From Aquabacter spiritensis (lineage in GTDB: Bacteria > Pseudomonadota > Alphaproteobacteria > Rhizobiales > Xanthobacteraceae), in NCBI RefSeq assembly GCF_004346185.1, contig NZ_SMAI01000018.1:1-64000 (forward strand): a stretch of DNA of 64,000 nt, given 5' to 3'. Below the pieces are notes generated by a model. It was not told the DNA's origin, searched no databases, and was given only the letters and a program-made list of their open reading frames with translations. The translations under genes and the position numbers were made by a program. How positions within the stretch are numbered: position 1 is the first letter of the stretch; each line of letters opens with the position of its first letter. Shown here piece by piece: positions 1 through 64,000 of the stretch.

Positions 1-57
1 GATCTCAAGAGCGGTCTGGGTCGGGCCGGGTTTCTTCAGCATACCCGAATGAATCAA

Positions 58-83
58 AAACCCCCGGCTCGCGCCAGGGGTTT
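58..83 (-). terminator. Hairpin with a T-run on the minus strand
   Basis: An AAACCCC/GGGGTTT outer stem and a GGC/GCC inner stem around a TCGC loop have one C-A mismatch. On the minus strand the stem is followed by five T, the layout of an intrinsic terminator. No minus-strand gene close by obviously needs it, since the nearest one ends at 505 beyond the tRNA. Confidence 0.45.
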
Positions 84-95
84 GTCAGCGGTCTG

Positions 96-123
96 GAGCG
101 CCGTCCCCGGACGGCGCTCTTTT
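96..123 (+). terminator. Rho-independent terminator
   Basis: A perfect 11-base inverted repeat (96-106 with 109-119) is followed at once by TTTT at 120-123. It probably ends a plus-strand gene lying mostly to the left of the window. Confidence 0.65.
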
Positions 124-268
124 CATATCGGCCGCCGGAGGCCGCTCGGAAGCTTCCGCACCACCTTCGCGTTTGACGCTATCGTATTGAAAAGCATCGT
201 TTTCCACAGGCCGTATCGGCGCGCGCCGACGGCGATTGGACGATCGGGAAAGAGTTGGGCCGGAGGCC

Positions 269-297
269 TAGACAGGGGCAGGACCCTCTGCTACACG
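269..297 (+). promoter_or_regulatory. Candidate promoter of tRNA-Lys
   Basis: TAGACA (269-274, five of six to the sigma70 -35) and TACACG (292-297) are separated by 17 bases. Transcription would start about 28 bases before the mature tRNA. The -10 match is weak. Confidence 0.45.
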
Positions 298-331
298 ACC
301 ACCTCCTTCGCGACGCCCTCGGGCGCTGAAG

Positions 332-407
<76 letters not shown>

Positions 408-504
408 CTCCTTAAGATGAGATCCGGGCCCAGAGCCCGAACCAACCGGACCGGTCGATCCCCAACCCTTCCGATCGCTCCGGCGCGAGGCCCTCAGCCG
501 CGAT

Positions 505-813
505 TCAGGCCAAGGCCGCGCCCGCCGCCAAATCCCCGCGTCCGCGCAGCGAGTCCATGTTGTGGATATGGACATGGGCGCCGATTGCGATCGGCGCCGT
601 CGCCCGGCCGACCACCACCCCGTATTTCAGGATCGGCGCGCCCGCCGGGATGGCGGCGAGGGCGAATTTGTGGCCGTCCGGAACCGCTTCGGCGGGCGCC
701 AGGGTGCCGGCCGCGATGCCGCGCAGCGCCAGCGGCTCGTCCGGCGCTGCGGCGCCGCCGAGCAGGGTCGCGACATTGTCCGCGGGGTGCAGGATGAAGG
801 CGACCTTGGACAT
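505..813 (-). CDS. SAF-domain small subunit of a UxaA-type lyase
   Basis: This 102-residue protein matches the N-terminal SAF domain of the altronate/galactarate dehydratase family. The diagnostic stretch is GHKFALA, then an I-P-A-G turn, KYG (about 63-65) and GAHVHIHN (about 78-85). In E. coli-type UxaA this domain is fused to the catalytic part. Here it is a separate last gene, 17 bases after the large subunit, as in the two-subunit (2R)-sulfolactate sulfo-lyase (SuyA about 8-10 kDa, SuyB about 42 kDa). The ATG at 813 has a GGGAG ribosome site. The family is clear; the substrate (altronate, galactarate, sulfolactate or another acid) cannot be decided from sequence. Confidence 0.85.
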   Translation of the reverse strand: MSKVAFILHPADNVATLLGGAAAPDEPLALRGIAAGTLAPAEAVPDGHKFALAAIPAGAPILKYGVVVGRATAPIAIGAHVHIHNMDSLRGRGDLAAGAALA

Positions 814-830
814 GCGCGTCTCCCGAAGGC

Positions 831-2000
831 TCAGATGGAGGGCCGAATGCGGCTGATCGCGACTTCGAGCTCGCCCAGGCGCTCGGCCGCCGTGAGCGCG
901 CCGCAGGCGACCTTCCGCAGGCCCGCATAGATGCGCTCGCCGGCGGCCTGAAGGCTGGTCTCGCCGGTCACGACGTCGCCGAGCGGCACGTCGATATGCA
1001 CCGGCATGGCGGCGCAGGTGCGGGGATTGCCGCAGATCTTGATCGTCGGCGAGACCGGGCTGCCGATCGAGTTCAGCGCCCCGGTCCCGAACAGGATCGC
1101 GTGCGCCCCGCCGGCCGAGAGGGCGGTAATGTTCTCGGTCGCGGGGGCGGGGGCGTCCATCAGATAGAGGCCGGGCGCCGGCGCTGGCGCGCCATAGGAC
1201 AGGACGCCGGAAATCGGCCGCGTGCCGGTCTTGCAGATGGCGCCGAGCGACTTCTCTTCGATCGTGGTCAGACCGCCGCGAATATTGTCGGGCGCGGGAT
1301 TGACCGCATTCAGATTGACCTGCGCCGCCTCGGCGATGCGCTCGTATTTCAGGATGGTGTCCCGGATCGCCGCCGCCACCGCGGGCGAGGCCGCGCGCGC
1401 GTCGAGCGCGGCTTCTCCGCCGAGGCATTCGACGGGTTCGGAGAAGACGAGGCGCGCACCCGCATCCACCAGCCGGTCGCAGACGAGACCGATGGCGGGG
1501 TTCGAAACCAGGCCGGAGGAGGAATCCGACCCGCCGCATTCGAGGCCGATCGACAATTCGCCTTCGACGAACGGCGTGCGCGCCACGCGGACCGCATCGC
1601 TGCGCCAGGCATCGAGGAGAACGGTGCCGCGCGCCTGCAGATTGGGGGTGCCCGAAAGGCTCTGGATCGACAGCATCTCGACCGGCGTTCCCGCGGCCGC
1701 GATGGCCTCGGCCACACGCGCGCCGGCGACCGGCTCGAGGCTCACAACGAGGACGGCATAGACGTTCGGATTGGTGCCCAGCCCCACCATGGTGCGGATG
1801 GAGAGCGCGAGATCGTCGCCGAGCTGACCCCGTCCGTATAACGGCGTGATGGCCACGGCGCCGGGCACCGCGGCCGCGAGCCGCCGGGCGACCGGATTGG
1901 CCGCGTCGGTCGCCGAGATCACCGCCAGGCAGTTCCGGATGCCGATCCGGCCATCGGTGCGGCGGAAACCAAGCCAGGGAAGAGCCGCGGGATTAGCCAT
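831..2000 (-). CDS. UxaA-family lyase/dehydratase, large subunit
   Basis: This 389-residue protein is the catalytic half of the altronate/galactarate dehydratase family. It starts with the typical GFRRTDGRIGIRN stretch and carries the family signature ECGGSDSSSG followed by NPAIG (about 174-190), plus the EKSLGAICK and CGNPRTC segments further on. The SAF domain is encoded separately by the next gene. Its ATG overlaps the end of the dehydrogenase gene by 8 bases, implying coupled translation. Known family reactions are dehydration of sugar acids (UxaA, GarD) and C-S cleavage of sulfolactate to pyruvate and sulfite (SuyB). The sulfonate-type importer makes the second possible but not proven. 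Confidence 0.85.
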   Translation of the reverse strand: MANPAALPWLGFRRTDGRIGIRNCLAVISATDAANPVARRLAAAVPGAVAITPLYGRGQLGDDLALSIRTMVGLGTNPNVYAVLVVSLEPVAGARVAEAIAAAGTPVEMLSIQSLSGTPNLQARGTVLLDAWRSDAVRVARTPFVEGELSIGLECGGSDSSSGLVSNPAIGLVCDRLVDAGARLVFSEPVECLGGEAALDARAASPAVAAAIRDTILKYERIAEAAQVNLNAVNPAPDNIRGGLTTIEEKSLGAICKTGTRPISGVLSYGAPAPAPGLYLMDAPAPATENITALSAGGAHAILFGTGALNSIGSPVSPTIKICGNPRTCAAMPVHIDVPLGDVVTGETSLQAAGERIYAGLRKVACGALTAAERLGELEVAISRIRPSI

Positions 2001-3051
2001 CGAGCCGTGCGCCTTTTGGAATGTCGAGGTCGGTCGCGAGCCGGTCGAGTTCGGCGCGGATCTCGAGCGGGAGGGGAATGCCGGTCTCCGCCCGGTCTGC
2101 CGCGATCGATCGGCGCCGATCCCCGGGCAAGCGGATCGTGGCGCCGGCGCGGGCGGGGGCCTGGCGAAGGTCGTCGGTCATCTGTTCCATGCGGGCGGCG
2201 AACTCGTCCTGCCCCAGGATTGCCGTCGGATCGATGGCGGCGAAGACCTGGCCGAGGCCGGCCGCCCCGGCGCCGCCGACATGCTGCGAGCCGACATTCG
2301 GGGCGAAGGCCGAGCCGGCGAGGATGCCGGTCAGAATTTCCAGGCCGACCATCAGGGCATAGCCCTTGGCGCCGGCCATCGGCAGGACCGAACCCGCCAG
2401 CGCCGCCTTGGGATCGGTCGTCGGCACGCCGTCCGCATCCATCGCCCATCCCTCGGGGATGGGGCGGCCGGTGCGCGCCGCGAGCAGGATCTGGCCGCGT
2501 GCAACCACGCTGGTCGCGAGGTCGACGACGACCGGGTTCGCCCCGTTGGGCGCGCCGATGGCCAGAGGGTGATTGGTGAAGAAGGCGCGGGTGCCGCCCC
2601 AGGGCGCGACCACGGGCTCGCCGGAGGAGGCGCACAGGCCGATCATGCCGGCTTCGGCGGCGAGCGCCGCATAATGGCCGGCATGGGCGAAATGATTGCT
2701 GTTGCGGGCGAGCACCCAGCCGATGCCGAAATCCTGCGCCAAGGCGATGGCATGCCGCATCGCGGCACGCCCCACCACCGGGCCGAGCCCGTTATCGCCG
2801 TCGAGCACCGCGAGCCCGCCCCGGCCCGCCACCAGGGCGAGGGCCGGATCGGGATTGATCGCGCGGCTGGCGACCCGGCGGGCATAGACACCCAGTCGAG
2901 CCACGCCGTGCGTATCGATGCCTTCCAGATTGGCCTCGACGAGACACGCGGCGGTCTCCCGGGCATGGGTCTCGGGACAGCCCGCTTGGATCAGGACCGC
3001 CGTCGCGAACGCCTCCAGCCGGCCGGCGGAAACGGGCGCCGGATCGCTCAA
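1993..3051 (-). CDS. Ldh2/MDH2-family NAD(P)-dependent 2-hydroxyacid dehydrogenase
   Basis: This 352-residue protein belongs to the malate/L-lactate/L-sulfolactate dehydrogenase family, which is unrelated to classical LDH. Family hallmarks are GIDTHGVARL (active-site His, about residue 46), VVDLATS, and the C-terminal AGAKGYALM. The family oxidises 2-hydroxy acids to 2-oxo acids; ComC of sulfolactate metabolism is a characterised member. The start appears to be TTG at 3051, overlapping the upstream TGA as TTGA and preceded by GGAG. No in-frame ATG lies near the N-terminus, and the TTG gives the expected family length. It is the fifth gene of the operon. Confidence 0.87.
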   Translation of the reverse strand: MSDPAPVSAGRLEAFATAVLIQAGCPETHARETAACLVEANLEGIDTHGVARLGVYARRVASRAINPDPALALVAGRGGLAVLDGDNGLGPVVGRAAMRHAIALAQDFGIGWVLARNSNHFAHAGHYAALAAEAGMIGLCASSGEPVVAPWGGTRAFFTNHPLAIGAPNGANPVVVDLATSVVARGQILLAARTGRPIPEGWAMDADGVPTTDPKAALAGSVLPMAGAKGYALMVGLEILTGILAGSAFAPNVGSQHVGGAGAAGLGQVFAAIDPTAILGQDEFAARMEQMTDDLRQAPARAGATIRLPGDRRRSIAADRAETGIPLPLEIRAELDRLATDLDIPKGARLDG

Positions 3052-4061
3052 CTCGTCGGCTCCAGAAGCGCGCCGTCGGCGATCGCGAAGCCCTTCGCGC
3101 CGGCATCGACGATGCCGGACATGCGGCTGAAGAACAGAACGCCGTCGCAGGGTGCGCGCAATTCCTCCACCGGTTCGAGGCTGAAGGCGTCGATCACCGT
3201 GCCGAGAAGTTCGCCCTTGGTGACCCGGCGGCCGAGATCCTCGGGCGCATCGGCGCGCGAGAGGAGATAGCCCGCGCGGGTTGGGTTCGCCTCCTTGCGG
3301 GCCTTGCGGCCGAACACGTGCTGCGGCCCCGGTTCGGGCGGGTGCCCGTCCAGCATGCCGAGGAGGGTCATCACGGCCTCGATGCCCTGGACCGTCAGGT
3401 CGCGATAATAGTCCGCGAGCGCGGTCGGCAGATAGGTGCCGCCGACCTCGACCGCGCAGGCCGCGATGCCACGGGCATTGGCGTGCCCCGCCGCCGTTCC
3501 GGGCGGCAGGAAATTGACGTGGACGAAGCCGGTGCCGAACGCGGTGCACATCGCCCGGCTCCTGGCTGCGACCTCGCCGGTCGCGTCCTCGTTGAGATCG
3601 GCGCGCTGCTGGATCCGCCCGCCATTTCCCCCGGCATGGATGTCGATAAGGGCGTCGCATTTGGCGATCACCTCGCGGGCGATCACGTCGGCGATCATTT
3701 CGGTGATCGATCCCCGGGGATTGCCCGGAAAGCAGCGGTGCAGATCGGTATTCTCGCGCTGCTCGCCGGTCTCGCGGCGCAGATCGGCGAAGGCGAGAGG
3801 ATTGGCGACCGGCAGCAGCAGCAGGGTGCCCGACATCCGGTCGCGGTCGAGGACGTCCACGAGCTTCTTCAACGCGACGAGCGAGCCGTTCTCGTCGCCG
3901 TGGACAGAGCAGAGCACGGCGAGCGTGGGGCCGGGCGCGAGCCCATTGAGGACATGGACGGGGATCGACAGGTCGCCGCGCAGCGTCCGGGTGACCGGCA
4001 GCGAGACGAGGCTCCGGCCGCCCGGCGCGACCTCGGCGCCTCCCAGGGTAAACGCACTCAT
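3048..4061 (-). CDS. AspA/AstE-type zinc deacylase (succinylglutamate desuccinylase/aspartoacylase family)
   Basis: This 337-residue protein has the metal site of the aspartoacylase branch of M14-like peptidases: HGDENGS (about 58-64, His and Glu zinc ligands) and DIHAGG (about 136-141, third ligand). NTDLHRCFPG with an arginine follows the pattern for binding a carboxylate. The family removes acyl groups from N-acyl amino acids or related small molecules. Its ATG at 4061 overlaps the permease stop as ATGA. Lying between importer and dehydrogenase, it may hydrolyse the imported compound before oxidation. The true substrate is unknown. Confidence 0.82.
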   Translation of the reverse strand: MSAFTLGGAEVAPGGRSLVSLPVTRTLRGDLSIPVHVLNGLAPGPTLAVLCSVHGDENGSLVALKKLVDVLDRDRMSGTLLLLPVANPLAFADLRRETGEQRENTDLHRCFPGNPRGSITEMIADVIAREVIAKCDALIDIHAGGNGGRIQQRADLNEDATGEVAARSRAMCTAFGTGFVHVNFLPPGTAAGHANARGIAACAVEVGGTYLPTALADYYRDLTVQGIEAVMTLLGMLDGHPPEPGPQHVFGRKARKEANPTRAGYLLSRADAPEDLGRRVTKGELLGTVIDAFSLEPVEELRAPCDGVLFFSRMSGIVDAGAKGFAIADGALLEPTS

Positions 4062-4897
4062 AGGCTCATGCCCCATTTCTTGATGGTGACCCGCTCCAGG
4101 AAGTCGAAGGCGAATTTTTCGAAGAGATAGCCGAGCAGGGCGATCGTGATCATGCCGGCGATCACCTCCTCGCCGCGCAGCAGGCCGCGGGCATTGTCGA
4201 TCATGAAGCCGAGGCCGGAGCGGGCGGACAGGATCTCGGCACCGACGATCACCCGCCAGGACGTGCCGTAGGTGAGGCGCAGACCGGCGAGGATGAAGGG
4301 CAAGGCGGCCGGCACGATGACGCGGGTGAAGGTGCGCCATTGCGAGGTCCCGAGCGCCATGGCGGCGCGCCGGTAGATCGGATTGATGCTGGTGATACCG
4401 GCTTGGGTGTTGAACAGGAGCGGCCAGATCGACGAGAAGAAGATCACGAAGATGATCGATTCCACGCCGATGCCGAACCACAGGATCGCCAGCGGCACCC
4501 AGGCGAGGCCGGGGATCGGATAGAGCAGCTGGAGGATCGGCTGAACCGGTTCGCGGAAGGCGCGGGAATAGCCGAGGAGCACGCCGACCGGCAAAGCGAA
4601 GGCGACCGACAGGGCGAAGCCCGTCATCTGCCGTCCCAGACTGATGCCGATATTGTCGATCAGATACCCCGAGCGCGTCATCTCGATCAGCGACTGCACC
4701 ACCGCCGACGGCGCCGGCAGCAGGAAGGGGGGATAGATCTCGGATATCGCGACGACGTGCCAGACGATGATGACGGCCGCCAGAAGCCACAAATGGCGCA
4801 GCGGCCGGGCCAGGAAGTTCAGGAATAGTTTCACGGCCGTTTCCTTCGCGGGGCCGCCATCGGCGGCGCGGCGCGTTTCGAAAGAGGCGAGGCTCAC
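4058..4897 (-). CDS. ABC transporter permease, SsuC/TauC type
   Basis: This 279-residue membrane protein has about six hydrophobic segments. It contains the binding-protein-dependent permease loop that contacts the ATPase, centred on the AMALGTSQWRTFTRVIVPAA region (about 197-216). The closest family is the sulfonate/taurine/nitrate permeases. It overlaps both neighbours by 4 bases (ATGA), so importer and enzymes are translationally coupled. The binding protein and ATPase are encoded just upstream. Confidence 0.9.
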   Translation of the reverse strand: MSLASFETRRAADGGPAKETAVKLFLNFLARPLRHLWLLAAVIIVWHVVAISEIYPPFLLPAPSAVVQSLIEMTRSGYLIDNIGISLGRQMTGFALSVAFALPVGVLLGYSRAFREPVQPILQLLYPIPGLAWVPLAILWFGIGVESIIFVIFFSSIWPLLFNTQAGITSINPIYRRAAMALGTSQWRTFTRVIVPAALPFILAGLRLTYGTSWRVIVGAEILSARSGLGFMIDNARGLLRGEEVIAGMITIALLGYLFEKFAFDFLERVTIKKWGMSL

Positions 4898-5670
4898 GCG
4901 GCGGCTCCCACGGGTGCGATCTCGTCGGCGATCGCCTGGAACAGGCGGTAGCGCAGCTCGGTCATGGACGGGTCGTTGGGATTGCGGGTGTGGGGGTGGT
5001 CGATGGTCTCGATCAGCTTGATCCGCCCGGGCCGGGCCGACAGCACGATCACCCGGTCGGCCAGCACGATCGCCTCTTCGAGCGAATGGGTGATCAAAAT
5101 GGTGGTCTTGCGCGCCTCGCGCTGGATCCGCAGCAGCTCGATCTGCATGAGATAGCGGGTCTGGGCGTCGAGGGCCGCGAACGGCTCGTCGAGCAGCAGA
5201 ATGTCCGGCCCCGGCGCAAGGGCCCGGGCGATCGCGACGCGCTGCTTCATGCCGCCGGAAAGGCGGTTGGGATAGGATTGCTCGAAGCCGGACAGGCCGA
5301 CCAGCTTGAGATAGTCGCGTGCCTTGGTGGCGGCCTCGGCGCCCGAGACGCCGAGATTGCGCAGGCCGAAGGCGACGTTCTCGATGATCGTCATCCAGGG
5401 GAACAGGGCATATTCCTGGAAGACATAGCCGCGCTCCGGCCCCGGCTTGCGCACCGGCTTGCCCCCCACCAGGACGGTGCCCGTGGTGGGGGTCTCGAAG
5501 CCGGCGACGATGTTGAGCAGGGTCGTCTTCCCGCAGCCCGAGGGACCGAGGATGCAGACGAATTCCCCCTCCTTCACCTCGATGTCGGTCGGCGAGAGGG
5601 CGACGAACGTCCCCTTGCCGTCGGGCTTGGGGAAGCTCTTGCTCACGTTGGACAGCGTAACCCCTGCCAT
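4894..5670 (-). CDS. ABC transporter ATP-binding protein, SsuB/TauB type
   Basis: This 258-residue ATPase has Walker A GPSGCGKTT (about 41-49), Q-loop VFQEYALFPW, signature LSGGMKQR, Walker B ILLLDEPFAALD and switch histidine in ITHSLEEA. The signature and Q-loop wording are typical of nitrate/sulfonate/taurine importers. The ATG at 5670 shares one base with the stop of the binding-protein gene. It powers the importer formed with the permease at 4058-4897. Confidence 0.92.
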   Translation of the reverse strand: MAGVTLSNVSKSFPKPDGKGTFVALSPTDIEVKEGEFVCILGPSGCGKTTLLNIVAGFETPTTGTVLVGGKPVRKPGPERGYVFQEYALFPWMTIIENVAFGLRNLGVSGAEAATKARDYLKLVGLSGFEQSYPNRLSGGMKQRVAIARALAPGPDILLLDEPFAALDAQTRYLMQIELLRIQREARKTTILITHSLEEAIVLADRVIVLSARPGRIKLIETIDHPHTRNPNDPSMTELRYRLFQAIADEIAPVGAAA

Positions 5671-6641
5671 CACATGACGTCCTTGGGCAGGAAGGAGGTG
5701 TCGACCACGGGGCCGAGATCGGGTGCCGATTTGATCAGGCCGAACTTCACCATGGCATCGGCGAAGCGGGCGACGGCGGCGGGCTCGATCTTGGCGGTGA
5801 AGGTCAGGCTGCGCATCGAATCGAGCTGCAGCGCGAGATCCTTCTCGGTGCCGCGCAGCAGCTTGTTGACGATCTCGGCCGCCTTCTTCGGATCCTCGTT
5901 GATGAACTTGATCACCTCGCAATGCACCTGGACCAGCTTGCGGACGGTCTCCGGTTCCTTGGCGACGAAATCGGCGCGGGCGGCGACCACGGCGGAATAA
6001 GCCGGTCCGTCCCACATCTTGTTCGGCGGCACGATCACCTTGGCGCCGAGCGCGACGGCCTGCGACACATAGGGGTCGAACGACACGGCCGCATCGACGT
6101 CGCCGCGGCGCATGGCGGTGAGGTTGTCGGTCGGCGCCAGCGGCACGATTTCGACGTCCGCTTTGCTCAGGCCGGCCTGCGGCAGCACATACATTTCGAA
6201 CTGCAGGGCATGGGTGGTGACGCCGCGCGGGATCGCGACCTTCTTGCCCTTGAGGTCGGCGACGGACTTGATGGCCTCGGAGAAGGTGTAGACGCTGGTG
6301 CCCCCGATCGTGGTGGCGGCCAGGATCTTGATGGGCAGCCCGACCTGGAGGAGCGTCACGGCGTTCGGCACGTTGATATAGCCGAAGCTCGCGCTGCCCG
6401 AGGCCATGGCTTCAGCGGCGGCGCTGCCATTGCCGAGGTCGCGATGGTCGACGGAGAGTCCGTATTTCTCCCAGAGCTTCATCTCCGTCGCGATGAAGGG
6501 CATGCAATGCGGCCAGCCCAAGCGGCCGGAGACGACGGTGACGGTCGGTGCGGCGAACGCCGCCTGCCCGGACATCAGAGGCAAAGCGAGCGAGCCACCG
6601 AGAAGGTGGAGGACCCGGCGACGATCGAGGGTGAAGGACAT
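5670..6641 (-). CDS. ABC transporter substrate-binding protein, NMT1/SsuA-like
   Basis: This 323-residue periplasmic protein is the first gene of the operon. The N-terminus DRRRVLHLLGG followed by a hydrophobic stretch ending in AAFA reads as a twin-arginine-type export signal (cleavage near residue 30). The mature part has the two-lobe NMT1/SsuA layout: MKLWEKYGL, then NGSAAAEAMASGSASFGYI, then an aromatic-bearing hinge. An ATG at 6653 also exists, but GGAG sits 7-8 bases before the ATG at 6641, so that start is preferred. Proteins of this family bind sulfonates, nitrate, pyrimidine precursors or aromatic acids; the ligand here is unknown. Confidence 0.86.
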   Translation of the reverse strand: MSFTLDRRRVLHLLGGSLALPLMSGQAAFAAPTVTVVSGRLGWPHCMPFIATEMKLWEKYGLSVDHRDLGNGSAAAEAMASGSASFGYINVPNAVTLLQVGLPIKILAATTIGGTSVYTFSEAIKSVADLKGKKVAIPRGVTTHALQFEMYVLPQAGLSKADVEIVPLAPTDNLTAMRRGDVDAAVSFDPYVSQAVALGAKVIVPPNKMWDGPAYSAVVAARADFVAKEPETVRKLVQVHCEVIKFINEDPKKAAEIVNKLLRGTEKDLALQLDSMRSLTFTAKIEPAAVARFADAMVKFGLIKSAPDLGPVVDTSFLPKDVM

Positions 6642-6730
6642 CACGCGCTCCATTAGAAAATGTTTATCAGCATTTCCTAAGCAATCCGCGTGCCAACATG
6701 AAAATACAACAAATGCGGCGCATTTCCCTT

Positions 6731-6748
6731 CATTCCAGCGACGGAATG
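6731..6748. promoter_or_regulatory. Candidate LysR-type operator (T-N11-A dyad)
   Basis: CATTCC and GGAATG face each other across AGCGAC. The dyad contains T-N11-A twice (6733/6745 and 6734/6746), the core pattern of LysR-family sites. It lies in the AT-rich gap between the catabolic operon (start 6641) and the divergent LysR gene (start 6794), where a regulator controlling both should bind. Confidence 0.5.
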
Positions 6749-6793
6749 CGATAGTTTATCTTATTCAAAATGCCGGTACGGACGTTTGCCGCC

Positions 6794-7696
6794 ATGGAAA
6801 AGCTGCCGCCCCTCAACGCTTTGCGCGCCTTCGTCGCGGCCGGTGCGGCGCTCAGCTTCACCAAGGCCGCAGCCGAACTCGGCGTCACGCAGGCCGCCGT
6901 AAGCCAACAAATTCGGCTTCTTGAACAACATTTAGGCAGCGCATTGTTTGTGCGGAACCACAACACGCTCCACCTGACGGAAGCCGGGGCGCAGCTTCTC
7001 CCGCGCTATCAGGATGCCTTGTTCGCGATTTCCGCGGTCTCCGAGGCCGTGCGCGCGCGCCGGCCGCCGGGCATCCTCAGGGTCAGCGCGCTGCCGGGCT
7101 TCGCCCAATGCTGGCTGTTGCCGCGTTTGAAATCGTTCTGCGACACAAATCCGGATGTCGAGGTGCATGTTCTCACCTCGCACCGCACCGGCGACTTTCC
7201 CCATGGCGACGCCGATATCGCGGTGCGCGTCGGCACCGTGTGGCCGGGTCTCGATGCGACCTTTCTGATGGGGGCGGAAATCACGCCCGCTTGCAGCCCG
7301 CAGCTCCTGGCGCGGGGCAGGGGCCTCAGGAGCCCCGAGGACGTGCTGCATTATACCCGCCTCCATTCCACCACCGATCCCGACGATTGGCGCACCTGGC
7401 TGGCGGCCGCCCGGGTGAGCGCCGACGACATCGACCGGGGGCCGCGCCTGGATTCCTTCGTGCTGGTCATCGGCGCGGCGGTTGCCGGGCTCGGCATCGG
7501 CATCATTCGGCGAACCCTGATCGCCGAGGATCTCGCCAAGGGCCGGCTCGTCGCTCCGTTCTCGCTCTGCGTCGGGATCCCGGGCGGCTGGCATCTGCTC
7601 CATCCCCCGGAGAACGGGCGCCGGCCGGAGGTGCGCCGCTTCAAGGACTGGATCATCGCGGAAGCGGCGCGCGATTCCGGAGTCTCGCGTGATTAA
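6794..7696 (+). CDS. LysR-family transcriptional regulator, GcvA-like
   Basis: This 300-residue regulator begins with the GcvA-type LPPLNALRAF and an N-terminal helix-turn-helix (AAAELGVTQAAVSQQIRLLE, about 24-43). A LysR effector domain follows, with the ALPGFAQCWLLPRL segment and DADIAVRVG. The ATG at 6794 is preferred because GcvA proteins begin three or four residues before LPPLNAL. An upstream in-frame ATG at 6770 would add eight residues, and neither has a strong ribosome site. It is transcribed divergently from the importer and lyase operon and probably activates it in response to the imported acid. Confidence 0.9.
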   Translation: MEKLPPLNALRAFVAAGAALSFTKAAAELGVTQAAVSQQIRLLEQHLGSALFVRNHNTLHLTEAGAQLLPRYQDALFAISAVSEAVRARRPPGILRVSALPGFAQCWLLPRLKSFCDTNPDVEVHVLTSHRTGDFPHGDADIAVRVGTVWPGLDATFLMGAEITPACSPQLLARGRGLRSPEDVLHYTRLHSTTDPDDWRTWLAAARVSADDIDRGPRLDSFVLVIGAAVAGLGIGIIRRTLIAEDLAKGRLVAPFSLCVGIPGGWHLLHPPENGRRPEVRRFKDWIIAEAARDSGVSRD

Positions 7697-7727
7697 GGCG
7701 ATCTGATGCGACCGCCTTCGGCCGTCC

Positions 7728-8702
7728 TCAGGGCGGCGCCTGGCCGAACCGGATGGCCGGGAAATCCCGGACCGGATGCCGGTCGTCGCGGAGATCGGCC
7801 TGCGCCTCATATTCCGCGACCGCCGCCCGCGCGGCATCGGCCATGACCGAGAACATGGTGAGGAAGAAATTCGTCATCGCGCGCCGCATCGGCTCGGCGA
7901 GTTGCACATTTCCCGAAGCCGACGGCGTCCGGACGATCAGCCCCTCGGATTCGGCCTCGCGAAGCAGCTTCAGCACATGCGCGCGGGAGACGAAGAATTG
8001 CCGCGCGAGGGCGGCCACCGGCACGGGGACCGGGTTGCGGGGCGGAAACACGTCGTCCTCGGTCCGCGAGATCAGGAGGCTCATGGCGATGAGGAGCCCG
8101 GCATCGCGTTCGGCGAAGAGGGACGCTTCGGGCGCGTGGTGGAGGATCCGCATGCCGGCCTGAAACCGATGGCCGACCTGTCGCAGCAGCGCGCGGGCGA
8201 AGGCGCGCTCCTCGATATGGAGAAGAACCTGCTCTCCGACCGGGTCGATCAGCGAGAGGGCGCCGTACATATGCTGCCAGCGCTTGATATGTTCGGCCAT
8301 CAGGCGGGGCGTTGGAAGCAGCGGCCGCTGCCGCCGGTTCGGCCCCGATTCGGGACCTGTCTCGAGATAGCCGGCCCAACGCATCAGCAGGACCATGGCT
8401 TTCGCGCGGCCGCGGCTGCACACCCCTTGTTCCTGGCAGAGATTGGCGATGCGCGTGACGGTCAGCCCGACCCCGTTCTCGTCGGGCATCGCGTCGAGAT
8501 AGAGTGCGAAGACGCCGAAGGCGACCCGGCCACGGTCATTGAGAATCCGGTTCAAAATCCGGTTGCCGCGATACATTTGCACGAGCCCGCGGGCACACTG
8601 CTCGAAGGCCGTGAGGAATTGCGGATGAGCCCGGAATTCGTCCACCCTGCTGAGAGATTGCGCCACGATTGCTTTGTTCCCGGATCTATCCGCGCGCTGC
8701 AT
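7728..8702 (-). CDS. Winged-helix protein of unknown role
   Basis: I do not recognise a named family. The 324-residue protein is mostly helical. Near its C-terminus (about 229-268) it has a helix-turn-helix and wing pattern: VAALARQFFVSRAHVLKLLR followed by AESEGLIV. A second possible DNA-binding segment (about 90-125) contains RIANLCQEQGV and a basic run. No signal peptide or membrane segment is seen. The start is uncertain: an ATG at 8825 would add 41 atypical residues, so 8702 was chosen. It is convergent with the LysR gene and stands alone, so its targets cannot be guessed. Confidence 0.65.
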   Translation of the reverse strand: MQRADRSGNKAIVAQSLSRVDEFRAHPQFLTAFEQCARGLVQMYRGNRILNRILNDRGRVAFGVFALYLDAMPDENGVGLTVTRIANLCQEQGVCSRGRAKAMVLLMRWAGYLETGPESGPNRRQRPLLPTPRLMAEHIKRWQHMYGALSLIDPVGEQVLLHIEERAFARALLRQVGHRFQAGMRILHHAPEASLFAERDAGLLIAMSLLISRTEDDVFPPRNPVPVPVAALARQFFVSRAHVLKLLREAESEGLIVRTPSASGNVQLAEPMRRAMTNFFLTMFSVMADAARAAVAEYEAQADLRDDRHPVRDFPAIRFGQAPP

Positions 8703-8880
8703 TCCAACCGAGCCTCGCCGACGGCATTGTATACCATCCGATCGCGTGTTGGTGCTTATAGCGCGGACAGGGGGGCTGTGACGAGGTAGGCTGGGCAGCG
8801 AGGGACCAATAATCGCCATTGTCACGGCGCGGCATGCAGCATAGCCCCTGCCTTCGGCAGACCCCTTGGGAGGTTTTAAT

Positions 8881-9189
8881 ATGATCAGAAGCCGTCTCGC
8901 ATTCTTCGGACTTTGCGTCGGTCTTTCGACGTTCGGCGCGGCGCCGAGCCAGGCCGTCGTCTATTGCACCGGCCCGGGCTATCCGGTCGGTTGCGTCGTT
9001 CGTCCCGCGCCGGCCGTGGTCCATTGCACCCGTCCGGGCTATCCGGCGGGCTGCGTGGCAAATCCCGGTGGTATCGGCGTTCTGCCGGGCGCGGGCGCCG
9101 GTGCGGCCGGTGTCGGCCTCGCCCCCGGCGCGGGCGTCGGCTGGGGCGCGAATGCCGGCGGACCGGTGAACCGGGCCGGCGTCCGCTGA
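8881..9189 (+). CDS. Small exported Gly/Pro-rich protein with Cys-containing tandem repeat
   Basis: This 102-residue protein has an export signal cleaved near residue 25 (after SQA). It then carries two adjacent 20-residue repeats, VVYCTGPGYPVGC and VVHCTRPGYPAGC (about 26-65), giving four cysteines that could form two disulfides. The rest is glycine- and alanine-rich. GGGAGG (8868-8873) fixes the ATG at 8881. Similar short repeat proteins are widespread hypotheticals in Rhizobiales. The function is unknown; it is probably periplasmic or surface-located. Confidence 0.75.
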   Translation: MIRSRLAFFGLCVGLSTFGAAPSQAVVYCTGPGYPVGCVVRPAPAVVHCTRPGYPAGCVANPGGIGVLPGAGAGAAGVGLAPGAGVGWGANAGGPVNRAGVR

Positions 9190-9336
9190 CCGGTCCGCGG
9201 CGCACACAGCCTGCCCGCCGGAGCGGGAACCCGGTATGATATCGGCACCGGAGCCGCGGTCGACGGGCTCCGGTCGGTACGGTGGTGAGTTCAAACGGCC
9301 GGCGCGGATCCGGCGCGTTTCAAGGAGGAGAAGGCA

Positions 9337-9612
9337 ATGTCTCTGAGAGTTATCCTGGCTGCAGGGTTCTGCGTGGTCGCCACCGGGGCCCTCGCCGACA
9401 AGGCGGCTGGCGACAAGTGCGCCGCCAACCTGAACACCGATGGCAAGGCGATCTATGCCGGTGCGGCGCCTCAGGTTGCGCCCGGTGCCGACCTGCGCGG
9501 CATCGTCACCGCCCAGACCCAGTCGCTGGTCAAGTCCGGCGCCATCGGCATGAGCGGTGCGCGCTCGGCCGCCGAAGCGGCCGGGAAATGCCTCGCGATG
9601 ATCAATTCCTGA
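9337..9612 (+). CDS. Small exported protein of unknown function
   Basis: This 91-residue protein has a clear signal peptide (cleavage after GALA, residue 20). The mature part of about 71 residues has two cysteines (about 28 and 86) that could form one disulfide. The middle is alanine-rich, and there is no recognisable enzyme motif. AAGGAGGAG stands directly before the ATG, a very strong ribosome site suggesting high expression. A terminator follows, so the gene appears to be monocistronic. I do not recognise the family. Confidence 0.75.
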   Translation: MSLRVILAAGFCVVATGALADKAAGDKCAANLNTDGKAIYAGAAPQVAPGADLRGIVTAQTQSLVKSGAIGMSGARSAAEAAGKCLAMINS

Positions 9613-9642
9613 TCCCGCGTCTTCATATGAGGTGACGCGTTC

Positions 9643-9679
9643 CGGCGCCCGGCTTCATCGAGCCGGGCGCCGTTCGTTT
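9643..9679 (+). terminator. Rho-independent terminator
   Basis: A perfect 12-base inverted repeat (9643-9654 with 9661-9672) around a six-base loop is followed by TTCGTTT. It ends the 9337-9612 transcript and separates it from the convergent gene whose stop is at 9686. Confidence 0.65.
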
Positions 9680-9685
9680 GCGGGG

Positions 9686-12139
9686 TCAGGACCGGGAAAC
9701 CGGCTGACGTCCGAGAAGGGTCGCCATCTCCGCCTCGAGGTCCCCGAACGGATCGTCGGCGTCCGCGGCCTTGACGTCGGGCGCTTTGGCTTCGGAGACT
9801 TTGGCTTCGGGCGCTTTGGGTGCCGGCTCGCTTCCTTCCGGCGCCACGGCGGCGGGGACCGGGGGCGCCGCGGGCGCGGCTGATGCGGCCTGCTCCTTGC
9901 GCGTGCGCTCCTCCTGCGCCTCCCGTGCCAGTGTGAGTTCGAGTTCCCGGACGAGGTCGTTCTCGTTCAAGCCGAGGCCGTCCGCCGGGGCGACGGTCTC
10001 GCGAACCACGACATCCTGAACCACGACATTCGGCGGTGCCTTGGCCGCCGGGACCGGAGCGGGCGCGCGCGGCGGCTGGGCTGCGGGGACGTTCGCCCGC
10101 AGGAACGGCGCGAAGCGCGCGGGCGTCGACCGGCCCGGCTGCGGTTCGGAGGCGGCGGGCGACGCCGGTGCGGCCGGCGGCCGTGGCGCGGGGGGAGCTT
10201 CCGGAGCCGAAGGCGGGACGGCCGGGCCGCCGAGCGCACGCTCCAGAGTGGCATCCAGCTTCTGCGCCACGTCTTCGATGCGCGGCTCGGTGCGCTGCGG
10301 CGGCGCGAGCGGACCGCGCAGCGGTCGGGCGATGTTGAAGAGCGGGATGCGGCGCGCCGCCGGCGTCGGAGCCGACGGTTCCGGCTTTTCGCCGGCCGGG
10401 GCATCATCGGTGCGGGCAGCGACCACCGGCGGCACCGGGGGGGCCGGCCGCTCGGAAGGCGCGGGGGCGGCGATCCCGGGAACGGGTTCCGACGGGCCCG
10501 GTTCGGGCTCGGCGGTGGAACCCGGGACGGCGCCCTCGCTCTGCCCGTCGGCGCGCGGCATCGGCGGCGCGGCGGGCGTCGGCGCGACCGACGCCGGGGG
10601 GGCGGATACCGGTGCCGCGGGCGGCTCATCCGGTTCGGACGCGGGGGCTTCGGATTTGGGAGTATCGGATGGGGGTGTGTCGGATGCGGGCAATTCCGGT
10701 GCCGGCGGCTCCGGTTTCACGTCCTCGGCCTTCACGTCCTCGGCTCTCACGTCCTCGGCCTTCACGTCCTCGGCTCTCACGTCCTCGGCCTTCACGTCCT
10801 CGGCTCTCACGTCCTCCGGCTGCGTAAGCTCCGAGGTCGGGGGCTCCGAGGCAGGGGGCTCCTGGGCCGCTTGCTCTTGGGCCGGGGGCACTTCAACTGT
10901 GGGCGCTTCAACCGCGGGAGATTCGGGCGGCAACTCGCGGTCCGATGGCCTTTCGGCCGGCTCGGCCGGGCTCGGCGCGAGGGGCGCCACGGCGGCCGGG
11001 GCATCCTGCGGGGCCGGGGGGCGGACGTCGGGCGCGGAGGTCGGAGGCGCGGGCGTCGGGGGCTCGGCCACCTTCGGTTCCGGCGCCGCGGCCGCAATCA
11101 CCGGCTCGTCCACGCCCGAGGCAACACCGTCCGCAGTCCGGGGTTCGGGGGCGGGAGGGGAGTCGACGGAGGGGGCGACGGGCGCGTCCGCGGGCACGTC
11201 CACGCGGTCGGCCCGCGGCCTGCCGGCTTGCAGGCCGCCCTCGCGCGTAATGGCGGAGGCAGCCGGAGGATCCTCGGCTGAGGGCGTTTCGGGCGCGGAG
11301 ACAGCTTCCGGCTTGGGGGCGGGTGCCGCCTCGGGCCAAGCATGGGCAGGATTATGGGCGGGATTGAGGCGCGCACGGGACGGCGATTCAGACCCGCGCG
11401 GGTCGGCGGCGCGCCCCGCGGCCGGCTCCGGGCGACCCATCGCGCGCATCGCGGCAAGGCTGGGTGGCAGGCCGCGTGCGGGGCGGTCGGCGCCCGCCGG
11501 ACGGTCGGGGAGGCCGAGGGGCCGCACCGGGCGCGCGCTCTCCTCGCCCTCCGGCCGCAGCGGCCGGCGCAGTGCGGGGCGGCGCAGATCGGGAGTGGAC
11601 GGGGCGTCTTCCGCGACCTCGGGTTCGGAGGCCGGTTCGGCCGCAGCCGGCTCGGCGAGCGGGGAGGCCGGCGGCGACAAAGGCGGCGCGACCGGCCGGC
11701 GCGGCAGGGCCTCGCGGCGCGCCGTATCGTCCCGCAGCGCAAGGGGATCGCGCAGGCCGGAGGGTTCGCGCAGCGCGGTCGGCTCGCGCTGGGTCGGATC
11801 TCGCGGCAGCGCAGCGTCCCGCTCGCGGGCGAGCAGCGCGTCCCGCGTCAGGCCTCGCGCAATGCCGGGCTCCACCACGATGTCCGCGGTACCGCCGATC
11901 AACAGCAAATGTTCGACATCGTCCCGTCGGACCAAGACGAGGCGACGACGCTGGTCGACCGTGACGCTGTCCAGAACCGCGAGGCGCGCTTGGCGGGACC
12001 GGGCGCCGCCCGCGCCACCACCCGCGCTCAGCCGCCGGACGATGAAAACCGTAAGCGCGAGCAGCGCGATAATGACGATGGCGGCGATCGCCACCCTGAT
12101 CGGCAGATCGAGCTGCATTCCTAGAAGGTCCTGCAACAT
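9686..12139 (-). CDS. fliO: FliO-like flagellar export protein with very long disordered tail
   Basis: The first 100 of 817 residues look like FliO: one membrane helix (about 15-34, ending in VRRLS), then a small domain around residues 50-90 with RLAVLDSVTV, RRLVLVRRDD and a GG-turn. FliO helps assemble the flagellar type III export gate. The remaining 700 or so residues are Pro/Ala/Glu-rich and low in complexity, with seven tandem AEDV(K/R) units and a short helical end. Typical FliO proteins are far shorter. The ATG at 12139 with AAGGAGA eight bases before it is preferred over an upstream in-frame ATG at 12196. It is divergent from cckA, and no other flagellar gene is in the window, so the assignment rests on the N-terminus. 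Confidence 0.7.
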   Translation of the reverse strand: MLQDLLGMQLDLPIRVAIAAIVIIALLALTVFIVRRLSAGGGAGGARSRQARLAVLDSVTVDQRRRLVLVRRDDVEHLLLIGGTADIVVEPGIARGLTRDALLARERDAALPRDPTQREPTALREPSGLRDPLALRDDTARREALPRRPVAPPLSPPASPLAEPAAAEPASEPEVAEDAPSTPDLRRPALRRPLRPEGEESARPVRPLGLPDRPAGADRPARGLPPSLAAMRAMGRPEPAAGRAADPRGSESPSRARLNPAHNPAHAWPEAAPAPKPEAVSAPETPSAEDPPAASAITREGGLQAGRPRADRVDVPADAPVAPSVDSPPAPEPRTADGVASGVDEPVIAAAAPEPKVAEPPTPAPPTSAPDVRPPAPQDAPAAVAPLAPSPAEPAERPSDRELPPESPAVEAPTVEVPPAQEQAAQEPPASEPPTSELTQPEDVRAEDVKAEDVRAEDVKAEDVRAEDVKAEDVKPEPPAPELPASDTPPSDTPKSEAPASEPDEPPAAPVSAPPASVAPTPAAPPMPRADGQSEGAVPGSTAEPEPGPSEPVPGIAAPAPSERPAPPVPPVVAARTDDAPAGEKPEPSAPTPAARRIPLFNIARPLRGPLAPPQRTEPRIEDVAQKLDATLERALGGPAVPPSAPEAPPAPRPPAAPASPAASEPQPGRSTPARFAPFLRANVPAAQPPRAPAPVPAAKAPPNVVVQDVVVRETVAPADGLGLNENDLVRELELTLAREAQEERTRKEQAASAAPAAPPVPAAVAPEGSEPAPKAPEAKVSEAKAPDVKAADADDPFGDLEAEMATLLGRQPVSRS
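10716..10820. repeat. Seven tandem 15-base repeats inside the fliO-like gene
   Basis: Seven copies of a 15-base unit (core TCACGTCCTCGG, alternating GCC/GCT ends) lie head to tail. They encode (P/A)EDV(K/R) repeats on the minus strand. The copies are nearly identical, which suggests recent slippage expansion, and the copy number may vary between strains. The repeats stay in frame. Confidence 0.9.
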
Positions 12140-12355
12140 CACGTCTCCTTGTGGCGGCCGCCCCCGCGGTCGCATTGCCAACCGGCATCCGCCCACTTAC
12201 AGCAGGAGGTGCGCGAGTCCCAGACCTTCGCGCAAAACGAAATTCTTGACGAATATGACCAGAATTCAACCAATGCCGTAACTTTGCGTTAATTTCCGGG
12301 AATCGGCAATGCGCGGCGGGTGCATCGCAAGTTGCTTGATAAAGAAGGAAAGTTC

Positions 12356-14896
12356 ATGATGAGTGACGCGCGCAAGGACCGCGCGGAAAAGTCGACCTCC
12401 CTTTTGCAGCCGCAGCGAATCGGAGTTCAGCGCCTGCTGGTGGGCGGCGCCGCCTTTGCGGGCGGGCTTGCGGCGGCCATATTTCAGCAGGAAGGCGGGC
12501 CGGCATTGACCGCCACGCTGGCGGCTCTCGCCGCGGTCGGCGTCTTTTCCATGATCGTCACATCCGTCCGCTTTGTGCGCGGCGACGCGAAGAAGAGCGA
12601 TGATCTGGCGCGGACGCTGCTGTCGGCGACCAGCGACGCCATCGCTCTCGTGGAGGATGGCGAGCAGCTGGTCGAGGTGAATGCCGCCTATCTCCGCCTG
12701 TCGCGCAGCGGAGAGGGGCAGGCGCCGACGCCGGAACGCTTCCTCAGCCGCATTCCGGGTTCCCAGGCGGCCGTTGGTGCTCTGCTGCGCGCGATCGCCG
12801 ACGGAACCCATGCCGTCCAGATCTTTCCGTTCGATCCCGAGCCCACCGGCCGGCGGCTCGTGGCGGCTGTCCACCCGTTGGAGGGGCTGAAGCGGGTCGT
12901 CTGGGTCCTCAGCCTCAGCGATGCCGAGGGGCAGAGGGTCAGCGGCGGGTTCAACGCGCGCGCCGGCCGGAGCGACCAAGCCGCCGGGGCGCGAGGAAAT
13001 GTCGACGGGGGCGGGGTCGACGGGGACGGGGCGGCGATCCTGACCCGGCTTTGGGAGCAGGCCCCCGTCGGGCTGATGCTGATTTCGCCCACCGAGGGCC
13101 GGATCCCCAATGGAACGCTGGCGCGTTGGCTCGGCTACGATCTCGCGGATTGGGGCGCAGCGCCGATGGCGGTCGCCGAACTGCTGAATTCCCCCAGCGA
13201 AGTCGCCGTGATGCGCGCCGTGGCGCAGGGCGACGCGGGGCCAGGGGGATTGGCGGTGGATTTCGTCTGTAAGGACGGTTCGATCTGGCCCGGCCATGTG
13301 TGGATCGGCGGGCGATCGGGCGGCGAAAATATCCTCGTCGTCGTTCCGCGCGCCACATCGCAGCCGGCGGGTCAGAGCGCGCCGGCTTCGCTTGTGGGCG
13401 GCGCCGATGCGGCCTTCTTCACGCGTTCGCCGCTGGCGATGGCGAATGTCGACCGGACCGGCCGGGTGGTCGAGGCGAACGGCAGCTTTTCGCGTCTCTT
13501 CGCCGGCAGCGCCCCCGCCGTGGTGGGGGCGAAGCTCGACCGGCTCGTGGTGGAGCGGGATGCGCCGGGTGTCGAGCGGCTGATCAAGGATACGCTCGCA
13601 GGTCTTGCGACCGCGACGCCGGTCGATGCCTCGGTCGGCGGCGAGGGCGGACGCTCGGCGCGGCTGTTCGCCGCCATGCTCGGCACCGGAAGCATCGCCG
13701 TCTATGCGGTCGACACCACGGCCCAGCGGGCGCTCGAGGTCCAATTCGCCCAATCCCAGAAGATGCAGGCGATCGGCCAGCTGGCCGGCGGCGTGGCGCA
13801 CGATTTCAACAATGTGCTGACCGCCATCCTCGGCTATTGCGATCTTCTGCTCGCCAATCACCGCCCGAGCGACCCGTCCTTCCCGGACATCATGCAGATC
13901 AAGCAGAATGCGAACCGCGCGGCGGGACTGGTACGCCAGCTTTTGGCCTTCTCGCGCCGCCAGACGCTGCGCCCCCAGGTGATCCAGCTGACCGACGTTC
14001 TGGCGGATCTCTCCATGCTGCTGCGGCGCCTGATCGGCGAGAGCATCGACCTGAAGGTGGATCACGGCCGCGATTTGTGGCCGGTCAAGGTCGACGTCAA
14101 CCAGTTCGAGCAGGTGATCGTCAATCTCGCCGTCAATGCCCGCGATGCCATGCCCGAAGGCGGTGTGCTCGCCGTGCGCACCGCCAACGTTTCCAGCGCC
14201 GATTGCGCCGCCTTCGGCGATGCGGCGACGCTCGCGCCCGCCGATTACGTCCTGATCGAGGTGGTGGATACCGGCACCGGCATTCCCTCCGACATCATCG
14301 ACAAGATCTTCGAGCCCTTCTTCTCCACCAAGGAGGTCGGCAAGGGGACGGGCCTCGGCCTGTCGACCGTCTACGGCATCGTCAAGCAGACCGGCGGTAG
14401 CATCCTCGCCGCGAGCCAGCCGGGGCGTGGCAGCACGTTTCGGGTCTTTCTGCCGCGTCACGAGCCGACGGCCGAGGATGCCGTCCCGGTTCCGGCCGAG
14501 CCCGATTCGCGCGGGACAGATCTCACCGGGCAGGGGACCATCCTGCTGGTCGAGGACGAGGACGCCGTGCGCGCGTTCGCCGCGCGGGCGCTGGCCGCGC
14601 GCGGCTACAACGTCATCGCGGCCGCCAGCGGCGCCGAGGCGCTGGAGGCGATGGACGCGGCCGACACGCGGATCGATCTCGTGGTTTCCGACGTCGTGAT
14701 GCCCGAGATGGACGGGCCGACGCTGCTGAAGGAATTGCGGGCCCGGGATCCCGCGCTCAAGGTGATCTTCATCTCGGGCTACGCGCAGGAGGCGTTTGGG
14801 CGCAGCTTGGCCGAGGGGGAGAAGTTCTCGTTCTTGCCCAAGCCGTTTTCGCTGAAGCAGCTGGTCGCCGCGGTGAAGGAAGGCATGGGCGCCTGA
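12356..14896 (+). CDS. cckA: Hybrid histidine kinase CckA (cell-cycle phosphorelay)
   Basis: This 846-residue kinase has two N-terminal membrane helices (about 23-42 and 46-68), PAS-like regions (about 75-185, 220-330, 345-455) and the H-box GGVAHDFNN with phosphorylated His482. The ATPase domain carries [17 protein letters not shown] and [11 protein letters not shown], and the C-terminal receiver has phospho-acceptor Asp779 ([12 protein letters not shown]). This is the CckA architecture, which in alphaproteobacteria phosphorylates ChpT and then CtrA and CpdR to time division, polarity and motility. The ATG at 12356 follows AAGGAAAG; an upstream GTG at 12320 is less likely. It stands next to the divergent FliO homologue, fitting the CtrA-motility link. 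Confidence 0.93.
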
Positions 14897-15078
14897 GGCG
14901 CTCTCGCCTGCCGAGCCATACTGTCGCACTTTGCGGCCGCCGCCTCTGCGGGCCGATCCCGCATTGCAGCATGACGGGTGGCGAGGACATCGCTGCGGAA
15001 GCCGCTTCAGCGCGTGTCGCGGCGGTTCCGGCCCTGTCCGCCGGGGCCGGTACGGGGGTGGTGGCGGGAAGCTTGTAC

Positions 15079-15106
15079 TTGCCAACCTATCTGGCACTGC
15101 GATAAG
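15079..15106 (+). promoter_or_regulatory. Candidate promoter of the nuo operon
   Basis: The 293-base gap between cckA and nuoA holds TTGCCA (15079-15084), 16 bases, then GATAAG (15101-15106). The stretch also contains a TGCCA-N7-TGGCA inverted repeat (15080-15096) that could bind a regulator. The matches are modest and nothing else stands out in the gap. Confidence 0.33.
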
Positions 15107-15189
15107 CCTCGGTCGTTTCGAATTCCTCCAACCGAGGCCGGCGCGGTAACGCCTGAGGCGGATCGCCCAATGCGCCCCGAGGTGCGGAC

Positions 15190-15555
15190 ATGACTCTGCT
15201 TCTGCAGGACTATCTTCCGGTGGTGATCTTCATCGGCGTGTCCCTGGTGATCGGGCTCGCTCTGCTGATCTCCCCCTTCCTGGTCGCCTACAGCAACCCC
15301 GACCCGGAAAAGCTGTCCGCGTACGAGTGCGGATTCAACGCGTTCGACGATGCCCGCATGACGTTCGACGTGCGGTTCTATCTGGTCGCGATCTTGTTCA
15401 TCATCTTCGATCTGGAAGTCGCCTTTCTGTTTCCCTGGGCCATTTCGTTCGGCGGCCTCGGCGATCTCGGCTTCTGGTCGATGATGATCTTTCTCGGCGT
15501 CCTGACCGTCGGGTTCATCTACGAATGGCGCAAGGGAGCACTCGAATGGGATTGA
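15190..15555 (+). CDS. nuoA: NADH-quinone oxidoreductase subunit A
   Basis: This 121-residue membrane protein has three hydrophobic helices. The conserved loop [10 protein letters not shown] carries the complex I cysteine, and [12 protein letters not shown] (about 76-87) carries the acidic residues typical of NuoA/ND3. It helps form the quinone-chamber roof between the hydrophilic arm and the membrane arm. It is the first gene of the operon and overlaps nuoB by 10 bases. Confidence 0.96.
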
Positions 15556-16130
15556 CCCCTTCAGCCACCAAGCCTCTCGTCGCGCCAGCGCCGAAGGGGC
15601 TGATCGATCCCTCGACCGGTCGCCCGGTCGGGGCGGACGATCCTTTTTTCAGCGAGATCAATGCCGAGCTCGCCGACAAGGGTTTTCTGATCACCACCGC
15701 CGACGACCTCATCACCTGGGCACGCACCGGCTCGCTCATGTGGATGACCTTCGGGCTCGCCTGCTGCGCGGTGGAGATGATGCAGGTCTCCATGCCGCGC
15801 TACGACGTCGAGCGCTTCGGCTTTGCGCCGCGTGCCTCTCCGCGCCAGTCGGACGTGATGATCGTCGCCGGCACGCTGACCAACAAGATGGCCCCGGCTC
15901 TGCGCAAGGTCTACGACCAGATGCCGGAGCCGCGCTACGTGATCTCGATGGGCAGCTGCGCCAATGGCGGCGGCTATTACCATTATTCCTATGCGGTGGT
16001 GCGTGGCTGCGACCGGGTGGTTCCGGTCGACATCTACGTGCCCGGCTGCCCGCCCAGCGCGGAGGCGCTGCTTTATGGCGTTCTGCTGCTGCAGAAGAAG
16101 ATCCGACGCGTCGGGACCATCGAACGCTGA
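15546..16130 (+). CDS. nuoB: NADH-quinone oxidoreductase subunit B (cluster N2)
   Basis: This 194-residue PSST-type subunit binds the terminal 4Fe-4S cluster N2, which passes electrons to ubiquinone. Its ligands are the adjacent cysteines in LACCAVEMM, the cysteine in [10 protein letters not shown] and the one in [11 protein letters not shown]. The start is the ATG at 15546 inside the end of nuoA; this frame continues open upstream but only as out-of-frame nuoA sequence. The length is typical for alphaproteobacteria. Confidence 0.96.
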
Positions 16131-16181
16131 TCGTGCCATGCAATCGCCCCCGGGGATCCGGGCGGCGCGGGGAAGAAGCTG

Positions 16182-16808
16182 ATGGACGAGACCCTGAAGG
16201 ACCTCGCGGCCCACGTGACCGGCGCGCTCGCCGGAGCGCTGCGCGGCAGCACGGTCGCGTTCGGCGAATTGACCCTGCATGTCGAGCGCGCGCAGATCGT
16301 CAAGGTGGCGACCTTCCTGCGCGACGATCCGACCTGCCTGTTCAGCTGCATCGTGGACGTTTGCGGCGTCGATCATCCGGCGCGGGAAACCCGCTTCGAC
16401 GTCGTCTATCATCTCCTCTCGGTGAAGCAGAACGTGCGGGTGCGCCTCAAGGTCGAGACCGACGAGGCGACGCCGGTGCCGTCCTTGTGCGGGGTCTATC
16501 CGGGCGCGAACTGGTTCGAGCGGGAAGCCTACGACATGTACGGCATCCTGTTCACCGGCCATCCCGACTTGCGGCGCCTGCTGACCGATTACGGCTTCGA
16601 CGGCTACCCGCTGCGCAAGGACTTCCCGCTCACCGGCTTCGTCGAGGTGCGCTATGACGATCAGGCCAAGCGCGTGATCTACGAGCCCGTGCGGCTGGCG
16701 CAGGAATTCCGCAACTTCGACTTCCTCTCGCCCTGGGAAGGCGTCGAATACGTCCTTCCCGGTGATGAGAAGGCGGCGTCCCAACCCGGCGCCCCGAAGG
16801 CGGGCTGA
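16182..16808 (+). CDS. nuoC: NADH-quinone oxidoreductase subunit C
   Basis: This 208-residue 30-kDa subunit is identified by [15 protein letters not shown] and [10 protein letters not shown]. It is a structural part of the connecting arm beside NuoD and NuoB. As in most alphaproteobacteria it is a separate gene, not fused to nuoD as in E. coli. A 51-base gap precedes it and 11 bases separate it from nuoD. Confidence 0.95.
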
Positions 16809-16819
16809 AGGAGCGATCC

Positions 16820-18028
16820 ATGGCGCACACCCTCGATTCGCCCCGGCCGGCGGCGCCGGTCCGCAACTTCCAGATCAATTTCGGCCCGCAGCATCCCGCG
16901 GCCCACGGCGTGCTGCGCCTGGTGCTGGAGCTGAACGGCGAAGTGGTCGAGCGGGTCGATCCGCATATCGGCCTCCTGCACCGCGGCACCGAGAAGCTGA
17001 TCGAGGCCAAGACCTATCTCCAGGCGGTGCCCTATTTCGACCGGCTCGATTATTGCGCGCCGATGAACCAGGAGCATGCCTTCTGCCTGGCGGTCGAGCG
17101 CCTGCTCGACCTCGAAGTGCCCCGCCGCGGCCAGCTCATCCGCGTTCTGTATGCCGAGATCGGGCGGCTGCTGTCGCATCTTCTGAACGTCACCACTTTC
17201 GCGATGGATGTCGGCGCCCTGACGCCGCCGCTGTGGGGCTTCGAGGAACGCGAGAAGCTCATGATGTTCTATGAGCGCGCCTCCGGCAGCCGCATGCACG
17301 CGGCCTATTTCCGGCCCGGCGGCGTGCATCAGGACCTGCCGACCAAGCTGGTCGAGGATATCGGCGCGTTCTGCGATCCGTTCCTGAGGCTCCTGGACGA
17401 TCTCGACGGGCTCGTCACGGAGAACCGCATCTTCAAGCAGCGCACCGTGGATATCGGCGTCGTGACGCTGGACGACGCGCTGGCCTGGGGCTTTTCGGGC
17501 GTGATGGTGCGCGGCTCGGGCGCGGCCTGGGATCTGCGGCGCGCCCAGCCTTACGAATGCTATTCCGAGCTGGATTTCGACATTCCCATCGGCCTGCACG
17601 GCGACTGCTACGACCGCTATGTCGTGCGCATGGAAGAGATGCGGCAGTCGACCAAGATCATGAAACAATGCGTCGAGCGCCTGATGAAGGAGCCCGGCCC
17701 GGTCCATTCCACCGACCACAAGGTCACCCCGCCCAAGCGCGGGGAGATGAAGCGGTCGATGGAAGCGCTCATTCACCATTTCAAGCTATACACGGAAGGC
17801 TTCCACGTGCCGGAAGGCGAGGTCTATGCCGCCGTGGAGGCGCCGAAGGGCGAGTTCGGCGTCTATCTCGTGGCGGACGGCACCAATAAGCCCTACCGCT
17901 GCAAGATCCGCGCACCGGGATTCGCCCATCTGCAGGCGATGGACTTCCTGTGTCGCGGGCACATGCTCGCCGACGTCTCGGCGGTGCTGGGCTCCCTCGA
18001 CATCGTGTTTGGGGAGGTGGACCGATGA
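16820..18028 (+). CDS. nuoD: NADH-quinone oxidoreductase subunit D
   Basis: This 402-residue 49-kDa subunit, related to the [NiFe]-hydrogenase large subunit, forms the quinone pocket with NuoB. Hallmarks are [16 protein letters not shown] (about 17-32, including the pocket histidine), HRGTEKLIE and the C-terminal [12 protein letters not shown] ending. The length is as expected for unfused NuoD. Its stop overlaps the next start as ATGA, but that next gene is not nuoE. Confidence 0.97.
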
Positions 18029-18402
18029 AGACCCTGATCTGTGCCGGCGCCGCGCTGGTCTGCGCCACGGCCGCTTTCGCCGCCGATCCTTTGACGATCA
18101 CGCCCGGTTTCGTGGTGAAGACCCCGGTCGACGTCGTCGTTCCGGTGATCATGCCCGCCCCGCCGCCGACCGCAATGGTGGTGGAACGGATCACCATGTA
18201 CAGCCTGCTCGAGACCGGCTGGACTCCCGTCAGCGCCGCCATCATCCCGGAAAGCGGGGTGCCCGGCACGCACGGCGCCTTCGCCCATGTGAACGGCAAG
18301 GTGGTCCGGCTCTACAAAGGCGGAGTCTACGCCGATTGCGGCATCGCCCAGGTGGGCGGCGCCTATAATGATTGTCGCATCCTCACGCCGGGGACCCGCT
18401 GA
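18025..18402 (+). CDS. Exported protein of unknown function inserted between nuoD and nuoE
   Basis: This 125-residue protein has a clear signal peptide (hydrophobic 5-18, cleavage near residue 20 after AFA or AFAA). The mature part is rich in Val and Pro in its first third (repeated VV and PVI stretches). It ends in a region with two cysteines about twelve residues apart (YADC and NDC) that may form a disulfide. No known domain is recognised, and no membrane helix is left after export. The ATG overlaps the nuoD stop (ATGA) and the stop overlaps the nuoE start (TGATG), so it is translated as part of the operon. It is not a standard complex I subunit. Confidence 0.82.
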
Positions 18403-19265
18403 TGTCCGTCCGCCGCCTCGCCGCCGTCCAGCCGGAGAGCTTCGCCTTCACGCCCGAAAATGCGGCGTGGGCGGACCGGCAAATCGCGAAATATCCCGAG
18501 GGCCGGCAGGCAAGCGCGGTGATTCCGCTGCTCTGGAAGGCGCAGGAACAGGCCGGCGGCTGGCTGCCGGAGCCGGCGATCCGCGCGGTCGCCGAGAAGC
18601 TCGGCATGGCGCATATCCGCGTTCTGGAGATCGCCACCTTCTACACCATGTTCAATCTCGAGCCGGTGGGCCGCCACTTCGTCCAGTTGTGCGGCACCAC
18701 GCCCTGCATGCTGCGCGGCGCCGAGGAGCTCAAGGAGGTCTGCCGCCGCAAAATCGGGCCCGAGCGGCACGTGACGGCGGACGGCGCCTTGTCCTGGCTG
18801 GAAGTCGAATGCCTCGGCGCCTGCGCCAATGCGCCCATGGTCCAGATCAATTATGATTATTTCGAGGATCTGAGCCCAGAGGTGTTCGGCAAGATCCTCG
18901 ACGACCTCGCCGCCGGCCGCCCGGTGACGCCCGGCTCCCAGAATGGCCGCCAGATGTCGGCGCCGCTCGGTGGGCCGACGACCTTGACCGATCCGGCTCT
19001 CTATGAACGGCCGGCACCGACGAAGGGAACGTCGCAGGAAGTGCCCGACCTCCAGGCCGCCGGCCGCCCCTCGACCGCGGCGCAGAGCCCGGGCGACCCT
19101 TTGGGCGCCGCGTCCGCGAAAGAGGAGAAGGCGATCAACGGCAAGGACTCGCGCGAGAAGCGCGAAGCGGTGGCCGCCACTGCACAGGACAACAGCCCGG
19201 ATGTGACCGGATCCAAGCGCGTGGGGCCGAAGACCGGCACCGGCGTCCGCGACCCGGAGGAGTGA
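18402..19265 (+). CDS. nuoE: NADH-quinone oxidoreductase subunit E (2Fe-2S)
   Basis: This 287-residue protein has the 24-kDa thioredoxin-like fold that binds cluster N1a through Cys97 and Cys102 (CGTTPC) and Cys137 and Cys141 (CLGAC). The region before about residue 180 matches NuoE. The remaining 105 or so residues are a charged, low-complexity tail (Lys/Glu/Pro/Ala) absent from the 166-residue E. coli protein. The ATG at 18402 shares a base with the preceding stop. With NuoF it forms the NADH-oxidising tip. Confidence 0.95.
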
Positions 19266-19269
19266 GCCC

Positions 19270-20577
19270 ATGCTCCACGACAAGGACCGCATCTTCACCA
19301 ATCTCTACGGGATCCACGATTTCGGCCTCCAAGGGGCGCTGAAGCGCGGCAATTGGGATGGCACCAAGGCCATCCTGGAGAAGGGACGCGACTGGATCAT
19401 CAATGAGATGAAGGCGTCCGGCCTGCGCGGGCGGGGCGGGGCGGGGTTCTCGACCGGCCTGAAATGGTCGTTCATGCCGAAACAGTCGGATGGCCGCCCG
19501 CATTATCTCGTGGTCAATGCCGACGAATCCGAACCCGGGACCTGCAAGGACCGGGAAATCATGCGCAACGATCCGCACACGCTGATCGAAGGCTGCCTGA
19601 TCGCCTCCTTCGCGATGGGCGCGCACGCCGCCTACATCTATGTCCGCGGCGAATATGTCCGCGAGCGCGAACGGCTCGAGGCGGCGATCGATCAGGCCTA
19701 TGAGGCGAACCTCATCGGCAAGGATAACATTCACGGCTATCCCTTTGATCTTTATGTGCATCATGGGGCAGGGGCCTATATTTGCGGCGAGGAGACCGCG
19801 CTGCTCGAAAGCCTTGAGGGCAAGAAGGGCATGCCGCGGCTGAAGCCGCCGTTTCCGGCCAATATGGGCCTCTATGGCTGCCCGACGACGGTCAACAACG
19901 TCGAATCGATCGCGGTTGCCCCGGAGATCCTGCGTCGGGGCGCGGCTTGGTTCGCCGGCATCGGCCGGGCCAACAATGTCGGCACCAAGCTGTTCGGCAT
20001 TTCCGGCCATGTGAACACGCCGTGCGTGGTCGAAGACGCCATGGGCACCACCTTCAAGGAATTGGTGGAGCGGCACGGCGGGGGGGTGCGTGGCGGCTGG
20101 GACAATCTGCTCGCCATCATTCCCGGCGGCGCCTCCTGCCCGATCATTCCGGCCGCGCACTGCGAAGACCTGATCATGGATTTCGACGGCACCCGCGCCG
20201 CGAAATCCTCGCTCGGCACCGCCGGCATTCTGGTGATGGACAAGTCGACCGACGTGGTGCGGGCGATCGCGCGCATCTCGTATTTCTTCAAGCACGAGAG
20301 CTGCGGCCAGTGCACGCCCTGCCGCGAGGGCACCGGCTGGATGTGGCGCGTGCTGAACCGCATGGCGGAAGGCCGGGCTCAGAAGCGCGAGATCGACGTG
20401 CTGCTGGAAGTGACCAGCCAGATCGAGGGCCACACCATCTGCGCGCTCGGCGATGCCGCGGCGTGGCCGGTGCAGGGCCTGATCCGGCATTTCCGTCACG
20501 AGATCGAGAAACGCATCGATCAATATGCCGCCAATCCCCATTCCGACGCGGCCATCATGCCGGTCGCAGCGGAGTGA
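19270..20577 (+). CDS. nuoF: NADH-quinone oxidoreductase subunit F (FMN, NADH site)
   Basis: This 435-residue 51-kDa subunit has the NADH/FMN motif [14 protein letters not shown] (about 56-69) and [14 protein letters not shown]. The 4Fe-4S (N3) ligands lie in [15 protein letters not shown], with the fourth cysteine further on in [10 protein letters not shown]. It accepts hydride from NADH and feeds the iron-sulfur chain. The length is usual. It lies 4 bases after nuoE. Confidence 0.97.
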
Positions 20578-20582
20578 CCGGC

Positions 20583-20747
20583 ATGATCGGAAAGTCCAAG
20601 AGCCCCGTCCGCGGCGCCGTCAAGCGCTTCGGAGAGATGCGCGATCGCGGGGGGCGCGTTACCGCAAGTGAAGACATTCGTGCGGGCGTTCACCGCCGCC
20701 TCGACCGCATCGCGATGCGGCTCGACCTCGTCGAACTGCCGCACTGA
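20583..20747 (+). CDS. Small basic protein between nuoF and nuoG
   Basis: This 54-residue frame starts with ATG at 20583, with GGAGTG about ten bases before it. It fills the gap between nuoF (stop 20577) and nuoG (start 20759). The product is rich in Arg and Lys (pattern [23 protein letters not shown]), then a helix-like segment ending RLDLVELPH. No domain is recognised. The exact fit between genes and the ribosome site favour a real gene. Whether it helps complex I assembly is unknown. Confidence 0.6.
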
Positions 20748-20758
20748 GGATCGGATTG

Positions 20759-22846
20759 ATGGCCAAGATCATCGTCGACGGCACCGAAGTTGACGTCCCC
20801 GCCGAATACACGCTGCTCCAGGCGTGCGAGGTGGCGGGGGTCGAGATTCCGCGCTTCTGCTTCCACGAGCGCCTGTCGATCGCCGGCAATTGCCGCATGT
20901 GCCTGGTCGAGGTGAAGGGCGGACCGCCCAAGCCCACCGCGTCCTGCGCCATGGCGGTCAAGGATCTGCGCCCCGGATCGAACGGCGAGCCCCCGGTTGT
21001 GCTCACCAAGAGTCCGATGGTGAAGAAGGCGCGCGAAGGGGTGATGGAGTTTTTGCTCATCAACCACCCGCTGGATTGCCCGATCTGCGACCAGGGCGGC
21101 GAGTGCGATCTGCAAGACCAGGCCATGGCCTATGGCGTAGACACGTCGCGCTTCGCGGAGAACAAGCGCGCGGTCGAGGACAAATATATCGGTCCCCTGG
21201 TGCGCACCTCGATGAACCGGTGCATCCATTGCACCCGCTGCGTGCGCTTCTCCACCGAGGTCGCCGGCGTGCCGGATCTCGGCGCGATCGGCCGCGGCGA
21301 GGACATGGAGATCACAACCTATCTTGAGCACGCTATGCGCTCGGAGATGCAGGGCAATGTCGCCGACCTCTGCCCGGTCGGCGCGCTCACCCACAAGCCC
21401 TACGCCTTTCATGCCCGCCCCTGGGAATTGGGCAAGACCGAGTCGATCGACGTCATGGACGCCGCCGGCTCGAATATCCGCATCGACACGCGCGGCCGCG
21501 AAGTCATGCGCATCCTGCCGCGCACCAGCGAGGCGGTGAACGAGGAGTGGATTTCCGACAAGACCCGTTATGTTTGGGACGGCCTGAAGACCCAGCGGCT
21601 CGACCGACCCTATGTCCGTCGCGACGGACGTCTCGCGCCGGCGACCTGGACCGAGGCGTTCGACGCCATCGCCGCCAAGGTCAAGGCGGCGGATCCGACG
21701 CGGATCGGCGCCCTGGTCGGCGATCTCGCGACCGTCGAGGAGGCATTCGCGCTGAAGGGCCTGATGGACGGGCTCGGCTCGGGGAACATCGATTGCCGAC
21801 AGGACGGGGCCGCCTTGGACCCCGCGCACGGACGCGCATCCTACGTTTTCAATCCCGGGATTGCCGGGATCGAGGAGGCCGGTGCGATTCTGATCGTCGG
21901 CAGCGATCCGCGGCATGAGGCCCCGGTCATCAATGCCCGGATCCGCAAGCGCTGGCGTGCCACAGCCGGCACGTTGAAGGTCGGCCTCATCGGCGCGCCC
22001 GTCGATCTCACCTATCCGTGCGATTATCTCGGCGCGGGACCCGACAGCCTCGCCGATCTCGCGGGCACCGGGACCTTCGCGGACGTCCTGAAGGCGGCGG
22101 ACAAGCCGCTGGTGATCGTGGGCCAAGCGGCCTTGGCGCGCCCCGACGGCGCGGCGATCCTGGCCCTGGCGGCGCGCCTCGCGGTTGCGGTCGGCGCGGT
22201 CAAGGATGGCTGGAACGGATTTGCGGTGCTTCACACGGCTGCCGGCCGGGTCGGTGCGCTCGATGTCGGCTGCGTACCGGCGGCCGGCGCCAGCGATGCG
22301 GCCGCGATGGCCGCGCCCGGAGGCCTCGATGTCGCTTTCCTGCTCGGCGCAGACGAGATCGAGGTCGCGCCGGGCGCCTTCACGGTCTATATCGGCACCC
22401 ATGGCGACCGGGGCGCGCACCGGGCGGACGTGATCCTTCCCGGCGCCGCCTATTCCGAGAAGTCGGGGCTCTACGTGAACACCGAAGGACGGGTGCAGTT
22501 CGCCAATCGCGCCGCTTTCCCGCCTGGCGATGCCCGGGAGGACTGGGCTGTTCTGCGGGCTTTGTCGGAAGTGCTCGGGACCAAGCTGCCCTACGATTCG
22601 CTGTTCGCGCTCCGCGCGGCTCTGGTCGCGGCGCACCCCCATCTCGGCCGGCTCGACGTGCTCGAACCCGCCGGTGCCGACGCGGTGATCGCGCTCGGCC
22701 AGACCAGCGGAACGACGGACAGGGCCGCGTTCGGCCTTGCGGTGACGGATTTCTACCTGACCAACCCGATCGCCCGGGCCTCGGCCGTGATGGCCGAATG
22801 TTCGGCGCTGCGGCTCGGCGGGGCGACTGCGGTCGCGGCGGAATAA
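20759..22846 (+). CDS. nuoG: NADH-quinone oxidoreductase subunit G
   Basis: This 695-residue 75-kDa subunit starts with a 2Fe-2S ferredoxin domain ([15 protein letters not shown], about 34-48). Next come the His/Cys 4Fe-4S segment ([17 protein letters not shown]) and a further 4Fe-4S site (CIHCTRC), followed by a molybdopterin-oxidoreductase-like domain with no cofactor role. The ATG at 20759 is used; a TTG one codon before it is in frame. The length is typical of alphaproteobacteria. Confidence 0.96.
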
Positions 22847-22858
22847 CGGGGCGGACGG

Positions 22859-23878
22859 ATGACCTGGCAGGACACTCTTCTGAAGGTGGCGATCATTGCG
22901 GGGCAGAGCCTCGCGCTGCTCGTCGCGCTGCTCGTCTTCATCGCCTATATCCTGCTGGCCGACCGCAAGATCTGGGCCGCGGTGCAGCTTCGCCGGGGGC
23001 CAAACGTCGTCGGCCCGTTCGGCCTGCTGCAATCCTTCGCGGATCTGCTCAAATTCGTGCTGAAGGAGCCGGTCATCCCATCCGGCGCGAACAAGGCGCT
23101 GTTCCTTCTCGCGCCGCTGGTGAGCTGCGTGCTCGCGCTCGCCGCCTGGGTCGTCGTGCCGATCGCGGACGGCTGGGTGATCGCCGACCTCAATGTCGGC
23201 ATTCTCTATATCTTCGCCATCTCCTCGCTCGGCGTGTACGGCGTGATCATGGCGGGGTGGGCCTCGAACTCGAAATACCCCTTCCTGGCGGCGCTGCGCT
23301 CGGCGGCGCAGATGGTGTCCTACGAAGTCTCGATCGGCTTCGTGATCATCACGGTGCTGATGTGCGCCGGCTCGCAAAACCTGTCCCGGATCGTCGAGGC
23401 CCAGGACGGCCCGCTCGGCCTTTTGAACTGGTATTTCCTGCCGCTCCTGCCGATGTTCGTCATCTTCTTCGTCTCCGCGCTCGCCGAGACGAACCGTCCG
23501 CCCTTCGACCTCGTCGAGGCGGAATCGGAGCTGGTCGCCGGCTTCATGACCGAATACGGCTCCACGCCCTATCTGCTGTTCATGCTCGGCGAATACGTGG
23601 CGATCATGACCATGTGCGCCATGGGGACGATCCTGTTCCTCGGCGGCTGGCTCTCGCCGCTGCCCTTCCCGCCCTTCACCTGGGTGCCGGGGATCGTCTG
23701 GTTCGTGCTGAAGCTGTGCTTCATGTTCTTCCTGTTCGCCATGGCGAAGGCCATGGTGCCGCGCTATCGCTACGATCAGCTGATGCGGCTCGGCTGGAAG
23801 GTGTTCCTGCCGATCTCGCTGGTCGCTGTCGTGGTCGTGGCGGGTGTCCTGCACTTCACCGGAACGGCGCCGCGATGA
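22859..23878 (+). CDS. nuoH: NADH-quinone oxidoreductase subunit H
   Basis: This 339-residue membrane protein has eight or nine helices. It carries the ND1 hallmarks [20 protein letters not shown] and [20 protein letters not shown], the acidic loop that lines the entrance of the quinone channel. It links the redox arm to the proton-pumping arm. Confidence 0.97.
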
Positions 23879-23921
23879 ACCGTCCGATCCCATCTCTGCC
23901 GCGAATTGAAGGGGCGAGGCC

Positions 23922-24410
23922 ATGAAGCTCGACCAAGCCGCGCGCGCCATCTTCCTCACCGAGCTGGTGTCCGGCTTCTTCCTCGCCATGCGCTATTTCT
24001 TCAAGCCCAAGGCGACCATCAACTATCCGTTCGAGAAGAACCCGATCTCGCCGCGTTTCCGCGGCGAGCATGCGCTGCGCCGGTATCCCAACGGCGAAGA
24101 GCGCTGCATCGCCTGCAAATTGTGCGAGGCGATCTGCCCGGCCCAGGCGATCACGATCGAGGCCGGACCGCGGCGCAATGACGGGACGCGCCGCACCACG
24201 CGGTACGACATCGACATGGTGAAGTGCATCTATTGCGGCTTCTGTCAGGAAGCCTGCCCGGTGGATGCGATCGTCGAGGGGCCGAACTTCGAGTTCGCCA
24301 CCGAGACGCGCGAGGAATTGTATTACGACAAGGATCGGCTGCTCGCGAACGGCGATCGCTGGGAGCGGGAAATCGCCCAGGCGATCGTGCTGGACGCGCC
24401 CTACCGGTAG
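23922..24410 (+). CDS. nuoI: NADH-quinone oxidoreductase subunit I (two 4Fe-4S)
   Basis: This 162-residue TYKY-type ferredoxin subunit has two CxxCxxCxxxCP motifs: [12 protein letters not shown] (about 62-73) and [12 protein letters not shown] (about 101-112), for clusters N6a and N6b. The N-terminal amphipathic helix region contacts NuoH. The length is normal. A 194-base gap to nuoJ contains no gene I can support. Confidence 0.97.
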
Positions 24411-24604
24411 GGCGGCGATCCGGCGGACCGGGGGCGATGGGTGGGGATGGCGGCCGTGTCCTGCGGCGGCCTCAGACGAATGGACGAGGGCATGGGTAGG
24501 GGCTATCGACGGGCCGAAGGCCACACGCGGCTTGTCGTGACAGCCGCGGAATCCTGCGCGGCACAGGGCGGCGTTCGCGCGCCGCACAAAAGGGGGCTCG
24601 GCGC

Positions 24605-25219
24605 ATGAGTGTCGCGGCAGCATTCTTCTATCTCTTCGCGTGCGTCCTGGTGGCCTCGGCCTTCATGGTGATCGCCTCGCGCAACCCGATCCATTCGGTG
24701 CTCTTCCTCATCCTCTGCTTCGTCAATGCAGCGGGCCTGTTCATCCTGATCGGCGCGGAGTTCCTCGCTTTGATCCTGGTGGTGGTCTATGTCGGCGCGG
24801 TGGCGGTGCTGTTCCTGTTCGTGGTGATGATGCTCGACGTCGACTTCGTCGAACTGCGCCAGGGCTTCCTGCAATATTTGCCGATCGGGGCGCTGGTCGG
24901 GATGATCTTCCTCGCCGAGCTGGTTCTGGTGGCCGGCACCTGGGTCGCAGGTCCGACGGTCGCCAGTGTGCCGCAGATCGCGCAGGCGGGAACGGCGGCG
25001 CTGACCAACACGCAGATGCTCGGACGGGTACTCTACACCGAATATGTCTACTTCTTCGAGGCGGCGGGCATGGTGCTGCTGGTGGCGATGATCGGCGCGA
25101 TCGTGCTGACCCTGCGCCACAAGCCCAATGTCAAGCGGCAGAACATTTCCGACCAGGTGGCGCGCACGGCCAAGACCGCGATCGACGTGGTCAAGGTCAA
25201 GCCCGGCCAGGGCATTTGA
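24605..25219 (+). CDS. nuoJ: NADH-quinone oxidoreductase subunit J
   Basis: This 204-residue protein has five predicted helices and a hydrophilic C-terminal tail of about 40 residues. The conserved stretch [19 protein letters not shown] (about 59-77) is the pi-bulge helix of ND6-type subunits. It sits between NuoA and NuoK in the membrane arm. Confidence 0.95.
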
Positions 25220-25229
25220 GGAGAGAAAG

Positions 25230-25538
25230 ATGGAAATCAGCCTCTCCCACTATCTCATCGTCGCGGCGATCCTGTTCACGTTCGGGACGCTGGGCATCTT
25301 CCTCAACCGGAAGAACGTCATCGTCATCCTGATGTCGATCGAGCTGATCCTGCTCGCCGTGAACATCAATCTCGTCGCCTTCTCGGCCTTTCTCGGCAGC
25401 ATCGTCGGACAGGTCTTCGCGCTGCTCGTCCTCACCGTGGCCGCCGCGGAGGCGGCGATCGGGCTCGCGATCCTCGTGGTGTTCTACCGCAACCGCGGAT
25501 CGATCGCCGTCGAGGACATCAATGCCATGAAGGGTTGA
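25230..25538 (+). CDS. nuoK: NADH-quinone oxidoreductase subunit K
   Basis: This 102-residue protein has three helices and is a member of the ND4L family. The buried glutamates essential for proton transfer are visible in [11 protein letters not shown] and [24 protein letters not shown]-like purine-rich sequence stands before the ATG at 25230. The length matches the family exactly. Confidence 0.96.
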
Positions 25539-25542
25539 GATC

Positions 25543-27468
25543 ATGTATCACGCGATCGTCTTCCTCCCCCTCATCGGCTTCCTGATCGCCGGCCTGTTCG
25601 GCCGTTCGATCGGCGCCCGCGCGTCCGAGGTCGTCACCACCTCGCTGCTGTTCATCGCCTGCCTGCTCGCCTGGATCGCCTTCTTCAATGTCGGCTTCGG
25701 CGGCCATGACACCCGCGTCCAGGTCATGCACTGGATGTATGTCGGCGACCTGAAGATCGACTGGGCGTTCCGCATCGATACGTTGACGGCGGTCATGCTG
25801 ATCGTGGTCACCACCGTCTCCTCGCTCGTGCACCTCTATTCGATGGGGTACATGCACGAGGATCCGAGCCGGCCGCGCTTCTTCGCCTATCTCTCGCTGT
25901 TCACCTTCGCCATGCTGATGCTGGTGACGGCGGACAATCTGCTCCAGATGTTCTTCGGCTGGGAAGGCGTCGGCCTCGCCAGCTATCTGCTGATCGGCTT
26001 CTGGTACGAAAAGCCCTCGGCCAATGCCGCCGCCATGAAGGCCTTCGTGGTCAACCGCATCGGCGATTTCGGCTTCATCCTCGGCATTTTCGGCGTGTTC
26101 GTGATGACCGGGGCGGTGAATTTCGAAACCGTCTTCGCCCAGGCGCCCGGCCTCGCCGGCAAGACCATCGCCTTCCTCGGGCATCATTGGGATGCGCCAA
26201 CCGTCATCGCCGTGCTGCTGTTCATCGGCGCCATGGGCAAATCGGCGCAATTCCTGCTGCATACCTGGCTGCCGGACGCGATGGAGGGGCCGACGCCGGT
26301 CTCCGCGCTCATCCATGCCGCGACCATGGTGACCGCCGGCGTCTTCATGGTGGCGCGCATGTCGCCCATCTTCGAGCTGTCGCCGTCCGCGCTCGACCTC
26401 GTGATGATCGTCGGTGCGACGACGTCGATGTTCGCCGCGACCATCGCTCTGGTCCAGACCGACATTAAAAAGGTGATCGCTTATTCGACCTGCTCGCAGC
26501 TCGGCTACATGTTCGTGGCCATGGGGGCAGGGGCCTATTCGATCGGCATGTTCCACCTTCTGACCCATGCCTGCTTCAAGGCGCTGCTGTTCCTCTCCGC
26601 CGGCTCGGTGATCAATGCGATGCACCACGAGCAGGACATGCGGAACATGGGCGGGCTCTACAAGAAGATCCCCTTCACCTATGCGATGATGCTGGTCGGC
26701 ACGCTGGCGATCACCGGCTTTCCGTTCCTGGCCGGCTATTATTCCAAGGACGCGATCATCGAATCCGCCTGGGGCAGCACCAACAGCTTCGCCCTCTATG
26801 GCTGGGTGATGACGGTCGGCGCCGCCGCGCTCACCTCCTTCTATTCCTGGCGGCTGGTCTTCCTCACCTTCCACGGCCAGCCCCACGACCATCATCATTA
26901 CGAAGCGGCGCACGAATCGCCGCTCGTCATGACCATTCCGCTCGGCGTGCTCGGCTTCGGCTCGGTCGTCTCCGGCATGATCCTCTACCCCGAGTTCGTC
27001 GGGCACGATGTCGGGGAGTTCTTCCGCCAGTCGATCTTCATGGGCGCGGAGAACCATGTGCTGCATGCCATGCACGACATTCCGTTCTGGGCGAAATGGA
27101 TGCCGACCCTGATGATGGCGCTCGGCCTCCTGGTCGCCTATTGGTTCTACGTGGTCGACCGGACGCTGCCGGTGCGCCTCGCGCACAGCCAGGATGCGCT
27201 CTACAAATTCCTGCTGAACAAGTGGTATTTCGACGAGATCTACGACTTCCTGTTCGTCCGGCCGGCTCTGTTCATCGGCCGGGTGCTGTGGAAGCAGGGG
27301 GACGTCCGGATCATCGACGGGATGGGGCCGGACGGCGTCTCCGCGCGGGTGCTCGACGTGACCGGACGCGTGGTCCGGCTGCAGAGCGGCTATCTCTACC
27401 ATTACGCCTTCGTGATGCTGATCGGTGTCGCGGCCCTCATCACCTGGTTCATGTTCGCCGGAGTGTGA
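25543..27468 (+). CDS. nuoL: NADH-quinone oxidoreductase subunit L
   Basis: This 641-residue antiporter-like subunit sits at the far end of the membrane arm and has about 15 helices. It shows [19 protein letters not shown] (the key Glu), a Lys in [20 protein letters not shown], and [11 protein letters not shown]. The C-terminal section after about residue 500 forms the long lateral helix seen in complex I. A His-rich cytosolic loop ([10 protein letters not shown]) is present. Confidence 0.97.
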
Positions 27469-27470
27469 CG

Positions 27471-28985
27471 ATGACCACCTGGCCGATCCTCTCCGTCATC
27501 ACCTTCCTGCCGCTGGTCGGCGCGCTGTTCATCCTGGTGGTGCGCGGCGAGGAGGAAGTGTGTGCGCGCAACGCCCGCTGGGTGGCGCTCTGGACCACCC
27601 TCGTCACCTTCGTCGTCTCGCTTCTGCTGCTGCCGGCGTTCGATCCGGCCGCGCCGGGCTTCCAGTTCGTCGAGAAGCATCCCTGGCTCGGCGAGATCGC
27701 CGCCTATCATCTCGGCATTGACGGCATTTCGCTGCCTTTGGTGATCCTCACCACCTTCCTCATGCCCTTCTGCATCCTGGCCTCCTGGGAGAGCGTGCAT
27801 AAGCGGGTGAAGGAATACATGATCGCCTTCCTGGTGCTCGAGACCCTGATGGTCGGCACCTTCTGCTCGCTCGATCTCGTCCTGTTCTATTTCTTCTTCG
27901 AGGGCGGCCTCATCCCGATGTTCCTGATCATCGGGATCTGGGGCGGCCCGCGGCGGATCTATGCGAGCTTCAAATTCTTCCTCTACACGCTCGCGGGCTC
28001 GGTGCTGATGATGCTCGCCATCATGGCGATGTATTGGCAGGCCGGGACGACGGACGTGCCGACCTTGATGGCGCACACCTTCCCCTCCGGCATGCAGACC
28101 TGGCTCTGGCTCGCTTTCTTCGCCTCCTTCGCGGTGAAGATGCCGATGTGGCCGGTCCACACCTGGCTGCCGGACGCGCACGTGGAAGCCCCGACGGCGG
28201 GTTCCGTGATCCTCGCGGGCGTGCTGCTGAAGATGGGCGGATACGGCTTCATCCGCTATTCGCTGCCGATGTTCCCCGAGGCGTCGCATCTGTTCGCGCC
28301 GCTGGTCTACACTTTGTCGGTGATCGCCATCATCTACACCTCGCTCGTCGCGCTGGTGCAGGAGGACATCAAGAAGCTCATCGCCTATTCCTCGATCGCC
28401 CATATGGGCTTCGTGACGATGGGCATCTTCGCCATGAACGAGCAGGGGCTCCAGGGCGCGATGTTCCTGATGATCTCCCACGGCTTCGTCTCGGGCGCGC
28501 TGTTCCTGTGCGTCGGCGTGATCTACGACCGGATGCACACCCGCGAGATTTCGGCCTATGGCGGGCTCGTGAACCGGATGCCGCTGTATGCGACCGCGCT
28601 CATGGTCTTCACCATGGCGAATGTCGGCCTGCCGGGCACGTCGGGCTTCGTCGGCGAATTCCTCACCATGATCGCGGTGTTCGAACGCAACACCTGGGTC
28701 GCCTTCTTTGCGGCCACTGGCGTCATCCTGTCGGCAGCCTACGCCCTCTGGCTGTACCGCCGGGTGGTGTTCGGCACGCTCGACAAGGACAGCCTCAAGG
28801 GCATCATGGATCTCAATCACCGGGAAATGGTGATCATGGCGCCTTTGGTGGTGATCACCATTCTGTTCGGCTTCTGGCCCGCGCCGATCCTCGACATGAC
28901 GTCGAGCGCGGTCAATGCCGTCGTCGCCCGCACCGATTCCGTGGCCCAGGCGGTGAAGACCGCCAGCGTGCTCTTCAGCTTCTGA
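27471..28985 (+). CDS. nuoM: NADH-quinone oxidoreductase subunit M
   Basis: This 504-residue antiporter-like subunit has about 14 helices. The channel glutamate lies in [15 protein letters not shown] and the pumping lysines in [21 protein letters not shown] and [17 protein letters not shown]. The ATG at 27471 follows two bases after the nuoL stop. The length is usual. Confidence 0.97.
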
Positions 28986-28998
28986 TCGAGGTCGCCCG

Positions 28999-30429
28999 AT
29001 GCCCTCCCTTCTGCCTCCGCTCGGCGCGGTCCTTCCCGAGGTCCTCCTCGCGCTCGCCGCCATCGTGCTCCTGCTCGTGGGTGCGATCCGGGGGGAGCGC
29101 TCGGCCAATCTGGTGACGGGGCTCGCCATCGCGGTGCTGATCGCGGCCGGGGTTCTCGTTCTCCTGAAGCCGGACCTCACGCTCACCGCCTTCGGCGGGG
29201 CCCTGGTGATCGACCCCTTCGCCCGCTTTATGAAAGCGCTGGCGCTGCTGGGTGCCGCGGTGTCGCTGATCATGTCGGTGGACTGGTTCAACCGCGAGCA
29301 GCAGACCAAGTTCGAATTCCCGGTGCTCGTCATCATCGCCACCCTCGGCATGATGATGCTGGTGTCCGCGGGCGACCTGATCGCCCTCTATCTCGGCCTC
29401 GAACTGATGAGCCTGTCGCTCTATGTCGTGGCCGCGATGAACCGGGATTCGATCCGCTCGACCGAGGCCGGGCTGAAATATTTCGTCCTCGGCGCCCTGT
29501 CCTCCGGCATGCTGCTCTACGGCTCCTCGCTGCTCTACGGCTTTACGGGCACGGTGAATTTCGAAGGTATCGCCAAGGTCGCGACCGAACCCACGCTCGG
29601 CCTCGTGTTCGGCATCGTCTTCGTCATGGCGGGCCTGTGCTTCAAGGTGTCGGCCGTGCCGTTCCACATGTGGACGCCGGACGTCTATGAGGGCGCGCCG
29701 ACGCCCGTGACGGCGTTTTTCGCCACGGCGCCGAAGGTTGCGGCGATGGCGGTGTTTCTGCGGGTCGCGATCGAGGCGCTGCCGAACGTCACCCATCAAT
29801 GGCAGCAGATCGTCGCGTTTGTCTCCATCGCCTCGATGGTGCTCGGCGCCTTCGCCGCGATCGGCCAGCGCAACATCAAGCGCCTGCTGGCCTATTCCTC
29901 GATCGGTCATATGGGCTTCGCGCTGGTCGGCCTGGCCGCCGCAACGCCGCAGGGGGTGCGGGGCGTGATGGTCTATATGGCGATCTATGTCGCCATGACC
30001 CTGGGCAGCTTCGCCTGCGTCCTCGCGATGCGCCGCAACGGGCGCGCGGTCGAGACGGTGGACGAACTCGCCGGCCTGGCGCGGACGCGGCCGATGATGG
30101 CACTCGCGCTGGCGGGGCTGATGTTCTCGCTCGCGGGCATTCCCCCGCTTGCCGGCTTCCTCGCAAAATACTACGTGTTCCTTGCGGCGATCCAGGCGGG
30201 CCTCTACGGGCTCGCGGTGATCGGCGTTCTCGCTTCGGTGGTCGGAGCTTTCTATTATTTGCGCATCGTGAAGATCATGTATTTCGATGAACCGGCGGAC
30301 GCGTTCGATCCCATGCCCGGCGAGCTCAAGGCCGTCCTCGGCGTGTCGGGCCTGTTCACCGTCTTCTATTTCCTCTGGCCTGCGCCGCTGATCGATGCGG
30401 CGGGCGCCGCGGCGCGTTCGCTCTTCTGA
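28999..30429 (+). CDS. nuoN: NADH-quinone oxidoreductase subunit N
   Basis: This 476-residue antiporter-like subunit has 13-14 helices. It has [12 protein letters not shown] with the channel glutamate, a lysine in [19 protein letters not shown] and [17 protein letters not shown]. It is the last complex I gene; birA begins only 3 bases later and is probably co-transcribed. Confidence 0.97.
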
Positions 30430-30432
30430 ACG

Positions 30433-31200
30433 ATGGCGCTCCAGCGGTTTCAAAGCTCCACGGTCCCCATCGTCCGCTTCACGGAGATTGGCTCCACCAA
30501 TGCCGAGGGTCTGGCGCGCCTCGCGCGGGGCGAGGCATTGCCGGTCTGGATCGTCGCCGACATCCAGTCGGCGGGACGCGGGCGGCGCGGGCGACCCTGG
30601 ACCAGCGAAGTCGGAAACCTTTTCGCCACTCTGGTTCTGCCCAATCCGGCGCCGGCGGCCAATCTCGCCCAGCTCTGTTTCGTCGCCGGCCTGGCGCTGC
30701 GCGACGCGGTGCTCGGAGCAGCGCCCGAACTGGCGGCGGACGCGCTCAAGCTGAAATGGCCCAATGACCTGATCCTCGACGGTGGCAAGCTCGCCGGCAT
30801 TCTTGTCGAAGGCGGCGCGGATCCGGGAGGGCGGCCCTGCGCCGTCGTCGGGTTCGGCGTGAATTGCCTGCACCATCCGGAAGACCTTCCCTATCTCGCC
30901 ACCAGTCTGGCCGCCGCCGGGTCGCCCGCCGCGCCGGACCGCGTGCTCGAGGCGCTTGACATCGCCATGGCGGTGCGCCTGAACCAATGGCACGGCGGCA
31001 ACGGCTTCCCGTCGATCCGCACCGAGTGGATGCGCCATGCCCTCGCCATCGGCGATACGGTGATGGTCAAGGTGGGCGAACGGGAAGTCACGGGACGCTT
31101 CGAGAGCATCGATACGCGCGGGGCGATGATGCTCCGACGCCGCGACGGTATCGCGGAAATCATTACCGCGGGCGACGTCCTCGTCCCCAAGGGAGAGTAG
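30433..31200 (+). CDS. birA: Biotin-[acetyl-CoA-carboxylase] ligase
   Basis: This 255-residue enzyme activates biotin with ATP and attaches it to the carboxylase carrier lysine. It has the biotinyl-AMP loop GRGRRGRPW (about 50-58), KWPNDLILDGGKLAGILVE with the catalytic lysine, and a small SH3-like C-terminal domain. It lacks the N-terminal helix-turn-helix of E. coli BirA, so it is a ligase without repressor function. Its place directly after nuoN is common in Rhizobiales. Confidence 0.95.
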   Translation: MALQRFQSSTVPIVRFTEIGSTNAEGLARLARGEALPVWIVADIQSAGRGRRGRPWTSEVGNLFATLVLPNPAPAANLAQLCFVAGLALRDAVLGAAPELAADALKLKWPNDLILDGGKLAGILVEGGADPGGRPCAVVGFGVNCLHHPEDLPYLATSLAAAGSPAAPDRVLEALDIAMAVRLNQWHGGNGFPSIRTEWMRHALAIGDTVMVKVGEREVTGRFESIDTRGAMMLRRRDGIAEIITAGDVLVPKGE

Positions 31201-31208
31201 CTCCGCAC

Positions 31209-32876
31209 ATGTCTGAACAGAATGAACTGGTCTTCGCGCCCCTCGGCGGGGTCGGCGAGATCGGGATGAATCTCGGCCTCTACGGCTTCGGTCCCAAGCG
31301 GGGCCGGCGCTGGCTGATGGTCGATCTCGGCATGAGCTTCGCGGGGGATGAGGCGCCCGGCGTCGATCTCATCCTTCCGGACATCCGATTCCTCGAGGCC
31401 GAGCGCGCCAATATCGAAGGGCTGATCCTCACCCATGGCCATGAAGACCATGTGGGGGCGGTGCTCGATCTGTGGCCGCGGCTCAAATGCCCGGTCTATA
31501 CGACCCGCTTCACCGCCGGTCTGCTGGAAGCCAAGCGCTGGGCCGAGCCCGGCGCGCCCAACGTCCCGATCACCGTCGTTCGTCCGGGTACGCCGATCCA
31601 GATCGGACCGTTCAACGTCGAATTCGTGCGGGTCGCGCATTCGATTCCCGACAGCAATGCGATCGCGATCCGCACCCCGGCGGGGCTGGTTCTGCATACC
31701 GGCGACTGGAAGCTCGATCCGACGCCGGTCGTCGGCAATGTGACCGACATCGCCCGCCTCACCGCGCTCGGCGACGAGGGCGTGCGGGCGATGATCTGCG
31801 ATTCGACCAATGCCATCCGGGACGGCATTTCGCCCTCGGAGGCCGAGGTTGCGGTGACGCTGAAGCAGGTCGTCGCCGCCGCCAAGCACCGGGTGTGCTT
31901 CACCACTTTCTCCTCCAACGTCGCGCGCATCCGCTCGATCGCCGAAGCGGCGATGGCCAATGACCGCGAAGTGGTGGTGGTCGGTCGGGCGATGGACCGG
32001 GTGATCGGCGTCGCCCGCGAACACGGCATGCTCGACGGCATTCCGCCGTTCCGCGGCAGCGAGGCCTATGGCTATCTCCCGCGCGACAAGGTCGTCGCGC
32101 TGCTCACCGGCTCGCAGGGCGAGCCCCGGGCGGCGCTGCGGCGCATTTCGGAGGATGATCATCCGGAAATCGCCTTGTCTTCGGGCGATCTCGTGGTGTT
32201 TTCCTCGCGCACCATCCCCGGCAATGAGCGGGTGGTGAACGGGGTGATCAACGGCCTCGTGAAGCGCGGCGTCAAGGTGATGACCGACCGCGATGGACTG
32301 GTCCATGTCTCCGGCCATCCGCGCCGCGGCGAGCTGGAGCAGATGTATGGCTGGGTGCGCCCGCAGGTCTGCGTGCCGGTGCATGGCGAGCCGATGCATC
32401 TCGCCGAGAATGCGGCGCTCGCCAAACGGCTCGGCGTTCCGGAGGTCGTGATCTGCTCCGACGGCCATGTCGTGCGCCTCGCGCCCGGTCCGGCGGAGCG
32501 GGTGGATACGATTCCCTTCGGCCGCCTCTACAAGGACGGACGCCTTCTGATCTCCGATCAGGCGCGCACCATTCCCGAGCGGCGCAAGCTCGGCTTCGTC
32601 GGCGTGGTGTCGGTCGCCCTCGCCCTTGATTCGAAGGGGAGCCTGGTGGGCGATCCCAGCGTCGAGGCCAGCGGGCTGCCGGAGCGGGGCGAGGGGGGCG
32701 TCGACGTGCTCGACCACATCCTCGACACCGTCGTCACCACGCTGGACGGCCTGCCGCGCGCCCGGCGCCGGGATCCCGACGCGCTCGCCGAGACCCTGGA
32801 GCGCGCGGTGCGCGGCGCGGTGAATGGGCTCTGGGGCAAAAAGCCCGTTTGCCACGTCCACATCGTCGAGGTCTGA
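31209..32876 (+). CDS. rnj: Ribonuclease J
   Basis: This 555-residue metallo-beta-lactamase/beta-CASP nuclease matches RNase J, which has 5'-to-3' exonuclease activity and matures or degrades RNA in alphaproteobacteria. The metal motif is LTHGHEDHVGA (about 74-84), with HTGDWKLD further on. The beta-CASP part has SSRTIPGNE and SGHPRRGEL, and the VPVHGEPMHL stretch completes the active site. A C-terminal domain of about 100 residues follows. It lies 8 bases after birA and has an ATG start. Confidence 0.95.
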   Translation: MSEQNELVFAPLGGVGEIGMNLGLYGFGPKRGRRWLMVDLGMSFAGDEAPGVDLILPDIRFLEAERANIEGLILTHGHEDHVGAVLDLWPRLKCPVYTTRFTAGLLEAKRWAEPGAPNVPITVVRPGTPIQIGPFNVEFVRVAHSIPDSNAIAIRTPAGLVLHTGDWKLDPTPVVGNVTDIARLTALGDEGVRAMICDSTNAIRDGISPSEAEVAVTLKQVVAAAKHRVCFTTFSSNVARIRSIAEAAMANDREVVVVGRAMDRVIGVAREHGMLDGIPPFRGSEAYGYLPRDKVVALLTGSQGEPRAALRRISEDDHPEIALSSGDLVVFSSRTIPGNERVVNGVINGLVKRGVKVMTDRDGLVHVSGHPRRGELEQMYGWVRPQVCVPVHGEPMHLAENAALAKRLGVPEVVICSDGHVVRLAPGPAERVDTIPFGRLYKDGRLLISDQARTIPERRKLGFVGVVSVALALDSKGSLVGDPSVEASGLPERGEGGVDVLDHILDTVVTTLDGLPRARRRDPDALAETLERAVRGAVNGLWGKKPVCHVHIVEV

Positions 32877-32906
32877 TAAGGTAGGTTCTCCGGCGAGGAG
32901 GGGACG

Positions 32907-33311
32907 ATGATCGGACGGCTCAACCATGTGGCCATTGCGGTGCGCGACATCGAAGCCGCCACCGCGCTCTATCGCGACACGCTCGGTGCCGACGTGTCCG
33001 AACAGGTGGCCCAGCATGCCCATGGCGTGACGACGGTCTTCATCACTTTGCCCAATACCAAGATCGAGCTGCTGGAGCCGTTGGGGGAGGGATCTCCGAT
33101 CGCGAAATTCCTCGATCGCAATCCGGACGGCGGGATCCACCATATCTGTTACGAAGTGGCGGATATCCGTGCCGCGCGCGACCAGCTGAAGGCCAAAGGC
33201 GCGCGGGTGCTGGGCGACGGCGAGCCGAAGATCGGCGCGCACGGCAAGCCGGTGCTGTTTCTTCACCCTAAGGACTTCACCGGCACGCTGGTGGAGCTGG
33301 AGGAGGCCTGA
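32907..33311 (+). CDS. mce: Methylmalonyl-CoA epimerase
   Basis: This 134-residue VOC-fold metalloenzyme interconverts the (R) and (S) forms of methylmalonyl-CoA in propionate and branched-chain metabolism. It starts GRLNHVAIAVRDIEAA with the first metal histidine, has GIHHICYEV with another, and ends LVELEEA with the metal glutamate. The length matches the family. GAGGAGG before the ATG is a strong ribosome site. Confidence 0.92.
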   Translation: MIGRLNHVAIAVRDIEAATALYRDTLGADVSEQVAQHAHGVTTVFITLPNTKIELLEPLGEGSPIAKFLDRNPDGGIHHICYEVADIRAARDQLKAKGARVLGDGEPKIGAHGKPVLFLHPKDFTGTLVELEEA

Positions 33312-33318
33312 GGTCGTC

Positions 33319-33591
33319 GTGCAGGTCGGAACCTATCTCGCCATCTATTTCATCGTCTGGTGGACGGTGCTGTTCGCCGTGCTCCCCTGGGGCGTGCGCT
33401 CGCAGGCGGAGGCCGGCACCACGGAGCCGGGCACCGATCCCGGGGCACCGACCCGCCCGCTGCTGCTCCGTAAGGTCATCGCCACCAGCCTCGTCGCCGC
33501 CTGCGTGACCGCCGGGATCTTCTGGCTCGGCACCAGCGGCGTCGTGCGTCTCGAAGACTTTCCGATGCCGTTCAGGACCGACGCGCGATAG
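33319..33591 (+). CDS. DUF1467 family membrane protein
   Basis: This 90-residue protein has two membrane helices (about 5-24 and 57-76) joined by a hydrophilic loop of about 30 residues rich in Pro, Thr and Asp. The first helix holds WWTVLFAVLPWGVRSQ, typical of DUF1467 proteins, which are found almost only in alphaproteobacteria between mce and proS. The start is GTG at 33319. No function is established for the family. Confidence 0.88.
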   Translation: MQVGTYLAIYFIVWWTVLFAVLPWGVRSQAEAGTTEPGTDPGAPTRPLLLRKVIATSLVAACVTAGIFWLGTSGVVRLEDFPMPFRTDAR

Positions 33592-33640
33592 CTGCCGCAA
33601 TGGATCCCGGCGCGGCCGGATCCGTCGCCACATCGGCAAA

Positions 33641-33669
33641 GAAAAAGGGCGAGGCTTCGGCCCCGCCCT
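33641..33669 (-). terminator. Rho-independent terminator on the minus strand
   Basis: The stem AGGGCG (33646-33651) pairs with CGCCCT (33664-33669) and encloses GGC-TTCG-GCC. On the minus strand it is followed by five T. On the plus strand no T-run follows, so it does not serve the upstream plus-strand genes. It implies a minus-strand transcript in a gap where no minus-strand protein gene is seen. Confidence 0.65.
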
Positions 33670-33853
33670 GATCTCAATCGGCACATTTTCGGGCCGGCAT
33701 GCTGCCGAGCCTGGCCCCGTGCGGCCGCTTCCGTTATCGCCCGCCTAAGAGGCGGTCGTCGGGCGGCGTTTGGTTGACCTTCCTCCCGAGACCTGGACCC
33801 TCTCCCAAGATGCCTGCGAGGGCATGATGGCGGACCCCTTTCTTTTGACGCGC
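33641..33853 (-). ncRNA. Candidate structured non-coding RNA, possibly 6S-like
   Basis: Read on the minus strand, the segment begins near 33853. It has a possible promoter just upstream (ATGACA, 17 bases, CTACTT) and ends in the intrinsic terminator at 33641-33669. Its first arm (about 33836-33820) is complementary to a late arm (about 33703-33688) over some 13 pairs with small internal loops, closing a long rod. Inside are further hairpins (CCGCCT/AGGCGG, GGTC/GACC). A long rod with closing stem and internal bubble resembles 6S RNA, but I could not match a conserved 6S sequence. It is not tmRNA, RNase P or SRP RNA by their conserved motifs. Confidence 0.4.
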
Positions 33854-34004
33854 CGAAAGTAGAACAAGACTTACCTGTTTGTCATCCTTGCGCCGCAATA
33901 GATCATGTGCTGCGCCGCAACACATTGCGGGACGGCGGGCTTGTGTTTTGCCGGCCGTTCAGCTTTCACTGGCGGCGCCCCGAACGAAGATCCGAGTCCC
34001 CACC

Positions 34005-35327
34005 ATGCGCCTGTCCCGTTATTTTCTGCCCATCCTTCGCGAAGTGCCGAAGGAGGCGGAGATCGTATCGCACCGCCTCATGCTGCGGGCCGGAATGGTG
34101 CGGCAGGAGAGTGCCGGCATCTATGCCTGGCTGCCGCTCGGGCTGCGCGTGTTGAACAAGGTGTGCGCGATCGTCCGGGAAGAACAGAATCGCGCCGGCG
34201 CCATCGAACTTCTGATGCCGACCATCCAATCGGCGGATTTGTGGCGGGAAAGCGGGCGCTACGACGATTACGGCAAGGAAATGCTGCGCATCCGCGACCG
34301 GCACGAGCGCGAAATGCTGTTCGGTCCGACCAATGAAGAGATGATCACCGAGATCGTCCGGGGCTATGTGAAGTCCTATAAGAGCCTGCCGCTCAACCTT
34401 TACCATATCCAGTGGAAGTTCCGGGACGAGGTGCGCCCGCGCTTCGGCGTCTACCGCTCGCGCGAATTTTTGATGAAGGATGCCTATTCCTTCGACCTCG
34501 ATGCCGAGGGCGCCCGCCATTCCTACAACAAGATGTTCGTCGCCTATTTGCGGACCTTCTCCCGGATGGGGCTGAAAGCGATTCCCATGGTGGCGGACAC
34601 CGGCCCGATCGGCGGCAACCTGTCCCACGAATTCATCATCCTCGCCTCCACGGGGGAGAGCGAGGTGTTCTGCCACGCCGATTATCTCGATAAGGCGGTG
34701 CCCGGCGCCGGAACGGATTTCGAGGACCGGGCCGGTCTCCAGGGGCTGGTGGACCAGTGGACCGAGCTTTACGCCGCCACATCCGAAAAGCACGATTCCG
34801 ATGCGTTCGGCGCAATCCCCGAGCCGCGCCGCCTCGCCGCGCGGGGCATCGAGGTCGGCCATATCTTTTATTTCGGCACCAAATATTCCGCGCCCTTCGG
34901 CGCCAAGGTGCAGGGCCCGGACGGCGCCGAGCATATGATCCATATGGGATCGTACGGGATCGGTCCGTCGCGGCTGGTCGCGGCGCTGATCGAGGCCTCC
35001 CACGACGAGGCCGGCATCGTCTGGCCCGAGGCGGTGGCGCCGTTCCGTGTCGGCATTCTCAATCTGAAGACCGGGGATTCGGCCACCGATGCGGCCTGCG
35101 AAGACCTCTATGCCCGCCTCGTGGCGGCCGGGATCGACGTGCTTTACGACGACACGGACGAGCGTGCCGGCGCGAAATTCGCGAGCGCGGACCTGATCGG
35201 CCTGCCCTGGCAGATCCTGGTCGGGCCGAAGAGCCTCGCCGCGGGCAAGGTGGAACTGAAGCGTCGGGTGGATGGAACGCGCGAACTCGTTTCCCCCGAC
35301 GACGTCCTGGAAAGGCTGACCGCGTGA
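34005..35327 (+). CDS. proS: Prolyl-tRNA synthetase (short alphaproteobacterial type)
   Basis: This 440-residue class II synthetase charges tRNA-Pro. Motif 1 lies around [18 protein letters not shown], motif 2 is [17 protein letters not shown], and motif 3 is [16 protein letters not shown]. The C-terminal anticodon-binding domain follows from about residue 340. It lacks the roughly 180-residue editing insert of the E. coli enzyme, as is usual in alphaproteobacteria, so misacylated Ala-tRNA-Pro must be cleared by another protein. The ATG at 34005 is chosen; the frame is open further upstream without family similarity. Confidence 0.95.
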
Positions 35328-35341
35328 CGGGAGCGCAGCGC

Positions 35342-36631
35342 ATGGCGGACACGCGGATCGAGCGGCCGGAGCCCACGGGCACGCGGCCTTTCTCGCCGTT
35401 CGAGTGGATGCTGTCGCTGCGCTATCTGCGCGCCCGCCGCAAAGAAGGCTTCATCTCGGTCATTGCCGGCTTCTCTTTCCTCGGCATCGTGCTCGGCGTC
35501 GCGACGCTGATCATCGTCATGGCGGTGATGAACGGCTTCCGCCAGGAATTGCTGGGCAAGATCCTCGGTCTGAACGGCCACCTTCTGGTCCAGCCGATGG
35601 AGAGCCCGCTGACCGACTATGTCGCGGTCGCCCAGCGCATCGCAGCCCTGAAGGGGGTGCGGCAGGCCGTGCCGCTGGTGGAAGGTCAGGCGCTCGCTTC
35701 GTCGGCCTACAACGCCTCCGGCGTCCTGGTGCGCGGGATGTCGGAAAAGGATCTGCGCAGCCTTCCCTCGATCGCGCAGAACATCCGCGGCGGATCGCTG
35801 GAGAATTTCGACGCCGGGCAGGGGCTCGCCATCGGCCGGCGGCTCGCCGACCAATTGTCGCTGCGCGCCGGGGACAATATCACGCTGGTGGCGCCACGCG
35901 GGGCGGTGACGCCGATGGGCACCTCGCCGCGCATCAAAGTTTACAAGGTCGCGGCCGTCTTCGAGATCGGCATGTCGGAATATGACGGCGCCTTCGTCTT
36001 CATGCCGCTGCCGGAGGCGCAGGCCTATTTCAACCGGCAGAACGACGTCAACGCGATAGAAGTCTATATAGACAATCCCGACGACGTCGCGGAACTGCGC
36101 CCGGCCATCATCGCGGCGGCCGAACGGCCGGTCTATGTGGTCGACTGGCGCCAGCGCAACGCCACGTTCTTCAATGCGCTTCAGGTCGAGCGCAACGTGA
36201 TGTTCCTGATCCTGACCCTGATCGTCCTCGTCGCGGCGCTCAACATCGTCTCGGGGCTGATCATGCTGGTGAAGGACAAGGGGCACGACATCGCCGTATT
36301 GCGCACCATGGGGGCGACGCAAGGGGCGGTGATGCGCATCTTCCTGATCACCGGCGCGAGCATCGGTGTCGTCGGCACGCTGGTCGGGCTCCTGCTCGGG
36401 GTGGTGGTCTGCCTCAATATCGAGGAGATCCGGCGCTTCATCTCCTGGCTGACCAGCACCGAGCTGTTTTCGCCCGAGCTTTATTACCTCTCGAAGCTGC
36501 CGGCCCAGATGAATGTCGGGGAGACCAGCTCGGTGGTGATGATGGCGCTCGTGCTCTCGCTGCTCGCCACCCTCTATCCCTCCTGGCGGGCGGCACGGCT
36601 CGATCCCGTGGAAGCCTTGAGATACGAGTGA
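35342..36631 (+). CDS. lolC: Lipoprotein-releasing ABC permease LolC/LolE type
   Basis: This 429-residue inner-membrane protein has four helices: one after the N-terminal [20 protein letters not shown] signature and three near the C-terminus. A large periplasmic domain (about 65-280) lies between them. It belongs to the LolC/E family, which extracts lipoproteins from the inner membrane and hands them to LolA. Only one permease gene is present, as in most alphaproteobacteria, so it probably works as a homodimer. It is followed by lolD with a one-base overlap. Confidence 0.93.
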
Positions 36632-37344
36632 TGCACGCAGGGCTTCCCCCGCATACCGAGACCATTCCGGCGGCCATGGCCCTGGTCGGCGTCACGCGCC
36701 GCTACCGGCAGGGCGAGGGCGTGATCGAGATCCTTAAGGGCGCCGAACTGGTGCTGGAGCCCGGCCAGTCGGTCGCGCTCGTCGCCCCCTCGGGCGCGGG
36801 AAAATCGACCCTTCTGCACCTCGCCGGTCTCCTGGAGCATCCGGACGAGGGCGAGGTCTATATCGACGGCCACCCGACCGCACGGCTCTCGGACGCCGAG
36901 CGCACGCGGATCCGCCGGCTGCATGTCGGCTTCGTGTACCAGTTCCATCACCTGCTGGCGGAATTCTCGGCGGTCGAGAACGTCGCCCTGCCGCAGATGA
37001 TCCGCGGCCTCTCCCGCAAGGCGGCCGAGGCACGGGCGCGGGAGCTTCTGACCTATCTCGGCCTCGGCCACCGCCTCACGCACCGGCCCTCCGAACTGTC
37101 CGGCGGCGAGCAGCAGCGCGTCGCCATCGCCCGCGCGCTCGCCAATGCCCCGCGCCTGCTTCTGGCCGACGAGCCGACCGGCAATCTCGATCCGCGCACG
37201 TCCGACCACGTGTTCGGAGCGCTCGCGGAGCTCGTGCATGCGACAGGCGTCGCGGCGATGATCGCCACCCACAATCTGGACCTCGCCTCGCGGATGGACC
37301 GGCGCGTGACGCTGCGCGACGGACGGGTGGTCGAGCTGGCATAA
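36631..37344 (+). CDS. lolD: Lipoprotein-releasing ABC ATPase
   Basis: This 237-residue ATPase partners LolC. It has Walker [12 protein letters not shown] (about 48-58), Q-loop VYQFHHLL, signature [15 protein letters not shown], and Walker [16 protein letters not shown], where GNLD is the MacB/LolD wording. The ATG at 36631 shares a base with the lolC stop. A GTG one codon earlier is possible. It ends the run that begins with proS. Confidence 0.94.
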
Positions 37345-37502
37345 CGCCGCGCGGCAGGCAAAGCATCGGCTCCTCGGGTTTCGGCCCGTGCGGGGGCGCG
37401 AGCCGCGCGGGAGGCAAGCGGGCGGGCGGCCTGGCGTCGGCTGGCAAGCCGAGACAGAGCCGAACAGCGAAGAAGGCCGGGGGGCCAAAGGGAGAGAATC
37501 GC

Positions 37503-38618
37503 ATGGCATTGTTTTCGCGCATCGTCACAGGGGGCCGATGGCCCGTCCTGAGTCTGCTGCTGGCCGGCACGATCGGCCTCGCGCCGCCGGCGGCCGCCTG
37601 TACCAGCTTCACCATCAAAGCCAAGAATGGCGGCGTCGTCTATGGCCGGACCATGGAGTTCGGCTTCAAGCTGGACTCCCAGGCGATCGTCATTCCCCGG
37701 CAATTCGCCCTCGCGTCCAGCGGGCCGGACGGCAAGCCGGGCGCCCTGACCTGGAAGGCGAAATACGCCGCCGTCGGGCTCAATGCCTTCGGCGAACCGT
37801 TTCTGGTCGACGGCGTCAACGAGCGTGGCCTCGCCGGCGGGATCCTGTATTTTCCCGATTATGCGGGCTATGCCGACGCCGCTCGAGCAGATCCTGCCAA
37901 GTCTTTGGCGCCGTGGGATTTCCTGACTTGGGCCTTGACCAATTTCGCGACCGTCGCCGAAGTGAAGGCGAATCTCGCGGGCATGTCGATCGTCGGCATC
38001 AAGCAGCCGACGATGGGGATCACGCCACCGTTCCATTACACGATCCACGATGCTACCGGGGCCTCGCTGGTGATCGAACCCGTCGACGGAATTCTGAAGG
38101 TCTATGACAATCCCTACGGTGTCATGACCAATGCGCCGACCTTCGACTGGCACATGACCAACCTCAGAAACTACGTGAAGCTGTCGGCGACCAATGCGCC
38201 GCCGCTGAAGATCGACGGCCAGACGATCGCGTCCTTCGGGCAGGGCTCGGGCCTTCTGGGGATCCCCGGCGATCCGACGCCGCCCTCGCGCTTTCTCCGC
38301 GTGCTCGGCTATGCCGTGTCGGTGGAGCAGCAGCCGGCGGGACTCGAAAGCGTCCGTCTGGCGGAGCATATCGCCAACAATTTCGACATCCCGACGGGCT
38401 GGATCCGGGCGGATGGCGGCCCCTCCGAGCCGCTGGAATATACCCAGTGGACCGGCATCTCCGACCTCGCCAGCAAGAAGTATTACGTGAAGACCTATGA
38501 CGATCAGGTTTTGCGGGAGATCGACCTCATGGCCTTCGACCTGAACGCGAAGACCATCGCCACGGCCCCGTTGAAGCCGGCTCTGAGCGCGCCGCCGCTC
38601 GCTTTCCCCAAGCCGTAG
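37503..38618 (+). CDS. Exported Ntn-type amidohydrolase (choloylglycine hydrolase family)
   Basis: This 371-residue enzyme belongs to the linear amide C-N hydrolase family (bile-salt hydrolases, penicillin V acylases). A signal peptide ends exactly before Cys33 (PPAAA then CTSF), so cleavage would expose the N-terminal nucleophile. Other family marks are VYGRTMEFGF (about 46-55), NERGLAGG and the IHDATGAS strand. The substrate might be an N-acyl amino acid, an N-acyl homoserine lactone or penicillin V; the sequence cannot decide. It is monocistronic, with a terminator-like hairpin after it. Confidence 0.88.
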   Translation: MALFSRIVTGGRWPVLSLLLAGTIGLAPPAAACTSFTIKAKNGGVVYGRTMEFGFKLDSQAIVIPRQFALASSGPDGKPGALTWKAKYAAVGLNAFGEPFLVDGVNERGLAGGILYFPDYAGYADAARADPAKSLAPWDFLTWALTNFATVAEVKANLAGMSIVGIKQPTMGITPPFHYTIHDATGASLVIEPVDGILKVYDNPYGVMTNAPTFDWHMTNLRNYVKLSATNAPPLKIDGQTIASFGQGSGLLGIPGDPTPPSRFLRVLGYAVSVEQQPAGLESVRLAEHIANNFDIPTGWIRADGGPSEPLEYTQWTGISDLASKKYYVKTYDDQVLREIDLMAFDLNAKTIATAPLKPALSAPPLAFPKP

Positions 38619-38637
38619 AGCCGGATCCGATCAACCT

Positions 38638-38666
38638 GTGCCGGAACCGCGCCGCGGTTCCGGCAC
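38638..38666 (+). terminator. Terminator-like hairpin
   Basis: A 14-base perfect inverted repeat (GTGCCGGAACCGCG with its complement) is followed by CTGCTTTCATT. The stem is strong but the T-run is poor. It separates the amidohydrolase gene from the tatD-like gene. Confidence 0.45.
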
Positions 38667-38696
38667 CTGCTTTCATTGCCGGGGCCAGGACAGTCC

Positions 38697-39470
38697 ATGC
38701 TCGTCGACAGCCATTGCCATCTGGATTTTCCGGAGTTCGCTCCCGAACTCGACGCCGTGGTGGCGCGCGCCCGCGACGCCGGCGTGTCGCATCTCGTAAC
38801 CATCTCGACCCGGGTGCGGCGGTTTGACGAGATCCGGGCGATCGCCGAGCGCTTCGAGACCGTGTTCTGCACCGTCGGCACCCACCCGCACCAGGCGGCC
38901 GAGGAACCGGACGTGACGGCAGAAGAGCTCGTCGCCCTCTCGGCGCATCCCAAAGTGGTGGCGATCGGCGAAGTGGGGCTCGACTATCATTATGACAACA
39001 GCCCCCGTGCAGCGCAGGCACACGGCTTCCGCACCCATATCGCGGCGGCGCGTGAGACCGGCCTGCCGCTCGTGATCCACGCCCGCGCGGCGGACGACGA
39101 CGTCGCCGCCATCCTGGAAGAGGAGAGCGCAAAGGGCGCGTTTCCCTTCGTGCTCCACTGCTTCACCGGCGGGGCGGACCTCGCTCGGCGGGCGGTGGCG
39201 CTCGGCGGCTATGTGTCGTTTTCGGGGGTTTTGACGTTCAAGACCGGCGACGCGCTGCGGGCGATCGCGGCCGATCTGCCGGAAGAGCGGCTTCTCGTCG
39301 AAACCGATGCCCCTTTTCTCGCGCCGGTGCCGCATCGCGGCAAGTGCAACGAACCCGCCTTCGTGCGCGAGACCGCCAAGGTCCTGGCCGCGGCGCGGGG
39401 CGTGAGCCTCGACCATATCGCCGCACGCACAAGCGCGAACTTCTTCACCCTGTTCGCCAAGGCCCGCTGA
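38697..39470 (+). CDS. TatD-family metal-dependent hydrolase
   Basis: This 257-residue TIM-barrel deoxyribonuclease-like protein has DSHCHLDF (about 5-12, metal histidines), GEVGLDYH (metal Glu), VIHARAADDD and HCFTG, and LVETDAPFLAP (metal Asp). TatD proteins act as 3'-to-5' DNA/RNA exonucleases or in D-aminoacyl-tRNA turnover; the precise role is uncertain. The ATG at 38697 is used; a TTG seven codons upstream is in frame. In many relatives it follows metG, but here it stands alone. Confidence 0.92.
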   Translation: MLVDSHCHLDFPEFAPELDAVVARARDAGVSHLVTISTRVRRFDEIRAIAERFETVFCTVGTHPHQAAEEPDVTAEELVALSAHPKVVAIGEVGLDYHYDNSPRAAQAHGFRTHIAAARETGLPLVIHARAADDDVAAILEEESAKGAFPFVLHCFTGGADLARRAVALGGYVSFSGVLTFKTGDALRAIAADLPEERLLVETDAPFLAPVPHRGKCNEPAFVRETAKVLAAARGVSLDHIAARTSANFFTLFAKAR

Positions 39471-39554
39471 CGCGGCTAAGGCGGAACGTCCGAAGGGCAG
39501 GGACCTTCAACGGACTGGTCCGGGACGCGCCGGGTGTCCATCCGGGAGAGGCCA

Positions 39555-39578
39555 CCGCACGGACCGGAGCCCGTGCGG
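39555..39578. terminator. Hairpin between convergent genes
   Basis: CCGCACGG (39555-39562) and CCGTGCGG (39571-39578) form an 8-base stem between the tatD-like gene and the convergent helicase gene. There is no T-run on either strand, so terminator function is doubtful. Confidence 0.3.
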
Positions 39579-39586
39579 CAAAGGAC

Positions 39587-41134
39587 TCAGCCAGCCTTCA
39601 CACGCACCGGGCGCAGAAGGAAGGCAGGGAGGTGGGACATGTCGGCGGGTTCGGCGGCGCCGCGGTCATGCTCGCGGCGCGGCGGACGGGATGCGGTGCG
39701 CGCCGCCGGCTGGGCGGCAGGCTCCCGCGCAACGTCCCGACCGGACTCGCGCCCGGATTCGCGTCCAGGCTCGCGCGGCGGACGGGGTGCGCGCGGGGCG
39801 CGGGCCTCGGCCGGTTCCGCTGTCTTTTCCGGCGTCCGCTCGCGCTCGGGACGCTCGCGCCGGTCCCGTTCGGGGCGCTCGGGCCGTTCGCTGCGCTCGG
39901 GACGGTTCCGCTCGCTGCGTTCGCGCTCTTTGCCGCGGCCGGAGGCGCGATGCTTGTCGGTGCGGCCGTCGCGCTTTTCTTCGCGGCGGCGGCGCGGCGG
40001 CGCCTCGCCCAGGGGCTCGCCGCTCCAGGGAATCGCATTGCCGATCAGCTTCTCGATCGCCGCGAGGGATTTGGCGTCCTCGTGCGTGACGATGGAGATC
40101 GCCGCGCCCGCCCGGCCCGCGCGGCCGGTGCGGCCGATGCGGTGGACATAATCCTCGGCATGGTGCGGGACGTCGTAATTGAAGACGTGGCTCACCGCCG
40201 GGATGTCCAGGCCGCGGGCTGCGACGTCCGAGGCGACCAGGATCGCGGCTTCACCGGACCGGAATTGATCGAGTGCCTGGGTGCGGGAATGCTGATCCAT
40301 GTCGCCATGCAGGCAGACGGCGTTGAAGCCGTGCTTCTGCAGCGAACGATGCAGCACCGAGACCTCGCGCTTGCGGTTGCAGAACACGATCGCATTCTGC
40401 AGGCCCTCGACGGTCCGCATCAATTCGCGCAGCACGTCGCGCTTCTCGTAATCCTCGCTGCCCGATCCGACCAGGATCTGTGTCACCGTCGCCGCGGTGG
40501 AGGCGGGCTTGGACACCTCGACGCGGACCGGGTTGGACAGGAATTGCGAGACGAGGCGCTGGATCTCCGGCGGCATGGTGGCCGAGAAGAACAGCGTCTG
40601 GCGGGTGAAGGGCACCAGCTTGCAGACCCGCTCGATGTCCGGAATGAAGCCCATGTCCAGCATGCGGTCGGCCTCGTCGATCACGAGGACCTCGATTCCG
40701 GACAGGAGCAGCCGGCCGCGCTCGACATGGTCGAGAAGACGACCCGGGGTCGCGATCAGGACGTCGACGCCGCGCAGCAGCTTGGAATCCTGATCGCCGA
40801 ACGAGACGCCGCCGATCAGCAGCGCAACGTTCAGTTTGTGGTTCTTGCCGTAGCGGACGAAATTCTCTTCGACCTGGGCGGCGAGTTCGCGCGTCGGTTC
40901 GAGAATGAGGGTCCGGGGCATGCGCGCCCGCGCGCGCCCCTGCTCCAGCAGAGTGAGCATGGGAAGGGTGAAGGCGGCAGTCTTGCCGGTGCCGGTCTGC
41001 GCGAGGCCGAGCACGTCGCGCCGGGCCAGCACATGGGGGATGGCTTGGGCCTGGATCGGCGTGGGCTGCGTGTAGCCGGTCGCCGCGACGGCCGAAAGGA
41101 CCTTTTCGCTCAGGCCGAGTTCAGTGAATGACAT
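39587..41134 (-). CDS. DEAD-box RNA helicase, RhlE-like
   Basis: This 515-residue helicase has all core motifs: AQTGTGKT (I, about 47-54), PTRELA (Ia), TPGRLLD (Ib), DEAD (II), SAT (III) and HRIGRTGRAGR (VI), with Q-motif PTPIQAQAIP. After residue 375 or so comes a low-complexity tail rich in Arg, Glu, Pro and Ser (repeated RPER and SER units) that probably binds RNA. It unwinds RNA duplexes, likely in ribosome assembly or cold adaptation. The ATG at 41134 (MSFTEL) is the family start; the frame is open further upstream. A strong promoter lies 107 bases upstream, leaving a long leader. Confidence 0.93.
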   Translation of the reverse strand: MSFTELGLSEKVLSAVAATGYTQPTPIQAQAIPHVLARRDVLGLAQTGTGKTAAFTLPMLTLLEQGRARARMPRTLILEPTRELAAQVEENFVRYGKNHKLNVALLIGGVSFGDQDSKLLRGVDVLIATPGRLLDHVERGRLLLSGIEVLVIDEADRMLDMGFIPDIERVCKLVPFTRQTLFFSATMPPEIQRLVSQFLSNPVRVEVSKPASTAATVTQILVGSGSEDYEKRDVLRELMRTVEGLQNAIVFCNRKREVSVLHRSLQKHGFNAVCLHGDMDQHSRTQALDQFRSGEAAILVASDVAARGLDIPAVSHVFNYDVPHHAEDYVHRIGRTGRAGRAGAAISIVTHEDAKSLAAIEKLIGNAIPWSGEPLGEAPPRRRREEKRDGRTDKHRASGRGKERERSERNRPERSERPERPERDRRERPERERTPEKTAEPAEARAPRAPRPPREPGRESGRESGRDVAREPAAQPAARTASRPPRREHDRGAAEPADMSHLPAFLLRPVRVKAG

Positions 41135-41247
41135 TGCGTCGCTTAGTGCGGCAGCGCCCCGCTGATCACGCGCTCCATGCCGTACGGAGCTGCACGAGTG
41201 GTCGTCGTTCGGCGCGCTTGGATTCGAAAACTCGGACGACGCCTTGC

Positions 41248-41275
41248 AAAATAAGGATTTTGTGCGCTGTGTCAA
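41248..41275 (-). promoter_or_regulatory. Strong sigma70-like promoter of the DEAD-box gene
   Basis: On the minus strand, a perfect TTGACA (41275-41270) and TATTTT (41253-41248) are 16 bases apart. Transcription would start near 41241 and give a leader of about 107 bases before the ATG at 41134. Long leaders are common on cold-induced helicase genes. Confidence 0.6.
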
Positions 41276-41341
41276 TGATGGCGTCCGAAAGGGTGCAAAG
41301 CGTCAAGAGATCGGGTGGTCGCAGGTCGTTCACGGGCGGGG

Positions 41342-41370
41342 TTGACAGACGGCTCGGCAAGGCGAATGTA
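41342..41370 (+). promoter_or_regulatory. Candidate promoter of the MFS gene
   Basis: TTGACA (41342-41347) is followed after 17 bases by AATGTA (41365-41370). The start would lie about 20 bases before the ATG at 41396. The -35 is perfect and the -10 is modest. Confidence 0.45.
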
Positions 41371-41395
41371 AGGTCGCCTTCCTTTCGCGTGTCCA

Positions 41396-42556
41396 ATGCC
41401 CTTCACCTTCATTCTCGGCTTCGCCGGTTTCGCCAGCGCATTCTCGCTGCGCGCCGTCGAGCCCACTCTCACCCTGATCGCGGGGGATCTGCAGATCTCC
41501 CTGCAGGAGGCGGCTCTGCTGTCCTCCGCCTTCGCCGTGCCCTATGCGCTGTCGCAATTGGTCTTCGGCATGGTGGGGGACGCCTTCGGCAAGGTGCGCG
41601 TCATGCGCCTGACCTTGACCATGATGAGCATCGGCCTCGTCGCCTGCGCCATCGCGCCGACGCATGGGACTTTGATGGCGGCGCGAATCTTCACCGGCGC
41701 CTGGTCCGGCGGCATCATTCCGGTGTCCTTCGCGCTGGTGGGGGATCGCTTCTCTTATGCCGATCGGCCGGCGGCGCTCGGGCGGATCTTGATGCTGGTG
41801 GTGTTCGGCCAGCTCGCCGGCGCGGCGATATCGGGCATCATCGCGACCGGCTTTGGCTGGCGCGCGGTGTTCTGGCTCTCGACCGCGCTGGGATTGCTGG
41901 CCGCCGTCGGGCTGTTCGGCTTCGTCACCGAGACAGCAGTCCGGCAGCGTTTCTCCCTTTCGGAGGCGATCGACCGCTATCGTTCGGTCCTGCGAAATCC
42001 GATCTCGACGCGGCTCTTTACGATTGTCGCGATCGAGGGCGCCTTCATCTTCGGCTGCTTCCCGTTCGTTGCCGCCCATATGATCGAGCAGAACTTCGGA
42101 GACGCCGTGGAAGCGGGGATCGCCCTCGGCGCGTTCGGCGTCGGCGGCATCCTCTATACAGCGCTGGTGACGCAGGTGATGCGCTGGCTCGGCCTTCCCG
42201 GCATGTCGATGGGGGGCGCGATCGTCGCCGGCCTGAGTTTTCTGCTGATCGCAGAGGTGCCCTCACTGCCTGTGGTCATTGTGCTGTTCGCGCTGTCGGG
42301 CTTCGGCTTCTACATGATCCACAACACCATCCAGATCATGTCGACGGAGTTGGTGCCCTCGGCCCGCGGGTCCGGCGTGTCGCTCTATGCGACGAGCTTC
42401 TGGTGCGGCCAGGCGGCCGGCGCGGCACTCGCGGCCCAGGCGGTGCCGCTGATCGGCACCGGCGGCATGTTCATCGGCGCGGGGATCGGCCTCTTCGCCT
42501 TGGGCTGGCCGGCTTATGTGGTGGCGCGCAGCTCGCTGCAGCAGCACCAGCCCTGA
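41396..42556 (+). CDS. MFS transporter
   Basis: This 386-residue protein has twelve hydrophobic helices in two halves, and the loop after helix 2 has the MFS pattern GMVGDAFGKVRVMRL (about 58-72). The fold suits drug, sugar or organic-acid efflux or uptake. No motif fixes the substrate; by length and helix pattern it resembles the DHA1 efflux group. It is divergent from the helicase gene and convergent with trpE, so context gives no clue. Confidence 0.85.
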   Translation: MPFTFILGFAGFASAFSLRAVEPTLTLIAGDLQISLQEAALLSSAFAVPYALSQLVFGMVGDAFGKVRVMRLTLTMMSIGLVACAIAPTHGTLMAARIFTGAWSGGIIPVSFALVGDRFSYADRPAALGRILMLVVFGQLAGAAISGIIATGFGWRAVFWLSTALGLLAAVGLFGFVTETAVRQRFSLSEAIDRYRSVLRNPISTRLFTIVAIEGAFIFGCFPFVAAHMIEQNFGDAVEAGIALGAFGVGGILYTALVTQVMRWLGLPGMSMGGAIVAGLSFLLIAEVPSLPVVIVLFALSGFGFYMIHNTIQIMSTELVPSARGSGVSLYATSFWCGQAAGAALAAQAVPLIGTGGMFIGAGIGLFALGWPAYVVARSSLQQHQP

Positions 42557-42640
42557 GCCCGCTCGGGTCAACCGAGACTTCGATACTTCGGTTCAAGACA
42601 TTAAAAATTAAAGGAAAAACGCCACTCTTCATTAAATGGC

Positions 42641-44152
42641 TCATTGGCTGCGCGTGGCGCGGGCGGCGAACCGGACCGCCTCCTCGCCGGCACGGAACAG
42701 CGCCTTGGCCTTGTTCACGCATTCCTGGTGCTCGCTCGCCGGCACCGAATCATAGACCAGCCCGGCCCCGGCCTGGACATGCATGCGCCCGTCCTTGACC
42801 ACGGCGGTCCGCAGCACGATGCAGGTGTCCATCTCGCCATTGGCGCCGAAATAGCCGATCGCCCCGGCATAGATGCCGCGTTTGTCCTTCTCCAGTTCGT
42901 CGATGATTTCCATCGCGCGGACCTTCGGTGCCCCGGAGACGGTGCCTGCGGGAAACCCGGCGGCGAGCGCGTCGAGCGCATCGAACCGCGGATCGAGCCG
43001 GCCCTCGACGTTCGATACGATGTGCATCACCTGGCTGTAGCGCTCGATGAAATAGCTGTCGGTGACCGCGACGCTGCCGATCTGCGACACCCGGCCGGCA
43101 TCGTTGCGCCCGAGATCGAGCAGCATCAAATGCTCGGCGCGCTCCTTCGGGTCGGCGAGAAGCTCGGCCGCCAGAGCCTCGTCCTCCCCGGGATTGGCAC
43201 CGCGCCGCCGGGTCCCGGCGATCGGGCGGATCGTCACCCTGCCGCCGCGCACGCGGACCAGGATTTCCGGGCTCGAACACACCACCGAGAAGCCGGGAAA
43301 GTTGAGATAGACCAGAAACGGTGCGGGATTGATGCGGCGCAGCGCCCGGTAGAGGGCGAAGGGCGGCAGCGCGAACGGGCTCTCGAAACGCTGCGAGAGC
43401 ACCACCTGGAACACGTCGCCGGCGCGGATATAATCCTTCGCCCGGTCGACCATGGCGCAGAATTCGGCTTCGGTGGTGTTCGAGAGCGCCTCGACATGGC
43501 CGTGGAACGGCTCGGGGGCGGGATGGGCCATCGGCCGGTCGAGTGCCGCCACGATGCCGTCGAGCCGGTCGAGCGCCGCCTCCAGCGCGGCTTTGGCCGA
43601 GACGCCGGGTCGCGGGCGAACCGGGGTGATGGCGGTCAATTCGTCCTTCACGGCATCGAACACGACCATGATGGTCGGCCGGATCAGCAGCGCGTCGGGA
43701 ACGCCGATCGGATCGGGCTTGGCCGGGCCGAGCCGCTCCATCTGCCGCACCATGTCATAGCCGAGATAGCCGAAGACGCCCGCCGCCATCGGCGGGGCCC
43801 CTTCGGGCAGAGCGATGGCGGAGTCCGCGAGCAGAGCGCGCAGCGCGTCCAGCGGGGCCTCGGGGCAGGGGGTGAAGGCGTCGGGATCGGTCGCGGCCGA
43901 GCGATTGATTTCGGCGCGGCCGTCCTGCGTGCGCCAGATCAGGTCCGGCTCCAGCCCGATCATCGAATAGCGGCCGCGCGTCTCCCCGCCCTCGACCGAT
44001 TCGAGCAGGAAGCTGTTGGGCCGCTCGCCGGCGATCTTGAGGAAAGCGGAGACCGGCGTTTCCAGGTCGGCGATCAATGTCGTCGACACGACCTGCGCCT
44101 CGCCGCGCAGATAAAGCTGCGCGAACGCGTCGAAATCGGTGGGGGCGTTCAT
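42641..44152 (-). CDS. trpE: Anthranilate synthase component I
   Basis: This 503-residue chorismate-using enzyme makes anthranilate with a TrpG glutaminase. It has the tryptophan feedback site LLESVEGGETRGRYS (about 49-63). The catalytic C-terminal half carries PIAGTRRRG, HLMLLDLGRNDAGRV and SGAPKVRAMEIIDELE. It is separate from trpG here, unlike the fused TrpEG of some rhizobia. It lies 3 bases after ppiD, a common alphaproteobacterial pair. No leader peptide is seen in front because it is an internal operon gene. Confidence 0.95.
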   Translation of the reverse strand: MNAPTDFDAFAQLYLRGEAQVVSTTLIADLETPVSAFLKIAGERPNSFLLESVEGGETRGRYSMIGLEPDLIWRTQDGRAEINRSAATDPDAFTPCPEAPLDALRALLADSAIALPEGAPPMAAGVFGYLGYDMVRQMERLGPAKPDPIGVPDALLIRPTIMVVFDAVKDELTAITPVRPRPGVSAKAALEAALDRLDGIVAALDRPMAHPAPEPFHGHVEALSNTTEAEFCAMVDRAKDYIRAGDVFQVVLSQRFESPFALPPFALYRALRRINPAPFLVYLNFPGFSVVCSSPEILVRVRGGRVTIRPIAGTRRRGANPGEDEALAAELLADPKERAEHLMLLDLGRNDAGRVSQIGSVAVTDSYFIERYSQVMHIVSNVEGRLDPRFDALDALAAGFPAGTVSGAPKVRAMEIIDELEKDKRGIYAGAIGYFGANGEMDTCIVLRTAVVKDGRMHVQAGAGLVYDSVPASEHQECVNKAKALFRAGEEAVRFAARATRSQ

Positions 44153-44155
44153 GGT

Positions 44156-46048
44156 CTATTGCTCGCCGCCGATTGCGGTCTGGAACGACCGCTCATTGAT
44201 TTCGACCCCGAGTTCGGTGCGCAGCCCGGCGACATATTGCAGAAGCAGGTCGGTCTCCATCTGCCGGGCGATCTGCTGGTCCAGCTCCTGATCGCTCGGT
44301 CCTGCGGGCGGCAGCGTCACTTTGGTCACCTGGAACACCAGCCGCTCGGTCGGCGTCGCACCCGGCGCCGAGCCGACCCCTCCCACCTTGACCTCGAAGA
44401 TCTGGTTCAGGGCGTCGCCGGAGAAATCGGCGCTGGCGCGGCCGCGCTGCAGGCCGTCGGCGGTCTTCACGTCGAGCTTCGCCGCCGCCGCGAGGTCTGC
44501 GAGCGACTTGCCCGCCTGCGCCGCCTCGAGGAGAGACTTCGCCGCCGCGTCCACCACTTTAACGGTCTCGTCTTCGCTCCAGCGCGCCTTCACGAGGTCT
44601 TTCACCTCGTCGAAGGGGCGCTCGCGTGACGGCGTGACTTCCAGAACGTCGAACCAGACATAGCCGCCATTCTGCGGCAGTTGGATCACATCGGCCTCGA
44701 TGCCGGGCTGGGTCGCGAACGCGCCGGACACCACATCCTGGCGGCCGGGAATATCGGTCAGCTCCGCGCCGGTGGGATCGCGGCCGGACCGGTCCACGGC
44801 CTCGAGCGTGTCGATGGCGAGGCCGAGCTTCTGCGCGACTTCGGCGAGGGTCGAGCCGGCCGCCCGCTCGTCCTCGATGGCGTCGTGCTTGTCGAGGAGG
44901 TCGCGCCGCGCCCGCTCCAGCGCGATTTCCTGCCGCAACTGGTCCCGCACTTGGTCGAACGGCTGCTGCTGGCCGGGCTGTATAGCCGCAACATGGACCA
45001 GAGCGGATCCGAAGGCGCCGGGGATCGGGCCACTCGTTCCGCCGTCGGGCAATGTAAAGGCGGCTTCGGCGATCTTCGTGTCGATCAGATCGGCCCGCGT
45101 TACCAGACCGAGATCGACGTCCTTCGGCCCCAGCCCGCGGGCGGCGGCGATGTCGAGGAAGCTGGCGCCGGCCTTGATCTTGTCGTCGGCGGCCTGGGCG
45201 GCGGCGGCGTCCGGGAACACGATCTGCTGGATCTGGCGGCGCTCGGGGGTGCCGAATCGGGCGGGATTGGACTCGTAGGCGGCCTTCAGATCCGCCTCGG
45301 ACACCTCGATCCATTGCGCAAGATTGGCGGGCGTGAGCGCGAGGAGGGCGACTTTGCGGAATTCGGGGGCGCGGAACGTCACTTTGCGGGCGTCGTAGAA
45401 CGCCTTGAGCTGGTCCTCGGTCGGCTCGGGCAGAGCCGGGGCGGCGGCGGGGGTGACGACGACATAAGCGATATCGCGCTGCTCGGTCTGATAGCGGTGC
45501 AGCGCGTCGCTCAAGACGCGCGGTACGACCATTCCGCCGCCGAAGGATTCGACGATCTCCTGGCGCAACGTCCGCTGCTTCTCCATCGCGATGAAGCGCA
45601 GCTCGGTGAGGCCGTTGCTGCGCAGCAATTGCTCGAAATAGGCCGGCTCGAACTCGCTCGCCCCGGGGCGGCGGAAATCGGGATTGGCGCGGATCTCACG
45701 GGCGATCTCGTCGTCGGACAGGGCGAGGCCGCGGCGCTTGGCGTCGTCGTCGAGGGCGGCTTCCGCGATCATCTGGCTGAGGATCTGACGGTCGAGACCG
45801 AACGCCCGCGCCTGATCCGGCGTGATCGGGCGGCCGGTGCTGCGGCTGATCCTCTGGATCTGGTCGAGATATTGCTGGCGGAAGGCCGCGACCGGTATTT
45901 CCGTGTCGCCCACCTTGGCAACCGCGCTGGTCCCGTATCCGCGGAAGACGTCGGAGATCCCCCAGATGACGAAACTGAGGGTGAGGACCAGGAGGAAGGC
46001 CTTGGCGACGAGCCCGGAGGCGCCTTTGCGGAGTGTTTGCAGTACCAT
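44156..46048 (-). CDS. ppiD: PpiD-like periplasmic folding factor
   Basis: This 630-residue protein has a short cytosolic start and one membrane helix (about 14-30, [19 protein letters not shown]), then a long periplasmic part. That contains a SurA-like N-terminal chaperone region (about 40-190), a parvulin-type PPIase region (about 255-360) and a C-terminal extension. PpiD assists newly exported proteins at the Sec translocon. Several parvulin active-site residues are poorly conserved, so it may be mainly a chaperone. It is the first gene of the ppiD-trpE pair and is divergent from tpiA. Confidence 0.9.
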
Positions 46049-46203
46049 CTTGCTTCAATTCGGAGGAGCGCGGCGGGCCGGCGCAGGAGGCGCGCATCAT
46101 AGGGAGGGGGGCGTTCGCTCGCAACGGAGCCGGAGCAGGAGTTTGCAGCCCGTCCGAGGCTCTGCTAACGCGAGGGAAATCAATGCGGAACACGGAGATC
46201 ACC

Positions 46204-46977
46204 ATGCCAGCCGCTTCCCGCCCGCTCGTCGCCGGAAACTGGAAGATGAACGGAATGCGGCACGCGGGCGCCGAACTCCTCGCCATGGTGGAGGGATATG
46301 ATTCCGCGCTCGCCGCGCGGGTCGACCTGCTGGTGTGTCCGCCTGCGACGCTGCTCGCGCAATTCGCCGCCACCGCCGCCGAAACCGGAATCGCCATCGG
46401 CGCGCAGGATTGTCATTCCGCGACGGCCGGTGCGTTTACCGGCGACCTCTCCGCCGAAATGCTGGCCGATGCCGGCGCCAGCCATGTGATCGTCGGCCAC
46501 AGCGAGCGCCGGACCCTGCATCAGGAAAGCGACGCGCTGGTCAAAGCCAAGGTCGAGGCGGCATGGCGGGCCGGGCTCGTGGCGATCGTCTGCGTCGGCG
46601 AAAGCGAAGCCGAGCGCCGGTCCGGCGCCGCCCTTGAGGTCGTCGCGGCCCAGATTCGCGGTTCGGTGCCGCAGGGCGCGCGGGGCGATCGCCTGATTGT
46701 CGCCTATGAGCCGATCTGGGCGATCGGCACGGGCCTCGTCCCGACGGTCGCCGATGTCGAGGACATGCACGGGACGATCCGGCGGGTGCTCGGCGAGGTG
46801 AGTGGCGAGGCGGCCGCGATGCGCCTGCTCTATGGCGGCTCGGTCAAGCCGGAGAATTGCGATGCGCTTCTGTCGGCGCGCGACGTCGACGGGGCGCTGG
46901 TCGGCGGCGCGAGCCTGAAGGCGGCGGATTTTCTGGCCATCGCGAACATTTACCGGCAGCACGCCCTCAGCGCATGA
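46204..46977 (+). CDS. tpiA: Triosephosphate isomerase
   Basis: This 257-residue TIM barrel interconverts dihydroxyacetone phosphate and glyceraldehyde-3-phosphate. It has VAGNWKMNG with the catalytic Lys, VIVGHSERR with the catalytic His, [12 protein letters not shown] with the catalytic Glu, and phosphate loops [11 protein letters not shown] and VGGASL. The ATG at 46204 has GGAG eight bases before it; an in-frame ATG at 46183 would add seven residues. Confidence 0.97.
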
Positions 46978-46994
46978 GGACGGGCTGCCCGGCC

Positions 46995-47015
46995 GATCCG
47001 GACACGTGCCGGATC
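46995..47015. terminator. Hairpin between convergent tpiA and bamE
   Basis: GATCCGG (46995-47001) and CCGGATC (47009-47015) flank seven bases in the short gap between two convergent stops. No T-run follows on either strand. It may be a weak bidirectional terminator. Confidence 0.35.
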
Positions 47016-47022
47016 CCAATCG

Positions 47023-47490
47023 TCACATCGTGAAGTTGGTCGCCTGGATGATCTGCTTCAGCACGCTCAATTCCTCACCCGAGGTCGGCGTGGTCTGCGA
47101 CACGAAGTCGAAGATCTTGCCGTCCTGCAGCCCATAATTGGCGACGCGGGTGACGCGGCGGTCCTTGCCGAAATAAATCGCGACCACCTTCTGGTCGACG
47201 ATTTCGGGCTTCAGGAACGCGACCTTCTTTTCGGTCTGCGAGATATAATAGAAGACGTCGCCCTGAACGGTCGCGACGGTGGAGGGCGTGCCGAGGACCA
47301 GCAGAACCTGCTCCTGGCTGGAGCCGACCGGAACCTGGTCGAGGGATCCTTCATTCAGCACGTAGCCGCGCTGATAGGTCCGCACGACGCCGCTCAGCGA
47401 GGTTCCGGTGCCGCCGACGATGTTCGAACACCCGGCCGCCAGCCCCGCAAGAAGCAAGGCCCCCACCAGCTTGCATCGCGATCCGTGCAT
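47023..47490 (-). CDS. bamE: Outer-membrane assembly lipoprotein BamE (SmpA/OmlA)
   Basis: This 155-residue lipoprotein has a signal ending LLLAGLAAGC, with the lipidated Cys near residue 21. It then has the SmpA/OmlA domain with VGSSQEQVLLVLGTPST (about 56-72) and the strand-rich remainder. BamE supports the BAM complex that inserts beta-barrel proteins. The ATG at 47490 is preferred; an in-frame GTG eight codons upstream is possible. It is divergent from the chaperone and fatty-acid block. Confidence 0.9.
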   Translation of the reverse strand: MHGSRCKLVGALLLAGLAAGCSNIVGGTGTSLSGVVRTYQRGYVLNEGSLDQVPVGSSQEQVLLVLGTPSTVATVQGDVFYYISQTEKKVAFLKPEIVDQKVVAIYFGKDRRVTRVANYGLQDGKIFDFVSQTTPTSGEELSVLKQIIQATNFTM

Positions 47491-47642
47491 GGATTGAAGC
47501 CCAAATGACGCCACGCCAGTTCCCTTATCTTCCCGCCGTCACGACGGCGGAGATCTGCCACCCTTGCCACGCCACGCTCGGCAGGCTACGCCCGGTTTTG
47601 CCTCCGGCGCCGGCCCGATTTCGGCCCGGCCGATAACCTGCC

Positions 47643-48200
47643 ATGCGCCAGATGATCTTCAACCTGTTTCGTCGCCCGCGCCAGAACGCCACCATCGAGC
47701 GCCTGTATGGCGCGATCGTGGCGCAATCACGTCGGCCGGACTTCTACACCGCCTTGAGCGTGCCCGATACTATCGAGGGGCGGTTCGAGTTGCTATTGCT
47801 CCACACTTTCCTGATATGCCATCGGCTCAAGGCCGAGGATGAGGCGGGAAAGGCCATGTCGCAGGATGTGTTCGACGCCTTTCTCGACGACATGGATCGG
47901 ACCCTGCGCGAGATGGGCGTGGGCGACCTCTCGGTGCCGAAACGCATGAAGAAGATCGGCCAGGCCTTTTACGGCCGCACCGCCGCCTATGATGCTGCGC
48001 TCGCGGAGGGGCAGGCGGCCGTTGCGGCGGCCTTGGCCCGCAATGTCTTCGAAGTCCCGCCCGGCGACCCCCGGGCCGACCGGCTGGCATCGTATGTCGG
48101 TGCGGCCGTGCGCCGCCTGGCGCAGATGCCGGTCGCATCGCTCGCCGGCGAGTCCGCGCCGTTTCCCGCACCCGACCAACCGGAGGCGCCTTATGTCTGA
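47643..48200 (+). CDS. Ubiquinol-cytochrome c chaperone (CBP3) family protein
   Basis: This 185-residue protein of the CBP3/UQCC1 family is helped in recognition by RFELLLLHTFLICHRLK (about 43-59), DVFDAFLDDMDRTLREMGVGDL and KRMKKIGQAFYGR. In mitochondria CBP3 helps cytochrome b assembly; the bacterial role is presumed similar. The block order bamE, this gene, DUF177, plsX, fabH, ihfA, merR is conserved across alphaproteobacteria. It overlaps the next gene by 8 bases. Confidence 0.9.
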   Translation: MRQMIFNLFRRPRQNATIERLYGAIVAQSRRPDFYTALSVPDTIEGRFELLLLHTFLICHRLKAEDEAGKAMSQDVFDAFLDDMDRTLREMGVGDLSVPKRMKKIGQAFYGRTAAYDAALAEGQAAVAAALARNVFEVPPGDPRADRLASYVGAAVRRLAQMPVASLAGESAPFPAPDQPEAPYV

Positions 48201-48705
48201 GGCCCCTTATTCCTTTATCGTCCGGATCGCCGATCTGCCCCAGACCGGCACCGTCTTCCGCCTGGAACCCGACGCCGCCACGCGAGACCGGCTCGCCCGT
48301 CACATCGACGTCCTGGCGATCCATCGGCTCGAAGCGGAACTGAGCGTGCGTCCGGTCGGCGAGGGGGCCCGCGTCACGGGCGGGATCTCGGCGGACCTGC
48401 AGCAGATGTCCGTGGTCTCGCTCGAGCCGTTCGACACCACGATCGGCGAGGATGTGGACGTCCGGTTCGAACCCCAGGCGGATCCGGAGCCCACGCCGGA
48501 CGAATCCGCCGAAGACCTCGAACGCGATCCGCCCGATCCGCTCGTCGACGGACAGGTCGACCTCGGCGATCTGGTGACGGAGTTTTTGTCGCTCGGCGTC
48601 GACCCCTATCCACGCCGGCCCGGCGAGGTGTTCGAGGCGCCGGCCCAAGACGACGACGCGCCGTCGCCCTTTGCGGCACTCGCGCACCTGAAGGATAAAC
48701 TGTGA
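48193..48705 (+). CDS. DUF177 (YceD-like) protein
   Basis: This 170-residue acidic protein of the DUF177 family is linked in many bacteria to ribosomal protein L32 and 23S rRNA maturation. It has a beta-rich first half (GISADLQQ, then SLEPFDTTI, though the usual CxR/CxC cysteines are absent). An acidic segment then ends in DGQVDLGDLVTEFLSLGVDPYPR, trimmed here to its conserved core. It usually precedes rpmF or plsX; here plsX follows about 100 bases later. Confidence 0.87.
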   Translation: MSEAPYSFIVRIADLPQTGTVFRLEPDAATRDRLARHIDVLAIHRLEAELSVRPVGEGARVTGGISADLQQMSVVSLEPFDTTIGEDVDVRFEPQADPEPTPDESAEDLERDPPDPLVDGQVDLGDLVTEFLSLGVDPYPRRPGEVFEAPAQDDDAPSPFAALAHLKDKL

Positions 48706-48802
48706 TGCGCCGTGCCCGCAGTTGCGGCCCGCTTGCGAGCCGCTATTGTCCCCGCGCGCGGCTTCGGGCGCGTTCGACCGAAGCAACCGGAACCTGTCCT
48801 GA

Positions 48803-49876
48803 ATGAGCGTCCCCGTCCGCATATCGATCGATGCCATGGGCGGAGACCATGGGCCGGAGGTGGTGCTCGCCGGCGTCGCGATTTCGCAGGCGCGCCATCC
48901 GGACGCGCGGTTCGTGCTGTTCGGCGACGAGCCGCGCCTGACCAAGATTCTCGCCGCCAGGCCCGCGCTCGCCGCGGTCTCGCGCGTCGTCCACACGGAA
49001 GTCGTGGTCGGCATGGACGACAAGCCGAGCCAGGCGCTGCGCAACGGCCGCTACAAATCGACCATGTGGCGCTGCATCGATGCGGTGAAGACCCACGAGG
49101 CGGACGCCGCGGTGTCCGCCGGAAACACCGGCGCGCTGATGGCGATGGCCAAGTTCAATCTGCGCACCATGCCGGGCATCGGCCGGCCGGCGATCGCCGC
49201 GATCTGGCCGACTTTGCGGGGCGAGAGCATCGTGCTCGACATGGGCGCCTCGATCGGCGCGACGGCGCAGAGCCTGGTCGAGATGGCGATCATGGGCGCC
49301 GCCATGGCCCGCACCATTTTCGACATCCCCCAGCCCAGCGTCGGCCTGCTCAATGTCGGGGTCGAGGAGATAAAGGGCGTCGAGGAGGTCAAGGAAGCCG
49401 GCCGCATCCTGCGGGAGGACGAGCATCCGGACCTGCGCTATCACGGCTTCGTCGAGGGCAACGACATCGGCGCCGGCACGGTCGACGTGGTGGTGGTCGA
49501 GGGCTTCTCCGGCAATATCGCGCTGAAGACGGCCGAGGGCACCGCCAAGCAGATCGCCACCTATCTGCGGGCCGCGATGGGACGCACCTGGCGCGCCCGG
49601 ATCGGCTATCTGCTCGCCCGCGACGCGTTCAAGATGTTGCGGGAAAAAATGGATCCCCGCCGCTCGAACGGCGGCGTCTTCCTCGGCCTCAATGGCGTCG
49701 TGATCAAAAGTCACGGTGGCGCGGATGCCGAGGGCTTCGCGGCCGCGGTCGATCTCGGCTACGACATGGTGCGTCACCAATTGCTGACGCGGATCGAAAC
49801 CAGCCTGCTCAGCCGCCTCCCCCGAGGGGATGCGGCGGGGGCTCCCGAGGCTGCGGAAGCGGAAGGCCGATCGTGA
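48803..49876 (+). CDS. plsX: Phosphate acyltransferase PlsX
   Basis: This 357-residue enzyme makes acyl-phosphate from acyl-ACP, the first step of phospholipid synthesis in the PlsX/PlsY route. It has [18 protein letters not shown] near the start, [13 protein letters not shown] and [15 protein letters not shown]. The length is typical. Its stop overlaps fabH as GTGA, the classic plsX-fabH pair. Confidence 0.96.
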
Positions 49877-50847
49877 GCGTTATAAAGTCCGTCGTCGCCG
49901 GCATCGGGTCGTATCTGCCGGAACGGGTTGTGACAAATGCCGAATTGGCCGAACGGGTGGCGACGTCGGACGATTGGATCGTCCAGCGCACCGGGATCCG
50001 CCAGCGCCATATCGCCGCGGACGGTGAGTTCACCTCCGATCTCGGGCGGAAGGCGGCGGAGCGGGCGCTGGCCGATGCCGGCCTCGGTGCCGCAGACATC
50101 GATCTCGTCATTCTCGCCACATCCACGCCGGATCAGACCTTCCCCGCGACGGCCGCAACGATCCAGGCACAACTCGGAATTGAGCGCGGCGCTGCGTTTG
50201 ACCTTCAAGCCGTGTGCTCAGGCTTCGTGTTCGCCCTCGCCACAGCCGACGCCCATCTGCGTACCGGGATGTTCCGTCGGGCGCTGGTGATCGGCGCCGA
50301 GACCTTCTCGCGCATCCTGGACTGGGAAGACCGGGGCACCTGCGTCCTGTTCGGGGACGGGGCGGGGGCGGTCGTTCTCGATGGGGTATCACAGGCGGAC
50401 GCGCAAGGGCGCGGCATTCTCACCACCCATTTGCGCACGGATGGACGCCATCGGGGCAAATTGTTCGTCGATGGCGGCCCGTCCTCCACCGGCACGGTCG
50501 GGCACCTGCGCATGGAGGGCAGGGAGGTCTTTCGCCACGCGGTGGGAATGATCACCGACGTGATCGAGGACGCGTTCGCCGCGACCGGGGAGAGTGCCGA
50601 GACGATCGACTGGTTCGTGCCCCATCAGGCCAATCGGCGCATCATCGATGCCAGCGCGCAAAAGTTGCATATTGCGCCTGCGAAAGTGGTGACAACGGTG
50701 GATCTCCACGGTAATACCTCTGCGGCCTCCATCCCTCTGGCTTTGGACGCAGCCTGCCGCGACGGACGGGTGCGGACGGGCAATCTCGTCCTGCTGGAGG
50801 CCATGGGAGGCGGGTTCACCTGGGGTTCAGCCCTGGTGCGATGGTAA
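49873..50847 (+). CDS. fabH: 3-oxoacyl-ACP synthase III
   Basis: This 324-residue ketosynthase condenses acetyl-CoA with malonyl-ACP to start fatty-acid synthesis. The catalytic triad is Cys115 (AVCSGF), the His in PHQANRRI and the Asn in GNTSAASIP. It has a GTG start at 49873 overlapping the plsX stop. Near its end is the family mark [13 protein letters not shown]. Confidence 0.96.
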
Positions 50848-50863
50848 TAAATCGCTAAGGACA

Positions 50864-50893
50864 TTGACCGGTCTCTCCGTGAGTGGATACGTT
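50864..50893 (+). promoter_or_regulatory. Weak candidate promoter of ihfA
   Basis: TTGACC (50864-50869) and TACGTT (50888-50893) are separated by 18 bases, 40 bases before the ihfA start. The match is modest and read-through from fabH is also likely. Confidence 0.3.
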
Positions 50894-50933
50894 CAACCCG
50901 TTGATGTCTTTCTCTGGTGGGGCCGGGCGACAC

Positions 50934-51251
50934 ATGGCTGGAAAGACTGTCACGCGTGCGGATTTGTGCGAAGCCGTTTACCAGCAGGTGGGGCTGTCAC
51001 GGACCGAATCCGCCGCTCTCGTCGAATTGGTTCTGACCGAGATCGCGGACTGCCTTGCGCGGGGCGAAACGGTCAAGCTATCCTCGTTCGGCTCCTTCGT
51101 CGTGCGGGAGAAGGGGCAGCGGATCGGGCGCAATCCCAAGACGGGTGAAGAAGTCCCGATCGAACCGCGCCGCGTGATGGTGTTCAAGCCCTCGAGCATC
51201 TTGAAGAATCGCATCAACGGGGGCAAATCTGACGGAGCGGATTGCGATTGA
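50934..51251 (+). CDS. ihfA: Integration host factor subunit alpha
   Basis: This 105-residue HU/IHF-family protein bends DNA. It has the start [15 protein letters not shown], the dimer core and the beta-arm [20 protein letters not shown], which carries the Pro-tip region typical of IHF. The ATG at 50934 (MAGKT) matches the family start; in-frame ATGs at 50883 and 50904 lie upstream. Its partner subunit (ihfB) is not in the window. Confidence 0.94.
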
Positions 51252-51395
51252 CGCGTCGGGTCCGAGGCTTGGGGCGGGATCTTCGCGTCGGCTTCGCACG
51301 TCGGCGGATTCTCTGCGCAAGCTGGATCGAGGATGCCCGAGGCGCCGATCGTTCGGATCCGCGCCTGACGTGCTCCGGACCGCGCCGATGGGGAT

Positions 51396-52703
51396 ATGAG
51401 GCACGTGGCAGAAGCGAGGTCCTCGGACAAGTCGCCCGACGCGTTCCGAACCATCAGCGAGGTGGCGGAACATCTCGCCCTGCCTCAGCACGTGCTGCGG
51501 TTCTGGGAAACCCGATTTGCCGAGATCAAGCCCGTCAAGCGGGCCGGGGGACGGCGGTTCTATCGGCCGGACGATGTCGACCTGCTCCGGGCCATTCGCC
51601 ATCTGCTCTACAGTGAAGGCTACACGATCAAGGGCGTGCAGCGGATCCTGAAGGATCAGGGCGCGCGCCAGATCCAGGCCATGGGCGCGGATCTGCTCGG
51701 CGGAACGCTTCCGCCGCCGCCGCCGGAGGCACCGGCGGTGCGCAAAGGGGCCGAAAGCGGGCCGGGGCGCGGCGGGCTGCTCGGTCTGCTGCCGCGCCGA
51801 CGCGTTGCCCCCGACGCCCATCCGTCCGAAGCCGATGCTCGCGGCGGGACGGAACCGCGCGTGGACCAGTCCTTCGAGCGCGACGCGTATCTCCCCGGCT
51901 TCGAAGCCCCGCCTGCGGAGACGAATCGGGCCGAGCCCTCATTTTTAGAGCCGGAAACGCGCGACTCCCCCGTGCGTCCCGCCGCTCACGCCGCGCACCA
52001 TCCTGCCGCGCCGAAGGCCGACCCGACCCGCACCGACCGGAAGGCGCCCCGGCGTGCCGCGCCTCCCCCGGAGGACAGCGATGCCGGGTTCGCGGACGAT
52101 TTCGACGACTTCGCCGCCGCGATGGAGGAGCGCCAGCAAGAGACGCCGGCTTTGTTCGACGCGCCGGCGCCGCGTCCGCTCGTCCAAGCCAAGCCGCCGG
52201 CCCCTCCGCGGCGGCCGACACGCGGACCGGCTTCGCGCATCCCGGACCCGCCGCCCGCGCCTGAACTCGAGGATCCGCTCCTGCCGTTTTTCGACGATGC
52301 CGTGCTGCCACTTCCGGGCGATTCCATATCGGAGCCGCTCGATGCGCGGATCCGCCGGCTGAAGGAACATGCGCCGCCGGACGCGGTGGCGCCGGCCGGC
52401 CGGCCGGTCGAGGGCGAGGGGCCGCGTGTGGGGCCGCTGCGCGCGCCGGTCGACGCGCCTGAGGAGACCGCCGGCCGGTTCGCCGACTTCCCGCCGGACG
52501 ACGAGCCCCCACCGCCATCGCGTCCGGATGGGCCGCCCGAACAGTATCTGCCGCCTCATCTACGCTCGGCGCACTACGCCGCTGCCCATGCCCCGCGGCC
52601 CGTTTTGTCGCGGGACGACGTCAATCGCCTCCAGGCGGCGCTCTACGAATTGGGGGAATGCCGCCGGCTGATCGTGTCCGCCCTCGCGCCGCCGCAGGGC
52701 TGA
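51396..52703 (+). CDS. MerR-family regulator with very long disordered tail
   Basis: The first 95 of 435 residues form a MerR helix-turn-helix and wing ([19 protein letters not shown], then [20 protein letters not shown]). It lacks the cysteine metal site of MerR proper. The remaining 340 or so residues are rich in Pro, Ala, Arg and Asp with no fold visible, except a short conserved-looking end (about 410-435). The gene following ihfA is a conserved alphaproteobacterial arrangement, but the usual protein is under 200 residues. The effector is unknown. Confidence 0.87.
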
Positions 52704-52818
52704 TCCGTCACGCGCGCCCGACCGGACAGGCGCGCTCCAGCCGCTGGGAGCCCGGCTGCCGATCGGACGGGGATCCATCCGATCGCCTCAGGTGCGGGAC
52801 TGCCGAGGGGCGTCCGGC

Positions 52819-53388
52819 TCAGTTCGCCGGAGCGTCCGTGCCCTCTGCGGGTTCCGCGGGTGCGGCGCTCGGTGGCGGCACCAGCGTCCATCCACCCGTG
52901 GCATCGGCCGGCGTGTCAGAGGGGGTCTGCGCGGCCGGCGGTTCGGCCGGGGCATCGGCGGCCGCGACCCGGATCGCCGCGGGCTTGGCGGGAGGCTTCG
53001 GGATCGGCAGGGCGATCGTCTCGGCCTCGTCGTCCACCACGGCAACCCGGACCTTCGTCACGCCGTGCCGGGTGAAGCCGAGTTCGCCAGCGGCGGCGCG
53101 CGATACGTCGATGATGCGGCCGCGGATGAAGGGGCCGCGATCATTGATGCGGACGATGACGCTGCGGCCGTTGCGCAGATTGGTCACTTTCACCTTGGTG
53201 TCGAACGGCAAGGATCGATGCGCCGCGGTCATCGCATTGGCGTTGAACCGCTCGCCGCTCGCGGTCCCCTTGCCCTGCCAATAATAGGAGGCGACGCCGG
53301 TTTGGCCGCCATCGGCGCGCGCAGGTTGAACAAAAGCCCCGAGCGAGAGGGCGAATGATGCGAGCACAATCCCCTTTGTGACTGCCAT
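52819..53388 (-). CDS. rlpA: RlpA-like septal ring lytic transglycosylase family protein
   Basis: This 189-residue exported protein has a signal peptide ending near residue 25 (PARA) and a double-psi beta-barrel domain (about 30-115). The domain has [31 protein letters not shown] and VRINDRGPF with the conserved Asp. RlpA proteins cleave naked glycan strands or bind peptidoglycan at division sites. A Pro/Ala-rich tail follows, with no SPOR domain. The ATG at 53388 is fixed by GGAGG; the signal lacks a lipobox Cys, so this one is soluble. Confidence 0.9.
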
Positions 53389-53627
53389 GCCCGAACCTCC
53401 GTCTTGTTGATGGAGATCGCCCAATGGCTAGACAATGCGGCGAGAATGTCACCGCGTCCGGGCAGCAGCGTGATCGGGCTAAAGCAGGGTGTGCCTTTGC
53501 CAGCAAAAATGCCGATAAATTTGACTATGCGACAAATTAACCACACAGAACGGAAGCTGTGCCGTATGGGAAACGCGACTATGACACTTCGTTACGGTGA
53601 TATACGTCGATACTAATAAATTTTACT
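53389..53627. other. AT-richer gap upstream of rlpA
   Basis: About 240 bases between rlpA and the Na/Pi gene, both minus-strand, are clearly more AT-rich than the surroundings, especially 53500-53627. A weak minus-strand promoter (TTGCTG at 53506-53501, 17 bases, TTTAGC at 53483-53478) could serve rlpA. No gene is supported. Confidence 0.4.
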
Positions 53628-55292
53628 TCACGTCTCCAGAACTTCTCCGCCGCGCTCAAGAACTGGGTAAGCCGTGCCGGAGACCAGATGGGCATTGATT
53701 CGCTTCAGATCGCGGACAACCTCGAGATGCAGCGTGCTGGTTTCCGCCTCGGCATTCGCGCCTTCCCGCAGGCGGACCATATGCGCCTCGGTCGCGCGGG
53801 TTTCGATGGTGCGGAAGATCGCCTTTTCCGCTGCGAGCAGGCGGGCGGCGCGGGGATCGTCGGAGATGAAGAGCGCGGCGGCGGTCCGCAGATTGGTCTC
53901 CACGCGGTCGAAAACGCCGCCCAGCGCGCTGCCGGCCTCCGCCGCGGGCGCGTCCCGCTTCAGCGATTTCGCGGCCAGAGAGAGCATGCTGTTGTCGATG
54001 ACGTCACCGGCCTGCTCCATATTGGTGGTGAAGGCGAGGATTTCGGAAATGCGCTGTTCGTCCCGGGCGCTGAGGGCGCTGCGGTCGATCGACAGGAGAT
54101 AGGCCTTGATCGCCGCGTTCAGGCGCTCCACCGCCTCTTGAGTCTCGTGGGCCTTGCCGATCGCCTCGGCGGTCCGGCGCTCGAGGGCCGCGCGCACGTC
54201 GCGCAGCATCTCGTCGAGCAGATCGGCGAGGCGGAGCGCCTCGCGCGCGGCATTGCCGATCGCGACGACCGGCGTCTCGGTCGCCGCCGGATTGAGATAG
54301 AGCGGGCGGTACGGGTCCGCGGCGGCGGCCTTGTCGGGAAAAAAGCGCGTCAGAAGCCGCGCATACTGCCCGAGGACGGGCAGAAAAATCACCGCCAGAA
54401 CCAGATTGAAGAGGGTGTGGAAGTCGGCGACCGCGCGCTTGAGGTCGATGTGGACGTCCAACATCAAGGCGGTGATCGGATCGATCAGGGCGAGGCCCAC
54501 CACCGCCCCGATCACGCGGTTGAGGAGGTTGCCCATCGGCATGCGGCGCGAGGCGGGATCCTCGGTGCTGCTCGCCTCCAGAACGGGATTGAGCGCGCTG
54601 CCGAGATTGGCGCCGATGACGAGGGCGATCGCGGCCTCCGGCGGCACCGCGCCCTGCGCCGCGAGCGACATGGTCAGAAGCACGATGGCGACGCTCGAAT
54701 GCACCACCCAGGTCATGAAGGCGGCCAGAAGCATGGCGATCACCGGCTGGGTGGAGATCGCCCCCATGAGCAGGCGGAGAGAGGGTGTATCTTCGAGCGG
54801 GGTGAAGATCTCGATCAGATTGTGCAGCGCCAGCAGCATCAGGCCGAGCCCGATCACCGCCGGCCCGAGATCCTTGGAGAGCGACGCCCCCTTGCGCCGG
54901 ACCATCACAACGCCGATCAGGAACAGAGCCGGCGCCAGTGCGGCGGCATTGAACGACAGCAATTGCACGACCAACGTCGTCCCGACATTGGCGCCGAGCA
55001 TCACCGCGAGCGCGGGCACGAGATCGACCATCCCGGCGGAGGTGAAGCCGGCCACCATCAGGCCCGTCGCGGTGCTGCTCTGGAGCAGCGCTGTGACGCC
55101 GATTCCGGCGAAAAAGGCGCGCACCCGGTCCTTCAGCGCGGCGCCGAGCACCCTGCGGAGCCGCGGCCCGAAGGCCTGCTGCACGGCGTTCTGCACCATA
55201 TGGGTGCCCCAGAGCAGCATCGCGACCGCGCCGGCGAGATTGATGAACGTTAAAGAAAAGGTCACGGCACGCCCCCATCCGGGCGGGACCAT
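53628..55292 (-). CDS. Na/Pi cotransporter (NptA type) with PhoU-like domain
   Basis: This 554-residue protein has eight or nine membrane helices with two QSSTATG/HSSVA-type repeats (GVTALLQSSTATG about 65-77, WVVHSSVAIVLL about 202-213) and GANVGTTL/GANLGSAL. It then has a cytosolic PhoU-like helical domain (about 340-550). The family moves phosphate with sodium, and the PhoU part may control it. The ATG at 55292 is used; a GTG at 55265 nine codons later is equally possible. Confidence 0.9.
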   Translation of the reverse strand: MVPPGWGRAVTFSLTFINLAGAVAMLLWGTHMVQNAVQQAFGPRLRRVLGAALKDRVRAFFAGIGVTALLQSSTATGLMVAGFTSAGMVDLVPALAVMLGANVGTTLVVQLLSFNAAALAPALFLIGVVMVRRKGASLSKDLGPAVIGLGLMLLALHNLIEIFTPLEDTPSLRLLMGAISTQPVIAMLLAAFMTWVVHSSVAIVLLTMSLAAQGAVPPEAAIALVIGANLGSALNPVLEASSTEDPASRRMPMGNLLNRVIGAVVGLALIDPITALMLDVHIDLKRAVADFHTLFNLVLAVIFLPVLGQYARLLTRFFPDKAAAADPYRPLYLNPAATETPVVAIGNAAREALRLADLLDEMLRDVRAALERRTAEAIGKAHETQEAVERLNAAIKAYLLSIDRSALSARDEQRISEILAFTTNMEQAGDVIDNSMLSLAAKSLKRDAPAAEAGSALGGVFDRVETNLRTAAALFISDDPRAARLLAAEKAIFRTIETRATEAHMVRLREGANAEAETSTLHLEVVRDLKRINAHLVSGTAYPVLERGGEVLET

Positions 55293-55468
55293 GCCATGCC
55301 CGGATAGGGCGTCAAAGGCCGCATCGCTGGGGACGGGGCGGGGAAGGGCTTGTCCGGCGTGGCGTCATGGTCTAAGGCTCCGCCCCATGTCGGAACGCTT
55401 CCTCCGCCATGTGCCCGGATCGGGCACCGGCGGTGCGAAGCGAGCGATGGACGTGGAGCGGTGCTTGA

Positions 55469-55546
55469 CGGGCAGTAGCGCAGCCCGGTTAGCGCACTAG
55501 TCTGGGGGACTAGGGGTCGTGGGTTCGAATCCCGCCTGCCCGACCA
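55469..55546 (+). tRNA. tRNA-Pro (anticodon GGG)
   Basis: The acceptor arms CGGGCAG (55469-55475) and CTGCCCG (55536-55542) pair. The anticodon stem CTAGT/ACTAG holds loop CTGGGGG with anticodon GGG, which reads CCC and CCU. The T-arm is GTGGGTTCGAATCCCGC, and CCA is encoded. Confidence 0.96.
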
Positions 55547-55589
55547 ACAGCATATGATTTCAGGCCTGGCTTGAAATCTCCGCTCCGAA

Positions 55590-55634
55590 CGAAGGGCCGG
55601 GATGGCGTGATCCATCCCGGCCCTTCGCGTTTCC
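55590..55634 (+). terminator. Terminator after tRNA-Pro
   Basis: A perfect 16-base inverted repeat (55590-55605 with 55612-55627) around CGTGAT is followed by CGTTTCC. The stem is very strong and the T-run short. Confidence 0.55.
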
Positions 55635-55834
55635 GCCGCAAGCGTCCGCGTCGAAGAGAATCCTCGCCTCGACAGCTCCACGTCGGCCTGCGCTCCGGCT
55701 GAAATCCGGCTCGTGCATCCGCGCCGCGAACAGAAATGCGCCCGGCCGCGTTGACCCGACTGGCGGCTCCGTCCACCCCGCGTTCGCGCACGGCCGGCTT
55801 TGCGCATCCGGGGGGCCGCCCGAGGAGGTCGGAT

Positions 55835-56869
55835 ATGCAGCTCACCGGCTTGAGCCTTTGGGTCATTGTGCCGATCTTTCTGGCGGCGGCCGCCATCGTG
55901 TGGGGCGCGGGGACGCGTTTGACCGGCTATCTCGACGGGATCGCCACGCTTACCGGCATCGGCCACGCCTTTGCCGGCATGCTGCTGCTCGGCGGCATCA
56001 CGTCCTTGCCGGAAGTGGCCTCGGTGGCGACGGCGTCCGTGGCTGGGAACGCGCCGCTCGCCACCAACAATCTGCTCGGCAGCGTCGCGATCAATGTCGT
56101 CCTCATCGCCTTTGCGGACGTCCTGATGGGGCGCGAGGCCCTGACCTCCGTGGTGCCGACCTCGACCACGATCTTGCAGGGCGCGCTGGGCATGATCGCG
56201 CTCGGAATCCTGGTGCTCGCCATCCTGACGGGCGACGTCGCGATCGGCTGGATCGGTCTCTGGCCGGTCGTGCTGGCCGCCTATTGCGTCTTCGCCTTCC
56301 GGCTCTCTTCGCTATATTCCAAGCGGCGGCCCTGGCAGGCGGTCAAGGCGGCGCCACTCTCTCCCGTCCGGGATGAGGATCTGTCGGGGAGTTCGCTCCA
56401 GTCGCTGATCGCGAAGACCTCTCTTGCCGGGGTCGCCATTCTGATCGCCGGCTTCTTCCTGGCTCTGTCCGGCGAGGCGATCGCGGAAAAGACCGGCCTC
56501 GGTTCCGGCTTGGTGGGGCTGGTTCTGGTCGGGTTTGCCACCTCCTTGCCGGAGGTCAGTTCGATCGCCGCGGCGGTGCGGCTCAAGCGCTATGAAATGG
56601 CGCTGGGCGATATTTTCGGCACCAATCTCCTGACGATCGGCCTTCTCGTCATGGCGGACGGGCTTTATACCGAGGGTCCGGTCCTGGTCCATGCCGGCAA
56701 GTTCGAGACGATCGCCGCTTTGATCGGCCTCTTGCTCACCGGCATTTTCCTGGTCGGTCTGATCGAACGCGGCAACCGCTCGGTGGCACGCCTCGGTTAT
56801 GATTCCCTCGCGGCCCTCTGCGTGTTTTTCGCAGGCCTCGCGCTTCTGGCCCTCACGCCGGCCTCGTGA
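55835..56869 (+). CDS. Na+/Ca2+ exchanger family protein
   Basis: This 344-residue membrane protein of the CaCA family has about ten helices in two inverted halves. Each half has an alpha-repeat: GGITSLPEVASVATASV with GSVAINVV (first) and GFATSLPEVSSIAAAV with GDIFGTNLL (second). The Glu in each SLPE and the adjacent Asn/Asp sites bind the ions. GAGGAGG fixes the ATG at 55835. It probably extrudes calcium or exchanges cations; selectivity cannot be told. Confidence 0.88.
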   Translation: MQLTGLSLWVIVPIFLAAAAIVWGAGTRLTGYLDGIATLTGIGHAFAGMLLLGGITSLPEVASVATASVAGNAPLATNNLLGSVAINVVLIAFADVLMGREALTSVVPTSTTILQGALGMIALGILVLAILTGDVAIGWIGLWPVVLAAYCVFAFRLSSLYSKRRPWQAVKAAPLSPVRDEDLSGSSLQSLIAKTSLAGVAILIAGFFLALSGEAIAEKTGLGSGLVGLVLVGFATSLPEVSSIAAAVRLKRYEMALGDIFGTNLLTIGLLVMADGLYTEGPVLVHAGKFETIAALIGLLLTGIFLVGLIERGNRSVARLGYDSLAALCVFFAGLALLALTPAS

Positions 56870-56884
56870 CGGGACCGCGGTGCC

Positions 56885-57844
56885 TCATTTCAGACCATCC
56901 AGATAGGCTGCCAAGGCCCGCAATTGCTCCCCGGTGAAGACGCCGAACGAGGGCATCTTGCTGGCGGGCTTCAGGTGCTGAGTGGAGGCGATCCAGCCCG
57001 CGAGGGTGCCCCGATTGGTCGGGAACAGGCCCGCGCCGATGGTGCGCCGGCTGCCGACATGCGTGAGATCGGGGCCGAGCGTGCCGGCTGCCGACGTGCC
57101 GCGCACCGTATGGCAGGCGCCGCAGCCGGATTCCAGGAACAGGTCCCGTCCCTGGGCCCGGAGCGTGGTCACGGGCTGGCGCGCATCCTCGCGCTGGCCG
57201 CGCATCCATGCTTCGAACGCCTCCGGCGTGTGCGCGACGACGTCGAATGCCATCAGCGCATGGGCGGAGCCGCAGAATTCGGCGCATTGCCCGCGATAGA
57301 TCCCGGGCCGCTCGGCCTCCAGCAGGAGCCGGTTCGTATGCCCGGGAATCATGTCCAGCTTGCCGGCGAGGCTCGGGATCCAGAAACTGTGAATCACGTC
57401 GGCGGACGTCAGGAGGAAACGGACCGGACGGCCGACCGGGACATGGATCTCGTTCGCCGTGACCAGCGGCGGCGTCTCGGCGGTGGCGGCGGGATAGTGG
57501 ACACGCCACCAGAACTGCTCCCCCGTGACGTGGATTTCGAGCGGTTCGGTGCCGGGCGCGCGCACCAGGTCGCGCGTCAGGACCAGCCCATAGACCAGCA
57601 GCGCTGTCAGGACGACGAAGGGAAAGATGATCCCGCCGCCGATCACCATACGATGGTCCGAGAGAAAGGCCCGGCGCTCCTGCGGCGCGAACAGCGCGAA
57701 CGCGACGCAGGCCATCACGATCAGAAAGATGATCGCGGCACCCGCGAACATGATCCAGGTCAGCGTCGCGATGCCGGCGGCCGCGGAGCCGGCCGGCGCG
57801 AGCGCCGATTGAACACCTGAGAACACCGCATCCAGTCCGGACAT
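56885..57844 (-). CDS. Cytochrome c oxidase subunit II with fused cytochrome c
   Basis: This 319-residue protein has two membrane helices (about 26-51, 68-90) and a CuA domain with aromatic motif GEQFWWRVHYP. The CuA ligands are His152, Cys187, Glu189, Cys191, His195 and Met198 (CAEFCGSAHALM). A C-terminal cytochrome c domain has Cys241, Cys244 and His245 (CGACH) and axial Met297. This caa3-type layout passes electrons from a cytochrome to an oxidase core. It is the last gene of the operon, and no subunit I or III gene is in the window, so it must use a core encoded elsewhere or have another partner. Confidence 0.93.
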   Translation of the reverse strand: MSGLDAVFSGVQSALAPAGSAAAGIATLTWIMFAGAAIIFLIVMACVAFALFAPQERRAFLSDHRMVIGGGIIFPFVVLTALLVYGLVLTRDLVRAPGTEPLEIHVTGEQFWWRVHYPAATAETPPLVTANEIHVPVGRPVRFLLTSADVIHSFWIPSLAGKLDMIPGHTNRLLLEAERPGIYRGQCAEFCGSAHALMAFDVVAHTPEAFEAWMRGQREDARQPVTTLRAQGRDLFLESGCGACHTVRGTSAAGTLGPDLTHVGSRRTIGAGLFPTNRGTLAGWIASTQHLKPASKMPSFGVFTGEQLRALAAYLDGLK

Positions 57845-57853
57845 TCTGCTCCC

Positions 57854-58708
57854 TCAGGGCTGCCGCGGCGCCGGGGCGCCAAGCGGACCGCCGGGGCCAT
57901 CGGCGCCGGGCAGGCGACCCGCCGTCCAGGGCGTCCCGCTTGTGCCCACGGCGTGCGCCGGACGGAAAGCCCCGGCATCGGGCGTGATCTCGCGCCCGCG
58001 CACATTGGCGAGGAACACCGACACCGCCTGGATCTGCTCGTCCGTCATCGCCTGCGCGATCAGCGCCATGACGTTTTGAGGGTCGCCGCCACGCACGCCC
58101 CGTTTCCATTGCTGGAGCTGGAAAGCGAGATAGGCGGCGGACTGCCCGGCGATGAAGGGATAGAAGGGCGCCTTGCCGACCCCATTCTCGCCGTGACAGC
58201 CGGCACAGGCCGGCACGCCCTGCTCCGGAAGTCCGCGGGCCGAGATCGCGCCGCCGATCTGCAGCAGGCCGACATCGGCCGGGGCCGGGGGCGCGGCGGG
58301 CGCGGCGTTCGCGGCGGCGTAATAGGTCGAGACGGCGATCAATTCGTCTTCGGCCAGGGCCCGGGCGACGGGCGCCATGACCGGATTCGGCCGGAGGCCG
58401 CCGGCATAATCCTGGAGCGTCTTGTAGAGATACCAAGCCGACTGGTCGGCCAACCGCGGAAAAGCACCGCTGCTGTCCCCCGCGCCGTCGGCGCCGTGGC
58501 AACGCGCGCAAGCGACCGCATCCTGATGACGCCCGCCGGTGATCGCAATCTGACGACCGTGCACCAAATCCGCGCGCCGGTCGGCCCGGTCGGCAGGTGT
58601 CTGCGCGGCAGGCGTCGTCGGCCCGGGGAGGGCGGTTTGGGATACGGCCGGACCGGCCATAATCAGGGCCGTGCCGAGCGCCAGCAGGGGCAGGATCGCC
58701 CGCTTCAC
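57854..58708 (-). CDS. Diheme c4-type cytochrome c
   Basis: This 284-residue periplasmic protein has a signal peptide (cleavage near 24, AVS then Q) and two class I heme sites in tandem: CARCHGADGAGD and CAGCHGENGVGK. Each is followed by a Met-containing stretch (NPVMAPVA, QNVMALIA), the cytochrome c4 pattern. The GTG start at 58708 overlaps the GMC stop as GTGA. The last 60 or so residues are Gly/Pro-rich. It probably carries electrons from the GMC enzyme to subunit II. Confidence 0.9.
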   Translation of the reverse strand: MKRAILPLLALGTALIMAGPAVSQTALPGPTTPAAQTPADRADRRADLVHGRQIAITGGRHQDAVACARCHGADGAGDSSGAFPRLADQSAWYLYKTLQDYAGGLRPNPVMAPVARALAEDELIAVSTYYAAANAAPAAPPAPADVGLLQIGGAISARGLPEQGVPACAGCHGENGVGKAPFYPFIAGQSAAYLAFQLQQWKRGVRGGDPQNVMALIAQAMTDEQIQAVSVFLANVRGREITPDAGAFRPAHAVGTSGTPWTAGRLPGADGPGGPLGAPAPRQP

Positions 58709-60474
58709 GACGGCACCAGCGGGCGGGGGTTTCGCAAATACTGCTTGAGCATGGCGTCCAGCGCCCAATAGGTCAGGGCGCCGACGGTTCCGGTCGGGTT
58801 GTAGCCGGCATTTTGCGGAAACACACCGGCGCCCATGACCCAGAGATTGTGCATGTCCCAGGATTGCAAATACCGATTGACGACACTCGTCTTCGGATCG
58901 GTGCCCATGATGGTCCCGCCGGTATTGTGCGTCGTCTGGTAGGGAACTATGCTGTAATGGTCGTCGAGCCAGCCGACCGAGACCGACTTGCCGCCCATCG
59001 CCTGCGCGACGCGCCAAGCCTTCTCCGTCACGTGGCGCGACATCAGCCGGTCATTATAGGGGAAATCGAAGGTGACCATGCCCAGCGGCTGGCCGAAGGC
59101 GTCGGTATAGGAGGGGTCGAGGCCGATATAATTGTTCGGGTGGGGCACGGACGAGCCGTGAATCGTCAGCGAGACCGTGCTGTTATAATTCTCGGCCACC
59201 GCCTGCTTCCAGGCCCGTCCCCAGCGCGGCGTCCCGTCCGGGACCGGGTGGAAATTGATGGGACGTCCGCTGGTCTGATAGGCGGCGATATAGGCCCCGC
59301 CGACGAAGCCGAGCCCGGAATGGTCGAAGCTGCCATTGTTGACGTCGTCGATCGCGGTGCCGAGCGCGCCGGCCCCCATGAACGGATTGATGCGCTTGGA
59401 GCCGGCATAGAATACATTTATGCCGCTCATCGTCTGATAGGTATAATTGCGGCCGACGGTGCCGGAACGGGTCCGCGGATCATAGGGCTCGCCGATGCCG
59501 GACTGCAGCATCAGGACCGCATTGTGGTGTGCAAAGGCGCACAGCACGACCATGGCCGCCGGCTGGAACACCTCCCGGCCGCGCGCATCGACATAGGTGA
59601 CGCCGGTGGCGACATTGGCCCCTCGATCCCACTCCACGCGCAGCACATAGGACCGCGTGCGCAGCTCGAAATTCTTGTTGGCGAGGGCGGCCGGCAGGAT
59701 GGCGACCTGCGCGCTGGCCTTGGCGAAGTGCTCGCACCCGTAGGTTTCGCAGAAGCCACAATACATGCAGGGCTTCAGCTCCAATCCGTAGGGATTGGTG
59801 TAGTGCCGGGTCGAGTTCGAGGAGGGGACCGGAAAGGGGTGATGGCCGAGTTCGGCCGCCGCTGTGCCGAAGAGATGGCCGGAATAGGCCTGCTTCATCG
59901 GCGGATTGGGATAAGGTGCGCTGCGGGCGCCCTCGAACGGGTTGCCGCCCGATTGGACCTCGCCCCGTAGATTGCCGGCCGTCCCTCCGGTGCCGCAGAT
60001 CCTCTCAAAATAGTCGTAGAAGGGTTCGAGGTCCTCATAGCTGAGGCCCCAGTCCTGGATCGTCACGTCCTCGGCGAGAAAGTCGCGTCCGTAGCGGTCG
60101 TTCACCCACGAGCGCAGCGCGAACCATTCGGGCTGAAACCGCCAGGTCTGGCCGTTCCAATGAACCATCGCGCCGCCCACCCCCTCGCCGGGGAGGAACG
60201 AGCCGAGCTGGCGCATCGGCAGGGCCCGCTGGCCGGGAAAATTCCGGAAGCTCAGCGTCTGCACCCGTGGGTCCTGCATCAGCCCGTGCCGAACCGAATA
60301 TTTCAACTCGTCGTGCATGGTCGGCGACTGGAAGTCGGGGATCGTCTGGCGCATCTGGCCGCGCTCGAGCGCAACCACGGTGTGGCCGGCCTCGGCCAGT
60401 TCCTTGCCGAGGATCGCGGCGGTCATGCCGCCGCCGACCAAGGCGACATCGACGGGGGGCATCCGGACAGCCAT
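58705..60474 (-). CDS. GMC-family FAD dehydrogenase with probable Fe-S motif
   Basis: This 589-residue flavoenzyme has FAD-binding VALVGGGMTAAILGKELAEAG at its start, here truncated to the core. The C-terminal catalytic His/Asn pair lies in YQTTHNTGG and GYNPTGTVGA. Four cysteines at about 236, 239, 242 and 247 (CMYCGFCETYGC) fit the Fe-S site of FAD-glucose, fructose or gluconate dehydrogenases, which pass electrons to cytochromes. It resembles the gluconate 2-dehydrogenase large subunit; the real substrate (sugar, aldonate or alcohol) is unknown. It lacks its own signal and is probably exported with the Tat small subunit. An ATG start at 60474 has a GAGGG site; a GTG at 60486 would overlap the previous stop. 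Confidence 0.9.
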   Translation of the reverse strand: MAVRMPPVDVALVGGGMTAAILGKELAEAGHTVVALERGQMRQTIPDFQSPTMHDELKYSVRHGLMQDPRVQTLSFRNFPGQRALPMRQLGSFLPGEGVGGAMVHWNGQTWRFQPEWFALRSWVNDRYGRDFLAEDVTIQDWGLSYEDLEPFYDYFERICGTGGTAGNLRGEVQSGGNPFEGARSAPYPNPPMKQAYSGHLFGTAAAELGHHPFPVPSSNSTRHYTNPYGLELKPCMYCGFCETYGCEHFAKASAQVAILPAALANKNFELRTRSYVLRVEWDRGANVATGVTYVDARGREVFQPAAMVVLCAFAHHNAVLMLQSGIGEPYDPRTRSGTVGRNYTYQTMSGINVFYAGSKRINPFMGAGALGTAIDDVNNGSFDHSGLGFVGGAYIAAYQTSGRPINFHPVPDGTPRWGRAWKQAVAENYNSTVSLTIHGSSVPHPNNYIGLDPSYTDAFGQPLGMVTFDFPYNDRLMSRHVTEKAWRVAQAMGGKSVSVGWLDDHYSIVPYQTTHNTGGTIMGTDPKTSVVNRYLQSWDMHNLWVMGAGVFPQNAGYNPTGTVGALTYWALDAMLKQYLRNPRPLVPS

Positions 60475-60482
60475 GGCGACCC

Positions 60483-61289
60483 TCACGGGTGGTCGGTGAG
60501 GTGGGCGTGGCGCGCGTCCTCGTTCGCCATGCTGATCGGTTCGCGGCGGTACGCGTAATCATAGGCATCGACGAGTTCGAGATATTGCGCATAGGCACCG
60601 GGAAAGCCCACCATGCGCCACCCGACCATGTCGCGATTGCCGCCATAAGCGGGGTCGGCAAAGAAGCCTTCGATCGTATTGGCGAGCAGAGTCTCGAAAA
60701 AGACCGGCGCCGGCAAAGAGGGCAGAACGATGCGTGCGGTCTCCAGGCCGGAGAGCACATCATCCCTCTCGGCCTCGCCCAAGTCCCAGAATTCGCGGCC
60801 GGCATTCGCCGCCCGGACATGGGCGCGGATTTCCTCGATGCCGATCTGGTAGAGCTGCGCCGGCGTGAAGCGCAATTGGTAGCCCTGCTCGGGCGGCGCG
60901 TCGGCAAGCCATGGCCCGTCGAGATACATGCGGTCTCCGGCGCCGAAACCGCTCGCGAGCTGCCGATCGATATAAGTCAGCACCCCGGCTGCCGCGGCGC
61001 CGGCAAAGGTCGCATCCGGCGGGATCAGGCGGTCCACCGCCGCGGTCACGAAAGCCGCTTCCGGGTCGTTGAAGAAGAACAACATGCCCGTGCCGGAGGG
61101 CGCGGCGGCCGCTGCGTTCGAGGCGGGGGAAGCGGGGGCTGGAGCCGCGGGTTGGGCGGCGGCCTGCGATCCGCGGCAGATCGGAAAGCCGCTCTCGTCA
61201 CAGGTGCCGATGGCGACGGCCGCGCCGACTCCCGCGACGCTCGCGGCGCCGGTCTTCAGAAGATGTCGGCGGGAAACGGGTCGGGTCAT
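60483..61289 (-). CDS. Gluconate 2-dehydrogenase subunit 3-type protein (Tat-exported)
   Basis: This 268-residue protein begins with a twin-arginine signal (VSRRHLLKTG, then an Ala/Gly-rich hydrophobic stretch). The mature part, after a low-complexity Ala/Pro linker, has the gamma-subunit family features FFNDPEAAFVTAAVDRLIPPD (partial) and YLDGPW. Such subunits hitch-hike the folded FAD subunit through the Tat pore and form the enzyme complex. GGGAGA precedes the ATG at 61289, which overlaps the upstream stop (ATGA). Confidence 0.88.
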   Translation of the reverse strand: MTRPVSRRHLLKTGAASVAGVGAAVAIGTCDESGFPICRGSQAAAQPAAPAPASPASNAAAAAPSGTGMLFFFNDPEAAFVTAAVDRLIPPDATFAGAAAAGVLTYIDRQLASGFGAGDRMYLDGPWLADAPPEQGYQLRFTPAQLYQIGIEEIRAHVRAANAGREFWDLGEAERDDVLSGLETARIVLPSLPAPVFFETLLANTIEGFFADPAYGGNRDMVGWRMVGFPGAYAQYLELVDAYDYAYRREPISMANEDARHAHLTDHP

Positions 61290-61648
61290 GGGCGATCTCC
61301 CTTCGCTGACGCGCGCAGGACGGTCTGAAGACAGGGCTGGTGGGCCGCGGACCCCTGATAGGCGTCGCACAATGCGGCCTGCGGAAGCGGCGGCACCCGC
61401 GTCTGGCCGGGGGGCACGGTCGGCGGGCTCTTGGGCCCGCTATAGCCGGTGGTGGTCCCGTTGTTCGTGCCGGCGCCGACATGCGTCAGCCGCGCGACGC
61501 CGTCGCCGCCGGCTTGCGATCCGGATGCGCCGCGCGACTGCGTCACCTCGTCGGACACGTTCGCCTGTGCCCAGGCCGGAGCCGCCGCGAGCACGCACAT
61601 CCACGCGCCGAGCGCGAAGCGGGCAAGCCGAAGGGAAAGATGCGTCAT
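61286..61648 (-). CDS. Small exported protein in the GMC dehydrogenase operon
   Basis: This 120-residue protein has a signal peptide (hydrophobic 8-25, cleavage near 27 after AWA). The mature region is Gly/Thr/Ser/Pro-rich with two cysteines near the C-terminus (LCDAYQ and PCLQTV) and no heme motif. It overlaps both neighbours by 4 bases (ATGA), so it is made together with the cytochromes and dehydrogenase. I recognise no family; a chaperone or spacer role is possible but unproven. Confidence 0.75.
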   Translation of the reverse strand: MTHLSLRLARFALGAWMCVLAAAPAWAQANVSDEVTQSRGASGSQAGGDGVARLTHVGAGTNNGTTTGYSGPKSPPTVPPGQTRVPPLPQAALCDAYQGSAAHQPCLQTVLRASAKGDRP

Positions 61649-62457
61649 CGGCTGGGGCTCCCGTATCCGCCGGGTGGGGCCGATGCCGGAACCGGCGGCA
61701 ACGTGCGGATGTCCCGCGTCGCCGTGCCCGGCGCGGCCGGAGCGAGGGCGGCGTAATAGGCAGCAACCCCCTCAATGTCGAATTCGGTCATCCGTCGGGC
61801 GATGCTTTCCATCACCGCCAAAAAATCGCCCTTGCGCGCGCCGGTCTTCCAGGCGCGGAGCTGGGCCTCGATATAGGCCGCATGCTGTCCCGCCAGCGCG
61901 GGATAGAAGGGAGGAAGACCGCGCCCTGCCGGGCCGTGGCAATTGACACAGCCTTGGATGCCGCGCGCTGCCGAACCCACCGCCGCCAGGTGCGCGCCAT
62001 GTTGGAGCCGTTCGGGATCCAGCGTCGGGCGCAAGGCCGCGCGCACCGGGATCTGCACCGCGAAATAGATCGACACGTCCCGCATCTGCTGGTCGTCGAG
62101 GGCGCGGGCGATGGGCGACATGACCACGTTTTCGCGCGCGCCCGACGCGTAATCCCTCAAGGCTCGATAGAGATATTCAGGGCTTTGCCCGAACAGGCTG
62201 GGAAATACGGCGGCAGCGTCTCCCGCACCCTGCAAGCCATGGCAGGTGAAGCAGGCTCCGCCGGGTGCGCCGATCCCAACCGCGCCGACGACGACCGCAC
62301 GGCCGCGCGACACCTCCTCGGCGCGCACTGCCCCTGGCTGCCAGACGGCCGCGCCCCCGGACTGTGCGCGACCCGGGCCGCCGCCGAGCACAACAAGCGT
62401 CGCACAGACCAGAGCGCGGCACATCATGCCAGAGGCGGGAGTCAGGTTTCGCGACAT
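61645..62457 (-). CDS. Diheme c4-type cytochrome c, first gene of the operon
   Basis: This 270-residue exported protein has a signal peptide with cleavage near 32 (GRA then Q). It has two heme sites, CFTCHGLQGAGD and CVNCHGPAGRG, with Met ligands in ENVVMSPIA and FLAVMESIA. The layout matches the c4 protein at 57854-58708, and the two look like paralogues. GGGAGAG precedes the ATG at 62457; the frame is open further upstream without signal-like sequence. Confidence 0.9.
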   Translation of the reverse strand: MSRNLTPASGMMCRALVCATLVVLGGGPGRAQSGGAAVWQPGAVRAEEVSRGRAVVVGAVGIGAPGGACFTCHGLQGAGDAAAVFPSLFGQSPEYLYRALRDYASGARENVVMSPIARALDDQQMRDVSIYFAVQIPVRAALRPTLDPERLQHGAHLAAVGSAARGIQGCVNCHGPAGRGLPPFYPALAGQHAAYIEAQLRAWKTGARKGDFLAVMESIARRMTEFDIEGVAAYYAALAPAAPGTATRDIRTLPPVPASAPPGGYGSPSR

Positions 62458-62724
62458 CCTGGCTCTCCCTGTGAACCCGCACGGGTTGGGTGAGTTTGGC
62501 TCGGGACGCACCGCGCCATCGCCCAGGTAACGCCGCACCTTGGAAAAATGTTTCTTGCCGGGTCCTAAAAGTGCCGTCTGACGGAGCGTTCTCCTGAGGC
62601 CGGATCTCCTGGTCCCCTTCTCGGAAGGCACCGGCGCTCACCGGTTCGGCCGGGGGTCGAGGGAACATCCGGACCGGCCCGGGCATTGCACTTCGAGCAG
62701 TGCGCGACCTTGAAAGCCGACGCC
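62458..62724. other. Divergent intergenic region of the cytochrome genes
   Basis: About 267 bases separate the minus-strand operon from the plus-strand cytochrome. A small inverted repeat (CCGTCTGACGG, about 62573-62583) is present, but no convincing -35/-10 pair or known operator is seen on either strand. Confidence 0.35.
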
Positions 62725-63114
62725 GTGTCCGACGCCATCTCAAGCCACGTCCTCCGCATCATAGCGATCGGCCTCGGTGCTCTGCTGTCGGCAGGATGCG
62801 ATCGCGTCGTGCCGGCTGGACGGCAGGTGGCGGACGGCGACCCTGCGCGTGGCCATGTCCTCGTTCGGTCTTATGGATGTCAGACGTGCCATGCGATTCC
62901 CGGCGTCGCGGGCGTCAAAGGCGTCGTCGGACCGCCGCTCGACCGGTTCGCTCGGCGGGCCATGATTGCCGGCCTGGTGCCGAACGAGCCCGCGGTCCTG
63001 CTGCGCTGGCTGGAAAATCCGCCGCAGATCTCCCCCCGCACCGCGATGCCGGACATGGGCGTGTCACGCGCGGATGCACGGGACATCGCCGCCTATCTCT
63101 ACAGTCTGGAATAG
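62725..63114 (+). CDS. Lipoprotein cytochrome c (class I, monoheme)
   Basis: This is about 129 residues. A hydrophobic stretch ends in LLSAGC, a lipobox with the lipidated Cys near residue 25. The heme site CQTCH follows, with an axial Met in RTAMPDMGVS, as in class I cytochromes. The lipid anchor would hold it at the membrane as a relay near an oxidase. The start is uncertain: GTG at 62725 gives a compact signal, and a TTG at 62686 would add 13 residues. It is divergent from the GMC operon and probably functions with it. Confidence 0.82.
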   Translation: MSDAISSHVLRIIAIGLGALLSAGCDRVVPAGRQVADGDPARGHVLVRSYGCQTCHAIPGVAGVKGVVGPPLDRFARRAMIAGLVPNEPAVLLRWLENPPQISPRTAMPDMGVSRADARDIAAYLYSLE

Positions 63115-63183
63115 GAGGGGCACGACGCCGCATCGCACGACGGTGCATCTCGCGGACCGAAGGCGCCGGCGCCCCCCGGGGCG

Positions 63184-63207
63184 GCAGGAGGGCCGTGGCC
63201 CTCCTGC
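63184..63207. terminator. Hairpin between convergent genes
   Basis: GCAGGAGGGCC (63184-63194) and GGCCCTCCTGC (63197-63207) form an 11-base stem between the cytochrome gene and the PRC-barrel gene. There is no T-run. It may be a weak bidirectional terminator. Confidence 0.35.
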
Positions 63208-63219
63208 GCTGGAATCCCG

Positions 63220-64000
63220 TCAGCCGGCGTGTTCGCGCCAGAAGGTGTCGACGCGCTGGCGGTCCTGAGTGGACTGGTTCGGATCGGAGAAGCGGTCCGG
63301 ATCCACCGTCGGCGCCTGATCGATGACGTCTTCTGACACGTTCAGAACGAAGGTGTTCAGGCCGGACGTGGCCCGCACCGACGACCACGGAACCGCCACC
63401 ATATCCTCGCCGAGGCCGAGAATGCCCCCGCTGGCGACGATCAGATAGCGGATGTCGCCATTGCCGGGATCGAGAACGATATCCTCGACCGTGCCGAGCT
63501 GCTCGTCTTTCGGATTGCGGACTTCCGTCGCGGTCACGTTGGCGAGATTGATGAGACCGGTCTGCACTTCGCTCACCGGCCGGGCGCCGACCAGACGCTG
63601 CTGACGCCAGTTCGAGACCTCGTTGGCGTTCACGCCGGCCTGCTTCAGCTCGTTGGAATAGCCGTTATAGACTTGGCGGAGTTCGTCCAGAACGGTTGCG
63701 CAGGCCTGTTCATCGCCCCGATGCGCGAGGACGTTCACGGCCGCCCGCAGGGTGCGGATCTGATAGGGCGCCGAGCGGATGCCCCAGCCGTCTCCCGCCC
63801 ACATCTGGTTGGTGTTGGGGGTGGCCGTCTGCGCGGTGGTGCCGCCCCGAGTCGGCTGTGTCGTTGCGCGATCATCGGCCCCGCGATTGGCCTCGGCGCG
63901 GGGGTCGGTCGCGCGGGTTTCCGCAGCGCGGCGATCCCCTCCGCGATTATCTGCATTCCTGTTGGCATCGGTCCCGTAGCCGGGTGTTCCCCAGCCCGCG
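63220..64000 (-). CDS. PRC-barrel domain protein, 5' end beyond the window
   Basis: The frame is open to the right edge, so the start is missing; an internal ATG at 63804 is probably not the start. The visible part of about 259 residues begins with a hydrophilic Asn/Arg/Thr/Ala-rich segment. It then has a helical region with a Cys (QACATVLDEL) and a PRC-barrel (TGLINLANVTATEV through DPGNGDIRYLIVASGG and VPWSSVRA, about 140-215 of the visible part). Secreted PRC-barrel proteins of this type are frequent in Rhizobiales and often linked to stress responses. Confidence 0.83.
   Translation of the reverse strand, partial: AGWGTPGYGTDANRNADNRGGDRRAAETRATDPRAEANRGADDRATTQPTRGGTTAQTATPNTNQMWAGDGWGIRSAPYQIRTLRAAVNVLAHRGDEQACATVLDELRQVYNGYSNELKQAGVNANEVSNWRQQRLVGARPVSEVQTGLINLANVTATEVRNPKDEQLGTVEDIVLDPGNGDIRYLIVASGGILGLGEDMVAVPWSSVRATSGLNTFVLNVSEDVIDQAPTVDPDRFSDPNQSTQDRQRVDTFWREHAG

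Follow-up and report, generated by a model that had tools for sequence, protein, structure and literature searches.

What does a gene for a cytochrome c oxidase subunit II do in an operon that encodes a flavin-dependent dehydrogenase? The question is raised by a locus in the 64-kb stretch of Aquabacter spiritensis DNA analysed here (the window). An earlier note had described this locus as a complete oxidation chain in which a dehydrogenase is coupled to a terminal-oxidase entry subunit of its own; the coupling is supported by relatives that carry subunits II and I/III beside the dehydrogenase, and "complete" proved wrong for this locus because subunit I is not encoded there. Quinone is the electron acceptor of fructose or gluconate dehydrogenase; the operon examined here is probably the dehydrogenase half, together with the electron-entry subunit, of a dedicated respiratory module that bypasses quinone.

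Organization of the Operon

The six genes that had been placed between positions 56885 and 62457 are intact at those coordinates, all on the minus strand and transcribed in the order diheme cytochrome 1, small exported protein, Tat small subunit, GMC dehydrogenase, diheme cytochrome 2 and subunit II (Table 1); the monoheme cytochrome of the module lies outside that span. The description of the genes as joined almost base to base was borne out, all junctions being 4-base overlaps or gaps of fewer than 10 bases: diheme 1 overlaps the small exported protein (61648-61645), which in turn overlaps the Tat small subunit (61289-61286), and the GMC gene overlaps diheme 2 (58708-58705), each by 4 bases; diheme 2 and subunit II are 9 bases apart, and the Tat small subunit and GMC genes either overlap by 4 bases, with GTG 60486 as the start, or are 8 bases apart, with ATG 60474. 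Scans of positions 56500-63300 gave no sigma-70-like promoter site (0.8 in shuffled sequences) and six terminator-like matches (3.0 in shuffles), every one inside a gene. The Na/Ca exchanger-family gene is a recurrent neighbour of the module, and any role in it is putative.

Table 1. Features of the operon and its surroundings in the window.
Feature	Coordinates	Strand	Domains and remarks
Diheme cytochrome 1	61645..62457	-	PF00034; CxxCH at residues 69 and 170; Sec-type signal by eye
Small exported protein	61286..61648	-	Sec-type signal by eye
Tat-type small subunit, Gluconate_2-dh3 family	60483..61289	-	PF13618; twin-arginine motif SRRHLLK
GMC-family FAD dehydrogenase, catalytic subunit	58705..60474	-	PF00732 and PF05199; start may be GTG 60486
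Diheme cytochrome 2, c4 family	57854..58708	-	PF00034; GTG start; Sec-type signal by eye
caa3-type cytochrome c oxidase subunit II	56885..57844	-	PF00116, PF00034, TIGR02866 CoxB
Monoheme cytochrome c, lipoprotein by eye	62686..63114	+	Likely start GTG 62725; lipobox LSAGC
Na/Ca exchanger-family gene	55736..56869	+	Possible start 55835; convergent with subunit II
PRC-barrel gene	63220-63999		

The Dehydrogenase and Its Cytochromes

The model of the GMC subunit (pLDDT 88.9, pTM 0.92) has its nearest solved folds in the catalytic subunits of the FAD-dependent glucose dehydrogenase (FAD-GDH) of B. cepacia and the fructose dehydrogenase of Gluconobacter japonicus (Z 37.5), followed by pyranose oxidases (Z near 29), and this predicted fold suggests a sugar-like substrate. 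The catalytic fold is accompanied by the catalytic His/Asn of the three-subunit dehydrogenases, H516 and N559 being present in 29 of 30 aligned rows, and a cluster of four cysteines (C236/C239/C242/C247), such as both known enzymes possess, is invariant in all 30 and may bind an Fe-S cluster. Gluconate 2-dehydrogenase is counted with these three-subunit enzymes, and a link to it is suggested by the name of PF13618. As in fructose dehydrogenase and FAD-GDH, a Tat small subunit is combined with a catalytic subunit without a signal of its own; the twin-arginine motif of the former was recognized by eye, and its PF13618 match scores 95.2 bits, while the sequence search for a solved relative returned none (best E 0.11). 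Differences from the B. cepacia enzyme (BcGDH), as described in PMC6719666, are also apparent: the cysteine spacing is CxxCxxCxxxxC instead of CC-x4-C-x3-C, and no cysteine that could form a BcGDH-like gamma-alpha disulfide is present in the small subunit's PF13618 domain. The His105 of BcGDH, for which the same paper reports continuous density to FAD, has its counterpart at the same place in the window enzyme, His105, and a histidine is also aligned in fructose dehydrogenase. Among the listed neighbour genes of the module loci and plasmid copies, no recurring hint to the substrate was found; the copy on a Thermus plasmid has no annotated cytochrome adjoining the GMC gene.

Another departure from the three-subunit GMC dehydrogenases concerns the electron carriers. 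Their typical triheme cytochrome is absent downstream of the window GMC gene, where the cytochrome has two hemes; the components present instead are two diheme cytochromes, one monoheme cytochrome and a caa3 oxidase. Both diheme cytochromes contain two CxxCH motifs; diheme 2 matches cytochrome c4 chains in phmmer (4.5e-24 and 1.4e-21), its best solved match being the 526-residue "Cytochrome C" 5lo9 (2.3e-27), and diheme 1, which is 46% identical to it over 169 residues, is on that ground regarded as c4-like. The locus differs from known members of the c4 family (6q2u, 1etp, and 8snh with cbb3) by having two non-identical copies in a dehydrogenase operon; these cytochromes could also serve aa3 or cbb3 oxidases. 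The monoheme gene is divergent in the window; relatives have it within the cluster, with a diheme gene on one side and subunit II on the other. The small exported protein, found in 12 loci including the window, matches no Pfam or NCBIfam family; it consists of a low-complexity stretch with conserved VGAG and TTGxSG and a C-terminal pair of conserved cysteines, and its AlphaFold model has a mean pLDDT of 56, approaching 80 only in the C-terminal helices.

Subunit II and Its Presumed Partner

Subunit II scores 76.9 bits with PF00116, 44.4 with PF00034 and 175.1 with TIGR02866 CoxB (cut-off 147.7), and the best solved match of its profile, over positions 8-308 of 308 and thus in both domains, is subunit II of the Thermus thermophilus caa3 oxidase (2yev_B, 9.4e-64). 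The residues H152, C187, E189, C191, H195 and M198, which we take to be the CuA ligands, are invariant in three aligned module copies, and the C-terminal heme c domain provides C241, C244, H245 and M297, with CxxCH at 241. The genome contains four COX1 and three COX2 genes, with no COX1 near the subunit II gene of contig C18 (that of the window) and no COX2 near a fused subunit I/III on contig C6, so that subunits I and II of this module, encoded together in relatives, are not together in A. spiritensis. Contig C6 carries this orphan I/III gene, a small membrane protein and CtaG (PF09678), which repeat the distal half of the module, with CtaG convergent; judged by these sequences, A. spiritensis appears to have split the module, the missing I/III being the orphan, and the two subunits presumably pair physically. 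An assembly artefact was rejected as the origin of the split, both genes lying well inside their contigs (108 and 275 kb). The complete oxidases on C1 (with fused I/III) and C9 (aa3) each possess their own subunit II, and a genome of the same genus (G292) has II (54%) and I/III (64%) of module type side by side.

The C6 I/III contains the motifs GHPEVY, WVHHMF and VAHLHYVL, as expected of a catalytic subunit I with CuB and heme ligands. With the T. thermophilus caa3 (2yev) and the proteobacterial caa3/CoxMNOP-like oxidases the module shares a heme c fused to the CuA subunit II, the fused I/III and CtaG, but it is linked to one dehydrogenase, is divided in A. spiritensis over two contigs, and has in the C6 I/III a Gln at the position of the K-channel lysine. 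Its subunit II also carries one c-type heme, compared with the two reported for CoxM of Pseudomonas KF707 (PMC5492768). The layout, and presumably the way of working, resemble those of the rus operon of Acidithiobacillus ferrooxidans (cyc2-cyc1-hyp-coxBACD-rus), where one operon combines a substrate oxidoreductase with c-type cytochromes and a dedicated oxidase of aa3 type, for which formation of a supercomplex has been proposed (PMC2621215); this content is reached in the relatives, whereas the window carries it no further than subunit II. The module has, however, a flavoprotein for an organic-type substrate rather than outer-membrane Cyc2 and rusticyanin, no part similar to either being detected among the operon genes by Pfam or NCBIfam, and the substrate-oxidising parts are not the same by descent.

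Conservation among Relatives

The comparison covered 74 deduplicated GMC loci, window included, which are best matches and not a random sample, each counted once by its first GMC match above 40% identity and 400 residues (L045 was dropped, being on the same contig as L069). Regions were taken for all 16 further matches of 51% or more in one search, for 18 matches from the 103 matching genomes of another, mostly from the top, for both new matches of a later search, and for 4 of the 118 matching plasmid records. By cytochrome, the loci fall into 22 with c4-type dihemes, 31 with a triheme and 21 others, and a heme-c subunit II with I/III stands beside the dehydrogenase in 17 of the 22, in none of the 31 and in none of the 21, respectively; the contrast of 17/22 with 0/31 (Fisher 8e-10) ignores the relatedness of the loci, since the association represents one or few evolutionary events. 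The 17 loci come from 16 genomes, Microvirga arabica contributing two. Conserved copies including subunit I, the check proposed in the earlier note, were found in 13 of the 34 named loci, in G092 and G597, and, as divergent pairs, in G233 and G294 (2 of the 18 family regions); the order of the genes around the dehydrogenase differs among these copies, which come from several lineages.

The block diheme-small-G2dh3-GMC-diheme-monoheme-II-I/III-CtaG is found in all nine Microvirga loci among the 34 named ones, and elsewhere it varies: the Bauldia module has no match for the small exported protein, those of Chelativorans and G092 none for CtaG, that of a Hydrogenophilales MAG possesses a single diheme and lacks the small exported protein, and the subunit I adjoining the Tranquillimonas dehydrogenase (L070, counted among the 17) is devoid of its N-terminal half. 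The diheme-type locus of Noviherbaspirillum (L073), with full flanks, has no oxidase within 10 kb, caa3-like genes occurring elsewhere in the genome, and a Verrucomicrobia MAG has another oxidase, whose subunit II is without heme c. Nor is the diheme form alone in having an oxidase nearby, since five triheme loci also have one: L049, L050 and L172 (3 of the 31) carry in the same stretch C1-like II and I/III, with a II different from that of the module, and L058 and L152 an aa3-like oxidase nearby.

On the GMC tree, the 18 oxidase-linked rows of 70 need 2 changes, compared with a mean of 16.2 in shuffles, none of 500 being as low; in this labelling L079, with a short subunit II match, and L071, L074 and L075, whose contigs end, count as uncoupled, and this tree and the oxidase trees keep L045 and L069 as identical rows. 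Chance adjacency of oxidase genes and dehydrogenase was rejected on these shuffles and the 74-locus counts. The C6 I/III falls within the module clade (support 100) and the C1 fused I/III in another (99), the identities to the 15 module copies being 51-72% and 40-45%, respectively. Identities of II and I/III correlate across the 105 pairs of 15 adjacent modules (r 0.95), and the C6 I/III is nearer to the Microvirga copies than this line predicts (0.69-0.72 versus 0.60-0.64, about two s.d.), and in the tree of subunit II the window clusters with G233/G294, so that the module is a mosaic; in G597, I/III has the C1 query as its best match (50%). In 13 of the 15 modules (all but L146 and L147) the dehydrogenase is closer to that of the window than II or I/III is, which points to a fixed substrate. 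In Chelativorans and G092 II and I/III have diverged to 46-53% with the dehydrogenase at 78-80%.

Alternative Interpretations

The GMC and small subunits belong to the superfamily of the quinone-linked fructose/gluconate-type dehydrogenases, whose triheme form, with annotated plasmid examples, is the largest class among the relatives (31/74), and the enzyme could be an ordinary member next to which a subunit II gene happens to lie or serves general purposes; this is unlikely, since the marker triheme subunit is missing here with c4 dihemes in its place, and the dehydrogenase keeps its oxidase neighbours in several lineages and under several gene orders, also in Chelativorans and G092 despite the divergence of II and I/III there. 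It appears quite improbable that subunit II pairs with the C1 or C9 oxidase, or serves by itself to store electrons on its CuA and heme c, with the C6 I/III belonging elsewhere. Complete oxidases could in principle exchange a subunit II, and C18 and C6 are different contigs with neither gene near an end; against this, C1 and C9 own a subunit II each and the C6 I/III none, the C6 genes repeat the distal half of the module, the tree and the identity pattern fit C6 better than C1, and the arrangement of G292 joins both subunits.

The cluster could also belong to a stress island and serve chiefly for protection related to O2 or peroxide, the dehydrogenase being only the electron source for O2 scavenging, as might be suggested by PRC-barrel neighbours in the window, in L044 and on a Roseivivax plasmid, by Cu/Zn SOD and DUF2254 near L060, and by a SOD-family gene in Rhizobium Q54. 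Among the neighbours listed, however, such genes vary by locus and lie outside the conserved block, and the fixed substrate indicated by the better conserved dehydrogenase also argues against this explanation, which we regard as very unlikely.

Proposed Electron Route

In the preferred reading, that of a dedicated quinone-bypassing module, the GMC dehydrogenase, exported with the Tat small subunit, would oxidise a periplasmic substrate, probably sugar- or polyol-like, and electrons would leave its FAD through an Fe-S cluster to the two c4-type dihemes and the monoheme cytochrome and pass on to subunit II with its heme c and CuA, the caa3-type oxidase finally reducing O2. The catalytic I/III, the assembly factor CtaG and the small membrane protein would be supplied from C6, whereas relatives encode them in the same cluster; c4 cytochromes together with a dedicated oxidase would have taken the place of the triheme subunit of fructose/glucose-dehydrogenase-like enzymes. 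The quinone bypass, the order of carriers and the substrate class are inferred. More tentatively, and less likely than not, GMC, c4 cytochromes and caa3 might form one physical complex, with the small exported protein as a tether, converting a periplasmic sugar-like compound and O2 into product, water and a proton gradient without quinone. Such a complex would be the organic counterpart of the rus chain for iron oxidation, and would have arisen by exchange of the quinone-reducing triheme subunit for c4 cytochromes and by repeated recruitment of different heme-copper oxidases, the module caa3 and, in the Verrucomicrobia MAG, the one without heme c.

Among the papers listed in searches of the open-licence PMC literature, none on a caa3 oxidase dedicated to a GMC dehydrogenase was found, which is weak evidence of absence; one Bradyrhizobium GMC protein is listed as lowered under microoxia (PMC6515984), and it could not be linked to the module clade. 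If the proposal is true, one dehydrogenase clade would have left the common quinone pool and would own a proton-pumping oxidase, a testable case of respiratory-chain rewiring by carrier swap and oxidase recruitment, for which cultured organisms exist (Microvirga, Chelativorans). Such a prebuilt electron route from sugar to oxygen would also be of interest for fuel cells and biosensors, in which fructose dehydrogenase and FAD-GDH already find use.

Organization and Predicted Export of the Operon

The six genes, described in the earlier note as joined almost base to base, are all intact on the - strand, and reading of the junctions bears out this spacing. By eye, Sec-type signals are present at the start of both diheme cytochromes and of the small exported protein, and a Tat signal at the start of the small subunit; no export signal was seen by eye at the start of the GMC dehydrogenase. 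The Burkholderia cepacia FAD-glucose dehydrogenase (BcGDH) is exported by a hitchhiker route, and the GMC protein would similarly ride out with its Tat small subunit. The B. cepacia enzyme is reported to form a complex (PMC6719666), taken here as the parallel for this pair. Sequence comparison indicates that both the CuA ligand residues and the C-terminal heme c site are kept in subunit II. A monoheme cytochrome gene belongs to the module as its seventh gene; in relatives it is flanked by a diheme gene and the gene for subunit II. The small exported protein occurs in 12 loci, including the window, and tblastn at 1e-4 gave no match for it next to the copies of Bauldia, Tranquillimonas, Hydrogenophilales, G233, G294, and G597; the chain can therefore work without it.

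Coordinates of features in the window and in loci of other contigs or genomes
Feature	Sequence	Position	Strand	Remark
Na/Ca exchanger-family gene	window	55736-56869		near module
Small exported protein	window	61286-61648	-	
Monoheme cytochrome	window	62686-63114	+	likely start 62725
PRC-barrel	window	63220-63999		
PRC-barrel	L044	16974-18071		
PRC-barrel	L169	6117-6875		
Fused subunit I/III	contig C6 (L009)	9948-12479		843 residues
Subunit I by GMC	L070, Tranquillimonas alkanivorans	3440-4648		match from residue 243
GMC relative	L077	10001-11761		53% identity

Among neighboring genes, one of the Na/Ca exchanger family is found close to the module in 7 of the 22 loci with c4-type dihemes (window, L061, L062, L063, L068, L146, and L147; 1e-20) and in 0 of 31 triheme and 0 of 21 other loci at the same threshold; the end of the module and the orientation vary, and the module-side copies in L062 and L063 are broken into pieces. 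PRC-barrel genes adjoin coupled and uncoupled copies, and SOD, DUF2254, and VTT-domain genes lie near the Microvirga copy L060.

Substrate Class of the GMC Enzyme

The nearest folds to the predicted GMC model (pLDDT 88.9) are the catalytic subunits of fructose dehydrogenase and FAD-GDH (Foldseek 6.8e-41; Z 37.5), followed by pyranose 2-oxidases and C-glycoside oxidases (Z about 28–29). As these act on sugars or glycosides, we infer a substrate of that type, although cholesterol oxidases come next, at Z 27.5, so that the fold by itself leaves the class unsettled. His105, aligned to the fructose dehydrogenase His in the printed alignment, is kept in 29/30 rows, and four Cys are invariant (30/30). 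The Cys spacing differs from that of BcGDH, and the window's small subunit is without the BcGDH-type disulfide Cys (PMC6719666). In the L077 relative, His105, His516, and Asn559 are replaced by different residues and the four Cys are retained.

A Candidate Subunit I on Another Contig

Four COX1 and three COX2 genes were found in the genome, which comprises 5.16 Mb in 51 contigs. Contig C9 carries a COX1 and a COX2, as does C1, where a fused I/III is accompanied by a subunit II of its own that shows no CxxCH; C3 has a COX1 without COX2, followed by FixH- and FixI-like frames, and is for these reasons read, by eye, as cbb3. On C6, a fused I/III with no COX2 found nearby shares one base of its stop with the start of a 111-residue protein, which has no Pfam match and resembles small membrane proteins encoded downstream of I/III in relatives (tblastn, about 30–32%, E down to 3.8e-7); a convergent CtaG factor (PF09678, 160.3 bits) comes next. 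Judged from sequence, these three genes constitute the distal half of the module. Neither site is at a contig end (57 kb of 108 kb on the window's contig, C18; 167 kb of 275 kb on C6).

Coupling in Relatives

Whether conserved copies ever include subunit I, the check proposed in the earlier note, is answered by relatives in which subunit II and I/III adjoin the GMC gene, such as 13 of the 34 loci (within 10 kb) from one scan of named genomes: nine Microvirga, Bauldia, Tranquillimonas, Chelativorans, and a Hydrogenophilales MAG. The fourteenth locus with GMC identity of at least 65% (L071) is confined to a contig of 3.8 kb; in the same genome, II (60%) and I/III (69%) are found on a different contig. 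In the order, the GMC was matched in 52/199 genomes at 1e-30, with at least 51% identity in 15/199, the window's counted. Among 16 further regions fetched, two (G092 and G158, the latter apparently the Bauldia MAG L069 again, with identical rows) have the module's II and I/III; four other fetched regions have a different oxidase within the 20-kb stretch, a C1-like pair in L049 and L050 and aa3-like genes in L052 and L058. In the window's family, 103/391 genomes matched at 1e-150; when 18 of these regions were fetched, the module appeared as a divergent pair in the two closest (identities of 62 and 60%) and was missing from the remaining 16, one of which (L152) has an aa3-like oxidase. In the class, a threshold of 1e-222 added two genomes out of 385, G597 (58%, coupled) and G648 (57%, uncoupled). 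The four same-genus genomes listed gave no GMC match at 1e-150; one of the four, incomplete, has module-type II and I/III adjacent at a contig start. Among plasmids, 118/72,556 records matched, every one below 60%, and four examined were uncoupled or, in Rhizobium sp. Q54, were followed within a few genes by a C1-like coxB and subunit I.

In Tranquillimonas alkanivorans, the subunit I by the GMC lacks its N-terminal half and has AHPWV in place of GHPEV, and longer copies occur elsewhere in the genome. The Verrucomicrobia MAG L079 combines a same-clade GMC with a different COX1, a COX2 without heme-c domain, and a SCO1 gene.

In many uncoupled relatives, a triheme cytochrome follows the GMC (404–416 residues in three annotated examples), which is the ordinary three-subunit form. 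Sorting of 74 deduplicated loci, chosen as best matches, gave 22 diheme-type, 31 triheme-type, and 21 neither; heme-c subunit II and I/III are beside the GMC in 17/22, 0/31, and 0/21, respectively (Fisher 8e-10 for 17/22 against 0/31 among best-match loci, a statistic that ignores relatedness). Five diheme-type loci are not counted: the window, with II in place and I/III on C6; L079, with a different oxidase; L071 and L074, whose contigs are short; and L073, where no oxidase was found in the stretch with its full flanks. Some other COX gene is present in 5/31 triheme loci, in three of which (L049, L050, and L172) it is a C1-like II and I/III; one of the 21 others, L052, also has some other COX gene. 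On the GMC tree, two changes suffice for the oxidase-linked rows and, therefore, coupling events would be few.

Proposed Electron Path and Pairing of the Two Halves

In ordinary three-subunit enzymes, the triheme subunit passes electrons to quinone. Because this subunit is absent from the window operon, which has c4-type cytochromes, and because these, the monoheme cytochrome, and the heme c of subunit II would form an unbroken c-type path to CuA, in a carrier order and with direct contacts that we infer, the simplest reading of the sequences is a quinone bypass. A similar layout, for iron, is reported for the Acidithiobacillus rus operon (PMC2621215). Each part of the module is already known; no description of the combination, of the replacement of the triheme subunit by c4 and caa3, or of the split module was found in searches of open-licence literature.

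In quick trees (SH-aLRT support, long branches flagged), the C6 I/III falls among module copies (100) and C1 apart (99), and the window's subunit II groups with G233 and G294 (96). Across 105 pairs from 15 adjacent modules, subunit II identity and I/III identity show a correlation of 0.95; the C6 I/III departs from this line by at most about two standard deviations, being nearer to Microvirga than predicted, and the C1 I/III lies about four below it for Microvirga copies and 1.5 to 2 below for the most distant. At the K-channel lysine of the GxKxFxW motif, 22/22 fused I/III rows compared (two of them the same sequence), whether of module or C1 type, have Gln; L070 has Ser, and four unfused subunits I have Lys. 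The D-channel Asp and the HPEV Glu are conserved in the fused rows. The window's GMC is 78–82% identical to those of Microvirga, Chelativorans, and G092, whereas subunit II reaches only 46–59%, and G294 shows the reverse (GMC 60%, II 68%). The dehydrogenase and oxidase halves would thus have partly separate histories and yet have been kept together, which argues for function over mere inheritance.
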